The notes under the pieces: model-generated
Told to the model about the DNA's origin: nothing
Database searches by the model: none
The model's input: the letters and a program-made list of their open reading frames with translations, nothing else
From: Bolinopsis microptera
Lineage: Eukaryota; Ctenophora; Tentaculata; Lobata; Bolinopsidae
Assembly (NCBI RefSeq): GCF_026151205.1
Contig: NC_087074.1
Location: forward strand, 15,916,962 to 15,980,961
Reading direction: 5' to 3'
Length of the DNA stretch: 64,000 bases
Position numbers and translations under genes: made by a program
Shown: in pieces, positions 1 to 64,000 of the stretch
Layout: every line of letters begins with the position of its first letter
Position numbering within the stretch: the first letter of the stretch is position 1

Positions 1-360
1 TTATAACCTGCAATACGACTTATAACTTTGAACGGTCCTATGAAATTGCTGCGGAATTTTCTGTACGAACTTTCTTTAATTGGTTTCCAAATTAATACTA
101 AATAATTTGGCTTGTACTCAACTTGATCCTTAAGTTTTTGGTCTTATCGTCGCTTCACTTGCATACAATACTTTAAATTATTTTCGCGTGCTATATCCCA
201 AATTTTCTGTTAATTGACATTAACTTGCTGTTCTGTAAAAGTTGCCATTCTTAATATTAAACGCCAAACTTGATTTAAACAATACCTCAAATATCAGTGC
301 GGAAGCAGGTTTCTCTGTTTGGTCTCTTCCACTTGTCGTACGAAAATATGCGTGGGCTGA
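1..360. other. Window edge, no gene recognised
   Basis: AT-rich sequence with no coding feature that I can support. A short open frame around 242-427 has no recognisable family signature, and its second half overlaps the conserved receptor upstream block, so I regard it as chance. Confidence 0.5.
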
Positions 361-569
361 GGGCTTTCGTTTCGAGTTGAACAGTGAACACTGCACTATG
401 AAGCAAAACAGAACTGTTCGAAATTAGCTTTTGCTTAATTTTCTTCTGAATATTCTCCGCTTAGGCAGCTTTCGACTTCGTCTTTTCTTAGCAGCATCAC
501 AAATCCTCAAAATATAGAATTTGTTCTGAACCAATGATTACTGAATATCTTTTTTACCTCTCAGGTATT
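361..569 (+). promoter_or_regulatory. Conserved upstream / 5' UTR block of receptor A
   Basis: This stretch recurs ahead of receptors B and C (5823-6032 and 11779-12009) with high similarity, including the shared phrase CAGCATCACAAATCCTCAA and the run GAACCAATGATTACTG. In B and C it ends with TTTACCTCTCAG or TTTACCTCTAAG just before the ATG, which resembles a splice acceptor, so part may be a 5' UTR intron. In A that last part is shortened. The promoter itself is not delimited. Conservation could simply reflect recent duplication. Confidence 0.45.
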
Positions 570-3500
570 ATGGCTGGGCTCCATTATATCCTCTTTTTCA
601 TTTTATACTCGATTGGGCAACCATACAAAGTTGGTCTCTTGTTGAACTCCGAAGAGCAGGATGGGTCCAATGCCATCAAAAGCCTCGCCCAATACACCAT
701 CTCCAAACTAAACAAATCCAACACCAAACTGCAACTGGTAGAACGATACCATGACTCAACATACTTAAACGTCATGAACAATGTTTGTGAACTTATCGAC
801 GAAAATGTTGTGGCTATCATATCTGGGTCAGATTCAACTTTGACGGCGATTCAGGTGAATATGGCAAATCAGTTTCATGTTCCACTTGTTGCTGCGGTGG
901 CTACAAATCCTTTCCTCGAACCCGTCTCTAAGGAAAACTTTGAACTGAGACTTTCACCATCAGACGTATTTCAGAGTCAAGCTATATTCGACTTGTTGAA
1001 GGAGTACAATTGGTACCAATTTTCGATTCTGGCATCAGCAGACGATTACGGGATCAACAGTATCGTGCATTTGCAATATCTGGCCTCGCAAGATGACAAC
1101 TTCAGCATTAGGGACGTCCAACATTTTGATGTAAGAAAAGATCTGTCAGATTCAGAAAATTCTTCTTTCTTTGAAAAAGAGCTTCAACTGATCAAAGATT
1201 CGATAGCCAAGGTTATTGTTCTAAATTGTGATGGAAAGTTCGCCAAAATCATATTCAGGTGAGATATCTTTAAGTTTGCTCGTCTGTAGCATTTTTTGTG
1301 GCTCATAGCTGGCTGGTAGATTTAAACCTAACTTTGCAATATTTATCGAATAACTGGATTTAAATTAAGCACAATTATCTATTTTCAGGGAAGCCGAAAG
1401 AAAGGGCTTGATGGACGAATCATTTGTCTGGATAACGACAGATGCGATCACATCTAAACCAGAAACAATGGCCTATGATGACTTGTCCTACCCTTCCTTC
1501 TACCAAGGATTGATAGGAACGCTGCCTCACTATGGAAAAGGTTCCAAACAATACAAAGATCTGGCAGATGGATACATTATGACTGGTGGTAAATCCTCGG
1601 ATTTGCACATGTCATCTGTAAAAGTTTCTATGGGTCTAGAAATCGTCCATTTCTCTCTAAAAGAGCTTGATGAGGGTGAATGGGACAACTCCCCATCAGT
1701 TAGCTGTAAAACACCTTCTTACTGGGTTGGTGGTGAAGAACTCTTCAGCAAGATGGATGAGAATTTCCAAAACGGAGCATATGACAATTCTGGGGTGGTC
1801 ATTCCAACGTATGACATATTGAACTTCCAAGAAAAGGGCTTCGAGAAGATTGGGAAATGGGAAAATTCCAGTGGTCTTGTAAACCTTGGTAAGGATGAAA
1901 CAATATTACGGTGGGTCGACAGAAAAGATGTTCTATTTAGTGGCAATAAGTATTCACCTCCCAGTGGAATAGGGAACACGCTCACTGGCTATCACCTTCG
2001 AATCGGCATAGTTCCAGAACCACCGATTGCATATTTCGATGAGAAGTGTGGTAATAATTCAAGTCCTGACTGCTGGTACGGCTGGAATCCCGATATCATC
2101 AAAAAACTCCAGGAAGACCTAAACTTCACGTACGAATATGTTCAGCCGGCAGATAATAAATATGGTGGCTTCAACAAGGTAACAAAAGAGTGGAATGGAA
2201 TGATTAGAGACATTCTGGACAGAAAAACAGACTTGACCATAGCTCTGTCAATAAATACTGAGCGGTCAAAATACATTGACTACACTGCTTCTTTCTATGA
2301 GGATCAGGCTGCGTTCATTGTTCATACTAAGACATCCAAAAGTTCATCAAACATGTTCTTTTTCCTGGAACCCTTCGAGTTATCAGTGTGGATAAGTATC
2401 ATTGGCCTAATCCTGGTGATCGCTCTTTTAACCACATTTTTCAGTAAGTTCTCTCCTTTCGGAAAATATGGCAGGACTATCCACGCTATGCAGAGTTGTG
2501 CATGCGCCGAATGTGTGCTGAGGAGAGAAATCAAAGTGGCTAAGAAGTGTAGGTTTGTTGATACGAAGACATATAGTTGTTTGGTGGAGAAAGTAGAGGA
2601 GGACGATGAGATGAACGAGCTCTCTTACTACAACTCAACATGGCTTATTGGAACAGGTTTGATTTTAGGCTACTTATTCTATAATTCAACATGATCAGCG
2701 AACTTCAAGTTTGTAATTGAGGTATTGATAATTAATTCAGCACGATCGTGCGCGTGGATCACTATAATGGGTATAATATTGTTTTTAGCATATCATTATG
2801 ATGTAAACTGTGTTTCAGGTTTTGTTCTGCAAGGGACTGACACACTTCCTACTGCACCGTCTGGACGCTTCCTTCTTTTCATGTGGTGGCTCTTCATCAT
2901 GATTCTCACCTCAATGTACACGGCAAATCTAACTGCTCATCTGACGCTGGATCGTTCTACCGCAACAATTACCAAACTAGACGATCTGTTGAACCAGGGA
3001 GACTATAAGTGGGGACTTATAAATGATCGTAATCTTCAGACCATGATGTCTGATCATGAGGATGAAACATACAACAAAATAGTTAGCAGTGGAGTTGGAT
3101 TGGAAAGTTTAGATGAAGGCATCACAAGAGTTAAAAAAGGCGATTTTGTCTTCATTGATGACAGCTCTGTGCTTACTTTCAATTTCAGGGGAGACTGTCA
3201 AGCTGCACTTACGAAAACAGGCAAATTCAACAACCAGTGGGCATTGGGGACACAAGTAAATTCACCATATTCAGCAGTTATCAACAGCATGTTCCTTCAA
3301 TACCGTGAGAGGGGTTGGTTTACCACCAAATTTGACGAATGGTATAACTCCGCTGATGAAAACATACAGACTTGCTCTTCTTCGGTTGGTAGTGATGCTA
3401 AATTTGGTATCCCCATTTTAGGGGGACTGTTCCTTATTTTAGGTGTTGGAGCTGTAATAGCCTTTGTCACTGTCTTCCTTGAAATACTCTACGTTTCTCA

Positions 3501-3681
3501 CCTAGACAGTATAGAAAAGGGGCAGAGTATCTGGCAATGTTTGTGGAAAAGAATAGTATATAAGTATCGTGAAGTCACCGAAGAGTGGTTTGATAGAAGT
3601 CACAAAAGAGTTGAAGGCCATGATTCAAACGGGTTTGATCGAAACCATAAGGAAGAGGTTATTTCTAACACTTCTATCTGA
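570..3681 (+). CDS. Ionotropic glutamate receptor A (three exons, about 939 aa)
   Basis: Exons 570-1258, 1389-2656 and 2819-3681 join in frame (phases 2 and 1) to 2,820 coding bases. I start at the ATG at 570, matching B and C; an in-frame ATG at 534 also exists. Order of domains: a short signal peptide, a periplasmic-binding-like amino-terminal domain (to about residue 400), ligand-binding half S1 with GYHLRIGIV and the arginine of TERSKYIDY, membrane segment M1 (LSVWISIIGLILVIALL), a cysteine-containing M1-M2 loop, pore loop with QGTDTLPT, M3 with MYTANLTAHLT, S2 with FVFIDDSSVL, and M4 near the C-terminus. The second intron cuts the pore loop. The tail ends TSI, a possible class I PDZ ligand. 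The family is known to form tetrameric ligand-gated cation channels at the plasma membrane; the ligand here is not known. It is the first gene of a four-gene tandem array. Confidence 0.93.
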
Positions 3682-4780
3682 AATATTAAAAGTGTTATCA
3701 TACGCTGAAAGTTATGCTTACAATATAGACCTCAAAGGAGTATGAGTTTGTGAAGATAGAAGAACTAGCAAAGTTTGAAGAAACACTCTACGTTCCTTGT
3801 AAGAGTATAGACGAGTGTTGACACGACATTTTGTCTAATGTTGCCACCAATATAATTGATTCTGCCTCCCACTGGGAGGAAGCCGAATTGTTGGCGGATC
3901 ATAACAGTATAACATTTAAGGTTAGATGTCAAAGCAGTTAATCTTATCTATATTTAGGTGAAGCCCTTTAGATGAAAATATTTATATTTTTAAATTTAAA
4001 TTTTTGAGTGTGTAGTTGTAAACCTAATTAGATTCATATTATTTAGAGTAATTTAGTTAAAAAAGATAATTATTGTTTTAAAATAGCTTGAGTCACCTCA
4101 AGAATTGTTTTGCTGAGTAAATAAACTTACTTAATATCAAGAAATAATAAAACATGACTGAAAATTATTCGCTTCACTCAGCTGGGGTTCGTGAAGTAAA
4201 TATTCCGATCGCATATCATGACAGAAATTTATGCAAATTATGAAAATGTTACCGATTCTCTAGCTTTAAAAAGAGTTTTTGATTGGAATATATATAATAA
4301 AAATATCTGTTCATGTAGGAAGTATTAAGATGTAATGACAATGCTGACAATAAATACTTTTTCACAGTATGCCTTTCAATTTATAAAGAGCTAACATCTT
4401 TGCACTGCAATGGTACTGCTCTTGTGTGTGTGCGTGCACTTCAAGGATTAGAATGTGCAAGTTTACGATAGAGGATGGGAAGTCTTTTATCACGCCAAAT
4501 GTTTGCATGCTGATGATTTCAAGGTTCGATCTCAACCAAAATAAAATGTATATAGACTTTACCAATGCTTGGATAGTGACGCAGCGAAGCAAATAAATAA
4601 TGTGTAACCTTGATATATATATCTATAAATAATGTGTAACCTTGACAGATATGGCAAATAGTGCGCACCTGCCCAAAACTTTGTATGTGCTGCAAATTTG
4701 GTGACAGAAAATGCCGTTATTAAGCTTATATTAACTATTTGCCGAGTTTGCAGCCTTTAGGTGTGCCTGTATGTGGTTAT
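3682..4780. other. 3' flank of receptor A and intergenic DNA
   Basis: The first few hundred bases resemble the 3' flank of receptor C (from 15174), including CAATATAGACCTCAAAGGAGTATGAG split between lines, so this is duplicated 3' UTR or flank. Around 4370-4530 there is a block similar to 16030-16160 (CACTGCAATGGTA then GCTCTTGT). I see no gene. Confidence 0.5.
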
Positions 4781-5040
4781 ACTCTTGACTGATGGATTGG
4801 AACATTCTGTCGAGAAGTCTGTGTGTATAATTGTATGGGATGTTTCTCACGAGGGTGTTGATTAAAAAACAAAGCAAATATAGGGTAAGGGAACAAAAAC
4901 TTGAATTGTAGCATTAAGTTTCTAAGCTGTTGATTGCTAGGCTAGCAGTTCTTTTCTCCTTGACTGATGTACATTGTACAATCGAATCTGATTGGTCAAT
5001 TTCACTACCTTTTATCACAACATTTGCTTCGAATCCGTGT
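4781..5040 (+). pseudogene. Ghost 1: upstream block plus exon-1 scrap of a D-type receptor
   Basis: The first part (with AAAAACAAAGCAAA and AAGTTTCTAAGCTGTTG) matches the region upstream of receptor D (17090-17220). The end, 4960-5035, matches the interior of D exon 1 around 17700-17785 (ACAATCGAA.CTGATTGGTCAATTTC, then ACCTTTTATC and GAATCCGT). The reading frame is not maintained and most of the gene is missing, so this is a deleted relic, not a gene. Confidence 0.75.
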
Positions 5041-5480
5041 GGCTATGTGTGTATAATTGTGGGGGATATTTCTCATGAGGGTACTAGGTATTGATTAAAA
5101 AACAAAGCAAACAGGGCAAGGAACAAAAGCTTGAATTGTAGCATTAAGTTTCTAACCTGTTGAGTGCTGTGCTAGCATTACTTTGCGTTCTTATAGTTCT
5201 TTTCTCCTTGACTGCTGTATATTGTACAATCGAATATGATCGGTACCTTTTATCGCAACAGTTGCTACGAATCCGTTCATGCAAACGCCGTATGTGAACA
5301 ATATGGAGCTACGACTCTCCCCGACCGATGTTCATCAAAGTGAGGCTGCATAGTGTATATTATGCACTGTTGAAGGAGAATTCCACATTGAAGACACTTA
5401 GTATTTTGACACAAAGAGAGGCTCAACATGTCTCAACTTCTGGAATCTGGACGCCAAGATTTTGTCAGATGTCCGTTGGC
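5041..5480 (+). pseudogene. Ghost 2: second relic of a D-type receptor
   Basis: This repeats the same upstream block (5045-5200), followed by a longer relic of D exon 1. From about 5297 to 5354 the sequence is base-for-base the same as D at about 17797-17854, covering the codons for MELRLSPTDVHQSEA. It then breaks with a small insertion and premature stops, and continues as scrambled similarity (ATTCCACATT.AAGACA, ACAAAGAGAG) to about 5475. It shows that at least one more D-type gene once stood between A and B. Confidence 0.85.
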
Positions 5481-5525
5481 CATTTCGCACATAAGACTAA
5501 ATAGCTTGTCAGTTGTCACTGCTTG

Positions 5526-5757
5526 TTAGGGGTCGTTCAGTGTTCACATATTACGTAATCAGCCTAAGGGGGAGGGGGGTTTCCGAATGATTATGCTAGT
5601 GTAATTTTGGCACAATAGCTATGTGTAAAACTGATTACGGAGGGGGAAGGGGAGGAGGTTTAAATTGTCCAAAAGGTGATCTCGTAATAATATGTGACCG
5701 GTCCCTTAATTTCCGGATATTAGCACTATACCTTCTGATTAAAAACTACGTAATATT
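5526..5757. mobile_element. Possible MITE with GGGTCGTTCA end
   Basis: The left end reads AGGGGTCGTTCAG then ATTACGTAATC, and the right part ACTACGTAATATTATC. The interior has G-rich runs (GGGGGAGGGGGG and GGAGGGGGAAGG) around ATTACG motifs. GGGTCGTTCA plus ATTACGTAA ends are common in short inverted-repeat elements, but the right terminus is not clean and I found no target duplication. Confidence 0.35.
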
Positions 5758-5822
5758 ATCTTTCTGCAAAGATTCAATTAATTGTAATTTTCGTTATTAT
5801 ATAATATCTAGTTAGCATACCT

Positions 5823-6032
5823 CATGTTTCGTTTCGAGTTGCACACTATATATAGCAAAACAATACTTTTGTTTAATTGTTCTCTAAATATTTTCCGCTT
5901 AGACAGCTTTTCGTCATGGACTGTTCACTTTAAGCAGCATCACAAATCCTCAAAATATAGAATTTGTTGTGAACCAATGATTACTGAATATCTTTTAAAG
6001 CATTAAAGTTTTGTTTTTACCTCTCAGGTATT
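5823..6032 (+). promoter_or_regulatory. Conserved upstream / 5' UTR block of receptor B
   Basis: Counterpart of the block before receptors A and C. It contains a TATATATAG run near 5850 that could act as a TATA element, then the shared CAGCATCACAAATCCTCAA phrase and the acceptor-like TTTTTACCTCTCAG immediately before ATG at 6033. Function is inferred from position and conservation only. Confidence 0.45.
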
Positions 6033-9000
6033 ATGACTGGGCTCCGTTATATCCTCTTTTTTATAGTAACCTCGATTGGGCAACCATACAAAGTTGGTCT
6101 CTTGTTGAACTCCGAAGAGCAGGATGAGTCCAATGCCATCAAAAGCCTCGCCCAATACACCATCTCCAAACTAAACAAATCCAACACCAAACTGCAACTG
6201 GTAGAACGATACCATGACTCAGTATACCTGAATCTCATGACTAGTGTTTGTGAACTTATCGATGAAAATGTTGTGGCTATCATATCTGGGTCCGATTCAA
6301 CTTTAACGGCGATTCAGGTGAATATGGCAAATCAGTTTCATGTTCCACTTGTTGCTGCGGTGGCTACAAATCCTTTCCTCGAACCCGTCTCTAAGGAAAA
6401 CTTTGAACTGGCACTTTCACCATCAGACGTATATCAGAGTCAAGCTATATTCGACTTGTTGAAGGAGTACAATTGGTACCAATTCTCAATTCTGGCATCG
6501 GCAGACGATTACGGGATCAACAGCATCGTGAACTTGCAATATCTGGCCTCACAAGATGACAACTTCAGCATTAGGGACATCCAACATTTTGATGTAAGAA
6601 AGGATCTTTCAGATTCAGAAAATTCTTCTTTCTTTGAAAAAGAGCTTCAACTGATCAAAGATTCAATAGTTAAGGTTATTGTCCTAAACTGTGACGGAAA
6701 GTTCGCCAAAATCATATTCAGGTGAGCTATATTTAAGTTTATTTGCTTTAAAAAAATCCTTTATCCGAAACTCAGAATCTATTAGCTGGCTTGTAGATTT
6801 AAATTTAACTTTGAAATTTAACCATATCATGTAATCTTACTTGGTTTTACCGAATTAATTTTCAGGGAAGCCGAAAGAAAGGGCTTGATGGACGAATCAT
6901 TTGTCTGGATAACGACAGATGCGATCACATCTAAACCAGAAACAATGGCCTATGATGACTTGTCCTACCCTTCCTTCTATCAAGGATTGATAGGAACGCT
7001 GCCTCACTATGGAAAAGGTTCCACAAAATACAACGATCTGGCAAATGGATACATTATGACTGGGGGTAGATCCTCGGATTTGCGCATGTCATCTGTAAAA
7101 GTTTCTATGGGTCTAGAAATCGTCCATTTCTCTCTAAAAGAGCTTGATGAAGGTGAATGGGACAACTCCCCATTAGTTAGCTGTAAAACACCTTCTTACT
7201 GGGTCGGTGGTGATGAACTCTTCAGCAAATTGGATGAAAATTTCCAAAACGGAACATATGACAATTCTGGGGTGGTCATTCCAACGTATGACATACTGAA
7301 CTTCCAAGAAAAAGGCTTTGAGAAGGTTGGGAAATGGGAAAAGTCCAGGGGTCTTGTTAACCTTGGTAAGGATGAAACAATATCACAGTGGGTTGACAGA
7401 AAAGATGTTCTATTTAGTGGCAATAAGTACTCACCTCCCAGTGGAATAGGGAACACGCTCACCGGCTATCACCTTCGAATTGGCATAGTTACAGATCCAC
7501 CGATTGCATATTTCGACGAGAAGTGTGGCAATAATTCTAGTCCTGACTGCTGGTACGGCTGGAATCCTGATATCTTCCAAAAACTTCAGGAAGACCTAAA
7601 CTTTACGTACGAATATGTTCAGCCGGCAGATAATAAATTTGGTGGCTTGAACAAAGAAACAAAAGAATGGAATGGAATGATTAGAGACATTCTGGACAGA
7701 AAAACAGACTTGACCATAACTATATCAATAAGTACTGAGCGGTCCAAATACATCGACTACACTGCGTCTGTATATGAGGATCAGGCTGCTTTCGTTCTCC
7801 ATACTAGGGCCACCAAAAGTTCATCGAACTTGTTCTTTTTCCTGGAACCCTTCGACTTATTAGTTTGGATAAGCATCATTGGCCTAATCCTGGTGATCGC
7901 TCTTTTGACCACATTTTTCAGTAAGTTCTCTCCTTTCGGGAAATATGGCAGGACTGTCCACGCTATGCAGAGTTGTGCATGCGCCAAATGTGTGCGAAGG
8001 AGAGAAATAAAAGTGGCTAAGAAGTGTAGGTTTGTTGACACGAAGGAATATAGTTGTTTGGTGGAGAAAGTGGAGGAGGACGATGGGGTGAACGAGCTCT
8101 CTTACTACAACTCAACATGGCTTATTGGAACAGGTTCGATTGTAGAATAGTCAACCCAAATTGTTATAACATCTAGAACTCAACTCTGGAGTAATAGATT
8201 GTTCTATTGTATAACCTTCTTTTATAAATTGCAGTAAACTTGAGCTAAATTATAACTCTAGCAATGATCATGATGCTTAATTCAACACGACCGCTTATAT
8301 GATATATTTTTTGTCTCAGGTTTTGTTCTGCAGGGGACTGACAAATTTCCTACAGCACCGTCTGGTCGCTTCCTTCTTTTCATGTGGTGGCTCTTCATCA
8401 TGATTCTCACCTCGATGTACACGGCAAATCTAACTGCTCATCTGACGCTGGATCGTTCTACTGCAACAATTACCAAACTAGACGATCTGTTGAACCAGGG
8501 AGACTATAAGTGGGGACTTTTAAATGATCGTTTTATTCAGAACATGATGTCTGATCATGATGATGAAACATACAACAAAATTGTTAGCAGTGGAGTCGGA
8601 TTGGAAAGTTTAGATGAAGGCATTGCAAGAGTTAAAAAAGGTGGTTTTGTCTTCATTGATGAAAGCTCTGTACTCACGTATAATTTCAAGGGAGACTGTG
8701 AAGCTGCACTTACGAAAACAGGCAAGTTTAACAACCAGTGGGCATTGGGGACACAAGTAAATTCACCATATTCAGCAGTTATCAACAGCATGTTCCTACA
8801 ATACCGTGAGAGGGGTTGGTTAACCACCAAATTTGACGAATGGTATAACTCCGCCGATGAAAACGCACCGACTTGTTCTTCTTCGGTCGGCAGTGATACT
8901 AAATTTGGAATTCCGATTTTAGCAGGACTGTTCCTTATTTTAGGTGCTGGAGCTGTAATAGCCTTTGTCACTGTGATCTTTGAAATACTGTACGTTTCCC

Positions 9001-9167
9001 GCTTAGACAGTATAAAAATGAGGAAGAGTATCTGGCAATGTTTGTGGAGAAGAATAGTGTTTAAGTATCGTGAAGTCACAGAAGAGTGGTTTGGAAGAAG
9101 CCACAAAAGGGTCGAAGATGGGTTAAGGATTCATGCGAATTTATTTCAAACAATAAGCAATAAGTAA
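6033..9167 (+). CDS. Ionotropic glutamate receptor B (three exons, about 934 aa)
   Basis: Exons 6033-6721, 6866-8133 and 8320-9167 join in frame with the same phases as A. The first two exons have exactly the same lengths as in A. The domain order is the same: amino-terminal domain, S1 (arginine in TERSKYIDY), M1, cysteine-containing loop, pore loop with QGTDKFPT, M3 with MYTANLTAHLT, S2 with FVFIDESSVL, and M4. Residue choices differ in the ligand half (S1 ITISIST instead of IALSINT; S2 acidic pair DE instead of DD), which could tune ligand preference. The C-terminus diverges after KRVED and ends SNK, so the TSI ending of A and C is lost. Introns carry GT-AG ends. It is a recent duplicate of A and C. 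Confidence 0.93.
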
Positions 9168-9620
9168 TTTCTAACACTTCTATTTGAAGTATCGAGATTT
9201 TTATCACAGGCTGATAGTTAACCTTTCAATATAGACCTCAAAGGAATATGAGTTAAAATATTTCCATTTTCCATTTTATGTTTATGTCTATGAGCGTGTA
9301 GTTATAAACCTAATTATCACCTTAATAATCCCAGAATGTGTGTGTGTCTGATCGTCTGTCTGTCTGTCTGTGCGTGTGTAATTTCCGGTCTGTTATATTT
9401 AATAAACGGTAAGAGTTACGGGACTGGTTTTTTCGGTATAGTGCCGACAAAACTCTGACGAAGCCAATAAGCAAATTTTTAAAAAATCGGCCGATGGTTT
9501 GTGGTTTAATTGGTGGTTTTGTACCATAAATGTCAGGCACCGCAATAGAAACATTTTTGAAGAATTCGCAAATTCACACTTCATGATCTCTTTAAATGAA
9601 ATAATATTCATGTGTTCAAT
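9168..9620. other. 3' flank of receptor B
   Basis: Duplicated 3' flank continues briefly, then a simple CTGT/TGTG-rich stretch near 9338-9380. I see no gene. Short antisense frames here have no family signature. Confidence 0.45.
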
Positions 9621-10081
9621 TTTGTCGAATGAGGGTTTTATTTGATAGTTTATTAATTATTTGATAGGTTTAATAATCGGATCGAGCCAAATCTTATAGA
9701 ATTGTGTTTGGTCATTCAAATTACGCCTGTCCTAAAAAAATGAGAGTTGTAGCTTCTCAGATAACTGATATAATACATTATACGTAGCATAACGAGTTTG
9801 TACATTACGTGTGATCAGGTAGTTGGATTACCTGATCACGCCCGTTAAATTGCAAGGGGACCCAATTAAGGTGCCGTGTCACACAATCACCCAATCGATT
9901 TTTGGTAACGAGATACACTAAATCACAAAATGCTTGATAACTTTGTTATTTCAAATCCATTTTATCCCTTAACTTTTATTCAGATCACATGCAGCAAATA
10001 ATCTGCAAAAATTAGGCGACTAGCTTGTTCGAAAATAAAAATATAGGTGATTTGATATTATATGGGAGTGATCTGAACTAT
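9620..10081 (+). repeat. Dispersed repeat R1, copy 1
   Basis: About 450 bases that recur in the same orientation at 58580-58960 (continuing at 59285-59335). Shared landmarks include ATAATC.GATCGAGCCAAAT, AAAAATGAGAGTTGTAGC, ATTACGTGTGATCAGGT, CCCGTTAAATTGCAAGGG and the end ATAGGTGATTT.ATATTATATGGG. I see no coding capacity. It is probably a non-autonomous transposon, but I could not fix its termini. Confidence 0.65.
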
Positions 10082-10235
10082 CGGCCGGGTGGTGTAGTGG
10101 TATAACGATCGCCTCCCAAGCAGAAGACCCGGGTTTAAATCCGGTCGGATGCAACCCGGCCAGTTACCAAGCTGTGATTTGGTACAGCTTCGGCTGTGGT
10201 ATAAGACCCAACGTATGTAATGTTACTTTTGGCCC
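10082..10235 (+). mobile_element. tRNA-derived SINE, copy 1 (Gly-like head)
   Basis: The head (about 10083-10155) looks like a tRNA-Gly with CCC anticodon: A box TGGTGTAGTGG, anticodon loop CTCCCAA, B box GGTTTAAATCC. The acceptor stem does not pair properly at its normal position. The head runs straight into a non-tRNA body (CAGTTACCAAGCTGTGATTT) that is also found with the copy at 58965-59225. That makes it a SINE rather than a functional tRNA gene. The tail phrase ATAAGACCCAACGTATGTAA recurs at 59674. Confidence 0.7.
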
Positions 10236-11489
10236 CCCTGTATATATAATAACGTTGCGTTACACGATTGTTTCAAGTTAAACACAACAAATAAATTACA
10301 AGGCTAATATTTTACACTGACATTCCTTACAATTTAGATGTATAATTCTAGAATTACCCGCATAGAAGTTTTTACAATTAGATGAGCAGTATAAATGCGG
10401 CTTGTTGAGCTGGTGATGAGCATAATTGAGGCAGATTATTGAAAATTTTAGTTTTACAACATTTAATAGCTCTGAACCTTCTATCCTGGGAACCCTCTTT
10501 GGGACTACAGTTATGTATCTTCTTTCACACACAGATTCAATGTTGCAGACCGCAGATCCACTCTGCCATCTTAAGAGGCACTCATTCTGACAGCGTTCTT
10601 TCATTTCATATATTCTTTTGATCCATTTCTATCTTTTATAGGCTACCACGTGTAGGTATCTCCCACGTGACAACAACACGTGATGTTCGCCTCTACGATA
10701 TTTGTTTTCATGCTTTTATAAACTCGTATTATGCAATCTTTACACCATATTACTTCACACCACGTTTTAATAAAGTATAAAACAGTATGATTTCATACTG
10801 GTTCATACTTTACAGCTATGGCGTTTTTAATTCAGAGGAATAAATGTTACGAAGGAAATTTATTTCGTTACAATTTTACGGTCAATCCCAGCTTTTTCTC
10901 ATGACCAAGTGACACCAAGCTCAGTGAGTATATGGTCATGGATTCATGACGATACTGGAAACTTGTGGGGTTTACAAGTTATCGTTATGTATCATTAAAT
11001 CATTTAATTATATAAGCATGAAGACCTTATAGTCTTCCCTAAGACCTTATAGTCTTCAACTTCGGATTGTAGGTTGCATGTCTAGGTTTTTTCTTTTATG
11101 TCAAGGGGGAAAATGTGCAGGAGACCACCTACTCCACGATGGCATCTGATACAATACAATACAATACAACATTAGATTCCAACATATGGTGTGTATACTA
11201 GATAAAATACCTGCAAACTATGATATTGTCTGACTATTATAGATCTAACTACAATATGTCTGACTCAATTTTTATCCATTGAGGGATTACAATCGAGCTT
11301 GACAAGTTATTTATTTCCTAAGATTTGCCTTTTTTCGGTTTTTTTAATCAACTATCAATAGTACTATCAATCAACTATCAATAGTACTAAAAGTTGCTGC
11401 TTTATCAACTTGCCATAATATGGTATACGTGGTCAATCTTGCGATCTCGCACCCACCGCACTTAAATCACGCCTAGATGACGTGTTCTT
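10236..11489. other. Intergenic DNA between B and C
   Basis: No gene found. 10315-10440 is similar to 16200-16300 (GAAGTTTTTACAAT and GATGAGCATAATTGAGGCAGA), so intergenic sequence was duplicated along with the receptor genes. There are small local repeats: a doubled AAGACCTTATAGTCTTC near 11020-11057, ACAAT repeats at 11151-11168, and a doubled ATCAACTATCAATAGTACT near 11349-11388. Confidence 0.5.
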
Positions 11490-11640
11490 ACACTCTTGAC
11501 TCTTGAACGATGTAATTAAACTCTGTAGTCTCCAGCTAAATGTGTGTTGTGAGGGATATTCCCCATGAGGAATTAAAAACAAAGCAACAGGGTAAGGAAA
11601 CAAAAGCGGGACAGACTGGAATGTAGCATTGTTAGCGTAC
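11490..11640 (+). repeat. Orphan copy of the D-type upstream block
   Basis: This matches the sequence upstream of receptor D (17060-17200) and the starts of the two ghosts: ACTCTTGA followed by GATGTA, CTGTAG, GTGTGTTGTG.GGGATATT, then ATGAGGAATTAAAAACAAAGC. No D-type coding sequence follows; receptor C does. It is a third trace of a lost D-type gene. Confidence 0.7.
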
Positions 11641-11778
11641 GGTTAGAACTATCCTATTTAGCTGTACAGCAATACTAAGCCTTAGGTAACGGTTAGAACT
11701 ATACCTTAAAATTCCTAACATAATATTGTGTTTGTGAGAACAATCAATCGTATTCGTTATGTCTTGTTAGCATACTTA

Positions 11779-12009
11779 ATGCTTCGTTTCGAGTTGCACA
11801 CTATAAACCTATAAACTTTTAAAACAGTTCTGTTCGAAATTAGCTTTTGTTTAATTTTCTTCTAAATCTTTTCCGCTTAGACAGCTTTTCGTCATGGACA
11901 GTTCACTTTAAGCAGCATCACAAATCCTCAAATTATAAAATTTGTTGTGAACCAATGATTACTGAATATCTTTAAACCATTAAAGTTTTGTTTTTACCTC
12001 TAAGGTATT
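11779..12009 (+). promoter_or_regulatory. Conserved upstream / 5' UTR block of receptor C
   Basis: Counterpart of 361-569 and 5823-6032. It keeps the CAGCATCACAAATCCTCAA phrase, GAACCAATGATTACTG and the T-rich run before the ATG at 12010. The acceptor-like end here reads CTCTAAG rather than CTCTCAG, so if there is a 5' UTR intron its acceptor is altered or non-essential. Confidence 0.4.
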
Positions 12010-15000
12010 ATGGCGGGGCTCCGTTATATCCTCTTTTTTATTCTATCCTCGATTGGGCAACCATACAAAGTTGGTCTCTTGTTGAACTCCGAAGAGCAGG
12101 ATGAGTCCAATGCCATCAAAAGCCTCGCCCAATACACCATCTCAAAACTTAACAAATCCAACACCAAACTGCAACTGATAGAACGATACCATGACTCGAT
12201 ATACCTGAACCTCATGAACAGTGTTTGTGAACTTATTGATGAAAATGTTGTAGCTATCATATCTTGGTCCGATTCAACTTTAACGGCGATTCAGGTGAAT
12301 TTGGCAAATCAGTTTCATGTTCCACTTGTTGCTGCAGTGGATACGAACCCATTCATTGAATCTCACTCTAAGGAAAACTTTGAACTGAGACTTTCACCAT
12401 CAGACGTATATCAGGGTCAAGCTATATTCGACTTGTTGAAGGAGTACAATTGGTACCAATTCTCAATTCTGGCATCGGCAGACGATTACGGGATTAACAG
12501 CATCGTGAACTTGCAATATCTGGCCTCGCAAGATGACAACTTCAGCATTAGGGACATCCAACATTTTGATGTAAGAAAGGATCTGTCAGATTCAGAAAAT
12601 TCTTCTTTGTTTGAAAAAGAGCTTCAACTGATCAAAGATTCAATAGTTAAGGTTATTGTGCTAAATTGCGATGGAAAGTTCGCAAAAATAATATTCAGGT
12701 GAGCTATCTTTAAGTTTATTTGCTCGTCTGTAGCATTCTTTGTGAATCCTTTATCTGAAACACAGAGTCTATCAGCTGGCTGTTAGATCTAAACTTAACT
12801 TCGCAATTGAACCACATAATATAATGTTACTTGGTTTGATCGAATACCTGGACTTAAATTAAGCAAAATCATTTATTTTCAGGGAAGCCGAAAGAAAGGG
12901 CTTGATGGACGAATCATTTGTCTGGATAACGACAGATGCGATCACATCTAAACCAGAAACAATGGCCTATGATGACTTGTCCTACCCTTCTTTCTATCAA
13001 GGATTGTTAGGAACGCTGCCTCACTATGGAAAAGGTTCCACACAATACAACGATCTGGCAAATGCATACATTATGAGTGGTGGTAGATCCTCGGATTTGC
13101 GCATGTCATCTGTAAAAGTTTCTATGGGTCTAGAAATCGTCCATTTCTCTCTAAAAGAGCTTGATGAAGGTGAATGGGACAACTCCCCATCAGTTAGAAT
13201 TAGCTGTAAAACACCTTCTTACTGGGTTGGTGGTGAAGAACTCTTCAGCAAATTGGATGAAAATTTCCAAAACGGAACATATGACAATTCTGGGGTGGTC
13301 ATTCCAACGTATGACATACTGAACTTCCAAGAAAAAGGCTTTGAGAAGGTTGGAAAATGGGAAAAGTCCAGGGGTCTTGTTAACCTTGGTAAGGATGAAA
13401 CAATATCACGGTGGGTTGAAAGAAAAGATGTTCTATTTAGTGGCAATAAGTACTCACCTCCCAGTGGAATAGGGAACACGCTCACCGGCTATCACCTTCG
13501 AATTGGCATAGTTACAGATCCACCGATTGCGTATTTCGACGAGAAGTGTGGTAATAATTCTAGTCCTGACTGCTGGTACGGCTGGAATCCTGATATCTTC
13601 CAAAAACTTCAGGAAGACCTAAACTTTACGTACGAATATGTTCAGCCGGCAGATAATAAATTTGGTGGCTTGAACAAAGAAACAAAAGAATGGAATGGAA
13701 TGATTAGAGACATTCTGGACAGAAAAACAGACTTGACCATAACTATATCAATAAGTACTGAGCGGTCCAAATACATCGACTACACTGCATCTATCTATGA
13801 GGATCAGGCTGCTTTCGTTCTTCATACTAAGGCCTCCAAAAGTTCATCGAACTTGTTCTTTTTCCTGGAACCCTTCGACTTATTAGTTTGGATAAGCATC
13901 ATTGGCCTAATCCTGGTGATCGCTCTTTTGACCACATTTTTCAGTAAGTTCTCTCCTTTCGGAAAATATGGCAGGACTATCCACGCTATGCAGAGTTGTG
14001 TATGCGCCAAATGTGTGCTAAGGAGAGAAATAAAAGTGGCTAAGAAGTGTAGATTTGTTGACACGAAGGAATATAGTTGTTTGGTGGAGAAAGTGGAGGA
14101 GGACGATGGGGTGAACGAGCTCTCTTACTACAACTCAACATGGCTTATTGGAACAGGTTCGATTGTAGAATACTCAACTCATAACTTTTATAAAATCTAG
14201 AACTCAACTCTGGAGAAATAGTTTGTTCTATTGTATACTTGATTGTAACTCTAGCAATGATCATGATGCTTAATTCAACACGACCGCTTATGATATATTT
14301 TTTGTCCCAGGTTTTGTTCTGCAGGGGACTGACAAATTTCCTACAGCACCGTCTGGTCGCTTCCTTCTTTTCATGTGGTGGCTCTTCATCATGATTCTCA
14401 CCTCAATGTACACGGCAAATCTAACTGCTCATCTGACGCTGGATCGTTCTACCGCAAAAATTACCAAACTAGACGATCTGTTGAACCAGGGAGACTATAA
14501 GTGGGGACTTTTAAATGATCGTTTTATTCAGAACATGATGTCTGATCATGATGATGAAACATACAACAAAATTGTTAGCAGTGGAGTCGGATCGGAAAGT
14601 TTAGATGAAGGCATCACAAGAGTTAAAAAAGGTGGTTTTGTCTTCATTGATGAAGGCTCTGTGCTCACGTACAATTTCAGGGGAGACTGCGAAGCTGCAC
14701 TTACGAAAACAGGCAAATTCAACAACCAGTGGGCTTTAGGAACACAAGTAAATTCACCATATTCAGCAGTTATCAACAACATGTTTCTACAATACCGTGA
14801 GAGGGGTTGGTTAACCACCAAATTTGACGAATGGTATAACTCTGCTGATGAGAACATGCCGACTTGTTCTTCTTCGGTTGGCAATGATACTAAATTCGGA
14901 ATTCCGATTTTAGCGGGACTGTTCCTTATTTTAGGTGTTGGAGCTGTAATAGCCTTTGTCACGGTGTTATTTGAAATACTTTACGTTTCCTGCCTAGACA

Positions 15001-15173
15001 GTATAGAAAAGGGGCAGAGCATCTGGCAATGTTTGCGGAGAAGAATAATATATAAATATCGTGAAGTCATTGAAGAGTGGTTTCATAGAAGTCACAAAAG
15101 GGTCGAAGACCATGATTCAAACGGGTTTGATCGAAACTATAAGGAAGAGGTAATTTCTAATACTTCTATCTGA
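12010..15173 (+). CDS. Ionotropic glutamate receptor C (three exons, about 941 aa)
   Basis: Exons 12010-12698, 12883-14156 and 14311-15173 join in frame, phases 2 and 1. Exon 2 is six bases longer than in A and B because of a two-residue insertion (SVRISCK against SV/LVSCK). All channel features are intact: S1 with TERSKYIDY, M1, a cysteine-containing M1-M2 loop (SCVCAKCV), pore loop QGTDKFPT, M3 MYTANLTAHLT, S2 FVFIDEGSVL and M4. In the amino-terminal domain it differs from A and B at IISWSDS (IISGSDS in both) and TNPFIESHS. The C-terminus ends TSI like A. It is closest to B over most of exon 2, but its tail is A-like, which hints at gene conversion. The role is inferred from family: a ligand-gated cation channel. 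Confidence 0.93.
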
Positions 15174-16716
15174 AGTGTTAAAGGTTTTATCACATGCTGA
15201 TAGTTATGCTTTCAATATAGACCTCAAAGGAGTATGAGTTTGTGAATATAGAAGAACCTAAGTTTGAAGAAACACTATACGTTCCTTGTAAGAGTATTGA
15301 CGACATTTATGGTTTACGGTGAGGCAGTATCATGGCCCTTATCACCAATGTTATTTATCTTGCATAGATTTTGTGCAATATGACATTGAAATTAGATGCA
15401 TAGCTGATAGCAGTTGATCTTATTTATAATTAGGATGAAAATAGTTCAAATTCCTTTAATTCCTGTATGATATTGATACAATTGAAGTGATTTTTGGTGG
15501 TGTATTGTTAATCTTTGCTCGTTGTATTATGTAGTTCTACCAACGCACTTACCGATCTTTGAACCGAGTAGTGATTCCAAGTGGGAGCTTGATAGGGGAA
15601 CTTCCTCTACAATGAATTCAGTACTGAAGTCAGATCACTACATCATAAAATCGATCGAAGAATCATAAACTATCTTAAATCTTATTTCATCTTTATCGGG
15701 ATTATTCATAAATAATATATAATATAATGTATCTCTACTTCTTATTTGCATCTGATAAATCATTTATATGAGTCTATCCCCTGTCTCTAAAGTAATTCTA
15801 AAATCAAAGTGTATAAAATATAGACGTACTATTACTAAAGTACTAAACTACGAAGTAAGTAGTCTACAGCAGAATTGATATTTTCTGTATAATAGATTGT
15901 TTTTTTGAGATTATGCAGTTGTTTGTTGCTAAATATGTTCACTTCACCATTTCGAATCGGTCTGACACATTGATTAATACCCGACACTTGTGTCAGTTGC
16001 TAACCATTATATGTGCGGTATACAAGCACATTATTTCTCGTTACGATTGCACTGCAATGGTATTGCTCTTGTCTGCATGCGTGCACTGCGCGGCGAGGAT
16101 TATAATCTTATTTTATAACTCCTTTATTACGCCAATTGTCTATAACGTTGCATACCACAATGCAATATTCTACACCAACTTTCCTAACGATTCAAGATGT
16201 TTAATTTTAGAATTATCCTCATTGAAGTTTTTACAATAAGATGGGCAAAATGAATGAGGTCAGTTGAGCTGCCGATGAGCATAATTGAGGCAGATCCAGA
16301 GTATTCAGTTACTATTGTTAGTTTACAACATTAGATTCCAACACATTGTGTGGTAAAATTCCTGCGAACTGTTATACTTATATTGTCTAACTATACCATA
16401 ACTGTAGCTATTTTTATTAACAAGTGACTGAGTGTAAACAAAAATAGGGACACCGAAACACCAGATGACCAGTAAATTTGGCATAGCAATTAAATCAGGC
16501 CCTTAGTGCACCTATAAGTGAAGCGATGCTGCAACCAAGGCATGCTAGGTTTTACCCTTACCAAAGTTATGTACATGTCGATCTTATCTAATTATACACA
16601 GCAGTACCAAATTACTAAGCTGATCGAAGGAATAACGGCCAATGTTGCGATTAATTGCGGTGTTTAGTCAATCGAGCGATTTCGCACCCATCGCGCTTAG
16701 GGCAGAGTGCCCAATG
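15174..16716. other. 3' flank of receptor C and intergenic DNA
   Basis: The start repeats the 3' flank of receptor A. Blocks near 16030-16160 and 16200-16300 repeat sequence from 4370-4530 and 10315-10440. No gene was recognised. The open frame near 15913-16239 covers these duplicated non-coding blocks and is not conserved as protein. Confidence 0.5.
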
Positions 16717-16720
16717 TCAT

Positions 16721-17000
16721 GACAATTTTACGACAATTTGTGACAAGATGTGACAATATGTGCCAATATATGACAATATACGACAATATTTGACATTATA
16801 TGACAATATACGACAATATATGACAGTACATGACAAGATGTGACAAGATTCGACAATAAAAGACAAGATTTGACAATATACGAAAATATAATATGACAAT
16901 ATATGACAAGATTTGACGATATTTGACAACATATGACAATATACGACAATATATGACAACATATTATGACAGTATACAACAAGATTAACAAAATGTGACA
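16721..17000. repeat. 10-bp tandem array, consensus TGACAATATA
   Basis: About 27 degenerate units of ten bases (TGACAATATA, CGACAATATA, TGACAAGATT, TGACAACATA). The ten-base period is kept over most of the array with occasional three-base additions. It stands about 450 bases upstream of receptor D. Long antisense frames across it are a by-product of the repeat. Confidence 0.8.
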
Positions 17001-17040
17001 AACCGTGGGAAAATGGGCACTCTCGGTTCCTACCCCACTT

Positions 17041-17240
17041 ATATCGTACCGTTGTGTTACACTCTTGACCGATGTATTGAAGCAGTTCTGTAGCCTAGCT
17101 AAGTGTGTGTTGTGTGGGATATTTCTCATGAGGAATTAAAAACAAAGCGAACAGGGTTAGGACAACAAAAGCGAGTGACTGGAACCGTAGATTAAGTTTC
17201 TAAGCTGTTGGGCTAACATTACTTTGCGCTCTTGTAGTTG
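17041..17240 (+). promoter_or_regulatory. D-type upstream block
   Basis: Intact version of the block that also occurs at 4781, 5041 and 11490 without an intact gene. It contains GTGTGTTGTGTGGGATATTT, ATGAGGAATTAAAAACAAAGC and AAGTTTCTAAGCTGTTG. Its presence at every D-type gene or relic suggests a promoter or 5' flank of this paralogue. Just before the D start codon, 17396-17437, lies a short TGGTAAC(T/C) repeat. Confidence 0.4.
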
Positions 17241-17442
17241 TTTCCTTTTCGTCTATAATGGTAAATAAATTATAAACCTTGTATCTAAAAAATTGTTTCC
17301 ATTTTGAATAATATGCAGTAATTCTCGTTTGAATTTTGCTTGGCTACGTTTTGCATCTAATTATCAATCAACTAATTTTGTACCCCCTAGGGCCTCTGGT
17401 AACTTGGTAACCTGGTAACTTGGTAACCTGGTAATCTGAGAT

Positions 17443-20400
17443 ATGCTGATTAGATATATTCTCGTCCTCAAACTTGCATTTCATTCCATCGCAGAACTCA
17501 TCCCCTTCAAAGTAGGCCTCCTTCTCGACTCTAACGATGAAGCGGAATCAAATGCGATTAAAAGACTGGCTGACTTCACAATCTCTACCATGTACTGGAC
17601 CTTACAGTTGGAGGTCCAGTATCACGACCAGACGTATCTCAGTATGATGGGAGGAGTTTGTTCCCTCATTGACCAGGATGTCGCTGCTATTATATCTGCT
17701 TCAGACTCGTCCTCGACTGCTATACAATCGAACCTGATTGGTCAATTTCAAATACCTTTTATCGCAGCAGTTGCTACCAATCCGTTCATGGAAACGCCGT
17801 ATGTGAACAATATGGAGCTACGACTCTCCCCGACCGATGTTCATCAAAGTGAGGCTGTATATGCACTGTTGAAGGAGTTTTTATGGTTTGACTTTTCCAT
17901 TCTTGCGTCTTCTGACTCTTTTGGAATAAGAAGCACTGTTCGATTACAGTATCTCGCATCGCAAGACATAGAATTCCACATTAAAGACATTCAGAACTTT
18001 GATACAAAGAGAGACTTGTCTCAACCTTCGGACGTCAAGGTTTTTTCAAAAGAACTGGAAGTGATCAAAGATTCTCTTGTCAGAGTTATCGTACTAAGCT
18101 GCCATGGACGGTTTGCCAAACGGATTTTCAGGTAAGAATCTCATTAGCTTTTCTTGTAATTATGTTTTTCTAGTGCTCTAAAATGACATTGATAAGTTGT
18201 ACATAGTAAGTTTCTAGTAGTTACTAACCTTAAATTATCAAAATAATGATTAAGTATATGTTCTAAAATATGGCGTAGTTATCAAATATGCAGTTTGGCT
18301 AACACAATGCTTTCCACATTTCCAATAACTTCAGTTAAACGTTAACCAGTGCCACTATCCTACAGTGAAGCAAAAGAAATGGGATTGATGGCTAAAGATT
18401 ACATATGGATCACACTAGATGGGGTGACAGCACGACCAGACACCCTGACACATGGTGACAGATCGTATCTGTCATATTATAAAGGAATATTCGGCACCAC
18501 TCCCCACTATGGTAAAGACTCTGGTGAATACAGCGATCTAAAGGATGCATACGTGTTGAATGGAGGGCTTTCAACAGATTTAACGAGGGCTTCTGTCAAA
18601 GTTTCAGAAGGTCTCAAACTTATTCATTTTTCGCTTCTTCGACTCGGAGATATTGAAAGAGAAACATTGAAGGAGGTTAGATGTGGCAAGTTAAACACCT
18701 GGGGTGCTGGTCAACAATTGTACTCCAATATGAAGAAAGATTTTTCTGGAAGGCAGATTAGCAGTATAACTGGAATTGAACATTTTCCGACTTACGAAAT
18801 TATGAATTTCAAGTCTGATGGTTTTGAAAGAGTTGGGTTCTGGACATATGAAACTGGGCTTCTTGATTCAGTCGGCCAAAAGGTAAAATGGCGAAGCAGA
18901 AAAGACCTCACTTTTATTGGTAGTGATACACATCCACCAACTGGACTCGGCAGCTTAGAAGGGTACCACCTACGGATCGGCATCGTAGAATATCCACCTA
19001 CCACTTATTTTGTTAACTCTTTAGAGTGCGAGAAAGATCCATCTCGACCAAGGTGCTGGTATGGCTGGAGTCCCGAAATCTTCACGAGACTTGCCGAAGA
19101 CCTTAAATTTACATACGACTATGCAGTAGCACCTACAAAAATGGTTGGTGGCACCTCCGAATCAGATTCCTGGAGCGGATCCGGAACATTAATGGGAGAT
19201 ATCATAGACAGAAAAACTGACATCACAATACCTATATCCATGACATATGACCGTGCAAAGCATGTCGACTTCACAGCTCCACTCCATGAAGACTCTGCAG
19301 CTTTGGCCATGTATCCTGCCATTGGAAGTTTCGCTTCATCAGCAAACATATTCTTTTTTCTTGACCCTTTTGAGATGTCTGTCTGGGGAACTATCTTACT
19401 ACTTATATTTGGTATTGCCATTCTTACTAATTTCTTTAGTAAATTTTCCCCCCTCGGAACATATGGTGAGAAACTCCATGCTATGAAAACTTGCCCTTGC
19501 AAAAAATGTGTCCTGAGGAGAAGGGTAAAAAAGGTTGTCAAGTGCCAGGTAGATGAGGGTGAGGAGGACGATGGTATGAACGACCTCTCTATCTACAACT
19601 CAAACTGGCTCATTGCAGCAGGTTTAGTAAATATAGAGGAATGTTGAGCAAATTTTATTGTTGTTTGTAAACTCAGTCAAAAACGATTGTTTACCCGTTA
19701 GGAGTAAGGTTCGATATTTTATTAATTCAGACAAAATAAGCAGTTCCTAAGCTGAATTGCTTTATTTTCAGGGTTCGTGTTACAAGGGGTAGATGTTCTC
19801 CCGACTTCTCCATCTGGAAGAATTCTACTTTTGACGTGGTGGCTCTTCATAATGATCATATCTGCCATGTACACAGCCAATCTTACCGCCAGCTTGACAG
19901 TGGAATCAGCGGTAAAGACAATTAACAATTTCAATGAGTTGCTTTCGCAAGAATACTACGAATGGGGTGCCCTTGAAGGCGATTTACTATCAAGTCAATT
20001 AAAGAACAGCACAGAAGAAGAGCATAGGGATATATACACTAGAGGTAAAAAGATCATTACAACAGATGTGGCAGCGAAAAAAATAAAGGAGGGACGATTT
20101 GTGTTCGTTGGGCCAAGGACTCTCCTAGAGTTCGTACTCAAGGATGACTGCGAAAAAATAGTGGTCGATACGACATCGTATCAAAACCAGTGGGCTTTCG
20201 CAGTGCCATTTCATGCACCATATCTTAAGCCGATAAATAAAATGTTCATTACCTACACAGAAGAAGGATATTTCACTCAAGGATTCGAGAGGTGGAAAAG
20301 TGGTGAAGAAGGAGGTGAGACATGTCCTGTGGAGTCTGACGAGATCGGGAGTGACACAACTTTCACTCCTCAGCTCCTAGCCGGACTCTTCATCATTCTG

Positions 20401-20775
20401 GCTGGTGCTGTTGGGTGTTCACTTACCATATGCTGTTTGGAATTTCTTTTCGTCGCATACTTAGACAGCAGGAAAGGTAAGGGCTTTTGTGAATGTCTGG
20501 GAACAAGGATCTATCTGAAGAAATGTGAAGTGATGGAGGAATGGTTCGGCTTGGATCGAGGTAAATCAGCTAGAAATAACATAATTTTTTACAACCCTGA
20601 CGGCACAGATGATAAGCCTATAGAAGTCCCCCACTCATCGGGCAGCAATCGTTCCCCTTACCACTACGCTAACTCAAATGGTGGGATGATAAGTCATCGA
20701 GCTTTAACCACTCAAGATCGTCCTTTTACGGAGGAGGGTAATTTCATCCTTAAACAGAAGGATGCATATGCGTAG
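17443..20775 (+). CDS. Ionotropic glutamate receptor D, divergent paralogue (three exons, about 982 aa)
   Basis: Exons 17443-18131, 18366-19621 and 19772-20775 join in frame with the same phases as A-C; exon 1 has the same 689-base length. Signal peptide, amino-terminal domain, S1 (GYHLRIGIVEYPPTTYF, arginine in YDRAKHVDF), M1, an M1-M2 loop with CPCKKCVLRRR, pore loop QGVDVLPTSPSG, M3 MYTANLTASLTVES, S2 and M4 are all present. In S2 the position that is acidic in A-C (FVFIDDSSVL) reads FVFVGPRTLL, so the residue expected to hold the ligand amino group is replaced. The tail is about 45 residues longer than in A-C and lacks their TSI ending. It could be a non-canonical-ligand channel or an auxiliary subunit; this is inference. 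Confidence 0.92.
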
Positions 20776-21473
20776 GTACTGAGTAATTACCCATAGAAAC
20801 AGACTGGGTAATGACTGAGTTTAAAGATGACCCAAATCCCAATTTAAAATCCCGAGATGGACAAATTGACTTGAAATGAAGAGCGGGTACTGGATTTGGG
20901 TTTAATTAGGCCGAAATCATTGGTTGATTGTTTAAGATTCAGTGTCATGATAACGACTAGTATGTTTTTGGAAAATGTGAAAGTTATAATGTTGAAGGTC
21001 TGCTTTTTGAAATTTAAACAAATGATGATTTGTTTGATGATATTTTAACATTGTTCATGTTTCTTTTCAGTGACCCAAATACGATAAACATGGCACGTAA
21101 TTCGCTTCAAAATGTTTAACTGTAGGTTACAAAACACATATTGTTTATAAAATAGAGGGTTACTTGATATTTCTTGACAAAGATCTGTTTCGTTTCGCAA
21201 ATTTTTAATTTATTTGGCAAAAAATAGTTTTAATTGGAATATATTGAGTAATTACTGTGTTTTAGTTGGAATATATTGAGGAATTACTGGGCATGTTAAA
21301 AGTTCATTTCATTCTAAAAATAACTGAACTTTTGTTTTACTTTGTTAAGATAAAGTTTTTAACGCAAACTGTTAAGATACGAAACGAAACGAAACACTGT
21401 ATTTACTACCCCGCTACAATGCGACAAAGATATTGTATAAAGATAACTAAATAATTTACACAATACGGTGACC
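20776..21473. other. Intergenic DNA between receptor D and the coiled-coil gene
   Basis: AT-rich, with a short direct repeat (TTGGAATATATTGAG.AATTACTG at about 21234 and 21268). It presumably holds the receptor D 3' UTR and the promoter of the next gene. I see no separate gene. Confidence 0.5.
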
Positions 21474-24400
21474 ATGTCTGAGCGGCTCTCCTCAAATAAC
21501 TTTCTCTCCTCCTCGGAGCTGAAAGTTAAAAACAAAACACGGGTCTCATATAACAATCAAAAAAGGTAATCTACGTTGCTTCAGAGTTCAGACGGTTATT
21601 TGGTAGAAATTGTCCAATTCATTGCGCTTTTGATAGGTACTGTTTACCGCTCGAGCTGGCAGTCAACTACCGCGCTGTTACCATGGTTACCACAACTACC
21701 GCGCTGTTACCATGGTCACCACAACTACCGCGCTGTTACCATGGTTACCACAACTACATACAATGCTGTTACCATGGTTACCACAACTACCGCACTGTTA
21801 CCATGGTTACCACAACTACCGCGCTGTTACCATGGTTACCACAACTACCGCGCTGTTACCATGGTTACCACAACTACCGCGCTGTTACCATGGTTACCAC
21901 AACTACCGCGCTGTTACCATGGTTACCAAAACTACCGTGCTGTTACCATGGTTATGGAATACTCTGACATTCCAATTCAGTGTGTCTTTAGAAGTTCATA
22001 AAAATGCAGCTGATATTGGCTCATATGTCATTCCACGGATAATTTTGTAGGCCCTATTGAGTATTGGTAGATTATTGGAAAATCACATTGAAGTTTCTTT
22101 CCTTTTAGAATAATTTTATAAATAATTGCAGGACCGAACATGAGAGTTCTCGAGAGGAACTGAACCAATCTGTAAACAAACAAGAAGCTCAGGAGTTGAA
22201 TATCAGAAAAGTTAATGAGCGTTTGGAGAATGAAAAGGTAAGTGTTGCCTTAGATTTTTAATACAATTGAATCATTGTACAAGAACGATTTTCGTCTTAT
22301 TAGATACGATTTTTTATTCATTTGTATACTATTTATTATAATGTGTACTTTAATACGAGGAGATGTTTTCATGATATCTTTTCTTATTTTTGCTTTCGGT
22401 TACTAATACTAATATCTAAAGATAAAGTGGAGCGGAAGAGAATGTCGATATTTGAATGAGATACGTGATATTGAGTCCAGAAATCAAGAACTCAAGGTAT
22501 GCAACAGCATGTCTACTACGTTATAAAGCAGTTCTATTGTTCAGATCGTGGTGGTCTTAATAATATGTTAAATACTCAAGCTCAGGCATTCCTAATGTTA
22601 ACTATTATGAAAACCAGAATCAAATTCATTAATTTCTGTTCCATACAAATAACAACTGTGGTAGAACTATGGTCGGTCACCCAGAACATTGCTCTGTGGT
22701 ATCGTATTTGCACATTTTACTTATTAAATGTCTAGTTATATATCCTTTACAGTATACTCCGTTATTTTAACAGGTCAAATTAGAGGAGTTGACGATGCAC
22801 TACAAAACAGAGATTCTAGAATTGTCCTCAAGATTGGGCAACAAGATCTCTGCTACCGAGGTGTCTGGAACTTTCAGCAGTGATATCCAATATATTACCC
22901 ACCTTTTCAACGATTGTAGCACTCGTTTAAATAGATCACTTTTGAAATACCACCAGTCTATGAGTATGAACTAACCTAATAATTGAATCTAAGGAGGAGA
23001 ACAGTCAGAAGATGACCGCTATGGAAGAGAGTATAAGGTTATTGGAGGAAGTTCAGACAGATTACCAGGAAGTGATCAGATACGCTGTCCTGATCATACA
23101 ACAGTCATTGTCACGACTCACTCCCAGCAGCCACTATAACCCATGTTCCCATATCAGGGTCAGAGCAGTCATTTCATTATTGTCATATTGTTATCTAACA
23201 TGGCCCCAACAATCACTCAACAATCATATCGAGCTTTAACATATTTAACATATTTAACATATTTAACATATTTAACATATTTAACATATTTAACATATTT
23301 AACGTATTTAACATATTCAACATATTTAACATATTTAACATATTTAACATATTTAACATACTTAACATATTTAACATATTTAACATATTTAACGTATTTA
23401 ACATATTTAACATATTTAACATATTTAACGTATTTAACATATTTAACGTATTTAACATATTTAACATATTTAACATATTTAACGTATTTAATATATTCAA
23501 CATATTTAACATATTTAACATATTTAACATATTTAACATATTTAACATATTCAACATATTTAACATATTTAACGTATTTAACATATTTAACGTATTTAAC
23601 ATATTTAACGTATTTAACATATTTAACATATTTAACGTATTCAACATATTTAACGTATTTAACATATTTAACATATTTAACGTATTCAACATATTTAACG
23701 TATTTAACATATTTAACGTATTTAACATATTTAACATATTTAACATATTTAACGTATTTAACATATTCAACATATTTAACATATTTAACATATTTAACAT
23801 ATTTAACATATTCAACATATTTAACATATTTAACATATTTAACATATTTAACATATTTAACATATTTAACATATTTAACATATTTAACATATTTAACATA
23901 TTTAACATATTTAACATATTTAACATATTTAACATATTTAACATATTTAACATATTTAACATATTTAACATATTTAACATATTTAACATATTTAACATAT
24001 TTAACATATTTAACATATTTAACATATTTAACATATTTAACATATTTAACATATTTAACATATTTAACATATTTAACATATTTAACATATTTAACATATT
24101 TAACATATTTAACATATTTAACATATTTAACATATTTAACATATTTAACATATTTAACATATTTAACATATCACAGTGGGCTACCATGCTAGCATAGGCC
24201 TAAAATCGACTTTCTTAAATTTCTTTGAAAATAAGCTTTCCTTATTGTAAAACGCTAGCCCGATTTCATGCAAGAAACCGTAATTAAAAACTTTGCAAGA
24301 TGCCAAAATGGCGTCGCGTGAAAAAATAGCATTTTTCACTGTCAAGAAATTTTGCCTTTTTTAGCCAAAAATTGCCTAATATTTATTATTTCGGGCTAAA

Positions 24401-27400
24401 ATGCCTGATCAAGGCAGTTTTTAATAATTGAAATATAGTATAGTACTTAAGAATACTCAGCCATCTAAAAAAAACTGTGTGACTTTAACATTTTCACCTG
24501 ATTTTTGACCGCGCCTTTTTTATGGCGTGTATTTTAGGCAATTTTTGGGGTATTTAACGACAGAAATCGTTGTTGGTTTGCAATAGTTCGGTATAATGCA
24601 TGGTATCATCAGAAAGCTTAGACAATTCCCTATCAGATGCAATAAGAATCACTTTGGGAACTTTTGGGCAACTCTGTTTACAAAATTAAGAAACTCAAAA
24701 ATTGGGTAAAATTTGCTGCATTTTTAGATAATTTATGAGCTCAATTTTGCTATTAAATTGACATATTTTAGTTATTCTCCATGTTTGTGGCATTTTTTGC
24801 ATCCTAGACCAGATGCATATGGATGAAAAATCAAAATATCACAATTATTATAGTTAAAATTGATAAAAATCCAAAAAATCGTGATTTTAAACGAAATTTT
24901 TGAAAATAACAGGAACAATTTTGGTGTTTCAGAAAATTTTGGTCATATAAATGGGCACAACTTTTGTTCTGATCAATATTTTTTCATAATTCAAAAAGAT
25001 TCGAGTTCCTAAGATAGCTGTCCTTCGTTTACAGTTCATAAAAGAGCTTTAAAATTGATTAAACCTCTAAAAAAACAACTTTTCCTGGGATCAGCCTCCT
25101 ATTTTTGGACTACAAGATTGCTCAAAATCGGCCCAAAAATTTTTTCTGAGACATTTTCGGCCCTGTAAATGATTGGAATCGTATTTTTGTACCCAAATTA
25201 CCTTAGAAACAAAGTTAGGGGCATGTGTGGTGGTCTAAAATACCCTATGCTAGCATGACCCCCACTCACAGCCCACTGTGCATATTTAACATATTTAACA
25301 TATTTAACATATTTAACATATTTAACATATTTAACATATTTAACATATTTAACATATTTAACATATTTAACATATTTAACATGCTACATTTCTTCATCCC
25401 CTGTAAAATACAGCTAAAAACCAAACCACGTGTGAAACATATTGTTACATATTGTGTCCCTGGTGTGAACGTCTAGTTGTTTACTTTACTGTAGAACGTT
25501 CTACAAATGTACTCCTAAGTCCTAGACTTATCCTAGATGTTATCCTTAGATGTTTAAGATTACGAAAACCCATTGACAGAAATGATCCGATTATGAAGGA
25601 GTAATTAATTGTGAGCAGCCAGGGATTGGCTTATCCTGAGCAAGTAGATCAATATCCAACACTGGTGGAAATAAACTGGGATATAACTTCAGACACAGCG
25701 AGGAGGACAACAGGTTAGTAGCACAAATACAGAGCAGATAGCCGCCCTCAACACAGAGCTGGGGCATCTCACTGCTACTTCTGGGCATCTCAATCAGAAG
25801 ATAACACAGGTTAACACAGTTTTAACTCAGTTTTAACACAGACTAAGTACAGATTTTTAAAAGGTCATTTGTGTTTCGTCACACATTCTACTTAGTAATT
25901 TCATTACTAGCAATTGATTTGGAATTTAGCCGTATTTCAAACATACGATATCCTTAAATCACCTTTTTACGGCTTAACAAATCATTTGTCTTATCTTCTT
26001 AAACCATCAGTTAGAGGAAGAAAAAGAGCAGGATGTACAGAGGTATGAAAAGTTAACAGAAGAGAGGAACCAGCTCATCAAAGAGAAAAATGATGTCGAG
26101 ATGTAAGTGGTCAGAACTCAGAATACCATCTCTCAGTTTCCAGAGGTATTCTAACGTTTCGTCAGGAGATGGCTAGTTTGGATTTAATCACCAGTTGGGA
26201 CCTGACTGCTGATTATTAGTTATATTGTTAATAAACTGAGAGATAACTTACAGTACGATTGTTTTTCAGCGAGATGGGAAAGCAGCGGGATGCGTTCAAA
26301 GAGGAAATCCGAACCATGAAAAACGACATGAAGAACAACGAAAATAAACACGAGGTGAGAAGGCGTTAGAGTTAGTTAGATAGTTCCTGTTACAGTAAAA
26401 CCTCAATTTACCTCTCTCCTATTTATTGCGAATCCCGATTTACCGCAGCTGTTTGCTTTCCCCCTAACTTAATATTAAGGTATCTACACGGGTAAAGGTT
26501 AGGAGTTTGATACAACAAATATAACCTGTGTTTAGTAAAAGAAGGACAAGCTTTTCAGGTTTTTATTCCAGAAGGTTTTACATCATGACCCTAAGATATA
26601 ATAATACTTTAGGTATTCTGAAGAAACATGGTATTTCCACGGAATGCACCAAGGCAAGAATGGCATGCCTTTCCTAGAATAGTATCTTGAGTACTGACCA
26701 TCCCCCCTCTTTATATATTATAGTGTATCATTACTCACCGTCTCCCACTTCCCAAAGTTTCTCTTAGCTAGTGAATTTTCTCTATTAAGTATCATGTCCA
26801 TCTGCATCGTTCAGTATATTATAATATTTCTTACTTGCTTACTTTGATTTAACTTTTAATTGCCAATTGCTATCTTAGACTTGATTAATAATTGTACGTC
26901 GTACGAGTGTCTAGTCTATCTTCAATATTACTTTAACCATGATTTCCCTTTAACCAGCGCTATTATGAATCAGTCAAGCTTAAAATACATTCCTGACTCG
27001 GACGTATTTGTCATATTCAAAGGAGCATTCTTCTACCTAGCCCCTCTCACCATACCTTTGAGCGTGATAGTGATGATCCAAAACATTGTCATCTTCGCCA
27101 ACTATTATAAGGACAGAAAGAAGTTGATCCCTAGTTTGTTCATGGGTATTGCCCTGTCTGACATTCTCAGAGCACAAGGAGAGTTGGTACTCTCAATGAT
27201 TAGTATCCTAGCGTACACAGGACTGGTTGAGGTGACTGTTCTTTATAAGAGCTTGGTTTACTACATGCTAACAGCCCTCCCTGGTGTCAACTGGTCCAAG
27301 GTGTTCAATCTAGTGATGACTGTCGTTATCACTGTAAAAGTGGTAAACCCTTTCAGCAGACTCGACAATGATCGTGTTAAGAGAGTGGCGACTTACTTTT

Positions 27401-30400
27401 GTAGCGCTATATTACTGCTTAATATTTTAGATTTAATCGTAGTGATTGTTGTAGAATTCAAACCGAGTTTAGTAAATTTTGATGCGATTATGCATCCTTA
27501 CCTTTATCTTTACTGTTTGCTTGGATTTGTTCTTCCTGGAGGTCTAACAACTGCTAGCTTGTATTGCCTGTCTGACATGTCGGGATGTAGCCATTTGAAG
27601 ACAGAGAGTCAAAGGGCTCTACAAGTAGACTTTTGTGGATCAGTTGCAGCTGTCTTTTTGTTAGGTCCTCCGATATTAGTTCTTGTTTGTATGATAATAC
27701 AGGTCATCTACTTGAGGAGATCTCTACGAGAAGAGGAAGCTACCCTACTGATGCCCAACACTTCCCGCCACGTTTCCATAACAGTCTTCTTTACATCAGT
27801 CCTCTTCTTCATATGTAATACTATGTATGCCTTAGCAGCCGTTGGTTGTATCATCAAAAGGAACTCAATCAAATGGGATAAAATATCGGCAGATATAGGT
27901 GTGATGATAGGATTCACTGAGTTCACTCTGCCTCTAATATACGCAACGTTGTATCCAGTTATATTGATCTGCAGGAAGGAAGAGTTGAGGAGGAGGTATC
28001 TAGAGTACTGGAGAAGAGTTACCTTCTGGTTTAGACATGCTGAGACTGTGGTATTGGACCAATGAACAAAATTGTCCGTTTGAAAACTTTAACAGACCGT
28101 TCACGTTTTACGTGAGCCACTGTCAAGTTTGATCATCTTCTAACAAGTCACTGTCCATGTCAGTGATACTAACAGTGACGCTACTTAGTGCCTACTTCAA
28201 AAGATAGCACTAGTACTGTAGTAATATAGTGCATAACGTTAGATGAAATATGTAACGTTTTATATAATAATAAAGATAAAAATATAGTATGATTAATTGA
28301 TGTGATAATGATGAAACGTGTTGAACAAATAACAATCGATTGGATATATTATGAACATCTACATTCTGCGCCAATATCATCCCCGGTTTTAGAAGCCGTA
28401 AAATGTTTTGTTGGTGCACTTATCACAGTTAGTTACATTTATTTGGCATATGTTTGGCATTCGGACCACCTTCAACGTCACGAGTAGACATATCAGTCAT
28501 CGCAAAATTCTCAATTACAATGATTCGATTTTTTAAATTTAAATTGTGCCTCTACTTTAATTATCGTGTTTGGATTACAATTATGTTTTGTATTTTGTTG
28601 ATATATTTTGAAGATTGTCTAATTTAATCCTACCTTTATTTAAATCGCCTTCAACTCCATGACAATTCATCGTGAAAAACAATGATTGCAAAGAACTCCC
28701 TTTCATGCAAATGGTATGTAACAACTAACATATCGTGACAGCTAGGATATGTCATGTGACAACTAACACTGTCCTTATCAGGTGTTGAGGAAGAAGTTGG
28801 AGGGATCCAGAGAGGAGCTAGCTAAGATGGAACACGAGGTCAGAGGATTACAGACCAGTTTGGCTGATAAAACTAACAGTAACGAGAGGCTTACCGAGGA
28901 AATCGGTACGTTTTCTTAAACTTAATACTTTAAACTAAGTTTTTGTAGTGTGATTTTCGTACTTTATAATTGGATTGTTCCGCATTCAGAAGAGCGCTTA
29001 TTATTAATGTTCAGGAGTTCTAAAAACGGATAATAGTGTGATGAGTCACCAACTGAACGAGCTGAAGACCACATCTCAAGAGCGCTTCACGGAGATTGAA
29101 AACTTAAAGACGAGAATAACGGTCATTCAAGAAGACAACAAGAACATCAGACTGAAATCTGATGAAAGCTTGTCAAAAGTGAAAGAGAAAGAAGTGCTGT
29201 ATAAAGAACTCCTGGATAAGCTCACTGAACTGCAACAGAAACTCCATGGCGATCAGATCAAGGTATTTCTCAGAGATTTTTCGCTGTAGCGCTACACATT
29301 TTAAGCTGTTTCTGAATTTGTGTGAAACCCATTTCAAAGTTTTTAAAAACTCTCGAATACGATGCTACTAATCGAACCTATCGCATCTTTGACATTAGGA
29401 ATTTAGGACGCTTAATTCAAGATGAACCCACAAGTCAGAAGCTAGTGGGTTCCTTCTAATGAGCACAATTTAAGCTATTGTCACAGCGCGCAAAATTATA
29501 AAACGTAACGCGCGAAATTAAAATATTGATAAAAGTTTGACTTTTAAGCACCGACTGCGACAGTAATGTTATATATTATATAATATATAATATAATAGCA
29601 GCCCCGTCGGTCAAGCAGATAGAAATGTATTGACTTACAAACCCAAAAACGTTCGTTATTGATGAGTGATGACTCAACAATGTGATACCAAAGAACTACA
29701 CTGTCCCGTGCTATACTCGCCATTTTAGCACCAGATAGAAATCAATTAAGTTCATCTCTCATGACGACGTGATGAATATACCGAAAATATATTTTTTAAA
29801 CCACATGCTAATTTTAAAAGAATATATTATCTCGCAATGATAGCGGGGGTTAGTTCGATACAATATGGATAACCGACAACTGCATCATAGCTGACTAGTG
29901 AGTCAAACGAGGAATTTATTTCAGCACATCGAAGAGATAAGCGTTGTAAAGGAAGAACTTCAAGAGAAGATTTACTGTCTAGAGAGTGAAATGAAGCAAG
30001 TAAAGTTTGAGCGGGATAACAAAGAGTCTCAAATTGTCGCTCTTAAGGGTCAGATTAGTAAACGGTCTGAAGAGAAGGTGATTATTTTCTTATCTAACAA
30101 TATTTTTCCGTTTCTAATTGTACCTGTCAAAGAATCTTAAAAAAAAAAAAAAAAAACACAGATGGTCCGTTCGAGTAATGTCAGCGGTGGAGACGGTGGT
30201 GACGCCAACTCCAACATATTTAACCCGAAGAAGAAATCATTTGTATCAACAACCATTGCATTAATGATCAGCTTCGCCACATTTAACATCCGTGGGCTCG
30301 GTGTTCAGCAAGATGATAGCCTACATAGTAAACGTGAGTTACTAGGATTAGACTGTGAAAAGTACAATGTCGACATCTGCGCTCTGCAGGAAACTAAAGT

Positions 30401-33400
30401 CACCGAATCAGACAGCCTTGTTTTGCGCAACGGTTTTAACTTGTTTCTGTTCGAGCAGTTGGACAGTCGCCATGGAGGCTTGGGTTTTATAATCAGTCCT
30501 CGCATGATGAACTATGTGGTTTGCTGGAAGTACATCAGTGACCGGGTATGCTATGTCGATATTTGCATCCCCTCACGTAGCGGTACACCCCTACGTTGCA
30601 GGGTGATCAATGCCTACTGTCCACATCAGGGGCTAGTCCGTAAAAATCCAGTTGTTTTGGATAACTTTTATGGGCAGCTAAGAGAGGCCAAGAATGTACC
30701 CTCTAATGTGGAGTTGCAATTTCTGGGTGACTTTAATTCAAAACTGGGTAAATTATCCCTTTCTGATATTGAACAGGGTTTTGGTAGATATATGGGGAAA
30801 TACGGAATGGGAGAAAGGAACGAAAATGGTTCTAGATTACTGGATTTTATCTCAGAAAATAATCTGTTTGCTGTGAACACTAGTTTTATACAACCTAGCA
30901 GACGTGTTACATCATTTACTGGTTGGCGGAAGGATTGGTCGGCTGGTCGGTACAGTAAGAAGACACTGCCTGTATACTCTCAAATAGATTACATACTATG
31001 CCGAAATAGATCTAAGTGTCTTTTGACTCAATCAAGAACTTATGCTGGTACTAAAACATTTTCAGATCATAGACTTGTCATTGCTCGCATCAATTTCAGC
31101 AACATTCATCTTTGTTTCAAACCTAAACAACGTCGTGTTCCTTCTTATAATATATCAGAACTTGTAAGCAACAAAGATATGCAACATAAATATCACTTGG
31201 CCCTTCAAGGCAAGTTCTCAAATTTTGTGACCAGCAACGATCCAAATGCCGACCTTCAAAATCTTATGTCTCATATTCGTGATGCTGCCAATGTTTCCAT
31301 CGGCCCAAAACCTAAAGCTCGCTTGAAACATCACAGCAGTGATGACACTCTCAAAGAGCTTGTTGAAAAGCGTCACGATCTCCGACAGCTACTTAACAAT
31401 AATCAATCTCTTGATCGAACTACATTGAGGTCATCCATCAACCACCTCACTAATAGTATCCAGAAAAGATTAGTTGAAGTGAGGTCTGCTCAAGCTGATC
31501 AGACCTATAGTGATATTACTAACACAAACGATTCAAGGAAAATGTTTGAAGCAGTAAGACATCTTCAGAAAAGTAAACCACCTAATAACTCGATTGGTGT
31601 TCATGATGAAAATGGCTGTTTGATTGCATCTGACGACATGAAAGCTTCTGTTGTTAGAGACTATCTCGAAAAACAGCTGACTCGCAATGAGCAACCTCTC
31701 GAGCCTTTTGAGGGTCTACCACGTGCTCTCAATGTCCCTTTTACTGGAGTTGAAATACATGCAGCCACCTCTAGCTTGAAAAATGGGAGGGCAAATGGTC
31801 CCGATGGAATACCCAACGAGCTTATTAAGTACTCTAATAGTACAGTCCATGAACATTATGCTGGAATCATAAACAGTTGTTTCGAGACACATACTTTCCC
31901 CATTTCCATTGGAGAGGCTACTATAACACCCTTACAGAAGCCTAAAAAACCTATTGGTCCCCTGAAGAATTTACGTCCACTCACCTTGTCCAATGCAGCC
32001 AGAAAAATTCTGTCTATGGCTACTCTTAAAAGGATAGAAGAAAAAGTGAACGCCTTCACTGGTCCATGGCAGTGTGCATATAAACGCGCTCGTTCTTGTG
32101 CTGATATTGTTTGGTGTCAGCGAGTTCTACTGTCAGTTGTCCAAAGGAAGAAATGGGAGTATCATCGCATGGGCATTGATATGTCTAGTGCGTTTGACAC
32201 GATCAAACGCACTACGATTCTTGAACTCCTGAAACTGTGTGGCTGTACTGAGGATGAGCTGAGGATTGTCCGGTTGTTGTTGTCCAACACAAAGCTACGG
32301 GTGAAGGTAAATGGAGTTCTTTCAGCTGAGTTTTTAAGTCTCCTTGGAGCTTTCCAAGGTGACTGTCTATCCGGCTGTCTGTTCACCCTTGTCTTGGCTG
32401 GTGCTTTGAATGAACTTAGATGGACTATAACAATCAGTTTAGATAGGCCGATCCCCCCGATTACTATTGCTGGCCTTCCACTTGACACTGAATATGCTGA
32501 TGATGTTGACTTCAATGATGAAGAGGAAGACAACTTGAGAGCTATTTTGCCCCAGGCAACAGCTATACTCGAGAAATGGAACCTCTTTGTCAATGAAGAC
32601 AAAACGGACTTCACTCATGTTTATTTAGCTAGTACGGGTGAAGTCGACAGTGATGGAAAATTAGTGTCGGGGAATGAAGCATGGAGGAAAAGTATCACTC
32701 TAGGGTCCGTCTTGTGTAGCAAAGCTGATATTCAGCGTCGCATAAACCTGGGATATGCTGCCTTTAACAATTACAAGAAGGCCTGGAGTGATAAACTGCC
32801 CCTAAACAAACGTCTAATACTGTATAATGCCTTAGTCGTATCGGTTCTTATGTACAACTCATCCTGTTGGGCCGTCCCGAAAATATTCCTTGAAAAACTA
32901 GATGTTGTTCACCGCAGACATGTTCGCACTATTTTGAATATAAAGTACCCAGGAGTCATCTCCAACAAAAACTTGTATAAACGCTGCAATGCTGAACCAT
33001 TGTCAGACAAAGTGGCCCGTAGTCGGTGGAGAATGCTAGGACATGTTTTGCGGGGTCCTGTTGACGGACCAGCGTTTTCTTCCCTCATTTTTGCCATCAA
33101 TACACTGGACTTACCAGGGAGAAGAGGAAGACCCCAAAGCAATCTATTCTCGCTGATTGTGCATGATTTATGTAAAAGAAATATTTATTTGAATAATATC
33201 TTTGACCTGCATTATCTCCGTAATTTGAGTTATGACAAGAGATATTGGCGGAAATTGCAATGAAGTTTTTAATATTTAGTTTTTGTTTTAGGGAAAGATT
33301 AGACTTGGGCGTTGTTTTTTTAACTATCCCTTGTTTAGAACTTTGATTTTTTTTTTTTTTTTTTAGATGTAGCCTACTGGGTCTACAAAAACTATCGTTT

Positions 33401-36400
33401 TAAAAATAATGCTCCAGGTATCAACTAGTGCAGTGCCAGTACCTACCGGTATTTCGGAAGAGGCAGCGCAGCAATATCGAGAACTCTACGAGAAATTCAT
33501 GGCTCTGCAAGGGGAGGTCCAACAACTAAGATCTGAGAAAATTATCCTGGATAACTCTGCTACTCAACTAAAGTTTAATCTTGATACTGAGCGGGAAAAG
33601 TTGTCCGCCACTGAACTGGTTTGTTGTTTAATGTTATTTAAAATGTTAAAAATTCCAAAATTCGTATGATTCTCCGATAACTCTAATCAGTTAGTAATGA
33701 TTTCATTATAGTTTATTATAATTATATTGCTCTGTGATCCGAAGTCTAACCCAGTTTTAGAATGGTTGTACAATGTACCACCCATCTTTCACCTGAGCAA
33801 CTCCATAAGCCTTCACATTTTGTTGAAGTTGCCATAATTTAGAAGTGATTACCCATTCAATTAACCAAGAGTAAACTGTTTCAGGCGATCAAAAATACAA
33901 CAGATTTGTTAAATGATACGAAAGAAAAGATGGGAGATGTTCAGTCCCTGAACAACAAGGCTAGCAATGACATAACAAGGTAAGAACAGAACAATGCCGG
34001 TTAAGTTCCGGCAGGAATTTTTATTATCAGTCTTAAATTAAAATGTTTGTTTAACTCACCTGATCATTCTCAATGTCTAGGTTAGAAGAGATACTGAAAG
34101 TAGAAAGGGATAAATACTGCAGATTGTCAGCGGAGCACGATATCGAGAGATCAAGCATAATAAAACTTAACAGCTCTATTGCCACTTTTAAAGAACAGAT
34201 TGAGAAACTCAAAGAAAACTCCAAACAGCAGGTATAGTAAAAAACTCTACTGAGAAATGAAAGGAGGCTACCAAAAAAATTGATTAGAATCATAAATTAA
34301 CGATCGAGATCAAAATAACACGCTGTAGTTGAGTTGCAAATGAAGTGTCAGTGTAGAAAATATAAACCGTGATTTGATTGGCTACAAAGTATGGCTAACT
34401 TTGAAAACTCTGTGTTGATTCTGTATTAACTCCAGGAGACAGAGAAGATAGCCTTCCAGAAGCAACTGATGGAGAAAGAGCAGATGCTGAGTAGTGAAGC
34501 TAAACTCCGACTTCACATGAGCTCTCAACTCTCTTCTAACTCAAACTATGTGGGTTTCTTTCTAATTCTATCACAATAAAACCTTCCATTTCTTGTAATT
34601 CAAACTATTTGTGTTTTCTTCTAACTCTTATCATTTGACTTGGTGTATTCCTCAAGCAAGTCTTACCATAAATCTCGCACACAAACAGGAAACAGCGCTG
34701 GAGAACGAGAGGAAGAAAGCGGAGAAGTTGGAGGAGAAGTGCGAGGTGCTGTGCGGACAGGTGGAGAGACTGAAGACTAGTGTGGAGGAGGGTGAGACTT
34801 CCAGAAGGAAACTTAGAGAGGAGCTCGAGGTAAGGGAGAGGAGTGATGATGAGTTAATTTATATGTTTCTTAGAAGTTCTTTAGTTCTCGTCAACTTATC
34901 GTATCGTCCTACATGATGTGTCGAAGGATTAAATTTTTAAGTTAAAAGGATTTTCTTTCTAAGGTTCAGTTTCAGCAAAGACACAATGATTATATGGGGT
35001 AGGATATTTCCTATGGCTATATGTTGTGTTTCTATTGTCTGATTTATTATCACTTCCAGGAGGCTACAAGACCGCAACCTAATGCTGGACAACACGAAGA
35101 TAAGATAAGGTCACTGAAACAGAAACTAGCTGCGGATCGAGAGAGCTTTAAAAAGGTGATTGTTTGCAGGAACCGGTTAATTCGGAACGATGAATGATAA
35201 GATAGCATTGTGCACAATTGTAATTTGTGACTAACAAAATTAAACAGGGTGAATTTCCATTCTGGTTTAGGTCGTGTGATCGTGAACTCTTCTATAATAA
35301 CGACTTACACATTGTTCTACTTCAAGATTCAAGATGATTTGACAAAGAAAGTTAAGAAAGCTCAACTTCTTGTAAAGGAGGAGGCCGCCCAGAGAAAGGA
35401 GCTCACTGATAAATACATTATGTAAGTATCATTGATCATCCAATTATCTAATTAATCAAGTAATCGATTTACTAGTCAGCTGATTAATTATTTAATGAGA
35501 CTCGCATTATTACTTTAAGAAGCAACGTGGTTGTTAAACGAAAAGCTTCCAAAATTACTGTTTGACTCACAGCTCAGGAGATAAAATAACAATCCTTGTT
35601 CTCCAACTTACCCTCTCGCAACCACCCAGTGTTTTCTGAAGACATTATATCACTGATAATACTGTACCGCAGGGTTAAGAGCGAAATAGGAGAGTTACAG
35701 GGGAAAATGACAGTACTTCTTGCTGATAACGAGCGTTTAAAAGCTCAGTACGAGTCACTGATGAAAGAGAAAGCTACTGTTACTCAGGAGAAAACTGAGT
35801 TGGAAACTTCGTTAAGGACTGATTACGTTCTCAGGTAGAACCTAACGTATTGTGTTTTATTATGACCGTTGTTAAGGACGCAGGTTTTGCAGACTGACCA
35901 GCTAACTTAGTCATTGTACCAGTCGACTGAGCTGTCTGACCCTTAAAATGAGAATGATATTTATATGAAAATTGTTCAGGAGAGAGGTTGAAATGTCGAA
36001 GAAGAATCTGGAAGCTCGAAATAGGGTGGAATACAACAAGAGGCTACAAGAAATGAACCAAAAGTGGGACCAAGACAACAAATCTAAAGAAGCGATGGAC
36101 AAGTTCAAGTGAGTGACCTTCAGTTGTCAGATTTTGAAAATATCATCCCCCTAAAGACATAAGTATGATTAGAGTCGTAGTAAAGATGATTAATTAATTA
36201 ATAACACATTATTGACTCTATTAGGTCCACTACTGAGTCTAAAATTCGTGAAGATCTTGAAAAGAGTAACAGACAGCTAAAACAAAAGGTACAGGGTGTT
36301 TCAAAAGTCTTGCAAATATGTGCTTTAGTCTAAACTCACATTCTGACGTTGTTCTTTTTAGATATTCTTTATTATTTTGATCGCAGATTAACGTAAAACA

Positions 36401-37140
36401 TTTCTGATTTCAACAAAACCCTTGGAGACGGCCCGAGCAGAAACTGTAATCTTATATACACAATATCAGGTTACAGACTGTCTAGATCAGTTCGACCACA
36501 GAGAGAAACAACTCTCTAACATCCAGCTGGAGAATGAGAAGTTAAAACAGATTCTTGCGGAGGAGAGGAGGGCGATGGAGAGACTACTGCCCTCTTTTGC
36601 TGTTGATCAAACACCTGTACCTCGTCTCTCTCTTAACTCTACTCCCCGGGCTCCTTTTAGACAAGGCGACAATTCTAACGTCAGGTTGGTTCAAGGTCTA
36701 ACACGTGTCTAACACGTGTGAAACAAGGGTCTGAATCAGTTTTATTTGCTCCAACCATCAATCAACTTATTTTCGGACAGGCAATGATAGTGCAGTTTAA
36801 ATCCTAAAGTCACATTTTAAAAACTAATTTTTTTGAGCTTCTCTATATTTGTATACTCAACCAACTAATATACTGCCTCAGAGCGACTCAAGACGCCAAC
36901 GCCACGTGGCAGCTGATGAAATCCAAACTGAATGAAAGTCTGAACAGATATCTAGTAGAAGAGGAAATCTCACCCGGCCGAGGGAACATACCTGGGATAC
37001 TGACTCCTGGGCGGATTACTCCTGGTAGAGTGACTCCTGGGCGGATTACTCCTGGCAGGGTGACTCCTTCATCGATCAGGAGAGCAGACCTCAATATCGA
37101 CCCTGACCCTGCTAGAACTTCTGCGGATAGTTTCTTGTGA
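21474..37140 (+). CDS. Long coiled-coil protein, 23 exons, about 992 aa
   Basis: Exons: 21474-21565, 22132-22237, 22422-22496, 22774-22860, 22994-23071, 25693-25809, 26011-26102, 26270-26354, 28782-28905, 29015-29262, 29925-30077, 33418-33618, 33885-33979, 34081-34231, 34436-34549, 34689-34829, 35060-35155, 35327-35421, 35673-35834, 35980-36108, 36225-36288, 36470-36684, 36882-37140. All introns are GT-AG, every junction keeps the frame, and the total is 2,979 bases including the stop. Nearly the whole protein is rich in E, K, Q, L and R with heptad-like spacing (for example EELNQSVNKQEAQ, KEELQEKIYCLESEM, LEEKCEVLCGQVERLK), so a long coiled coil is predicted. The last exon encodes TPGRITPGRVTPGRITPGRV-type repeats, basic and possibly phosphorylated at TP. 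I do not recognise the family; centrosomal, ciliary or cytoskeletal scaffolds look like this. Introns 1, 5, 8 and 11 carry a minisatellite, a satellite plus transposon, a GPCR gene and a LINE. Confidence 0.85.
21666..21955. repeat. 29-bp minisatellite in intron 1 of the coiled-coil gene
   Basis: About ten copies of a 29-base unit containing CTACCGCGCTGTTACC followed by ATGGTTACCACAA. The core GGTAACCATGGTTACC-type sequence is a near palindrome around CCATGG, repeated each unit. One unit carries a variant CTACATACAATGCTG, and the last units are more diverged. All three + strand frames are open across it, which is a repeat artefact. Confidence 0.9.
23235..24171. repeat. 9-bp satellite, consensus TTTAACATA, main block
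   Basis: About 104 tandem copies of a nine-base unit in intron 5 of the coiled-coil gene. The left two thirds contain variants (TTTAACGTA, TTCAACATA, one TTTAATATA). The right third, from about 23820, is almost uniform. The array resumes at 25281 after an inserted transposon. Because nine is a multiple of three, open frames run through both strands; these are not genes. Confidence 0.97.
24172..25280. mobile_element. Non-autonomous DNA transposon with CACAGTG termini
   Basis: Both ends read CACAGTGGGCT inward, followed by the inner inverted motif ATGCTAGCATAGG (about 24187 and the complement at about 25247). It is flanked by a 5-base duplication CATAT (24167-24171 and 25281-25285). Removing the element and one CATAT restores an unbroken TTTAACATA array, which proves insertion into the satellite. 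The 1,109-base interior is AT-rich with no meaningful open frame. Five-base duplications with CAC(A/T).TG ends are typical of the Transib/RAG-like group, whereas hAT makes eight and CACTA two or three. The assignment is inference from ends alone. Confidence 0.85.
25281..25383. repeat. 9-bp satellite, right-hand remainder
   Basis: About eleven more copies of the TTTAACATA unit, all near-identical, forming the continuation of the array on the far side of the transposon. The array ends at CATGCTACATTTC. Confidence 0.95.
26393..26450. repeat. Fragment of a pogo-like palindromic repeat
   Basis: CAGTAAAACCTCAATTTACC followed by ATCCCGATTTACCGCAG resembles the ends of the clearer palindromic element at 52291-52373. 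It is degenerate and sits in intron 8 of the coiled-coil gene. Confidence 0.4.
26965..28065 (+). CDS. Seven-helix receptor (rhodopsin-like, divergent), nested gene, 366 aa
   Basis: A single-exon gene lying wholly inside intron 8 (26355-28781) of the coiled-coil gene, same strand. I start at the ATG at 26965 (MNQSSLKYIP); the frame is open upstream but has no ATG. Seven hydrophobic segments are visible, with landmarks of class A receptors: helix 2 IALSDILRAQ keeps the central aspartate, helix 3 ends VKVVNPFSR in place of DRY, helix 6 carries SVLFFICNTMYAL, and helix 7 ends IYATLYPVIL in place of NPxxY, followed by a basic tail. An N-glycosylation site (NQS) lies at the start. The family transduces extracellular signals to G proteins at the plasma membrane; the ligand is unknown. 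Loss of DRY makes coupling uncertain. Confidence 0.8.
   Translation: MNQSSLKYIPDSDVFVIFKGAFFYLAPLTIPLSVIVMIQNIVIFANYYKDRKKLIPSLFMGIALSDILRAQGELVLSMISILAYTGLVEVTVLYKSLVYYMLTALPGVNWSKVFNLVMTVVITVKVVNPFSRLDNDRVKRVATYFCSAILLLNILDLIVVIVVEFKPSLVNFDAIMHPYLYLYCLLGFVLPGGLTTASLYCLSDMSGCSHLKTESQRALQVDFCGSVAAVFLLGPPILVLVCMIIQVIYLRRSLREEEATLLMPNTSRHVSITVFFTSVLFFICNTMYALAAVGCIIKRNSIKWDKISADIGVMIGFTEFTLPLIYATLYPVILICRKEELRRRYLEYWRRVTFWFRHAETVVLDQ
28066..28781. other. Rest of intron 8 after the nested GPCR
   Basis: AT-rich sequence that probably contains the GPCR 3' UTR (AATAATAAAG near 28266). I see no further gene. Short open frames at 28210-28487 on both strands have no signature. Confidence 0.5.
30139..33364 (+). 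mobile_element. Intact non-LTR retrotransposon (LINE) bracketed by A18 and T18
   Basis: A LINE with one uninterrupted 1,033-residue frame sits in intron 11 of the coiled-coil gene, same strand. A run of 18 A (30139-30156) stands immediately before it and a run of 18 T (33347-33364) lies about 80 bases after the stop codon. I see no clear target-site duplication. A poly-A tail would be expected at the 3' end, so the T run there is odd. The next host exon starts 53 bases beyond the T run, so host splicing still appears possible. Confidence 0.85.
30162..33263 (+). CDS. LINE polyprotein: APE-type endonuclease plus reverse transcriptase, 1,033 aa
   Basis: The N-terminal part is an apurinic-like endonuclease: FATFNIRGLG, ALQETKVTES, VINAYCPHQG, LGDFNSKLG and the terminal SDHRLV histidine motif. 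The middle is a reverse transcriptase: GPDGIPNELI, LRPLTLSNAARKIL, the first catalytic aspartate in GIDMSSAFDTI, GAFQGDCLSGCLF and the catalytic EYADDVDF. The C-terminal part has the LINE-type sequence RRHVRTILNIKYPG and RWRMLGHVLRGP, then GRRGRP. The product would nick chromosomal DNA and copy its RNA into the nick. Every catalytic motif I can check is present and there is no stop, so the copy is young and possibly active. The clade (RTE-like or CR1-like) is unresolved. Confidence 0.95.
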   Translation: MVRSSNVSGGDGGDANSNIFNPKKKSFVSTTIALMISFATFNIRGLGVQQDDSLHSKRELLGLDCEKYNVDICALQETKVTESDSLVLRNGFNLFLFEQLDSRHGGLGFIISPRMMNYVVCWKYISDRVCYVDICIPSRSGTPLRCRVINAYCPHQGLVRKNPVVLDNFYGQLREAKNVPSNVELQFLGDFNSKLGKLSLSDIEQGFGRYMGKYGMGERNENGSRLLDFISENNLFAVNTSFIQPSRRVTSFTGWRKDWSAGRYSKKTLPVYSQIDYILCRNRSKCLLTQSRTYAGTKTFSDHRLVIARINFSNIHLCFKPKQRRVPSYNISELVSNKDMQHKYHLALQGKFSNFVTSNDPNADLQNLMSHIRDAANVSIGPKPKARLKHHSSDDTLKELVEKRHDLRQLLNNNQSLDRTTLRSSINHLTNSIQKRLVEVRSAQADQTYSDITNTNDSRKMFEAVRHLQKSKPPNNSIGVHDENGCLIASDDMKASVVRDYLEKQLTRNEQPLEPFEGLPRALNVPFTGVEIHAATSSLKNGRANGPDGIPNELIKYSNSTVHEHYAGIINSCFETHTFPISIGEATITPLQKPKKPIGPLKNLRPLTLSNAARKILSMATLKRIEEKVNAFTGPWQCAYKRARSCADIVWCQRVLLSVVQRKKWEYHRMGIDMSSAFDTIKRTTILELLKLCGCTEDELRIVRLLLSNTKLRVKVNGVLSAEFLSLLGAFQGDCLSGCLFTLVLAGALNELRWTITISLDRPIPPITIAGLPLDTEYADDVDFNDEEEDNLRAILPQATAILEKWNLFVNEDKTDFTHVYLASTGEVDSDGKLVSGNEAWRKSITLGSVLCSKADIQRRINLGYAAFNNYKKAWSDKLPLNKRLILYNALVVSVLMYNSSCWAVPKIFLEKLDVVHRRHVRTILNIKYPGVISNKNLYKRCNAEPLSDKVARSRWRMLGHVLRGPVDGPAFSSLIFAINTLDLPGRRGRPQSNLFSLIVHDLCKRNIYLNNIFDLHYLRNLSYDKRYWRKLQ

Positions 37141-38541
37141 CCGGGAAAATTGTAGTGGACTCTTTTTATATTCTTTATATCAACTTATCAATAAGCGAAG
37201 TGGGGACTGCTATATTTGAGTTTCTCATATTAAATGTGGCTGCGCCACCAGACTTAGAGGATTAAAATAAAAAAGATAGTGATTTTACTTGTTATCTGAT
37301 ATTTTGACTACAATAAACTCGATGTCTAAATAAGGTAATGAATTTGAGATATATTAAGTTGATAACCAGATTTTAAAGACTATTTATCTTTGTTAGACTA
37401 ATGTTGCATTGGAAGTGAAATATATTCATAATTTTCTTCTGCGATTAATATGACCGTTAAAAATGTTATGTTGTTACCATTTTTATTATTCCTGAATTGT
37501 TGAGTCTGATTTTGTAGTTTTGTTGTTGAACCTGTATCATGTTGTGTCAAACAAAGTAGCCAGCTAGTAATCAAAGAGTGATATGAAGAGTGATATGAAG
37601 AGTGATATGAAGAGTGATACGAAGAGTGATATAATGAAGAGAATCTGCAAATTTTTCTTGACAGATTCATTGATGATTGAACCAATATTAGTTCTACCAT
37701 TGAGCCCCAAGTGGCGTTTTAACTCAATGACCAAACGCAGTGTACAATGTTAGCTGGATATAGTGTAGACTGTAGTACTCTGTGTGTTTATTGTTACGCT
37801 GTGTTCTGTGTGTGCGCTGTGCAATATAAATGTACACATTCCATTCGTTTACAGTTCTTCATTCTTGGCAGATGTCCAAGGGGCAAACATGTCTACACTA
37901 TGTGTGATTAGTCAGATATTCATATTGCAAGATATTAAAAATCTCCAATTTTACTTCCTACTTCTACACTCTCAAACGTCATGAAATTATCATTGCTTTG
38001 TCGTTTATTTTACCAACACGAAACTCAGTCGCGTGTTGTATTTCAAAGTTTTGTCTTTTGTTACTAGTTAGTGAGTTAGTGTGACGGATGTAATGTTTAC
38101 ATCATCCTTTAGTCGCTGCTACTAGCTTCATTTTGTGTGTTGATGAGTTTGATTGAGATAATGAGTTTGGTTGTAGATGACTGTCATTTTGTTGATGTAT
38201 TGCAAAACAGTTTCATCAGAAAAGTCGAGAATCTGGCTCAAAGTGAAAGTGCTGCTTTTTTGAGTTGTTACTTGATAGCCAAAGTCGTGGCAGTAAACTT
38301 TTGAAATTCATCTGATAAAAAAGTGACAAAACGTTAGGGTTAGGTTAAATTCGAACTTGTTTGTGAGATTTAGTCTTCGCAATTTTTTTAAATTCTGTAA
38401 GAAATTTAACGTAATTTGATATGTAATATATTAACAGTGGTACTGATAACAATCTCTGGGTAGTATGTGAGTAGATATCGGTTCAGTACTAGGAGAGTAG
38501 GTGTTCGATTTTGATAAATATTTTTCTGATTTGCACTTATC
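37141..38541. other. Intergenic DNA after the coiled-coil gene
   Basis: The beginning is probably 3' UTR (AATAAAAAAG near 37267). A 12-base tandem repeat, GAAGAGTGATAT in about five copies, lies at about 37580-37633. I see no gene. Upstream exons of the following gene could lie here but no convincing candidate was found. Confidence 0.5.
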
Positions 38542-38556
38542 AGGTATACCCGACCA

Positions 38557-40468
38557 ATGAAGCGAAGTAACGCAGCTGTAAGAATCCCTCCAAACCCCCC
38601 TAACTCCACCAACACCAACTTCAAACCAGTACAGATAGGAGCTCCCTCTGGTGGAGGAGCTTCTTCTTCCCGACCACCTGTTAAACCTAAACGTGGAGTA
38701 ACCAATTCTAATACCGCATCTTTACCAAAAGCTGGTCCCCAAACAAACTCTAAGTTCTTTTGCTCTCAAGGACACACTCTCAGATGTTAAAATCAAGTTT
38801 TCAGAGCCAGACTCAGGTGAACATCAGACAGTAAAACCTCTGGGTGAATGGCAACAACCTGCGCAACAAACATTCCCATTTGCAAGTGTCATGCCCGCAG
38901 ACAAATCACAAGAGCAACCTTTATACGAAAACATTTCTAGAGAAATATGTGAGGAGACAGAGGGAAACTTAGAGTCTGTGTCGACTATTAATATAACTGA
39001 GTTACAGGACGAGGAGGGTACTCTTCAGGAGGAGACGATATCAGGTCACACTAAATTAAGACAATGCGACACATTTGATAACCTTCAAATTGGACCCATT
39101 ATATCAGATCCTTGTTATGAGAATGTTATTCGGAGAAAAGGAACTTATCTCACTCCTGATGAGCTGTTGGAAAGGAGCAAAGAAGCCACCTTCGCACCAG
39201 GTGGGGCTGATAACAGTGCAGAATTAGAACCCCCTCCAGATCTTACCCATGACATGGGGCCGTCAGTAAATACATTTAAGAGCTCGGTATCAGTCTCCGG
39301 ACAACCTTCCTATCCTCCAGCTCCACCTGATGTAGAGGACACTATCTACAGGGACCCCGCATCATTGTTTGACTCCACTGAGCTAGACAGAGTGAGCTTC
39401 AGTTCTGGTCTGCAACTTCCAGCTGTCAGATCAGACCGGTCAAGAAGTACCGGTAATATGTCTGATAACTCCGGTTCCAGAGCCACTACTATTCAGGACT
39501 CTGGCAGTGAAATCTCCTCTACCCGGGGTTCAGAGAGCACTGCTCGTTTTGAGGATTTCGTTTTGTTACGAAGAAACCAAGTAGGAAACAGGGGAGGAGG
39601 AGGAAACAGGGGAGGAGGACGACAACGGGCTGTGTCAGAAATAATCACCAGCGCTGTATCTACAAAGGATAAGCGTGAGTCAGGGTGGTTTGAATCATTT
39701 AGACACTCACTGTTTGGTGGTTCTGACGCCTCGGACGCAGAAAAACAACCAACTAGTAAATTCTACTTAGACAAGGGCGAGGAGGAAGATGACAATTTGT
39801 ACTCATCTCTGGATCTACCACAACACACTTCCTCGAGAGTGAGAAAGAATCTTCCAGAGTCCTTGGTAACAAACCTTACTCCTGCTGTGTTCCAGATCCC
39901 CCAACCTAACCCCAGTGTGTTCTACACGGACCAGGAGGAGCACATTTACAGTTCCTCCGCCACTCTAGGGTCCTTAAGTTACCCGGAGATATCTGTCCAG
40001 AACCCAGGGTACCGGGATCCTCATGTTAGAGCAGCCGAACAGCGGGAGGAAAGTATTCCGGTGAGAACCACCAGGACAACATCCCAGACCTCAGTTATTT
40101 CCACTGATACCTACACCTCTGTACCTGATGTTGCGGTTACTTCAGCAGAGGAGTGTAGGAATATCATTCCTTCAGGACTTGTCGTAAGTGAAAGGGAGGG
40201 AGTCCTGGACTCCAACGCTGAAGTTAGACAAGTATCCGGAGCTATTGAAACCAACACAGGAAGTGCGAACACTAAGAAAACAGTCAGCAGGGTTTCAATG
40301 ATGAGGCAGAAGTTTGAGGAGGATTCTTTGAAAGAACAGGCAGCAGCTTCTGGAGGTACAAATGACTCGGGTAGAAACGTAAGAAAACAAATAGTTTCCA
40401 TGCAATTCTCCAGCAATGTCTTAGAAGTTGACAGCAAAGAGGGTACTAACGGATCAAGAAAACAATGA
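38557..40468 (+). CDS. Disordered tyrosine-motif protein, frame broken once
   Basis: From an ATG at 38557 the frame runs through a proline- and serine-rich stretch (RIPPNPPNST, SSSRPPVKPKRG) to the T4 run at 38758-38761, where it shifts by one base. The next frame, open from 38702, then continues to the stop at 40468. Ignoring one T joins ...NSKFF to ALKDTLSDVKIKF, giving about 636 residues. The protein is low in hydrophobic residues and looks disordered. It carries tyrosine motifs of adaptor type: PLYENIS, DPCYENV, NLYSSLDL, EEHIYSSS; and PAPPDVEDTIYRDP. A glycine/arginine patch lies near 39585-39630. I do not recognise the family. It may be a signalling adaptor or cytoplasmic scaffold; this is inference. 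The ATG-bearing exon is preceded by an acceptor-like TTATCAG at 38535-38541, so more 5' exons are possible. Confidence 0.65.
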
Positions 40469-40702
40469 TCATTGAGCATATTGCTTTTCTACAAACTTAA
40501 CTGAATGTTTTGATAAAGATGATGCATCTATTCTTTGTTTTGGATTTGTTACCATTTACAATTTTTGTCACTGAATTTAATTCCTAACATGAATATTGAC
40601 GAAATTGTAATATTTTTATTCGAATAATATTTATAACCTACACGTTTAAACGCTCAGAAGCTAATTGTTATATCTAATGCATGCATTGTAAAGTTGAATG
40701 AA

Positions 40703-41102
40703 AATCTAAATTTGGACGATTAAAAGTTCTATACGACCACAATCGTAAGCCGCTAGCCGATTAGTCAGTCCTGAATCCTGATCGGCTAGCTTAGCGGTTA
40801 GATCGACTAGAACCATCGAGAAATAAACTCTCCTAAAGTCCAGGTGAAGAAGAGTAGTGAGCACACCTAGATATCTTTGTCTGGATTACCATCACTATTC
40901 AAATCCTAATTTGGACGATTAAATGTTCTATACGACCACAATCGTAAGCCGCTAGCCGATTAGTCAGTCCTGAATCCTGATCGGCTAGCTTAGCGGTTAG
41001 ATCGACTAGAACCATCGAAAATAAACTCTCCTGAAGTCCAGGTGAAGAAGAGCCTAGTGAGCGCACCTAGATATCTTTGTCTGGATTACCATCACTATTC
41101 AG
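40703..41102. repeat. 199-bp unit duplicated in tandem, hairpin in each
   Basis: The segment beginning TTTGGACGATTAAA at 40711 recurs at 40910 with few differences, ending ATCACTATTC both times. Each copy contains an imperfect inverted repeat: AAGCCGCTAGCCGATTAG and its partner CTGATCGGCTAGCTTAGCGG, about ten bases apart. I cannot say whether it is transcribed. Confidence 0.8.
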
Positions 41103-41808
41103 AGACTGCTATATACTATCCTTAGCTAATTTCTCCTCAATCTACCCGGTTTATGAATATTGAATATTGAGTACGTACTTGTTTCATCAATTTCTATAAA
41201 AACGGCGCTTGCTATGGAATTATCCGTTTAAAAGGTACAACTATAAGATTGAATATTCATCACGAGAGAAGTGAACGTTATACATATTCAGTTATATACA
41301 TATATTCAGTTGGTTTATGCCGTTGATTCTTTCAACTCTCTCTTATCCAAGTAATCTAGCCTGACAGCTCATTAGTATTACGATGGTGAACTTATTGTCC
41401 CGAAAGAACTGAGTCTGCTACTTGTATCAAGATTACAGGGAGATTGCTGGGAGATGCTGTATCTTCTCTTGCTCTTCTATTCTAGAAGTCTACTTTTATC
41501 GTGTAAAACTAATTTGGTGGTCCTCTTTTCAGGACCCATTCTTTATGAAATACGTTCACTAGAACGGCCCATGGCACACTTCGAGTATGTTCTAGAAATT
41601 TAGTTAATACTGTCTTATATTTGTGGTAAGCACTAAGCTGCATTACGATAGTTTCTTATTTCCTTCATCATAGATGACTCTTATTAGCATAAAATCAGAA
41701 TTTGCTTAGGAAACTTTTACTATTTTTTAACAAAAAATCTTCTTGAGTGTGCTAAAACCTGGCTAAACCACGTTTTGGTATTTAAAAAAAATTGTACTAT
41801 TCACCTTC
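41103..41808. other. Intergenic DNA before GPCR 2
   Basis: AT-rich, with a local repeat of TATACATATTCAGTT near 41280-41310. No gene recognised; the promoter of the following receptor probably lies here. Confidence 0.45.
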
Positions 41809-42885
41809 ATGAGTTTATATCAAATCTATGTAATATTTTGTGCAGGATTATCAATATCAAACAATATGGATGGGAATGAACAACATTTTAATCAGGCAGC
41901 AGATATAACCTACGGGTTTATCTGTTGTCTCTGCTTCTTTTTTGGGACAGTGGGGAACCTTTCCAGTTTCAGATACTTCTGGTCAAAGAAGAGGGACATT
42001 TCAAACGTCATTTACATGATGATAACAATCAATGACGCAGTAATCAGCCTAACGGTACTCCCGGTAGGAATCTCATTCTTCTTAAACCGAAAACCAGGCA
42101 CTCTATTTGGGAGTGAATATGGCTGTGCAGTGTGGGTGTACGTATGGAATATAGCTGTCACGATCAGCATCTTCCTTGTAATGTGCCTGAGTATAAGCAG
42201 GACAATTTCACTGCTAAGGCCATTTAAACTACAGAAAGTGAGGCACTTCATTGTGGCTGTAGTACTGTGTTGCGTGTTAGTGTTGGTTGTGATGATAGCC
42301 TTCAATAAGCAGAAGGGTATGAAAGTACAGTTCTCCCATCTTAGCGCAAGATGCGACTTTGTTATTGGGCTTTCTGATACACCGACTGAAGGTGCTCTTC
42401 TTGCATTAGAGATTTTTAGAAATTTAACCTACGTGGCTCCGACTTTTGTTGTGGCAACCAGTTGTGCCATTTCAGCCATTTTACTGACGAGAAAAAAGGA
42501 ACACGTGGAGCAAAAAGACCTTCAACGGTCAAGGAACAGAGCGACGGTAACCATCCTACTGTTCGCTGTGCTCTACGGAGTCTGCAACATTCCCAAGGCT
42601 GTTGATTTCACCTTGGCAACATACTCGAGGCACACTGACAAAATCATGTGGTATTTTCAGTTGTACCAGTTTGGTACCCAATACTACTACTACAACGCAA
42701 TGCACACTTTACTCATAGCTGCAAACTCAGCTGCTAACCCAATCATCTACTTCTGGAGAATGCCTCCTCTAAGAGAAGGTACTCTGTCAAGCATCAGGAA
42801 GTCATTGAGACAAAACAAGGTCCAACCAGAGGTGGAAGTCTGTCAAAACAGAGTCGTTCAGAACAACCAACAGTCACGACTATAG
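41809..42885 (+). CDS. Rhodopsin-like GPCR, 358 aa (or 339 aa from the second ATG)
   Basis: A single-exon class A receptor. Two in-frame starts are possible, 41809 and 41866 (MDGNEQHFNQ). The second leaves a normal short extracellular N-terminus, and the sequence between them resembles a splice acceptor (TTTTGTGCAG). Helix 1 has GTVGNLSS with the conserved asparagine; helix 2 INDAVISLTVLP the aspartate; helix 3 begins YGCAVWVYVW with the disulphide cysteine (partner in SARCDF) and ends SISRT in place of DRY; helix 6 lacks CWxP (LLFAVLYGVC); helix 7 has the full NPIIYFW motif. The tail is short and basic. The family signals through G proteins at the plasma membrane; the ligand is unknown. The adjacent Ig-receptor gene converges on it. 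Confidence 0.88.
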   Translation: MSLYQIYVIFCAGLSISNNMDGNEQHFNQAADITYGFICCLCFFFGTVGNLSSFRYFWSKKRDISNVIYMMITINDAVISLTVLPVGISFFLNRKPGTLFGSEYGCAVWVYVWNIAVTISIFLVMCLSISRTISLLRPFKLQKVRHFIVAVVLCCVLVLVVMIAFNKQKGMKVQFSHLSARCDFVIGLSDTPTEGALLALEIFRNLTYVAPTFVVATSCAISAILLTRKKEHVEQKDLQRSRNRATVTILLFAVLYGVCNIPKAVDFTLATYSRHTDKIMWYFQLYQFGTQYYYYNAMHTLLIAANSAANPIIYFWRMPPLREGTLSSIRKSLRQNKVQPEVEVCQNRVVQNNQQSRL

Positions 42886-43830
42886 AGACCGCAAAAATAT
42901 CATTGAAGAAAAGGACGGAACTGATTGAGGTGAATCCGATCATTCTAAAGTAGATAATTGTAATATTCAAATAAGATTAAGAATAAGATGGCATCAGGAT
43001 ACGAGTTTCCTACAAAACAAGGAAGCATATTCTGTGTCTGGAAGAAGTTGACATTATTAATGGAACAACACACATCGTTATGTAAGTATAACATGGCACA
43101 TTTACTACCGTTCAATGGTCTGCGATTTACATTTGAACTTTTGAATGTTTAGCGTAAGTTATTATGAGTCATGAGACTGTAGCTGTATTTATCTTTGCTG
43201 AATTATTTCATCGAATATAGTATTTCTTTTTGTAATATAGAAATAATTTTCCGTAATTTAGATTGAGTAGAAGTCACGATGAGAAAATATAATTTAAAAT
43301 TTGAGTAAAATAAAGACCCACCGTTCACAAGGGAGTTAAATAATAGGGGTCAAAGAAGGACTAAGATTGGTTTTTTTTATCATAAGCTTTCTTTCTCAAA
43401 CTCTCGTACAACCGACAAATAAATAATACAAAAATTAAATATCTGGTACAACCACGGAATTCCGATTCGTACTCATCACTACTCAATTTGAACTCCAGTT
43501 AGGAAAAAGGTTCGCACGGAATCCCGGCACACTGAATTCCGAAGCGGCAAATGGACTTCCGACACGGGAGCAGATTTTTAATTTAAAAATCTCGGTCATC
43601 GCTATGTAACTATTATAAATAACTAAATTAAAAACGGGTTTACAAAAGAAATTAATGTTCCCAATTATATCTAGGTACATAAATATAATCATCATCACTT
43701 AGACTCAGTTCATAGATTTTAATTTATTTATTGTAACATATTCATGGTATCTCAAATGAAAGTAATAAAAAACCCATTTTCAAATAAAAAACAAAAATCA
43801 AAATAACTCCTATAACTATCTTAACATGTC
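42886..43830. other. Convergent 3' flanks of GPCR 2 and the Ig receptor
   Basis: Probably both 3' UTRs. AATAAAG at about 43307 could serve the + strand gene and TTTATTGTAAC near 43726 (AATAAA on the - strand) the other. No additional gene found. Confidence 0.5.
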
Positions 43831-46800
43831 TCAGCAGGAAGTGTGCCTCTCTTTGCTTGAACTCACTGTATCATCCAGCACTACATCCCCCGACTGTGCC
43901 CTCTGTCTGTGCTCCTTGTCGTCCTGTACCAGGTCTCCGGACTCTGCTCGCTCTCTATAATCCCTCTCACCACCCTGGAACGGGTCTCTGGAGGGAGTGT
44001 TCTGTCTATAATCCCTCTCATAATCCCTCTCAACCCCCTGGAACGGGTCTCTGGAAGGAGTGTTCTGCCTGCTAAGAACTCCGTCCAGCGTATCCCCAGA
44101 TTGAGTTCTCTGTCGCTGTCTCATGGACTCTAGTCCCTCTCGACTGCGGCTCATTGACCTGGTGATCCTCATACTGGGGCTCCTCACAGGGTGATCGTAC
44201 AAGTTGGTCAGCAGCTCCATCCTCCTGCTAGCCAGATCCACGGACTGGGTCCTCAACCCCTCCTCCTCGGAGCTGGAGAGGGGCGCCACCTCGTCTGCTT
44301 TACCACCCTTGTTTATACACAAGTAAAGCAGCAGGATTAAACCAGTGATAGAGCCTAGTGCTACGAGACCCATTACTACCCAGATACTCCAGTACAGGAT
44401 CCCGTGTATCAGAACAACTTTAGAGGGCAAGAAAGTCGGGGAAGTTAAAGGTAGCAAAGGGATGAGTGTTAGGAAATGGCTCTTTGCCAACACATCCTCA
44501 CCAAACTTGTTCTGTTTAGCTTCACATCTCAATGATGAATATAAGCTGTTCACCTTCAGGACAACTTCTAACACCGAGTTTTTGCCCACGATCTCTGATC
44601 TCCCATCTAACTTGACTTCATCCAGAAACATTGTAAGTTCTGGCATTGGAGAACCACCTCCAGCTGAGCATTCAGCGAAGAAATAAGTGTTTTCAGGAAT
44701 ATAAGCTGTCTCGTTGATTGCATTTACCTCAACATCAGGTTGAAAAGACATGTTTATAAAGGATATTTCTTGAAAGACATTCACTAGCTGACGACTCGAA
44801 TCAATGATATTGTTATTTCCTCTGCAACTGTACCAATTTGAACCATGATCTGCCTCCTCTCGCGTCAGAGACCCTAATCCATCATGGCTCGAATTAAACC
44901 AGTAACCAAACTCATTAATAGTCCAATTCTCGGGTGTACCACTTGAATCACTCAAATGATCAGCACTACTATCTCTGCAAAAAGTCCAACCATGGTTATA
45001 TTTAGCGCTCAATTTTCCCATCTCCATTGTACTGATTGAATCATTAACGTTCTCTGTATCAAATGCATGACAGCTGTACCAACCGTCTTCGTTAATGGTT
45101 ACATTTTCAAAAATTGAGTTGAGTTCAATCTCATATTGGAAGATTTCATCATTAACGAACTGTTCGACAACATGACCGTCTTTTATTAAGATCAACCGTT
45201 TCGGAGCAGGATTTCCACTTGCTTTACAATTCACTAAGAAAACTTCACCATAGTTGAAATTAAAATTGTTAACACTCGATGAAATGATATTTATTGTAGT
45301 CTTGATTGGTCTCGTCAGAGCAAAATAACCAGAAGTCTCTGTTTTACGATTTCCTTGAACCGCCTCACAAATAAAGGATATTCTAAAATAACTCCGAGAT
45401 GATCTCAAAACCCACCCTTTTTTAACTAAGCTTCCACTCCTTGTCGTGCTCGTTAGTTCCGGTTTGAGTTCCTGTTTTCTATCCTCCTCATCCACACTAA
45501 GTGTGAGGTGCAGTGTAGCTGGAGGGTTGGCATGAGTCCAGCAGATCACCTCCACCTCCCCACCGTCAGTTTCAGTAATGGTAACAAAGGGTGTCTCTAC
45601 AATCGTCTCTACGAAGAGACTTGCTGTATCCGTAACTTGATCATTCCCACAAAGAAACACTCCGTTATCACTATCTCGAGCAGACTCAAACTCTAGAGTC
45701 AATACTTTGTACCTGGAAATGTTGCATTGAAATACTGTCTGTTGCACATACTGTTAGTCTGTTGCACATACTGTTAGTGTTACATGAGGCTTGGAATAAG
45801 TTTTAACTTTTATTCTATTTAATTGAAAGTAAAATAGTATCTATAATTTGGTACCTTATATGTCCCTGTTCGTCCATCTCATCCTGAGTGGTGACAGGTG
45901 GGTGATTACTGCGAGTCCTACTGTTGAGGTGTCTCCAGTTGACGATGCTGGTGAATGGCCACTGGAACACCAAACACACGAACTTCACTGTGACCCCGGG
46001 TGAAGCCACCACGTATTTGGGCTCCAGGATCTGTACGCTGAGAGGGAACACCCCGGATACCTCCATCAGAGCGGTTGAAGTAATGGAAGTGTTGAAAATG
46101 TAAGCAGCTTTACACTTGTACCAGTCTGACTTTTCTTTTTTAGTCACATTAAACGATACCTCTGACATGTCCTCCCCACTTCGTATCTGGTACGTTTTCC
46201 CCTCCCTCAGCTTCTCCCCCTCAATACTCCACGTGATCTCCGTAGGATGGGATCCGAATGCAACACAGCTCATACTGAACTCTTCTCCGATCCACGGTTT
46301 AAACACGTTCGCACCCATCCCACAATTACTGGCATTACAGGATACTTCTGACATGGGTCGTGGCAAGATGTGGAGGAAAATTGGCTCGTAGCCAAACACG
46401 TGGAAGGAAACGCTAGTGAATATTTTATCGTACTTGTTGTAAGCTGCGTGGCAATTATACCAACCAGTCGTGTCCTTTTTAGCCGTGAAAGATATATCCG
46501 ACATGCTTTGTCCTCTCCTGATTTGGTAGGTCGCTCCACTTGTCAAGTTCACTTCTCCGAAGGTCCACCAGATGTTGGTAGGATGGGACCCAAAGGCTTT
46601 ACAGCTGATGCTGACTTTTTCTCCTATCACGCTTACAGATTTGTTGATGCTTACTCCGCAAGCTTCTCGTTCATTACAGCTGATGATTTCCATACGGCCT
46701 GGCATTATATATTGTGATAATGGCTCGTATCCAAATACGTAAACCGAGGCATTTGAAGAAATATTACTGTATTTATCGTATGCTGCATTACATTCGTACC

Positions 46801-48658
46801 AACCCGCTCTGTCTTCTCTCATTGCAAACGATATTTCAGATAGATCTTGCATTTTCCTGATCTGAAAAGTTTCGCCGTCGGTCAAATTCTCTCCTCCGAA
46901 TGTCCACCAGAGATGGACTGAGTGAGACCCGAACGCTTTACAACTCATAGTTATCTCTCCTTCGATTAGCCGTGCAACTATTTCCGTGGTTACTCCACAG
47001 TGTTCACGTTCATCACAGTTTATGTCTAATAAGTTTACTGGCATAATGTATAAAGATATTGGCTTGTAACCAAAGACATAAACAGAGACACTGGAGAGGA
47101 CCTCCTTGTATTTATTGTAAGCAGCATGACATTTGTACCAAGCCAATCTGTTTTCGTTAACAGTAAATGATATTTCTGAGACGTTTTGGGCTCCTTTGAT
47201 CTGATAGGAATCCCCGTTTGTCAAGTTCTCTCCTCCATGACTCCACCAGAGCTGACTTGAATGAGACCCGAACGCTTTGCAACTCATAGTTAACTGTCCT
47301 CCCATCAACTGTGCTATAATTTCCGTGCTGGTTCCACAATCATTACTGTGAGTACACGTAATCCCTGGTAAAGGTTCAGGTATGACATGCAGGGAAATCG
47401 GGTCGTAGCCGACCACGTCAATGGAGGTATTCGAGGAGATCTCACTAAATTTGTTGTAAGCAGCAAGACACTTGTATCTACCTGTTCTTCTTTCGTTCAT
47501 CGTAAAGGATATCTCAGTCAAGTTTTGGGCTCTTCTGATATGGGTTGATTCTCCATCTGTTAAGTTCCTCCCCTCAAAACTCCACCAAAGACGCGAGGGG
47601 TGGGATCCAAAAGCTTTGCAGCTCAATGTTAACTGTTCTCCGATCAAAGTTGCAACATTCTTGGTGCTAACCCCACATTCCTCACTCCCATTGCAGGTAA
47701 TCTCAGACATGGCTCCAGCTATGATGTGCAGTGAGATGGGACTGTAACCAAGCACACTTACATAGGAGCTGGACATGATGGTCTTTTCGAATTTGTTTTG
47801 TGCTACACAGCTGTAGTTTCCTACGTTACTTTTATCCAGAGAGTCAATACGTAACATAGACAGAGACACGCCCGTCTCGGTATCTCTCTCAATGCTAGGT
47901 CTGAAGTCACCGTTCAGTTCCCACCATATATCCATGGGAGGGGGCCCTGAAGCGAAGCAGCTCAGTATTATCCTCGTCCCAAACTGCTGAACAATCCTGC
48001 CTACACTCTCACAATCCCGACCAGCTTCACACCCTTCCTTCAAGTCAGCTAATGAGGTATCCTGTACCATAACAACACTTACCCTCAGGGGACACACGGT
48101 GACGTCATAGAAATTAGTTGCGGTGCCTCTCTGCCGGACGTGGCCTATCTTCCACAAATCTGGATCTTTAGAGTAACTAGGTTTGTTGATTGTAGTGGTT
48201 TTTCCATTGATTGTAAGGTAGAGAATGTTCTTCTTGAAAACAAGCTGGTAAACGTTCATAGCTTTCGTTTTCCGCGCATAAATAGAATCGTCGAAGGTGT
48301 CTCGGTAGAATAGCCCACTTTCGTAATCACAACATTTTCTTATTCTAGTGGGCACTATGGAATAAGTTGCTTCTGCTGGAGCTTTTGGGATTACTAGTTT
48401 GTTGAAGATGTTGAAGTCTACCCCTGAATCAGGAACACTACTGTTCCGAGCGAGGAAGAAACCATTGAACGCGTTTTCTTCTCCTCCTCTATGCTTCTTA
48501 GAGTTGTAGTTTCCCCTCAGAGTGATCATTTCCTGCTCCCCTGACAGATGTTCTATGTCCACCTTTAGTAAGGCCCCGCCAGTCCTGTAACGCAAACATA
48601 TGTCTCCCGTTATTGCTGAACTTACCAGACAAATGAACACAACGTACAAGGTTAGCAT
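43831..48658 (-). CDS. Multi-Ig transmembrane receptor, two exons, about 1,561 aa
   Basis: On the - strand exon 1 is 48658-45855 and exon 2 is 45712-43831; the 142-base GT-AG intron (phase 2) splits an Ig domain. A signal peptide (MLTLYVVFICLVSSAI) leads into an N-terminal domain of about 190 residues that I cannot name (perhaps LamG-like or related to the farnesoic-acid methyltransferase-like domain). Then come one Ig domain, five tandem Ig units of about 105 residues with a shared pattern (SCKAFGSHP..WW, GYxPISLHI linkers, W/RYxCxAAYNK), and further more divergent Ig-like domains. A single membrane helix (ILYWSIWVVMGLVAL and GLILLLYLC) is followed by a tail of about 145 residues with repeated RQNTPSRDPFQG and AxSGD motifs. 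There are many N-glycosylation sites. An adhesion or recognition receptor is the likely role; this is inference. Confidence 0.88.
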
Positions 48659-49458
48659 GTTTACTTTTAGTGAAGGATGAAAGTTTGTACTCTAGGTAGG
48701 GTCAGATCATGTGTTACTGAGGGTTACGTGGATGGTTTGGCCATGTTCGTACTGCACGCCTTTTGTCAGAGCAACAAAGACGGGATTGGTTGCTATTGTC
48801 AAGACATTTGCGGTTTAATTTATCAATTTACTCCTCAACCCTCATCTATCCCTCCATTATCACGTATCTGAAGCTGAGCCATGAATCTCACTACCCATTA
48901 TATTGTTTCTAAAGTAGTTTGTTTGAGAACCAAACAGTGAACAACTATTAGTATTAACGATTAAGATATTAAGATTGACGATACAGGGGTGACGATACAC
49001 ATTGTATGACGATATAGTTACAGTGTTATAATAACGTTTGTGTCATATTACTTCTAACTCCTACCATTTAGGATGATAATTAATCACTCTACAGTCGACT
49101 GTCACGTGACGAAAACGCCGTGATTTCATTGGTTAACCTGATAACGCGCCGCAGATCTCTATAAACACAAATTATTCATCGCGCGTGCAGTAAACTCAAA
49201 TTAAGTCCTAATTTGTTACCGAAATTTGGCAACTATCAACATCATGGCAAAATTAAGTCGCATACCCAGTAAATTGCTAATCAAATGTACGGCACTAATA
49301 ATACAGTCTACACTTACAGTGTATGAATTCATGAACGAATTTATTAAGGCAGATTGGTAGAACAACGATCGTAAATGATAATTTGTATTAACAGTGGAAA
49401 GTGTTCTTAAGGGAGACTGTTGTGCAGCCATGTCGGGAGTTATAAAACACCGAACACG
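48659..49458. other. Upstream flank of the Ig receptor
   Basis: Probably contains the promoter of the - strand gene. I see no gene and no clear repeat until the satellite begins. The small open frame at 48677-48871 has no recognisable feature. Confidence 0.45.
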
Positions 49459-51345
49459 ACATTAAAAACACTTTCCAACTACAAAACTTAACCACTAAAC
49501 CAGCTTTGAGCACCATTTCTAGGTTATGAGACGGCTAAATGATGCGAATAATAAATCCTCAGAGCTCCCAGTACTCTACATTAAAAACACTTTCCAACTA
49601 CAAAACTTAACCACAAAACCAGCTCTGAGCACTATTTCTAGGTTATGAGACGGCTAAATGATGCGAATAATAAATCCTCAGATCTCCCAGTACTCTACAT
49701 TAAAAACACTTTCCAACTACAAAACTTAACCACAAAACCAGCTCTGAGCACTATTTCTAGGTTATGAGACGGCTAAATGATGCTAATTATAAATCCTCAG
49801 AGCTCCCAGTACTCTACATTAAAAACACTTTCCAACTACAAAACTTAACCACAAAACCAGCTCTGAGCACTATTTCTAGGTTCTGAAACGACTAAATGAT
49901 GCCAATTATAAATCCTCAGAGCTCCCAGTACTCTACATTAAAAACACTTTCCAACTACAAAACTTAACCACAAAACCAGCTCTGAGCACTATTTCTAGGT
50001 TATGAGACGGCTAAATGATGCGAATAATAAATCCTCAGATCTCCCAGTACTCTACATTAAAAACACTTTCCAACTACAAAACTTAACCACAAAACCAGCT
50101 CTGAGCACTATTTCTAGGTTATGAGACGGCTAAATGATGCGAATAATAAATCCTCAGAGCTCCCAGTACTCTACATTAAAAACACTTTCCAACTACAAAA
50201 CTTAACCACTAAACCAGCTTTGAGCACCATTTCTAGGTTATGAGACGGCTAAATGATGCGAATAATAAATCCTCAGAGCTCCCAGTACTCTACATTAAAA
50301 ACACTTTCCAACTACAAAACTTAACCACAAAACCAGCTCTGAGCACTATTTCTAGGTTATGAGACGGCTAAATGATGCGAATAATAAATCCTCAGATCTC
50401 CCAGTACTCTACATTAAAAACACTTTCCAACTACAAAACTTAACCACAAAACCAGCTCTGAGCACTATTTCTAGGTTATGAGACGGCTAAATGATGCCAA
50501 TTATAAATCCTCAGAGCTCCCAGTACTCTACATTAAAAACACTTTCCAACTACAAAACTTAACCACAAAACCAGCTCTGAGCACTATTTCTAGGTTCTGA
50601 AACGACTAAATGATGCCAATTATAAATCCTCAGAGCTCCCAGTACTCTACATTAAAAACACTTTCCAACTACAAAACTTAACCACAAAACCAGCTCTGAG
50701 CACTATTTCTAGGTTATGAGACGGCTAAATGATGCGAATAATAAATCCTCAGATCTCCCAGTACTCTACATTAAAAACACTTTCCAACTACAAAACTTAA
50801 CCACAAAACCAGCTCTGAGCACTATTTCTAGGTTATGAGACGGCTAAATGATGCGAATAATAAATCCTCAGAGCTCCCAGTACTCTACATTAAAAACACT
50901 TTCCAACTACAAAACTTAACCACAAAACCAGCTCTGAGCACTATTTCTAGGTTATGAGACGGCTAAATGATGCGAATAATAAATCCTCAGATCTCCCAGT
51001 ACTCTACATTAAAAACACTTCCCAACTACAAAACTTAACCACAAAACCAGCTCTGAGCACTATTTCTAGGTTATGAGACGGCTAAATGATGCCAATTATA
51101 AATCCTCAGAGCTCCCAGTACTCTACATTAAAAACACTTTCCAACTACAAAACTTAAACACAAAACCAGCTTTGAGCACTATTTCTGGGTTCTGAAACGA
51201 CTAAATGATGCCAATTATAAATCCTAAGAGCTCCCACTCTACATTAAAAACACTTTCCAACTACAAAACTTAACCACAAAGCCAGCTTTGAGCACTATTT
51301 CTAGGTTCTAAAACGACAAAACGATGCGAATTATAAATCTCCCAC
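49459..51345. repeat. 119-bp satellite with six-unit higher-order pattern
   Basis: About sixteen tandem units of 119 bases, each starting with TTAAAAACACTTTCCAAC and containing CCAGCT(C/T)TGAGCAC and TTTCTAGGTT. Diagnostic variants (AGAGCTC or AGATCTC; GCGAATAATA or CCAATTATA; TTATGAGACGG or TTCTGAAACGA) recur in the same order in units 1-6 and 7-12, so the real repeat is a six-unit block of about 714 bases. The last two units decay. This is a satellite, not a CRISPR array: there are no spacers. Confidence 0.95.
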
Positions 51346-52290
51346 TGCGTAAGCCGGTAAACTAATTAACCGGCTAAAAAAGCTGAGACGGCTATTATGT
51401 ATGATCGTAACGACATGATCACGGCCGTTAAATGGCTATTAGTTTACTGTTCATAACAGCTGCTCTGTATTTGTGCGCTCTATCATAAGGTTGTTTCAGA
51501 GCTGCTAAACTCCGGCTAATATAACAAGCCTTTTTATATAGCCATTTAAGAAGGAAAAATACTTAGCACTTTACAACCAACAATCACTCATGTTTTAAAC
51601 CTTTATATAATAGCGAGTCGGCAATATATTACAATTTTACCGAAGTCAATTATTTTTACTTGAAAAGTATAAGAGTTAAGACTGCAGAATCTTTAGTATT
51701 ATAAGTATAAATAGCAGAAAAACACGCCACATGAGGTCTCAAAATATAGATAACAGTAAGATTTTTAATCTGCCTGCACGTGAGATGGGGGGAATGTTTT
51801 TTATTCTTCTTCTTTGCAGGAAGTGGTAACCTGTTCTATCCCTCTAGTTCTTTTTGTTGTTACGCCACTGCTTGTTGTATTTCCTGCTATCACTGGTTGT
51901 GTGTTCCGGCCCTGTTAGGGTTCTTGAACAGCCAGGACTGTTTTTCTTTGCTCCTGATAAGATATTTATGATAAGATATTTATGAAAAATAAAATAAGGA
52001 GGAAAGGAATTATTCAACGTTTCAATGTGACAACATCGTAATCAAACGTGGGATCAACAGAAATTTGACTCTCATAAATAATATTCAATTCGGATTTCAA
52101 ATATAATAAGGAGCTAAATAAAGTAGTGTTTAAACCAAATTAATTGATGAGTACACCCGTCTTATTATATGCTATAGATTGAGTTATACAATATCAATAT
52201 ATACATGTATGCAGAATTTGATATGTATGAATCATGATCCCAACTAATTTGTGAACGGAAATTATTGCGGAATCGAAACTTTTTAAATAC
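51346..52290. other. Unassigned AT-rich DNA
   Basis: No gene or clear repeat. The frame at 51780-51971 is short and without a signature. A doubled TGATAAGATATTTATGA lies near 51955-51985. Confidence 0.4.
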
Positions 52291-52375
52291 AGTAAAACCC
52301 CGATTTACCGCGGAGTTTGGGGGAAAGGAAACATCCGCGGTAAATCGGGGTTCGTGGTAAATCGGGGTTTTGTTT
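52291..52375. mobile_element. Palindromic mini-element, pogo-like ends
   Basis: CAGTAAAACCCCGATTTACC (52291) is mirrored by GGTAAATCGGGGTTTTG at the right end, with an additional inner copy GCGGTAAATCGGGGTT. It follows a TA dinucleotide. CAGT(A/G)AAACC(C/T)CGATT ends are widespread in pogo-type MITEs. It has no coding capacity. Confidence 0.55.
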
Positions 52376-52439
52376 GTTTACATTATACTAATTGTATCGA
52401 TGTAAATACGTTTGGTCAAAGAAGAGTCAACCTAAAAGT

Positions 52440-52730
52440 AACAATTACATGGTAGTTCAGTACACTAATAAATATGTTGAGGATATCAACCTTAACAAGA
52501 TCCTGAAATCATTCTCTGACATGTAGACTTCCTCAAGTCTCATGGAATTAAAATCAAGTCTGAGAAAAGAAAGCTTCCATATCTGTATGGTACGACAAAA
52601 ATGCACAAGGACCCTATTAAATTTCGATTCATTACATCTGGAAGAAATAGTTCCTTGCAGCAGTTGTCTGTAGCTGTTGGATTATGTTTGAAAACGTGTC
52701 TGAAAGTTGCTAAAAATTATTCTGGGATTA
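52440..52730 (+). pseudogene. Reverse-transcriptase fragment, retroelement relic
   Basis: From about 52526 one frame reads DFLKSHGIKIKSEKRKLPYL, with YGTTKMHKDP and RFITSG following, a typical N-terminal RT sequence with the (K)MHK.P...RFI signature. A stop separates it from a possibly related piece at 52460-52520 in another frame. The remainder of the RT is missing. The motif resembles Penelope-like elements, of a different lineage from the one at 60430-62315. Confidence 0.65.
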
Positions 52731-52944
52731 ATCTTACTTCGGAATATGTATTTTAGCATGACGTGTCATTCTTTTTGTTAGTTCGTTTTCAATTTTTGAT
52801 CTTAATTTTAATTTTCAGTACGTTTTACCTAAAAATATCATTTTTTAGCTAGCAGAATGGTTTTCAGAGGGCATTAATGAAATGTACTATGAGCTGGTCC
52901 CAAGTCCAGACGCCATTTTATTCTTTGTAATTTTCAATAACACT

Positions 52945-53225
52945 GTCTAGTCATTGACTACTGAATATACATGGAAACATATGTGGTCATAAGCTATCTA
53001 TATTATACATTGCACATCGTTTATTAATTGTAATTAAAGCAAGTCATTGAATGTTTTATCTGGCAACAGTTATAGTGTGCACTGGGTAGGAATGTGAGTG
53101 TGTACTGTGTATTTTTTGTAGCTCGCTCAATGGTGAGTCTTAACATAGGCCAATTTTATTTAGAGATATCAATTATATCATAGCCAAACTGGGGAAGGTT
53201 TTCATAGTCAACTTAAACAAGTTGT
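52945..53225. repeat. Diverged third copy of the duplicated 901-bp unit (5' part)
   Basis: Resembles the start of the units at 55683 and 56584: GCACATCGTTTATTAATTG, ATGTTTTATCTGGCAACAG, AGCCAAACTGGGGAAGGTT. It covers roughly the first 260 bases of the unit only and is clearly older than the other two copies. Confidence 0.75.
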
Positions 53226-53254
53226 GATTACATTACATAAGCTGACGGTTATTT

Positions 53255-55178
53255 TCGATTTTCTCAAGATCTAACTGATACTGATAGAATTTGAAATATT
53301 TCCTTGTGTTTGAAGTCATATCTCACGTTTGGCACATAGAAATTCGCGCAAACTTGCTCATATTATCCGTCTTATAGACATGTGACTATCTGGAAAGTTT
53401 AAAGAAATTCTATCAGTTAGATCTTGAGATAATCGACTTTCGTCAAATATCGTACCAAAACCGCCAATTTGAGATATTTTAATGTGTTTGAAGTCATATC
53501 TCAAGTTTGGCACATAGAAATTTGCCCAAACTTGCTCATATTATCCGTCTTATAGCCATGTAACTATCTGGAAAGTTTAAAGAAATTCTATCGGTCAGAT
53601 CTCAAAATATATGCCTGCGTACCGTACCAATTTGTAATATTTCCTTGTGTTTGAAGTCATATCTCAAGTTTGGAACATAGAAATTCGCCCAAACTTGCTC
53701 AGATTATCCGCCTTATAGCCATGTAACTATTTGGAAAATTTTAAGAAATTCTATCAGTAAGATCTTGAGATAATCGACTTTCGTCAAATATCGTACCGAA
53801 ACTGCCAATTTGAGATATTTTAATGTGTTTGAAGTCATATCTCAAGTTTGGCACATAGAAATTTGCCCAAACTTGCTCAGATTATCTGTCTTATAGCCAT
53901 GTAACTATATGGAAAGTTTAAAGAAATTCTATCAGTCAGAGCTCAAAATATATGCCTGCGTACCGTACCAATTTGAAATATTTCCTTGTGTTTGAAGTCA
54001 TATCTCAAGTTTGGCACATAGAAATTCGCCCAAACTTTCTCAGATTATCCGTCTTACAGCCATGTAACTATTTGGAAAGTTTTAAAAAATTCTATCAGTT
54101 AGATCTTGAGATAATCGACTTTCGTCAAATATCGTACCAAAACCGCCAATTTGAGATATTTTAATATGTTTGAAGTCATATCTCAAGTTTGGCTCATAAA
54201 ATTCGCCCAAACTTGCTCAGATTAATCGTCTTATAACCATGTAACTATCTGGAAAGTTTTGAAAAATTCTATCAGTTAGATCTCAAAATATATGCCCGCG
54301 ATCCGCTAGAACGCACCAATTTGAGATATTTTCTTGTGTTTGAAGTTATATCTCAAATTTGGCATATAGAAATTCGCTCAAACTTGCTCATATTGTCTGT
54401 CTTATAGCCATGTAACTATTTGGAAACATTTTAAGAAATTCTATCAGTAAGATCTTGAGATAATCGACTTTCGTCAAATATCGTACCAAAACTGCCAATT
54501 TGAGATATTTTAATGTGTTTGAATTCATATCTCAAGTTTTGCACATATAAATTCGCCCAAACTTGCTCAGATTAATCGTCTTATAGCCATGTAACTATCT
54601 GGGGGGGGGGGGGGGGAGCTAAGTAGATATTTGTAGATATTTGTAGATATTTGTAGATTAATGTAGAATGGATAATCCACGAAAAAAGTGGTTGACATTC
54701 TACAAATTTATACATTTATCTCCAAAAATTCAGTAGAATTTCTGGGCACATATTTGAGATTACATTTTTTGTAGATAAATGTAGATATTTGTAGATTATT
54801 GTCAATGGATAATTCACGAAAATTCTACAAATTCTACAAATTTATACATTTATCTCCAAAAATTCAGTAGAATTTCTGGGCACATATTTGAGATATACAT
54901 TTTTTGTAGATAAATGTAGATATTCGTAGATTATTGTAATGGATAATTCACGAAAAAAGTGGTGAATTAACGTATCCAAATATCTACAAAAATCTACTTG
55001 GCTCCCCCCCTATCTGGAAAGTTTAAAGAAATTCTATTAGTTAGATCTTGAGATAATCGACTTTCGTCAAATATCGTACCAAAACCGCCAATTCGAGATA
55101 TTTTAATGTGTTTGAAGTCATATCTCAAGTTTGGCACATAGAAATTTGCCCAAACTTGCTCAGATTATCCGTCTTATA
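53255..55178. repeat. Dimeric satellite, alternating 178- and about 163-bp units
   Basis: Two alternating monomer types share GAAGTCATATCTCAAGTTTG, GCCCAAACTTGCTCAG and ATTCTATCAGT(T/C)AGAT. One type continues GAGATAATCGACTTTCGTC, the other CAAAATATATGCC(T/C)GCG. Landmark spacings are 178, 163, 178, 163, 178, 170, 179, then 178 after removing an inserted MITE, so the real unit is a dimer of about 341 bases, about five copies. A scrap of the satellite reappears at 55362-55389, next to the hexamer array. Confidence 0.93.
54603..55009. mobile_element. MITE with G-tract ends inside the dimeric satellite
   Basis: Inverted ends GGGGGGAGC(T/C)AAGTAGAT then TTTGTAGA, flanked by an eight-base duplication CTATCTGG (54595-54602 and 55010-55017). 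Excising the element restores the satellite spacing exactly. The left G run is 14-16 long and the right C run is seven, so the left has probably expanded. The interior has two direct repeats of about 130 bases built on ATTTGTAGATT-type motifs. An eight-base duplication suggests a hAT-type transposase in trans. Confidence 0.85.
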
Positions 55179-55389
55179 AATGAAGAGGCTTGCATATAAT
55201 GAACATGTTGACATGGGTGCAGAGTTGAGTCTGTACGGAACCTAGTAGTTTCAGTTCCTTGTTTAACTTGCCGTACAGCAAGGACATCCACTACTTTAGC
55301 CCGGCGAGGCACATAACTCACTCTACAACTCCATGTCAAATGTTTCATATATTCATATATAGCCATGTAACTATCTGGAAAGTTTAAAG

Positions 55390-55683
55390 TCAGGGTCAGG
55401 ATCAGGATCAGGATCAGGGTCAGGGTCAGGGTCAGGGTCAGGGAGGGTCAGGGTCAGGGTCAGGGTCAGGGTCAGGGTCAGGGTCAGGGTCAGGGTCAGG
55501 GTCAGGGTCAGGGTCAGGGTCAGGGTCAGGGTCAGGGTCAGGGTCAGGGTCAGGGTCAGGGTCAGGGTCAGGGTCAGGGTCAGGGTCAGGGTCAGGGTCA
55601 GGGTCAGGGTCAGGGTCAGGGTCAGGGTCAGGGTCAGGGTCAGGGTCAGGGTCAGGGTCAGGGTCAGGGTCAGGGTCAGGGTT
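55390..55683. repeat. (TCAGGG)n hexamer array, telomere-variant-like
   Basis: About 48 units of the hexamer TCAGGG, with a few TCAGGA units at the left and one AGGG slip near 55443. TCAGGG differs from the animal telomere unit TTAGGG by one base, and the array ends with one GGGTTA. Frames on both strands are open because of the period and are not genes. The G triplets every six bases make G-quadruplexes likely. Confidence 0.95.
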
Positions 55684-56546
55684 AATTGTCGCCCACCCAT
55701 TTTACCATGGAAACATGTAGTTATAAGCTATCTATATATAGTATTATCTATATATAATATTATACATTGCACATCGTTTATTAATTGTAATTAAAGCAAC
55801 TCATTCAATGTTTTATCTGGCAACAGTTATTATACATAGTGTGCACTGAGTGGGAATGTGAGTATGCATTTTTTGCACTTATTAACGGTGAATCTTAACG
55901 TGGGCTGATTTTATTTGGTGATATCAATTATTTCATAGCCAAACTGGGGAAGGTTAAATAAAACAAGTTGTAATTAAATTAAATTAGATGATAGTAGAAA
56001 CTTTTCGCAAATAAACTGTGAACAGTGAACAGTGAACACATATAATTTGAGAGAGAATTGATTCGTTCACCGGACACATACATTATACTGTCCAGAGATA
56101 TTATGGGAGGTTCAAGCTTATTAAAAGATTCTTTGAACTTTTGAAAAGTAGCAAAAATTGAGAAAAATGGATAATCTAGGAGGGGATAGGGAGTTGGTTC
56201 AAACATATAAGTAATAAAACATGTTTTATTTTGCAGAATTATACAATATGCATATGTTATCGTCTTCGACTATAAGGAATGATGGGGCGATGACGTGATT
56301 ATAATTATATATGATAAAGTTCCAGGTGGTGACTAATTGAAGGCGTGTAAGTGTGAGGATGAAGAATCAGCCTTGATGCATGAGCTGGAAGGGTGAACGA
56401 GGTAAAAATATGTACATGGTACAATTTCATAGAAACTGAGAACAAAAATCCTTTACATCAGTACAGACCGATATGCTTGCCTTCAATTACAAACCTTGCT
56501 TTAAAAATGATATTGTTATTCAAGTTAAAAGCCGAATTGCAGTCGG
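55684..56546. repeat. 901-bp duplication, unit 1
   Basis: Begins TTAATTGTCGCCCACCC and ends AGCCGAATTGCAGTCGG. It is repeated almost base for base at 56584-57447; the one difference I noted is ATTATATATG against ATTGTATATG. There is no gene, although a frame near the right end (LHQYRPICLPSI) faintly resembles a LINE reverse transcriptase. Confidence 0.9.
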
Positions 56547-56583
56547 TCAGGGTCAGGGTCAGGGTCAGGGTCAGGGTCAGGGT
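56547..56583. repeat. Short (TCAGGG)n block between duplicated units
   Basis: About six TCAGGG hexamers identical to the end of the long array, sitting at the junction between unit 1 and unit 2. The duplicated segment therefore includes the edge of the hexamer array. Confidence 0.93.
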
Positions 56584-57447
56584 TAATTGTCGCCCACCCA
56601 TTTTACCATGGAAACATGTAGTTATAAGCTATCTATATATAGTATTATCTATATATAATATTATACATTGCACATCGTTTATTAATTGTAATTAAAGCAA
56701 CTCATTCAATGTTTTATCTGGCAACAGTTATTATACATAGTGTGCACTGAGTGGGAATGTGAGTATGCATTTTTTGCACTTATTAACGGTGAATCTTAAC
56801 GTGGGCTGATTTTATTTGGTGATATCAATTATTTCATAGCCAAACTGGGGAAGGTTAAATAAAACAAGTTGTAATTAAATTAAATTAGATGATAGTAGAA
56901 ACTTTTCGCAAATAAACTGTGAACAGTGAACAGTGAACACATATAATTTGAGAGAGAATTGATTCGTTCACCGGACACATACATTATACTGTCCAGAGAT
57001 ATTATGGGAGGTTCAAGCTTATTAAAAGATTCTTTGAACTTTTGAAAAGTAGCAAAAATTGAGAAAAATGGATAATCTAGGAGGGGATAGGGAGTTGGTT
57101 CAAACATATAAGTAATAAAACATGTTTTATTTTGCAGAATTATACAATATGCATATGTTATCGTCTTCGACTATAAGGAATGATGGGGCGATGACGTGAT
57201 TATAATTGTATATGATAAAGTTCCAGGTGGTGACTAATTGAAGGCGTGTAAGTGTGAGGATGAAGAATCAGCCTTGATGCATGAGCTGGAAGGGTGAACG
57301 AGGTAAAAATATGTACATGGTACAATTTCATAGAAACTGAGAACAAAAATCCTTTACATCAGTACAGACCGATATGCTTGCCTTCAATTACAAACCTTGC
57401 TTTAAAAATGATATTGTTATTCAAGTTAAAAGCCGAATTGCAGTCGG
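56584..57447. repeat. 901-bp duplication, unit 2
   Basis: Near-identical copy of 55684-56546. After AATTGCAGTCGG it leads into unique sequence rather than hexamers, so the right edge marks the limit of the original segment. Confidence 0.9.
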
Positions 57448-58454
57448 AACTGCAGAGTGGAGACGTACATTTTGTTAATTTACTAAAGTAACTGGTAAAA
57501 ACACTTCTATGGAAATAAAACCAGGTTATATAATAAATTTATAGTCTATTAAACTACATCGATAATAGTATATTATATGGATAACAATAATAATAATATC
57601 AGTTTCGGCTGCTCAGGTCAAAATCCGAAAACCTATCATTTTATGCAGCCTAGATTTAATGATTCAAATAAGAAGCGCAGTGTTTCTAAAGTAAGCAGCA
57701 TTTTAGACCGTAGACTTTTACAATAGCTGGATCAGCTGGCTTACGGAAAAACAATATATGCTCTTCGCATAAAAAAACACAATTAAAACGAATGCAAAAT
57801 TTGTGAGTCTACTTCTATAGATGACATATCAAAAATATTTTTAAATAGGACTCAAGCAATCAGGCGTAATCTAAACTAGCTTTATATTAAAATCTCAGCA
57901 TTTTGATCCAGCGAAAAATTCTATTTGTACCTCGACTCATATGTCATACGAAACAGTACACTAGAAAATAAGGCTCAACAATTTTAACTTCTGAAGGCGG
58001 CTCTGTATCATTCTACATTCTGACAACAGTCCTTCTATGCTATGTCAACAATTTTAAAACCTATTCATTCAACTTATAGGATTTCAAGGTATTACACAAG
58101 TGGCAATGATGAATCATGGATGATAATTGATTATTGACGAAAACTCGACAAGCAAGTTTGAAACCCAAAGTAAGAAATCGGGATCAAATATGATTGACAC
58201 GTAACGCGCGCGTATAACATGTGCTTATCCAATGCGAAACTAAAAGTGGTGAAAATGGAAGAATCGACTGTAGAGTGATTTAGCGCGACCGTACCATTTA
58301 ACAGTGTTCATTGTGCATACGAACTTACGAATCCCAAAATAGCTGAAACTCAGGTCAAATCCAGAATGAGAATCTTTACATCTGTAAGGAATCTATGTTC
58401 CGGTGTATTCTTTTTGGTATGACTTACTATCACCACTCATTCGAGGAATATGTT
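57448..58454. other. Unassigned AT-rich DNA
   Basis: I see no gene, satellite or element here. Confidence 0.4.
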
Positions 58455-58579
58455 CAATCAAAGAATATTCATGTTCATTTTTTTCGAATGAAGGTTCATT
58501 ATCCGCTCCTACTAAATCGCTCGCCCAAATTTTAAGAAAATTCTTGTGAAAAGGCCCTTTGGTAATTAGTAAAAGCCTT

Positions 58580-59340
58580 CATTATCGCATTTATTTGATA
58601 GTTTTGATAATCAGATCGAGCCAAATTTTATAGGATTGTATTTGGCCATTCAATTTACGTTTGATCTGAAAAATGAGAGTTGTAGCTCCTCAGATGACCG
58701 AGATACCAGGCATGACGAAATTATTCATTACGTGTGATCAGGTTATTCGATCGCCTGTTCAGCTGTTCAGGTGATTAGATGGCCCCGTTAAATTGCAAGG
58801 GAACCCAATTAAGGTGTCCTGTCACATAATCACCCAATCAATTTTTTTAACGAGATAAATTAAATGCTTGATTACTTCGTCATTTCAAATCCGTTTGGCC
58901 TCAATTTTTCAGATCAGATGCAACAATTAATTATCTACAACAACAAATAAAAAAGATACAAGGTACAAGGGCAGGTCTCTCCCGAACATTGGGATGGCCT
59001 GAGGTGCTTATCTCCTTTTCAGTAACCCTAAGCCACTCTGTCACTGTGCCAAGGCACTATACTAGCTGTAGGGGGTTAGTCCTACGAGCCAGAGAGTGTG
59101 TATCACCAGCCGAAGCTGAACCAAATCACAGCTTGGTAACTGGCCGACTTGCATCCGACCGGATTTGAACTCGGGTCTTCTGCTTGGGAGGCGATCGTGT
59201 TACCACTACACCACCCGGTCGACCGTAATCTGAAAATAAATAATCTGAAATAAATGGGCGTCTACCATGTCCGGAAAGAACAATATATGATATAGGTGAT
59301 TTAATATTATATGGGCGTAGTCTAAATATACAAATTTTCG
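58580..59340 (+). repeat. Dispersed repeat R1, copy 2 (split by a SINE)
   Basis: Same orientation and landmark order as 9620-10081: GATCGAGCCAAAT, AATGAGAGTTGTAGCTCCTC, CCCCGTTAAATTGCAAGGG, then after the SINE GATATAGGTGATTTAATATT. Compared with copy 1, a minus-strand SINE (58965-59225) interrupts it. Confidence 0.65.
58965..59225 (-). mobile_element. tRNA-derived SINE, copy 2
   Basis: On the - strand the head at about 59222-59152 has the same A box TGGTGTAGTGG, anticodon loop CTCCCAA (CCC, Gly) and B box GAGTTCAAATCC, followed by the shared core CAGTTACCAAGCTGTGATTT. The body then differs from copy 1 and runs to a tail with CTTGTACCTTGTATC. Two SINE families therefore share the head and core but have different 3' parts. 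Confidence 0.75.
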
Positions 59341-59408
59341 AACATTAGCGACGGAATCCTCGAATGAGTAGTTACGGCATGTGATCTGCAAAGTTACAGG
59401 TCCATATT

Positions 59409-60333
59409 TTGACCATTGTTAATGATCTGGCCCGGCGCTTGATTCACGATGTCAATCCTTCGCAGCTCGGTGAGGCACAGTGGTGCATCTCGCCGATCTA
59501 CCGAAGCATTATTTGATGCGCGCGCGACCCAGTAGTGCATCGCGCTACAAGCCCGGCGCGTGCTACTTCGTATGTCGTAGCTCTTGCCGTCGGGAGAAAG
59601 CGGCGCGCGCTACTTCGAAGAAATTTAGACGAGTAACATCCGTCAAGTCCATATTATGAAACACGCTGGTGGCATAAGACCCAACGTATGTAACCGGTAT
59701 AGTAACGTTAGTTGTGTCCCACCCCACGATCCACCCCTTGTAGATTTTTTGGGTTAGGCGTGGCTCCTGGAAGTAGCCTGAGTGGGTTGTGAAGTCGAAA
59801 CTTGATTTTTCTGATGGTTTGGGACAAGTACTACCTATTTTTACACTAAAACATGTTCCTGGTTCCTGGTTCCACCTACCCCGGAATTGCTCTAACCAGA
59901 GCCCTCTCGCTTGCAGTAGCGCGCGACCGCCGAAGGAAACAAGCGCGTCACGCAGTACGCGTATACACATGGATATGTCATATGTGAAACCCCGGAACAT
60001 AAATGCACTACGGTGGTAAAGATTTTCGGTCTTGATTTTTATACCTGGATTTCAATAATATAATTTTGGGATGGGCGTGGCCCCTGGGAGTGGCCTGAGT
60101 GGGTTGAGAGGTCGAAACTTAATTTTTATGATAGTTTGGGACAGATACTATTTATTTAACCAATAAAACCATGTGCTACATACCCCGGATAGGAACACAA
60201 ATCGCATATCGGGTTGACGGATGTCAGATGTTACTCGTCTAAATTTCTTCGAAGTAGCGCGCGCCGCTTTCTTTTCCCGATGGCACATGCTACGAAGTAG
60301 CGCGCGCCGGGCCAGATCATTAACAATGGTCAA
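59409..60333. mobile_element. GC-rich DNA element with long inverted ends
   Basis: TTGACCATTGTTAATGATCT then GGCCCGGCGC at the left is mirrored at the right end. The similarity continues inward: CGGCGCGCGCTACTTCGAAG, AAATTTAGACGAGTAACATC on the left against their complements at 60215-60275. The left arm has about 115 extra bases (59440-59550) starting TTGATTCACGATGTCAATCC; a related TTGATTGACGATGTCAATCC is at 63610. Inside are two direct repeats (about 59750-59850 and 60070-60165) with CCTGAGTGGGTTG and GTCGAAACTT. A SINE-tail scrap (ATAAGACCCAACGTATGTAA) lies at 59674. No transposase is encoded. Confidence 0.75.
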
Positions 60334-61056
60334 CATCAAGAGTTTAAATCCCAATTAGTCAAACTGAGCAGATTGAGCTGTAGTAATACACAGTACTGAG
60401 GTGTTAAAACATTTTCATTACTATCTCCAGGACATTGCTGTTTAAATTGTCCAGTGGTTTGAGACATCTTTCAAAGCCTTTGACTATTTCACTGATGTTA
60501 TCTACCATAGTTTTAGGGTAGTTGGATTGGAAGAAAAAGGTTTTTAATTCATCAATTTGTTTTCGGAGTCTGTCGTTATCATTGATGATTCGCCGGAGTC
60601 TCAGGCATGCACTATAGACTATGCTGCTGAATGTATGGTTCGGGTGGTGGGAACCGAAGTACAGGTAGGATCAGCGAGCATCAGTCTCTTGAACATGGAG
60701 GTCTGTCTGAAGATCACCTGTATTACTGGACCGCGCTCAGCCTGTCATTCCGCCGAATCTCTATTGTTTATGAACATAAAAGCCTGAGGTCCACAGGTAA
60801 CACCTGTAGTGTCGAAACAAAATTTGATGTCTAAGAACGACACATAAACAACGTTATCTTCTATGATGTTCTCATCAATGTGGAGGCCAAGTTCTGCTAG
60901 CCTTGAATTGACAGTCGCGATGAATTTTGAAAACTGTCTTTTCGTACCATGGAATACTCCACAGCCGTCGTCTATGTATCTCTTGACCGATTTGACAGGT
61001 TCCATTAGTTCCGTGTCTGAATAGACTTGCTCACGCATGACATGGTATACTGCTAT

Positions 61057-61356
61057 TGTTATTACTGTTCACACCTTTCTCTCTCTTTCGTGACAGAATA
61101 CTTCTAACCGTGTTTACCTTTTCTAGCAATGACAAGCAAAGAAGGATAACCGATTGGACTGGGGAGGAGCGGAACATTGGCAGCACACTACCGTCCAATC
61201 GGTAAGTATTTATAATGTTTAGTTATTAGGTATATATTTGGAATTGGTTTAATTTGGTTGTAAAGTTATTCTATTATGTAATAAAGTATTTTGTTTTACA
61301 GGTTTTGTACATACGACAAATACGGGTTTTATTGGTCAACTAGAGGCAATCTAACA
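61057..61356 (+). mobile_element. Probable solo LTR, 300 bp
   Basis: It begins TGTTATTACTG and ends CAATCTAACA (TGTTA...TAACA, that is TG...CA), flanked by a five-base duplication GCTAT (61052-61056 and 61357-61361). It splits the reverse transcriptase exactly between ...LANIA and VYHVM; removing it and one duplication restores that frame. It contains AATAAA at 61280, as an LTR should in + orientation, and a 10-bp inverted pair CCGATTGGAC / GTCCAATCGG at about 61150 and 61191. Confidence 0.65.
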
Positions 61357-61800
61357 GCTATGTTTGCAAGTTGTACACAGATACTGCCTCCTGTCGGTAC
61401 TCCTCGTTTCTGTCTGTACCACTCTCCGTTAAATTTGCCTATAGACGACTCAAAACTGAGTTCAACACTTCTTATCAACCACTCCTTGAATTTGGCGGAC
61501 CATTCTGGTCTCTTTTCTTCCATGGCCACCTTCAAGGCTTGGAGTGTAAGGTGGGGACTCAATGAATCATATAAAGCTTTGTAATCAAATGTGAATGCTT
61601 TTATGTTGCTTTTGAGTTCTGTGTCCAGGGTATTGTTGATGTTGGCGAGCCAGACTAAGGCGTCTCTATTATCAATAAGAAGGACTTCGCAAAAATCCGT
61701 TTCTAGTTGAAGTAGGTATTTATCAGCTAGGAAGACATCCGGTCGTCTGCTGGCTCCTTCGTGGAGGGCGGTAATGAGTCTTGCTGGTGGTTTGGCCCCT

Positions 61801-62066
61801 GGTATGAATAAAACAAATATTCAGAATAAAACAAATATTATATTCAAATCTCTTTATTCAACAATAATAAATCATTATAGGGACCTAATTTGTGACTTGA
61901 TTGTTATGTTAGGGCTATTCTGTTAGCTGATGCTGACAGGCACCGCATGGGGCAGAGACTTAGTACCATTACGCTGGAGGCTTACAATGACCCTTTTTGA
62001 ACCCCATGGCAGTGCTAGTTTTATTATGGTACAAATTGTAAAGCGAAGTTATGAAAACGATCAGAG
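61801..62066. other. Second insert in the reverse transcriptase
   Basis: About 265 bases separate the reverse-strand codons for KLKKEEL from those for PGAKPPA. The edge at 61800 looks like a splice acceptor on the - strand (ATACCAG) but no matching GT donor is present. An AATAAA on the - strand lies near 61855. Its nature is undecided: insertion of another element or a decayed intron. Confidence 0.45.
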
Positions 62067-62329
62067 TTCTTCTTTCTTCAGTTTATGAATTTTAAAAGCA
62101 GGGTAGAAATACGGCTGGCCAGGGCGATAGTGTGGGAGGGTACTGGGGCGGTTTGTGGGTCCAGTTTGGTCTGCTCTGGTGTTGTCAGAAACACCCATCA
62201 CTTCTTTCGCATCCCTTGCTAATATCAGTCCTTCTTCTTTTCCCTGTACCCAGTGCTTGAAGAGTTTCTCATACAGTTGTTGGGTAGGGTCACAGTCCAA
62301 GACAATGGTCAACATATCGGGCAGAGTAA

Positions 62330-63586
62330 AGATTTTTAACTTGAATTATAACTTTTCTGGGGTTGGTTCGGCACGTGGGTGTGGTTCCAGCGGATATATT
62401 GACATCGTCAATCAACGCAGTACACGTAGACACATAGATAGCCCCAAGCGTTTTGGTCCCTCATTCCTGCCACTCAGCATTGCCTACTGTAAAGACAATA
62501 GAGAAACTGACCCTGTCTCACTAAATTCCCCTAAATTCAACCACTTACCATAATAAAAATACTAACAACCAAATAAAGTTTTTTAAATAAAGAATATTTC
62601 CTCAAGTTTACGTCTAGCTAACTAATTCGTGGTTTAAGCTCTTATTTTATTTATGATTAAAGGAATGTAAAATAAAACTTTTCGTTTCATTGAAAACTTT
62701 TCGTTTCATTGATATGTGAATGCTTTCCCTTTCACTTTCACCTTTTGTTTACCTATTATATAGCTTGCTAGGCTTGTTTATTGTTCGATATACTTTAACC
62801 AATATAATGCGAGAAGCTCAATAGAAGAGCGCTGCGCATTGGAAGTAGTGTGCCATTGATACTTGTACCACGTGACCCCCATCGTCGTTTCATTATAGTG
62901 ATAGTGAAAACTCTACCCCTTGCCCCTACGATACAGGGGGAGCCGCGCACTCGTGCGCGGCGGGTCATACAACGTATGTCAAATTGATACATGTTACGTA
63001 TCCCAAATATCATACATCAGAGATATATATGGATACACCAGGAAAAACCATCTCTGCGCGGCGTCAACCAATTAATGTGCGGCGTCAGTAAATTTTAAAG
63101 TTCGCGCGAAAATTGTTTTATATTGAACCCTGTTTGCTGCTTGTTGTTTTGCATTTTCTAGCTATTGTGATGTTATCGACACCTGTGAAGATTCCAGGAA
63201 ACCTTACCGTTAGGGGCCTAACTTTGGAAGTAAAAGAGATAGAAAGTTCAGGTTTTCAACAAAATGTCCGTCTCGTAAAACTAAAGTTAGCTCCCCAGGA
63301 GCCAAATTTGGGACAACTTAGATTTTGAATTAAACCGAAAAGTTTGATTTTGGGCTAAATAAAAGATCACAGCTTTTAAACTTTGCAAAATAATGTCGTT
63401 GTCATGACTCCAGATTGTAATTCACGCGAGCGATCATGCAGTGAACATGACGTACGCGCGCTGACACACGTTCTATCGAAAAACAACCACCTCTAGTAAC
63501 ACGGCCAGCCGGTAAACTTTGTTGGGATTGCTGCATCCTCCCGGACACATAAAAACCAGTTTTTCTGAGGTCTGCCTCTTAATCTT
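62330..63586. other. Unassigned DNA with a strong short hairpin
   Basis: No gene recognised. There is a perfect nine-base stem with a two-base loop, GCCGCGCACTCGTGCGCGGC, at about 62942-62961, a tandem AACTTTTCGTTTCATTGA near 62677-62711, and TTGACATCGTCAATCAA at 62399, the complement of the motif found in the elements at 59440 and 63610. Confidence 0.45.
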
Positions 63587-63883
63587 TTACCATGCTTTGG
63601 GATCCAGTTTGATTGACGATGTCAATCCATCGAGATCGTTGCTCTGCGAAGCAAAGCAACGATCGACGATGCGAAGCAAGAATGCTAGTTTGCGCGGCGC
63701 GTCGAAGCGGCGAAGTCCTCCAAGGATCCAGTGCAGAAGATAGTTTGGTATTCTTTCTTCTGGCATCCTCACCACATGGCCAAACCATCTGCATCGGAGC
63801 CTAGCTGCTTGTACGAAAGTATCAACAGGGGCGATATTAGCCCGCTTAAGTACGTCAGCATAAGATACGTGATAAAACTCCAA
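63587..63883 (-). pseudogene. C-terminal fragment of a non-LTR retrotransposon
   Basis: On the - strand a 98-residue frame contains RLRCRWFGHVVRMPEERIP, a very common signature at the C-terminus of LINE reverse-transcriptase proteins, preceded by DVLKRANIAPVDTFVQAA. Downstream on the - strand the sequence runs into repetitive GC-rich DNA. No catalytic part remains in the window, so it is a truncated relic of a lineage different from the intact LINE at 30162. Confidence 0.6.
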
Positions 63884-64000
63884 TTAGAAGGATTAAAAAA
63901 GATATGATTTCTAAAAGTATTACAAATGATTGCTTTTTTTGGAATGCTTCTAATGAAGTTTTAGTAAGAATTGAGGGAGCCATTTATGTCAGTATTAAAG

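Follow-up and report, generated by a model that had tools for sequence, protein, structure and literature searches.

The 1,109-bp element at 24172..25280 (plus strand) of the window, by which we mean the whole 64,000-nucleotide stretch of Bolinopsis microptera DNA analysed here, is very probably a non-autonomous Transib, mobilised by cut and paste through a RAG1-like DDE transposase that a longer relative elsewhere in the genome, L052, or a sister of L052, provides in trans. The assignment draws together the features by which Transibs are recognized: a lone RAG1-core-like gene (in L052), 5-bp target site duplications (TSDs), and terminal inverted repeats (TIRs) that start with CAC and carry an RSS-like heptamer.

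The element is young and encodes no protein, with no open reading frame longer than 54 aa (ATG, GTG or TTG start) lying wholly within 24172-25280. An earlier note had described a 1,109-base element with inverted ends and an inner palindromic block, and its coordinates proved exact. The TIRs are a perfect pair, with CACAGTGGGCT at 24172..24182 on the plus strand and at 25270..25280 on the minus strand. The first seven letters, CACAGTG, form an exact RSS heptamer; they were said to be the V(D)J consensus and are indeed identical to the vertebrate 12/23 RSS consensus heptamer quoted in PMC8289069. Perfect matches to CACAGTGGGCT occur at just two places in the 64-kb window, namely the two element ends; with up to three mismatches the 11-mer is no commoner than in shuffled sequence (88 matches versus a shuffle mean of 97), and the evidential weight therefore lies with the exact pair. 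Further in, CATGCTAGCATAGG forms a perfect 14-bp inverted pair, at 24185..24198 (plus strand), 2 bp inside the terminal 11-mer at the short-spacer end, and at 25244..25257 (minus strand), 12 bp from the 11-mer at the long-spacer end. It contains the palindromic block, ATGCTAGCAT, which is found without mismatch only twice in the window (24186-24195 and 25247-25256), separated from the terminal 11-mer by 3 bp and 13 bp, respectively.

The element interrupts a 9-bp satellite, (TTTAACATA)n, which runs on the plus strand from 23235..24171 to the left of the insertion and from 25281..25382 to the right. Copies of CATAT flank the element directly (24167..24171 and 25281..25285), and the satellite falls back into register once the element and one CATAT are removed, in agreement with the duplication first proposed from the interrupted array. 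A single insertion in a repeat array could leave the length of the duplication ambiguous; the 5-bp length is secure because the genome copies agree on it. The genome holds at least 40 copies of the element, and among 40 taken, 30 are full length (94-100% identity) with the same ends. All 30 of these carry an exact 5-bp TSD, each with a different 5-mer, which bears out the alignment of many insertions that the earlier note had proposed as a check. An exact 5-bp TSD also flanks seven of eight further two-ended elements, L052 included, and is absent from L053, a 91% copy; no duplication of any other length was seen among the full-length copies and the further two-ended elements. The element spread recently, with 29 copies showing a median divergence of 0.7% from their majority sequence.

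L052 spans 3,927 bp (G000:C3:4782663-4786589) between copies of the TSD TATCT. It shares 499 bp with the window element at one end (98.6%; element positions 1-499 at 24172..24670, plus strand, against the left end of L052) and 37 bp at the other (92%), with element positions 500-1072 missing and a diverged right end whose spacer letters are its own. Its two long frames match the Pfam RAG1 domain (7.3e-11) and no other Pfam domain, and they match HzTransib (1.1e-11 and 2e-7), ProtoRAG RAG1L (6e-8) and vertebrate RAG1 (1.4e-5). A predicted 136-nt GT-AG intron links the two frames in phase, giving a predicted protein of 740 aa, the D, D and E of the transposase stand at the expected places, and its C-terminal CKHCDMRGHSRRWC matches Cx2Cx3GHx4C. 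Aligned to this protein, the HzTransib chain has gaps in the last third, among them one of 7 residues near the presumed place of the alpha11-alpha12 (RAG2-binding) region, which Subgroup I Transibs keep (Tao et al. 2022). A 126-aa stretch that by eye seemed to resemble the RAG1 nonamer-binding domain was set aside as a candidate for that domain after phmmer returned nothing at E <= 10. The RAG-like or Transib transposase predicted for this genome is hence present, in an element with similar ends and a 5-bp TSD, so that the other check proposed in the earlier note was favourable too. Judged from its sequence, the gene is apparently open and L052 is the probable autonomous partner of the window element; since it is the one transposase copy with these ends found in the genome, the true source could be a lost or unassembled sister.

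A related transposase frame lies on C2 (L079). It is 61% identical to the L052 transposase, reads through the site of the L052 intron and matches HzTransib at 1.3e-18; its predicted structure (mean pLDDT 41.6) is too poor for a fold comparison with HzTransib. The ranges scanned around this locus contained no CAC...GTG pair that agreed in 9 or more of 14 end letters and 4 or more of 5 TSD letters.

Of the two possibilities that the earlier note had left side by side, RAG-like or Transib, the RAG1/Transib type of the transposase stands, and Transib fits better because no RAG2-like gene was found, in a search that had no positive control. We consider it very unlikely that the family is of the RAGL (ProtoRAG) type, in which the mobilising element carries RAG1L and RAG2L and the copy found here has lost RAG2L. 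The Cx2Cx3GHx4C tail of the L052 transposase speaks for such an origin, this motif being described in PMC7204232 as the tail of invertebrate RAG1L, and so does the C2 frame, whose match to ProtoRAG RAG1L (63 bits) is almost as strong as that to HzTransib (70 bits). However, Subgroup I Transibs are likewise reported to have this tail and asymmetric ends (PMC9435367), and among solved structures HzTransib (6pqn) is the single best match for each frame. L052 has no other open frame longer than 119 aa in its 3.9 kb, so that its RAG1-core-like gene stands alone with no RAG2L beside it, and RAG2 had no match in the genome at E <= 0.1, although no control genome matched either, which makes genome-wide absence weak evidence. 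Within Transib, the L052 family resembles Subgroup I in its CTT1 tail (Cx2Cx3GHx4C; CTT1 was earlier named CTT*) and in its asymmetric TIRs with 2- and 12-bp spacers, a feature that is not diagnostic alone since some Subgroup II members share it (PMC9435367).

It is highly improbable that the RAG1-like gene is instead a passenger brought into L052 by a nested element, with the family's own transposase being of a different kind. Unrelated nested insertions do occur in this family, in copies L054, L055 and L056, but in all three the element picks up again where the insertion broke it, with a short overlap, whereas L052 shows no such continuation, the middle segment being absent and the right end diverged. 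Moreover, a stretch of ~110 bp of noncoding DNA upstream of the L052 gene recurs at the C2 transposase locus with 77% conservation and therefore belongs with the transposase gene, and the CAC ends and 5-bp TSDs are the marks expected from a Transib transposase. Elements of the hAT superfamily have an 8-bp TSD and a hAT transposase, and CACTA (EnSpm) elements have a CACTA end and a 2-4-bp TSD. That the window element is one of these, resembling the RSS heptamer by chance, is scarcely credible: CAC also starts CACTA ends, and an end read two bases further in, as CAGTG, would suit the hAT end rule, but a border at CAGTG leaves unequal flanking 8-mers (acatatca versus tgcatatt), the TSD directly outside CACAGTG is 5 bp in all full-length copies rather than 8 or 2-4 bp, and no hAT or CACTA domain was found in the L052 frames. 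The findings named beforehand as refuting a Transib/RAG-like origin, a hAT, CACTA or other transposase or a different duplication length, thus did not appear.

The non-autonomous Transib reading leaves the unequal ends to be considered. Genome-wide, the bipartite end has 89 matches, every one at one of the two distances (45 at 3 bp, 44 at 13 bp), and the reversed control has none; these matches are not independent, because they come from a young family in which the short spacer has two sequences and the long spacer three. The spacer offset of one helical turn recalls, by analogy, that of 12/23 RSSs. At 12 bp from the heptamer, and likewise at 23 bp, 2-4 of 9 letters agree with the RSS nonamer ACAAAAACC; the best matches elsewhere in the window element reach 6 of 9 (left end at 20 and 49 bp, right end at 45 bp), and we rejected these as nonamers, since in AT-rich DNA chance would account for them across 53 offsets. 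We regard as possible, if rather doubtful, a spacing rule peculiar to the family, in which the palindromic block replaces the nonamer, set 7 or 17 bp away from the heptamer, and the transposase requires a short end together with a long one. Such a rule, with its two distances one helical turn apart, would correspond to 12/23 and would be kept by a RAG1-like protein without RAG2 in a comb jelly. Comb jellies are perhaps the earliest-branching animal lineage.

By the chemistry of HzTransib and RAG, a transposase of the L052 type, acting in trans, would nick at CAC, excise the element through hairpinned flanks and join its ends to the target with a 5-bp stagger. The 2-bp and 12-bp spacers suggest that in synapsis a bipartite end (CACAGTGGGCT plus CATGCTAGCATAGG) of the short type is probably paired with one of the long type. 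Element positions 502-1109 (24673..25280, plus strand) are common to a second 1.1-kb non-autonomous type (L057, 96.7%; L058, 96.2%), and the 1,109-bp unit looks like a chimera in which an L052-like left end is joined to the right half of a different non-autonomous type; gap repair may have produced it.

The N names of Anopheles Transibs (N1-N3) are taken here, following Repbase usage, to mark non-autonomous elements. Unequal end spacing, as here, is described for Transib5 of Drosophila and for Transib2 and N1-N3 of Anopheles, but there the heptamer is followed by a nonamer-like block at ~12/23 bp rather than by a palindrome at 7/17 bp (PMC8355894). HzTransib of Helicoverpa zea shares CAC-starting ends and 5-bp TSDs with L052; it and most Transib families have symmetric TIRs, in contrast to the window element (PMC8289069). 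The catalytic proteins of amphioxus ProtoRAG and of vertebrate RAG1/RAG2 are related to that of L052, but these systems differ in that here we found neither a RAG2 partner nor, at 12 or 23 bp, a nonamer. Also close are the Subgroup I Transibs, including MleTransib_3931 and PbaTransib_8175, likewise from ctenophores and with a single RAG1-like transposase, a CTT1 tail and asymmetric TIRs (Tao et al. 2022, PMC9435367); the comparison covers these traits, and the Mnemiopsis element may belong to the same family. We take the family as new and of a known type: that paper already reports the superfamily, its occurrence in ctenophores and TIRs of the asymmetric kind in Transibs, and our addition, which extends known ground, is a multi-copy non-autonomous family with TSDs.

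RAG1, a relative of the L052 enzyme, is the cutting protein of the vertebrate immune system, and CACAGTG gives the letters of the antibody-gene cutting signal. Among transposons, Transibs are regarded as the nearest relatives of RAG1, and the origin of the 12/23 asymmetry is still argued (PMC8355894, PMC8289069, PMC7204232). The family offers a young, clean set of insertions, exact CACAGTG, unequal spacers and, within one genome, a RAG1-like gene that is apparently open; it could reveal whether unequal ends are already a requirement of a RAG1-like transposase that lacks RAG2. In favour of the Transib assignment, the TSDs have a higher GC content than the sequence flanking them (72 of 145 bases versus 37.0%, p = 0.002), and PMC8289069 describes this bias for Transib, RAG and ProtoRAG.

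The Bolinopsis microptera genome carries near-identical insertions with common ends and 5-bp target site duplications (TSDs), and a RAG1-type gene lies between ends of the same kind. We assign the window element to a new non-autonomous family within the known Transib superfamily; its probable autonomous partner lies in L052, a genomic stretch with a transposase-encoding relative. The class proposed in the earlier note (RAG-like or Transib) was right. The structure described there is borne out at window 24172-25280: a 1,109-bp element bounded by perfect 11-bp inverted ends (CACAGTGGGCT / AGCCCACTGTG), flanked on either side by CATAT inside a 9-bp satellite, and containing the inner motif ATGCTAGCAT twice. 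Within the 64-kb window, exact CACAGTGGGCT and exact ATGCTAGCAT are confined to these sites, and the longest open frame fully within the element (ATG, GTG or TTG start) is 54 aa.

A DNA search with the element of the window's own genome (264.65 Mb; window at G000:C3:15916962-15980961) returned 63 candidates, 40 of which were scored and all retrieved with flanks for TSD inspection; copy counts are lower bounds. At least 30 copies (30 of the 40 scored) span positions 1-1109 at 94-100% identity. The many copies with the same ends and a 5-bp duplication that the earlier note had proposed to look for are present, an exact 5-bp direct repeat lying immediately outside CACAGTG...CACTGTG in 30/30 full-length copies; the other ten, with one end missing in that alignment, were left out of this count. 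Longer stretches were retrieved for L036-L040, five of the ten left out, and named L054-L058; L049-L053 were retrieved alongside them. Eight of these ten stretches have both ends (L049 and L052-L058, not L050 or L051); the borders of L053 and of L049, which has a decayed right end, were fixed by 3-base alignment extension. An exact 5-bp TSD flanks seven of the eight, the exception being L053, a 91% copy. The target 5-mers are all distinct among the 29 copies aligned in one piece, and that of the thirtieth (L030), CATAA, is unlike the other 29. The 29 TSDs are richer in GC (72/145 bases) than their flanks (37.0%; p = 0.002). Divergence from the majority sequence of these copies has a median of 0.7% and a maximum of 4.4%; of the 149 columns that vary, 91 are singletons. 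The family looks like a recent burst of copies.

Two copies 18 kb apart, L035 (G000:C6:19158607) and L042 (C6:19140635), look like a segmental duplication of one single insertion, because their flanks are alike on both sides and they share the 5-mer TCTTG; their identities to the window element, 86% and 99%, fit poorly with a simple recent duplication. L054, L055 and L056 contain insertions of 2,157, 1,063 and 1,881 bp, with frames that by eye resemble reverse transcriptases and a mutual similarity of at most 20 bases. All three lie within element positions 584-601 (window 24755-24772), and three independent insertions within 18 of 1,109 bp suggest that this tract is a preferred insertion target.

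Genome searches with both ends, followed by inspection of 8-kb stretches around atypical copies, led to L052 (G000:C3:4782163-4790162), where a 3,927-bp element at 501-4427 is flanked by the TSD TATCT. Its left 499 bp are 98.6% and its right 37 bp 91.9% identical to the window element. It has two long open frames on the minus strand (374 and 406 aa), and none further above 119 aa. The second matches Pfam RAG1 (PF12940; 7.3e-11, 41.3 bits, cut-off 25) and, among solved structures, HzTransib (6pqn, 1.1e-11), amphioxus ProtoRAG RAG1L (6b40, 6e-8) and vertebrate RAG1 (3jbw, 1.4e-5). The first matches no Pfam family at E <= 10, and HzTransib is its sole solved match at E <= 1 (2e-7). L052 supplies a relative with the same kind of ends and a RAG1-like/Transib transposase. 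The two frames connect in phase across 136 nt bounded by GT and AG (L052 2562-2427); the reading of this segment as an intron is supported because a related transposase frame on contig C2, 61% identical, continues open through the predicted site. Aspartates in GFDGSGG and AMDRKAV and a glutamate in GGIEACN, spaced by about 102 and 266 residues, align to the D, D and E of HzTransib or RAG1, which we take to be catalytic D600, D708 and E962 of RAG1. The C-terminal CKHCDMRGHSRRWC matches Cx2Cx3GHx4C, a motif described from the invertebrate RAG1L tail (PMC7204232) and, as CTT1, from Subgroup I Transibs as well (PMC9435367).

Pfam RAG1 matches the genome in two places; the RAG2 profile matches neither this genome nor any control genome. 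As genome queries, the two L052 frames gave 38 and 20 matching stretches, none above 75% identity except L052 itself. A 388-aa open frame at G000:C6:5382032-5383024 (L080:4322-5485), 30% identical to the L052 transposase, has no Pfam match at E <= 10 and, by eye, a partial C-terminal CxxC..GH motif; it may represent either a domesticated copy or another, distantly related Transib lineage.

The ends are bipartite and asymmetric. Each consists of CACAGTGGGCT followed by CATGCTAGCATAGG, with a spacer of 2 bp at one end and 12 bp at the other. Genome-wide, the pattern CACAGTGGGCT-N(0-25)-ATGCTAGCAT has 89 matches, with a gap of 3 bp in 45, 13 bp in 44 and any other length in none; the reversed control pattern has no match. 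Across the 89 matches the short spacer is either ACC or GGG, and the long spacer takes three forms, one of which, GCGCGGGGGGGTC, is the distinct one in L052. Spacer length is conserved while the letters vary, although independent observations are few because the family is young. The inner block begins 7 bp from the heptamer at one end and 17 bp at the other, a difference of roughly one helical turn that resembles the offset between the 12- and 23-bp spacers of V(D)J recombination signals (RSSs). An RSS nonamer was not found at 12 or 23 bp of the ends (2-4/9 letters); the best match within 60 bp of either end of the window element is 6/9, at 20 and 49 bp from the left end and 45 bp from the right.

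Judged from its sequence, the window element is a chimera with a junction near position 500. Positions 1-499 correspond to L052, and 502-1109 match a second 1.1-kb non-autonomous type (96.7% to L057, 96.2% to L058; 94-100% in 50-bp blocks against L057). Similarity between the left half of L057 and the window element is only 61%, against a mean of 55% and a maximum of 56% in 20 shuffles; the chimera would therefore have joined an L052-like 1-499 to an L057/L058-like 502-1109, perhaps through interrupted gap repair or template switching. The L057 element itself (G000:C7:11537789-11545788, at 6392-7500, TSD CATTT) is flanked on both sides by frames resembling, by eye, C2H2 zinc-finger arrays, and may interrupt such a gene.

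We expect that the window element was mobilised in trans by the L052-type transposase, which would pair one short-spacer with one long-spacer end, excise by nick-hairpin and transfer strands with a 5-bp stagger. Transibs have established 5-bp TSDs and RSS-like ends (PMC8355894, PMC4411706). Tao et al. 2022 (PMC9435367) reports six ctenophore Transib-like proteins and gives Subgroup I Transibs asymmetric TIRs besides the CTT1 tail; its Mnemiopsis Transib may be a close relative of the window family. We recognised no published description of this family in the part surveyed of the open-access literature on Bolinopsis, Mnemiopsis, ctenophore Transibs and CACAGTG heptamers.

Elsewhere, the window holds four tandem ionotropic glutamate receptor genes (1999-2328, 7473-7796, 13496-13822 and 19024-19302), included in at least 32 genome matches to Lig_chan-Glu_bd. 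The receptor at 6885-8147 is closest to ML032222a (102 bits), then 4zdm (90; the rest at most 73), presumably from Mnemiopsis and Pleurobrachia, respectively. For a second receptor, L084, ML032222a alone stands clear (132 bits, against 95 for 4zdm and 93 for a kainate receptor). These matches agree with a ctenophore host; a search of the assembly for COX1 gave no match. A 1,033-aa open frame at 30162-33263 resembles, by eye, the complete endonuclease/reverse transcriptase of a non-LTR retrotransposon. Tandem arrays occupy 49459-51339 (119-bp unit x 15.8), 53288-54602 (178/341-bp unit) and 55389-55682 (GTCAGG x 49).
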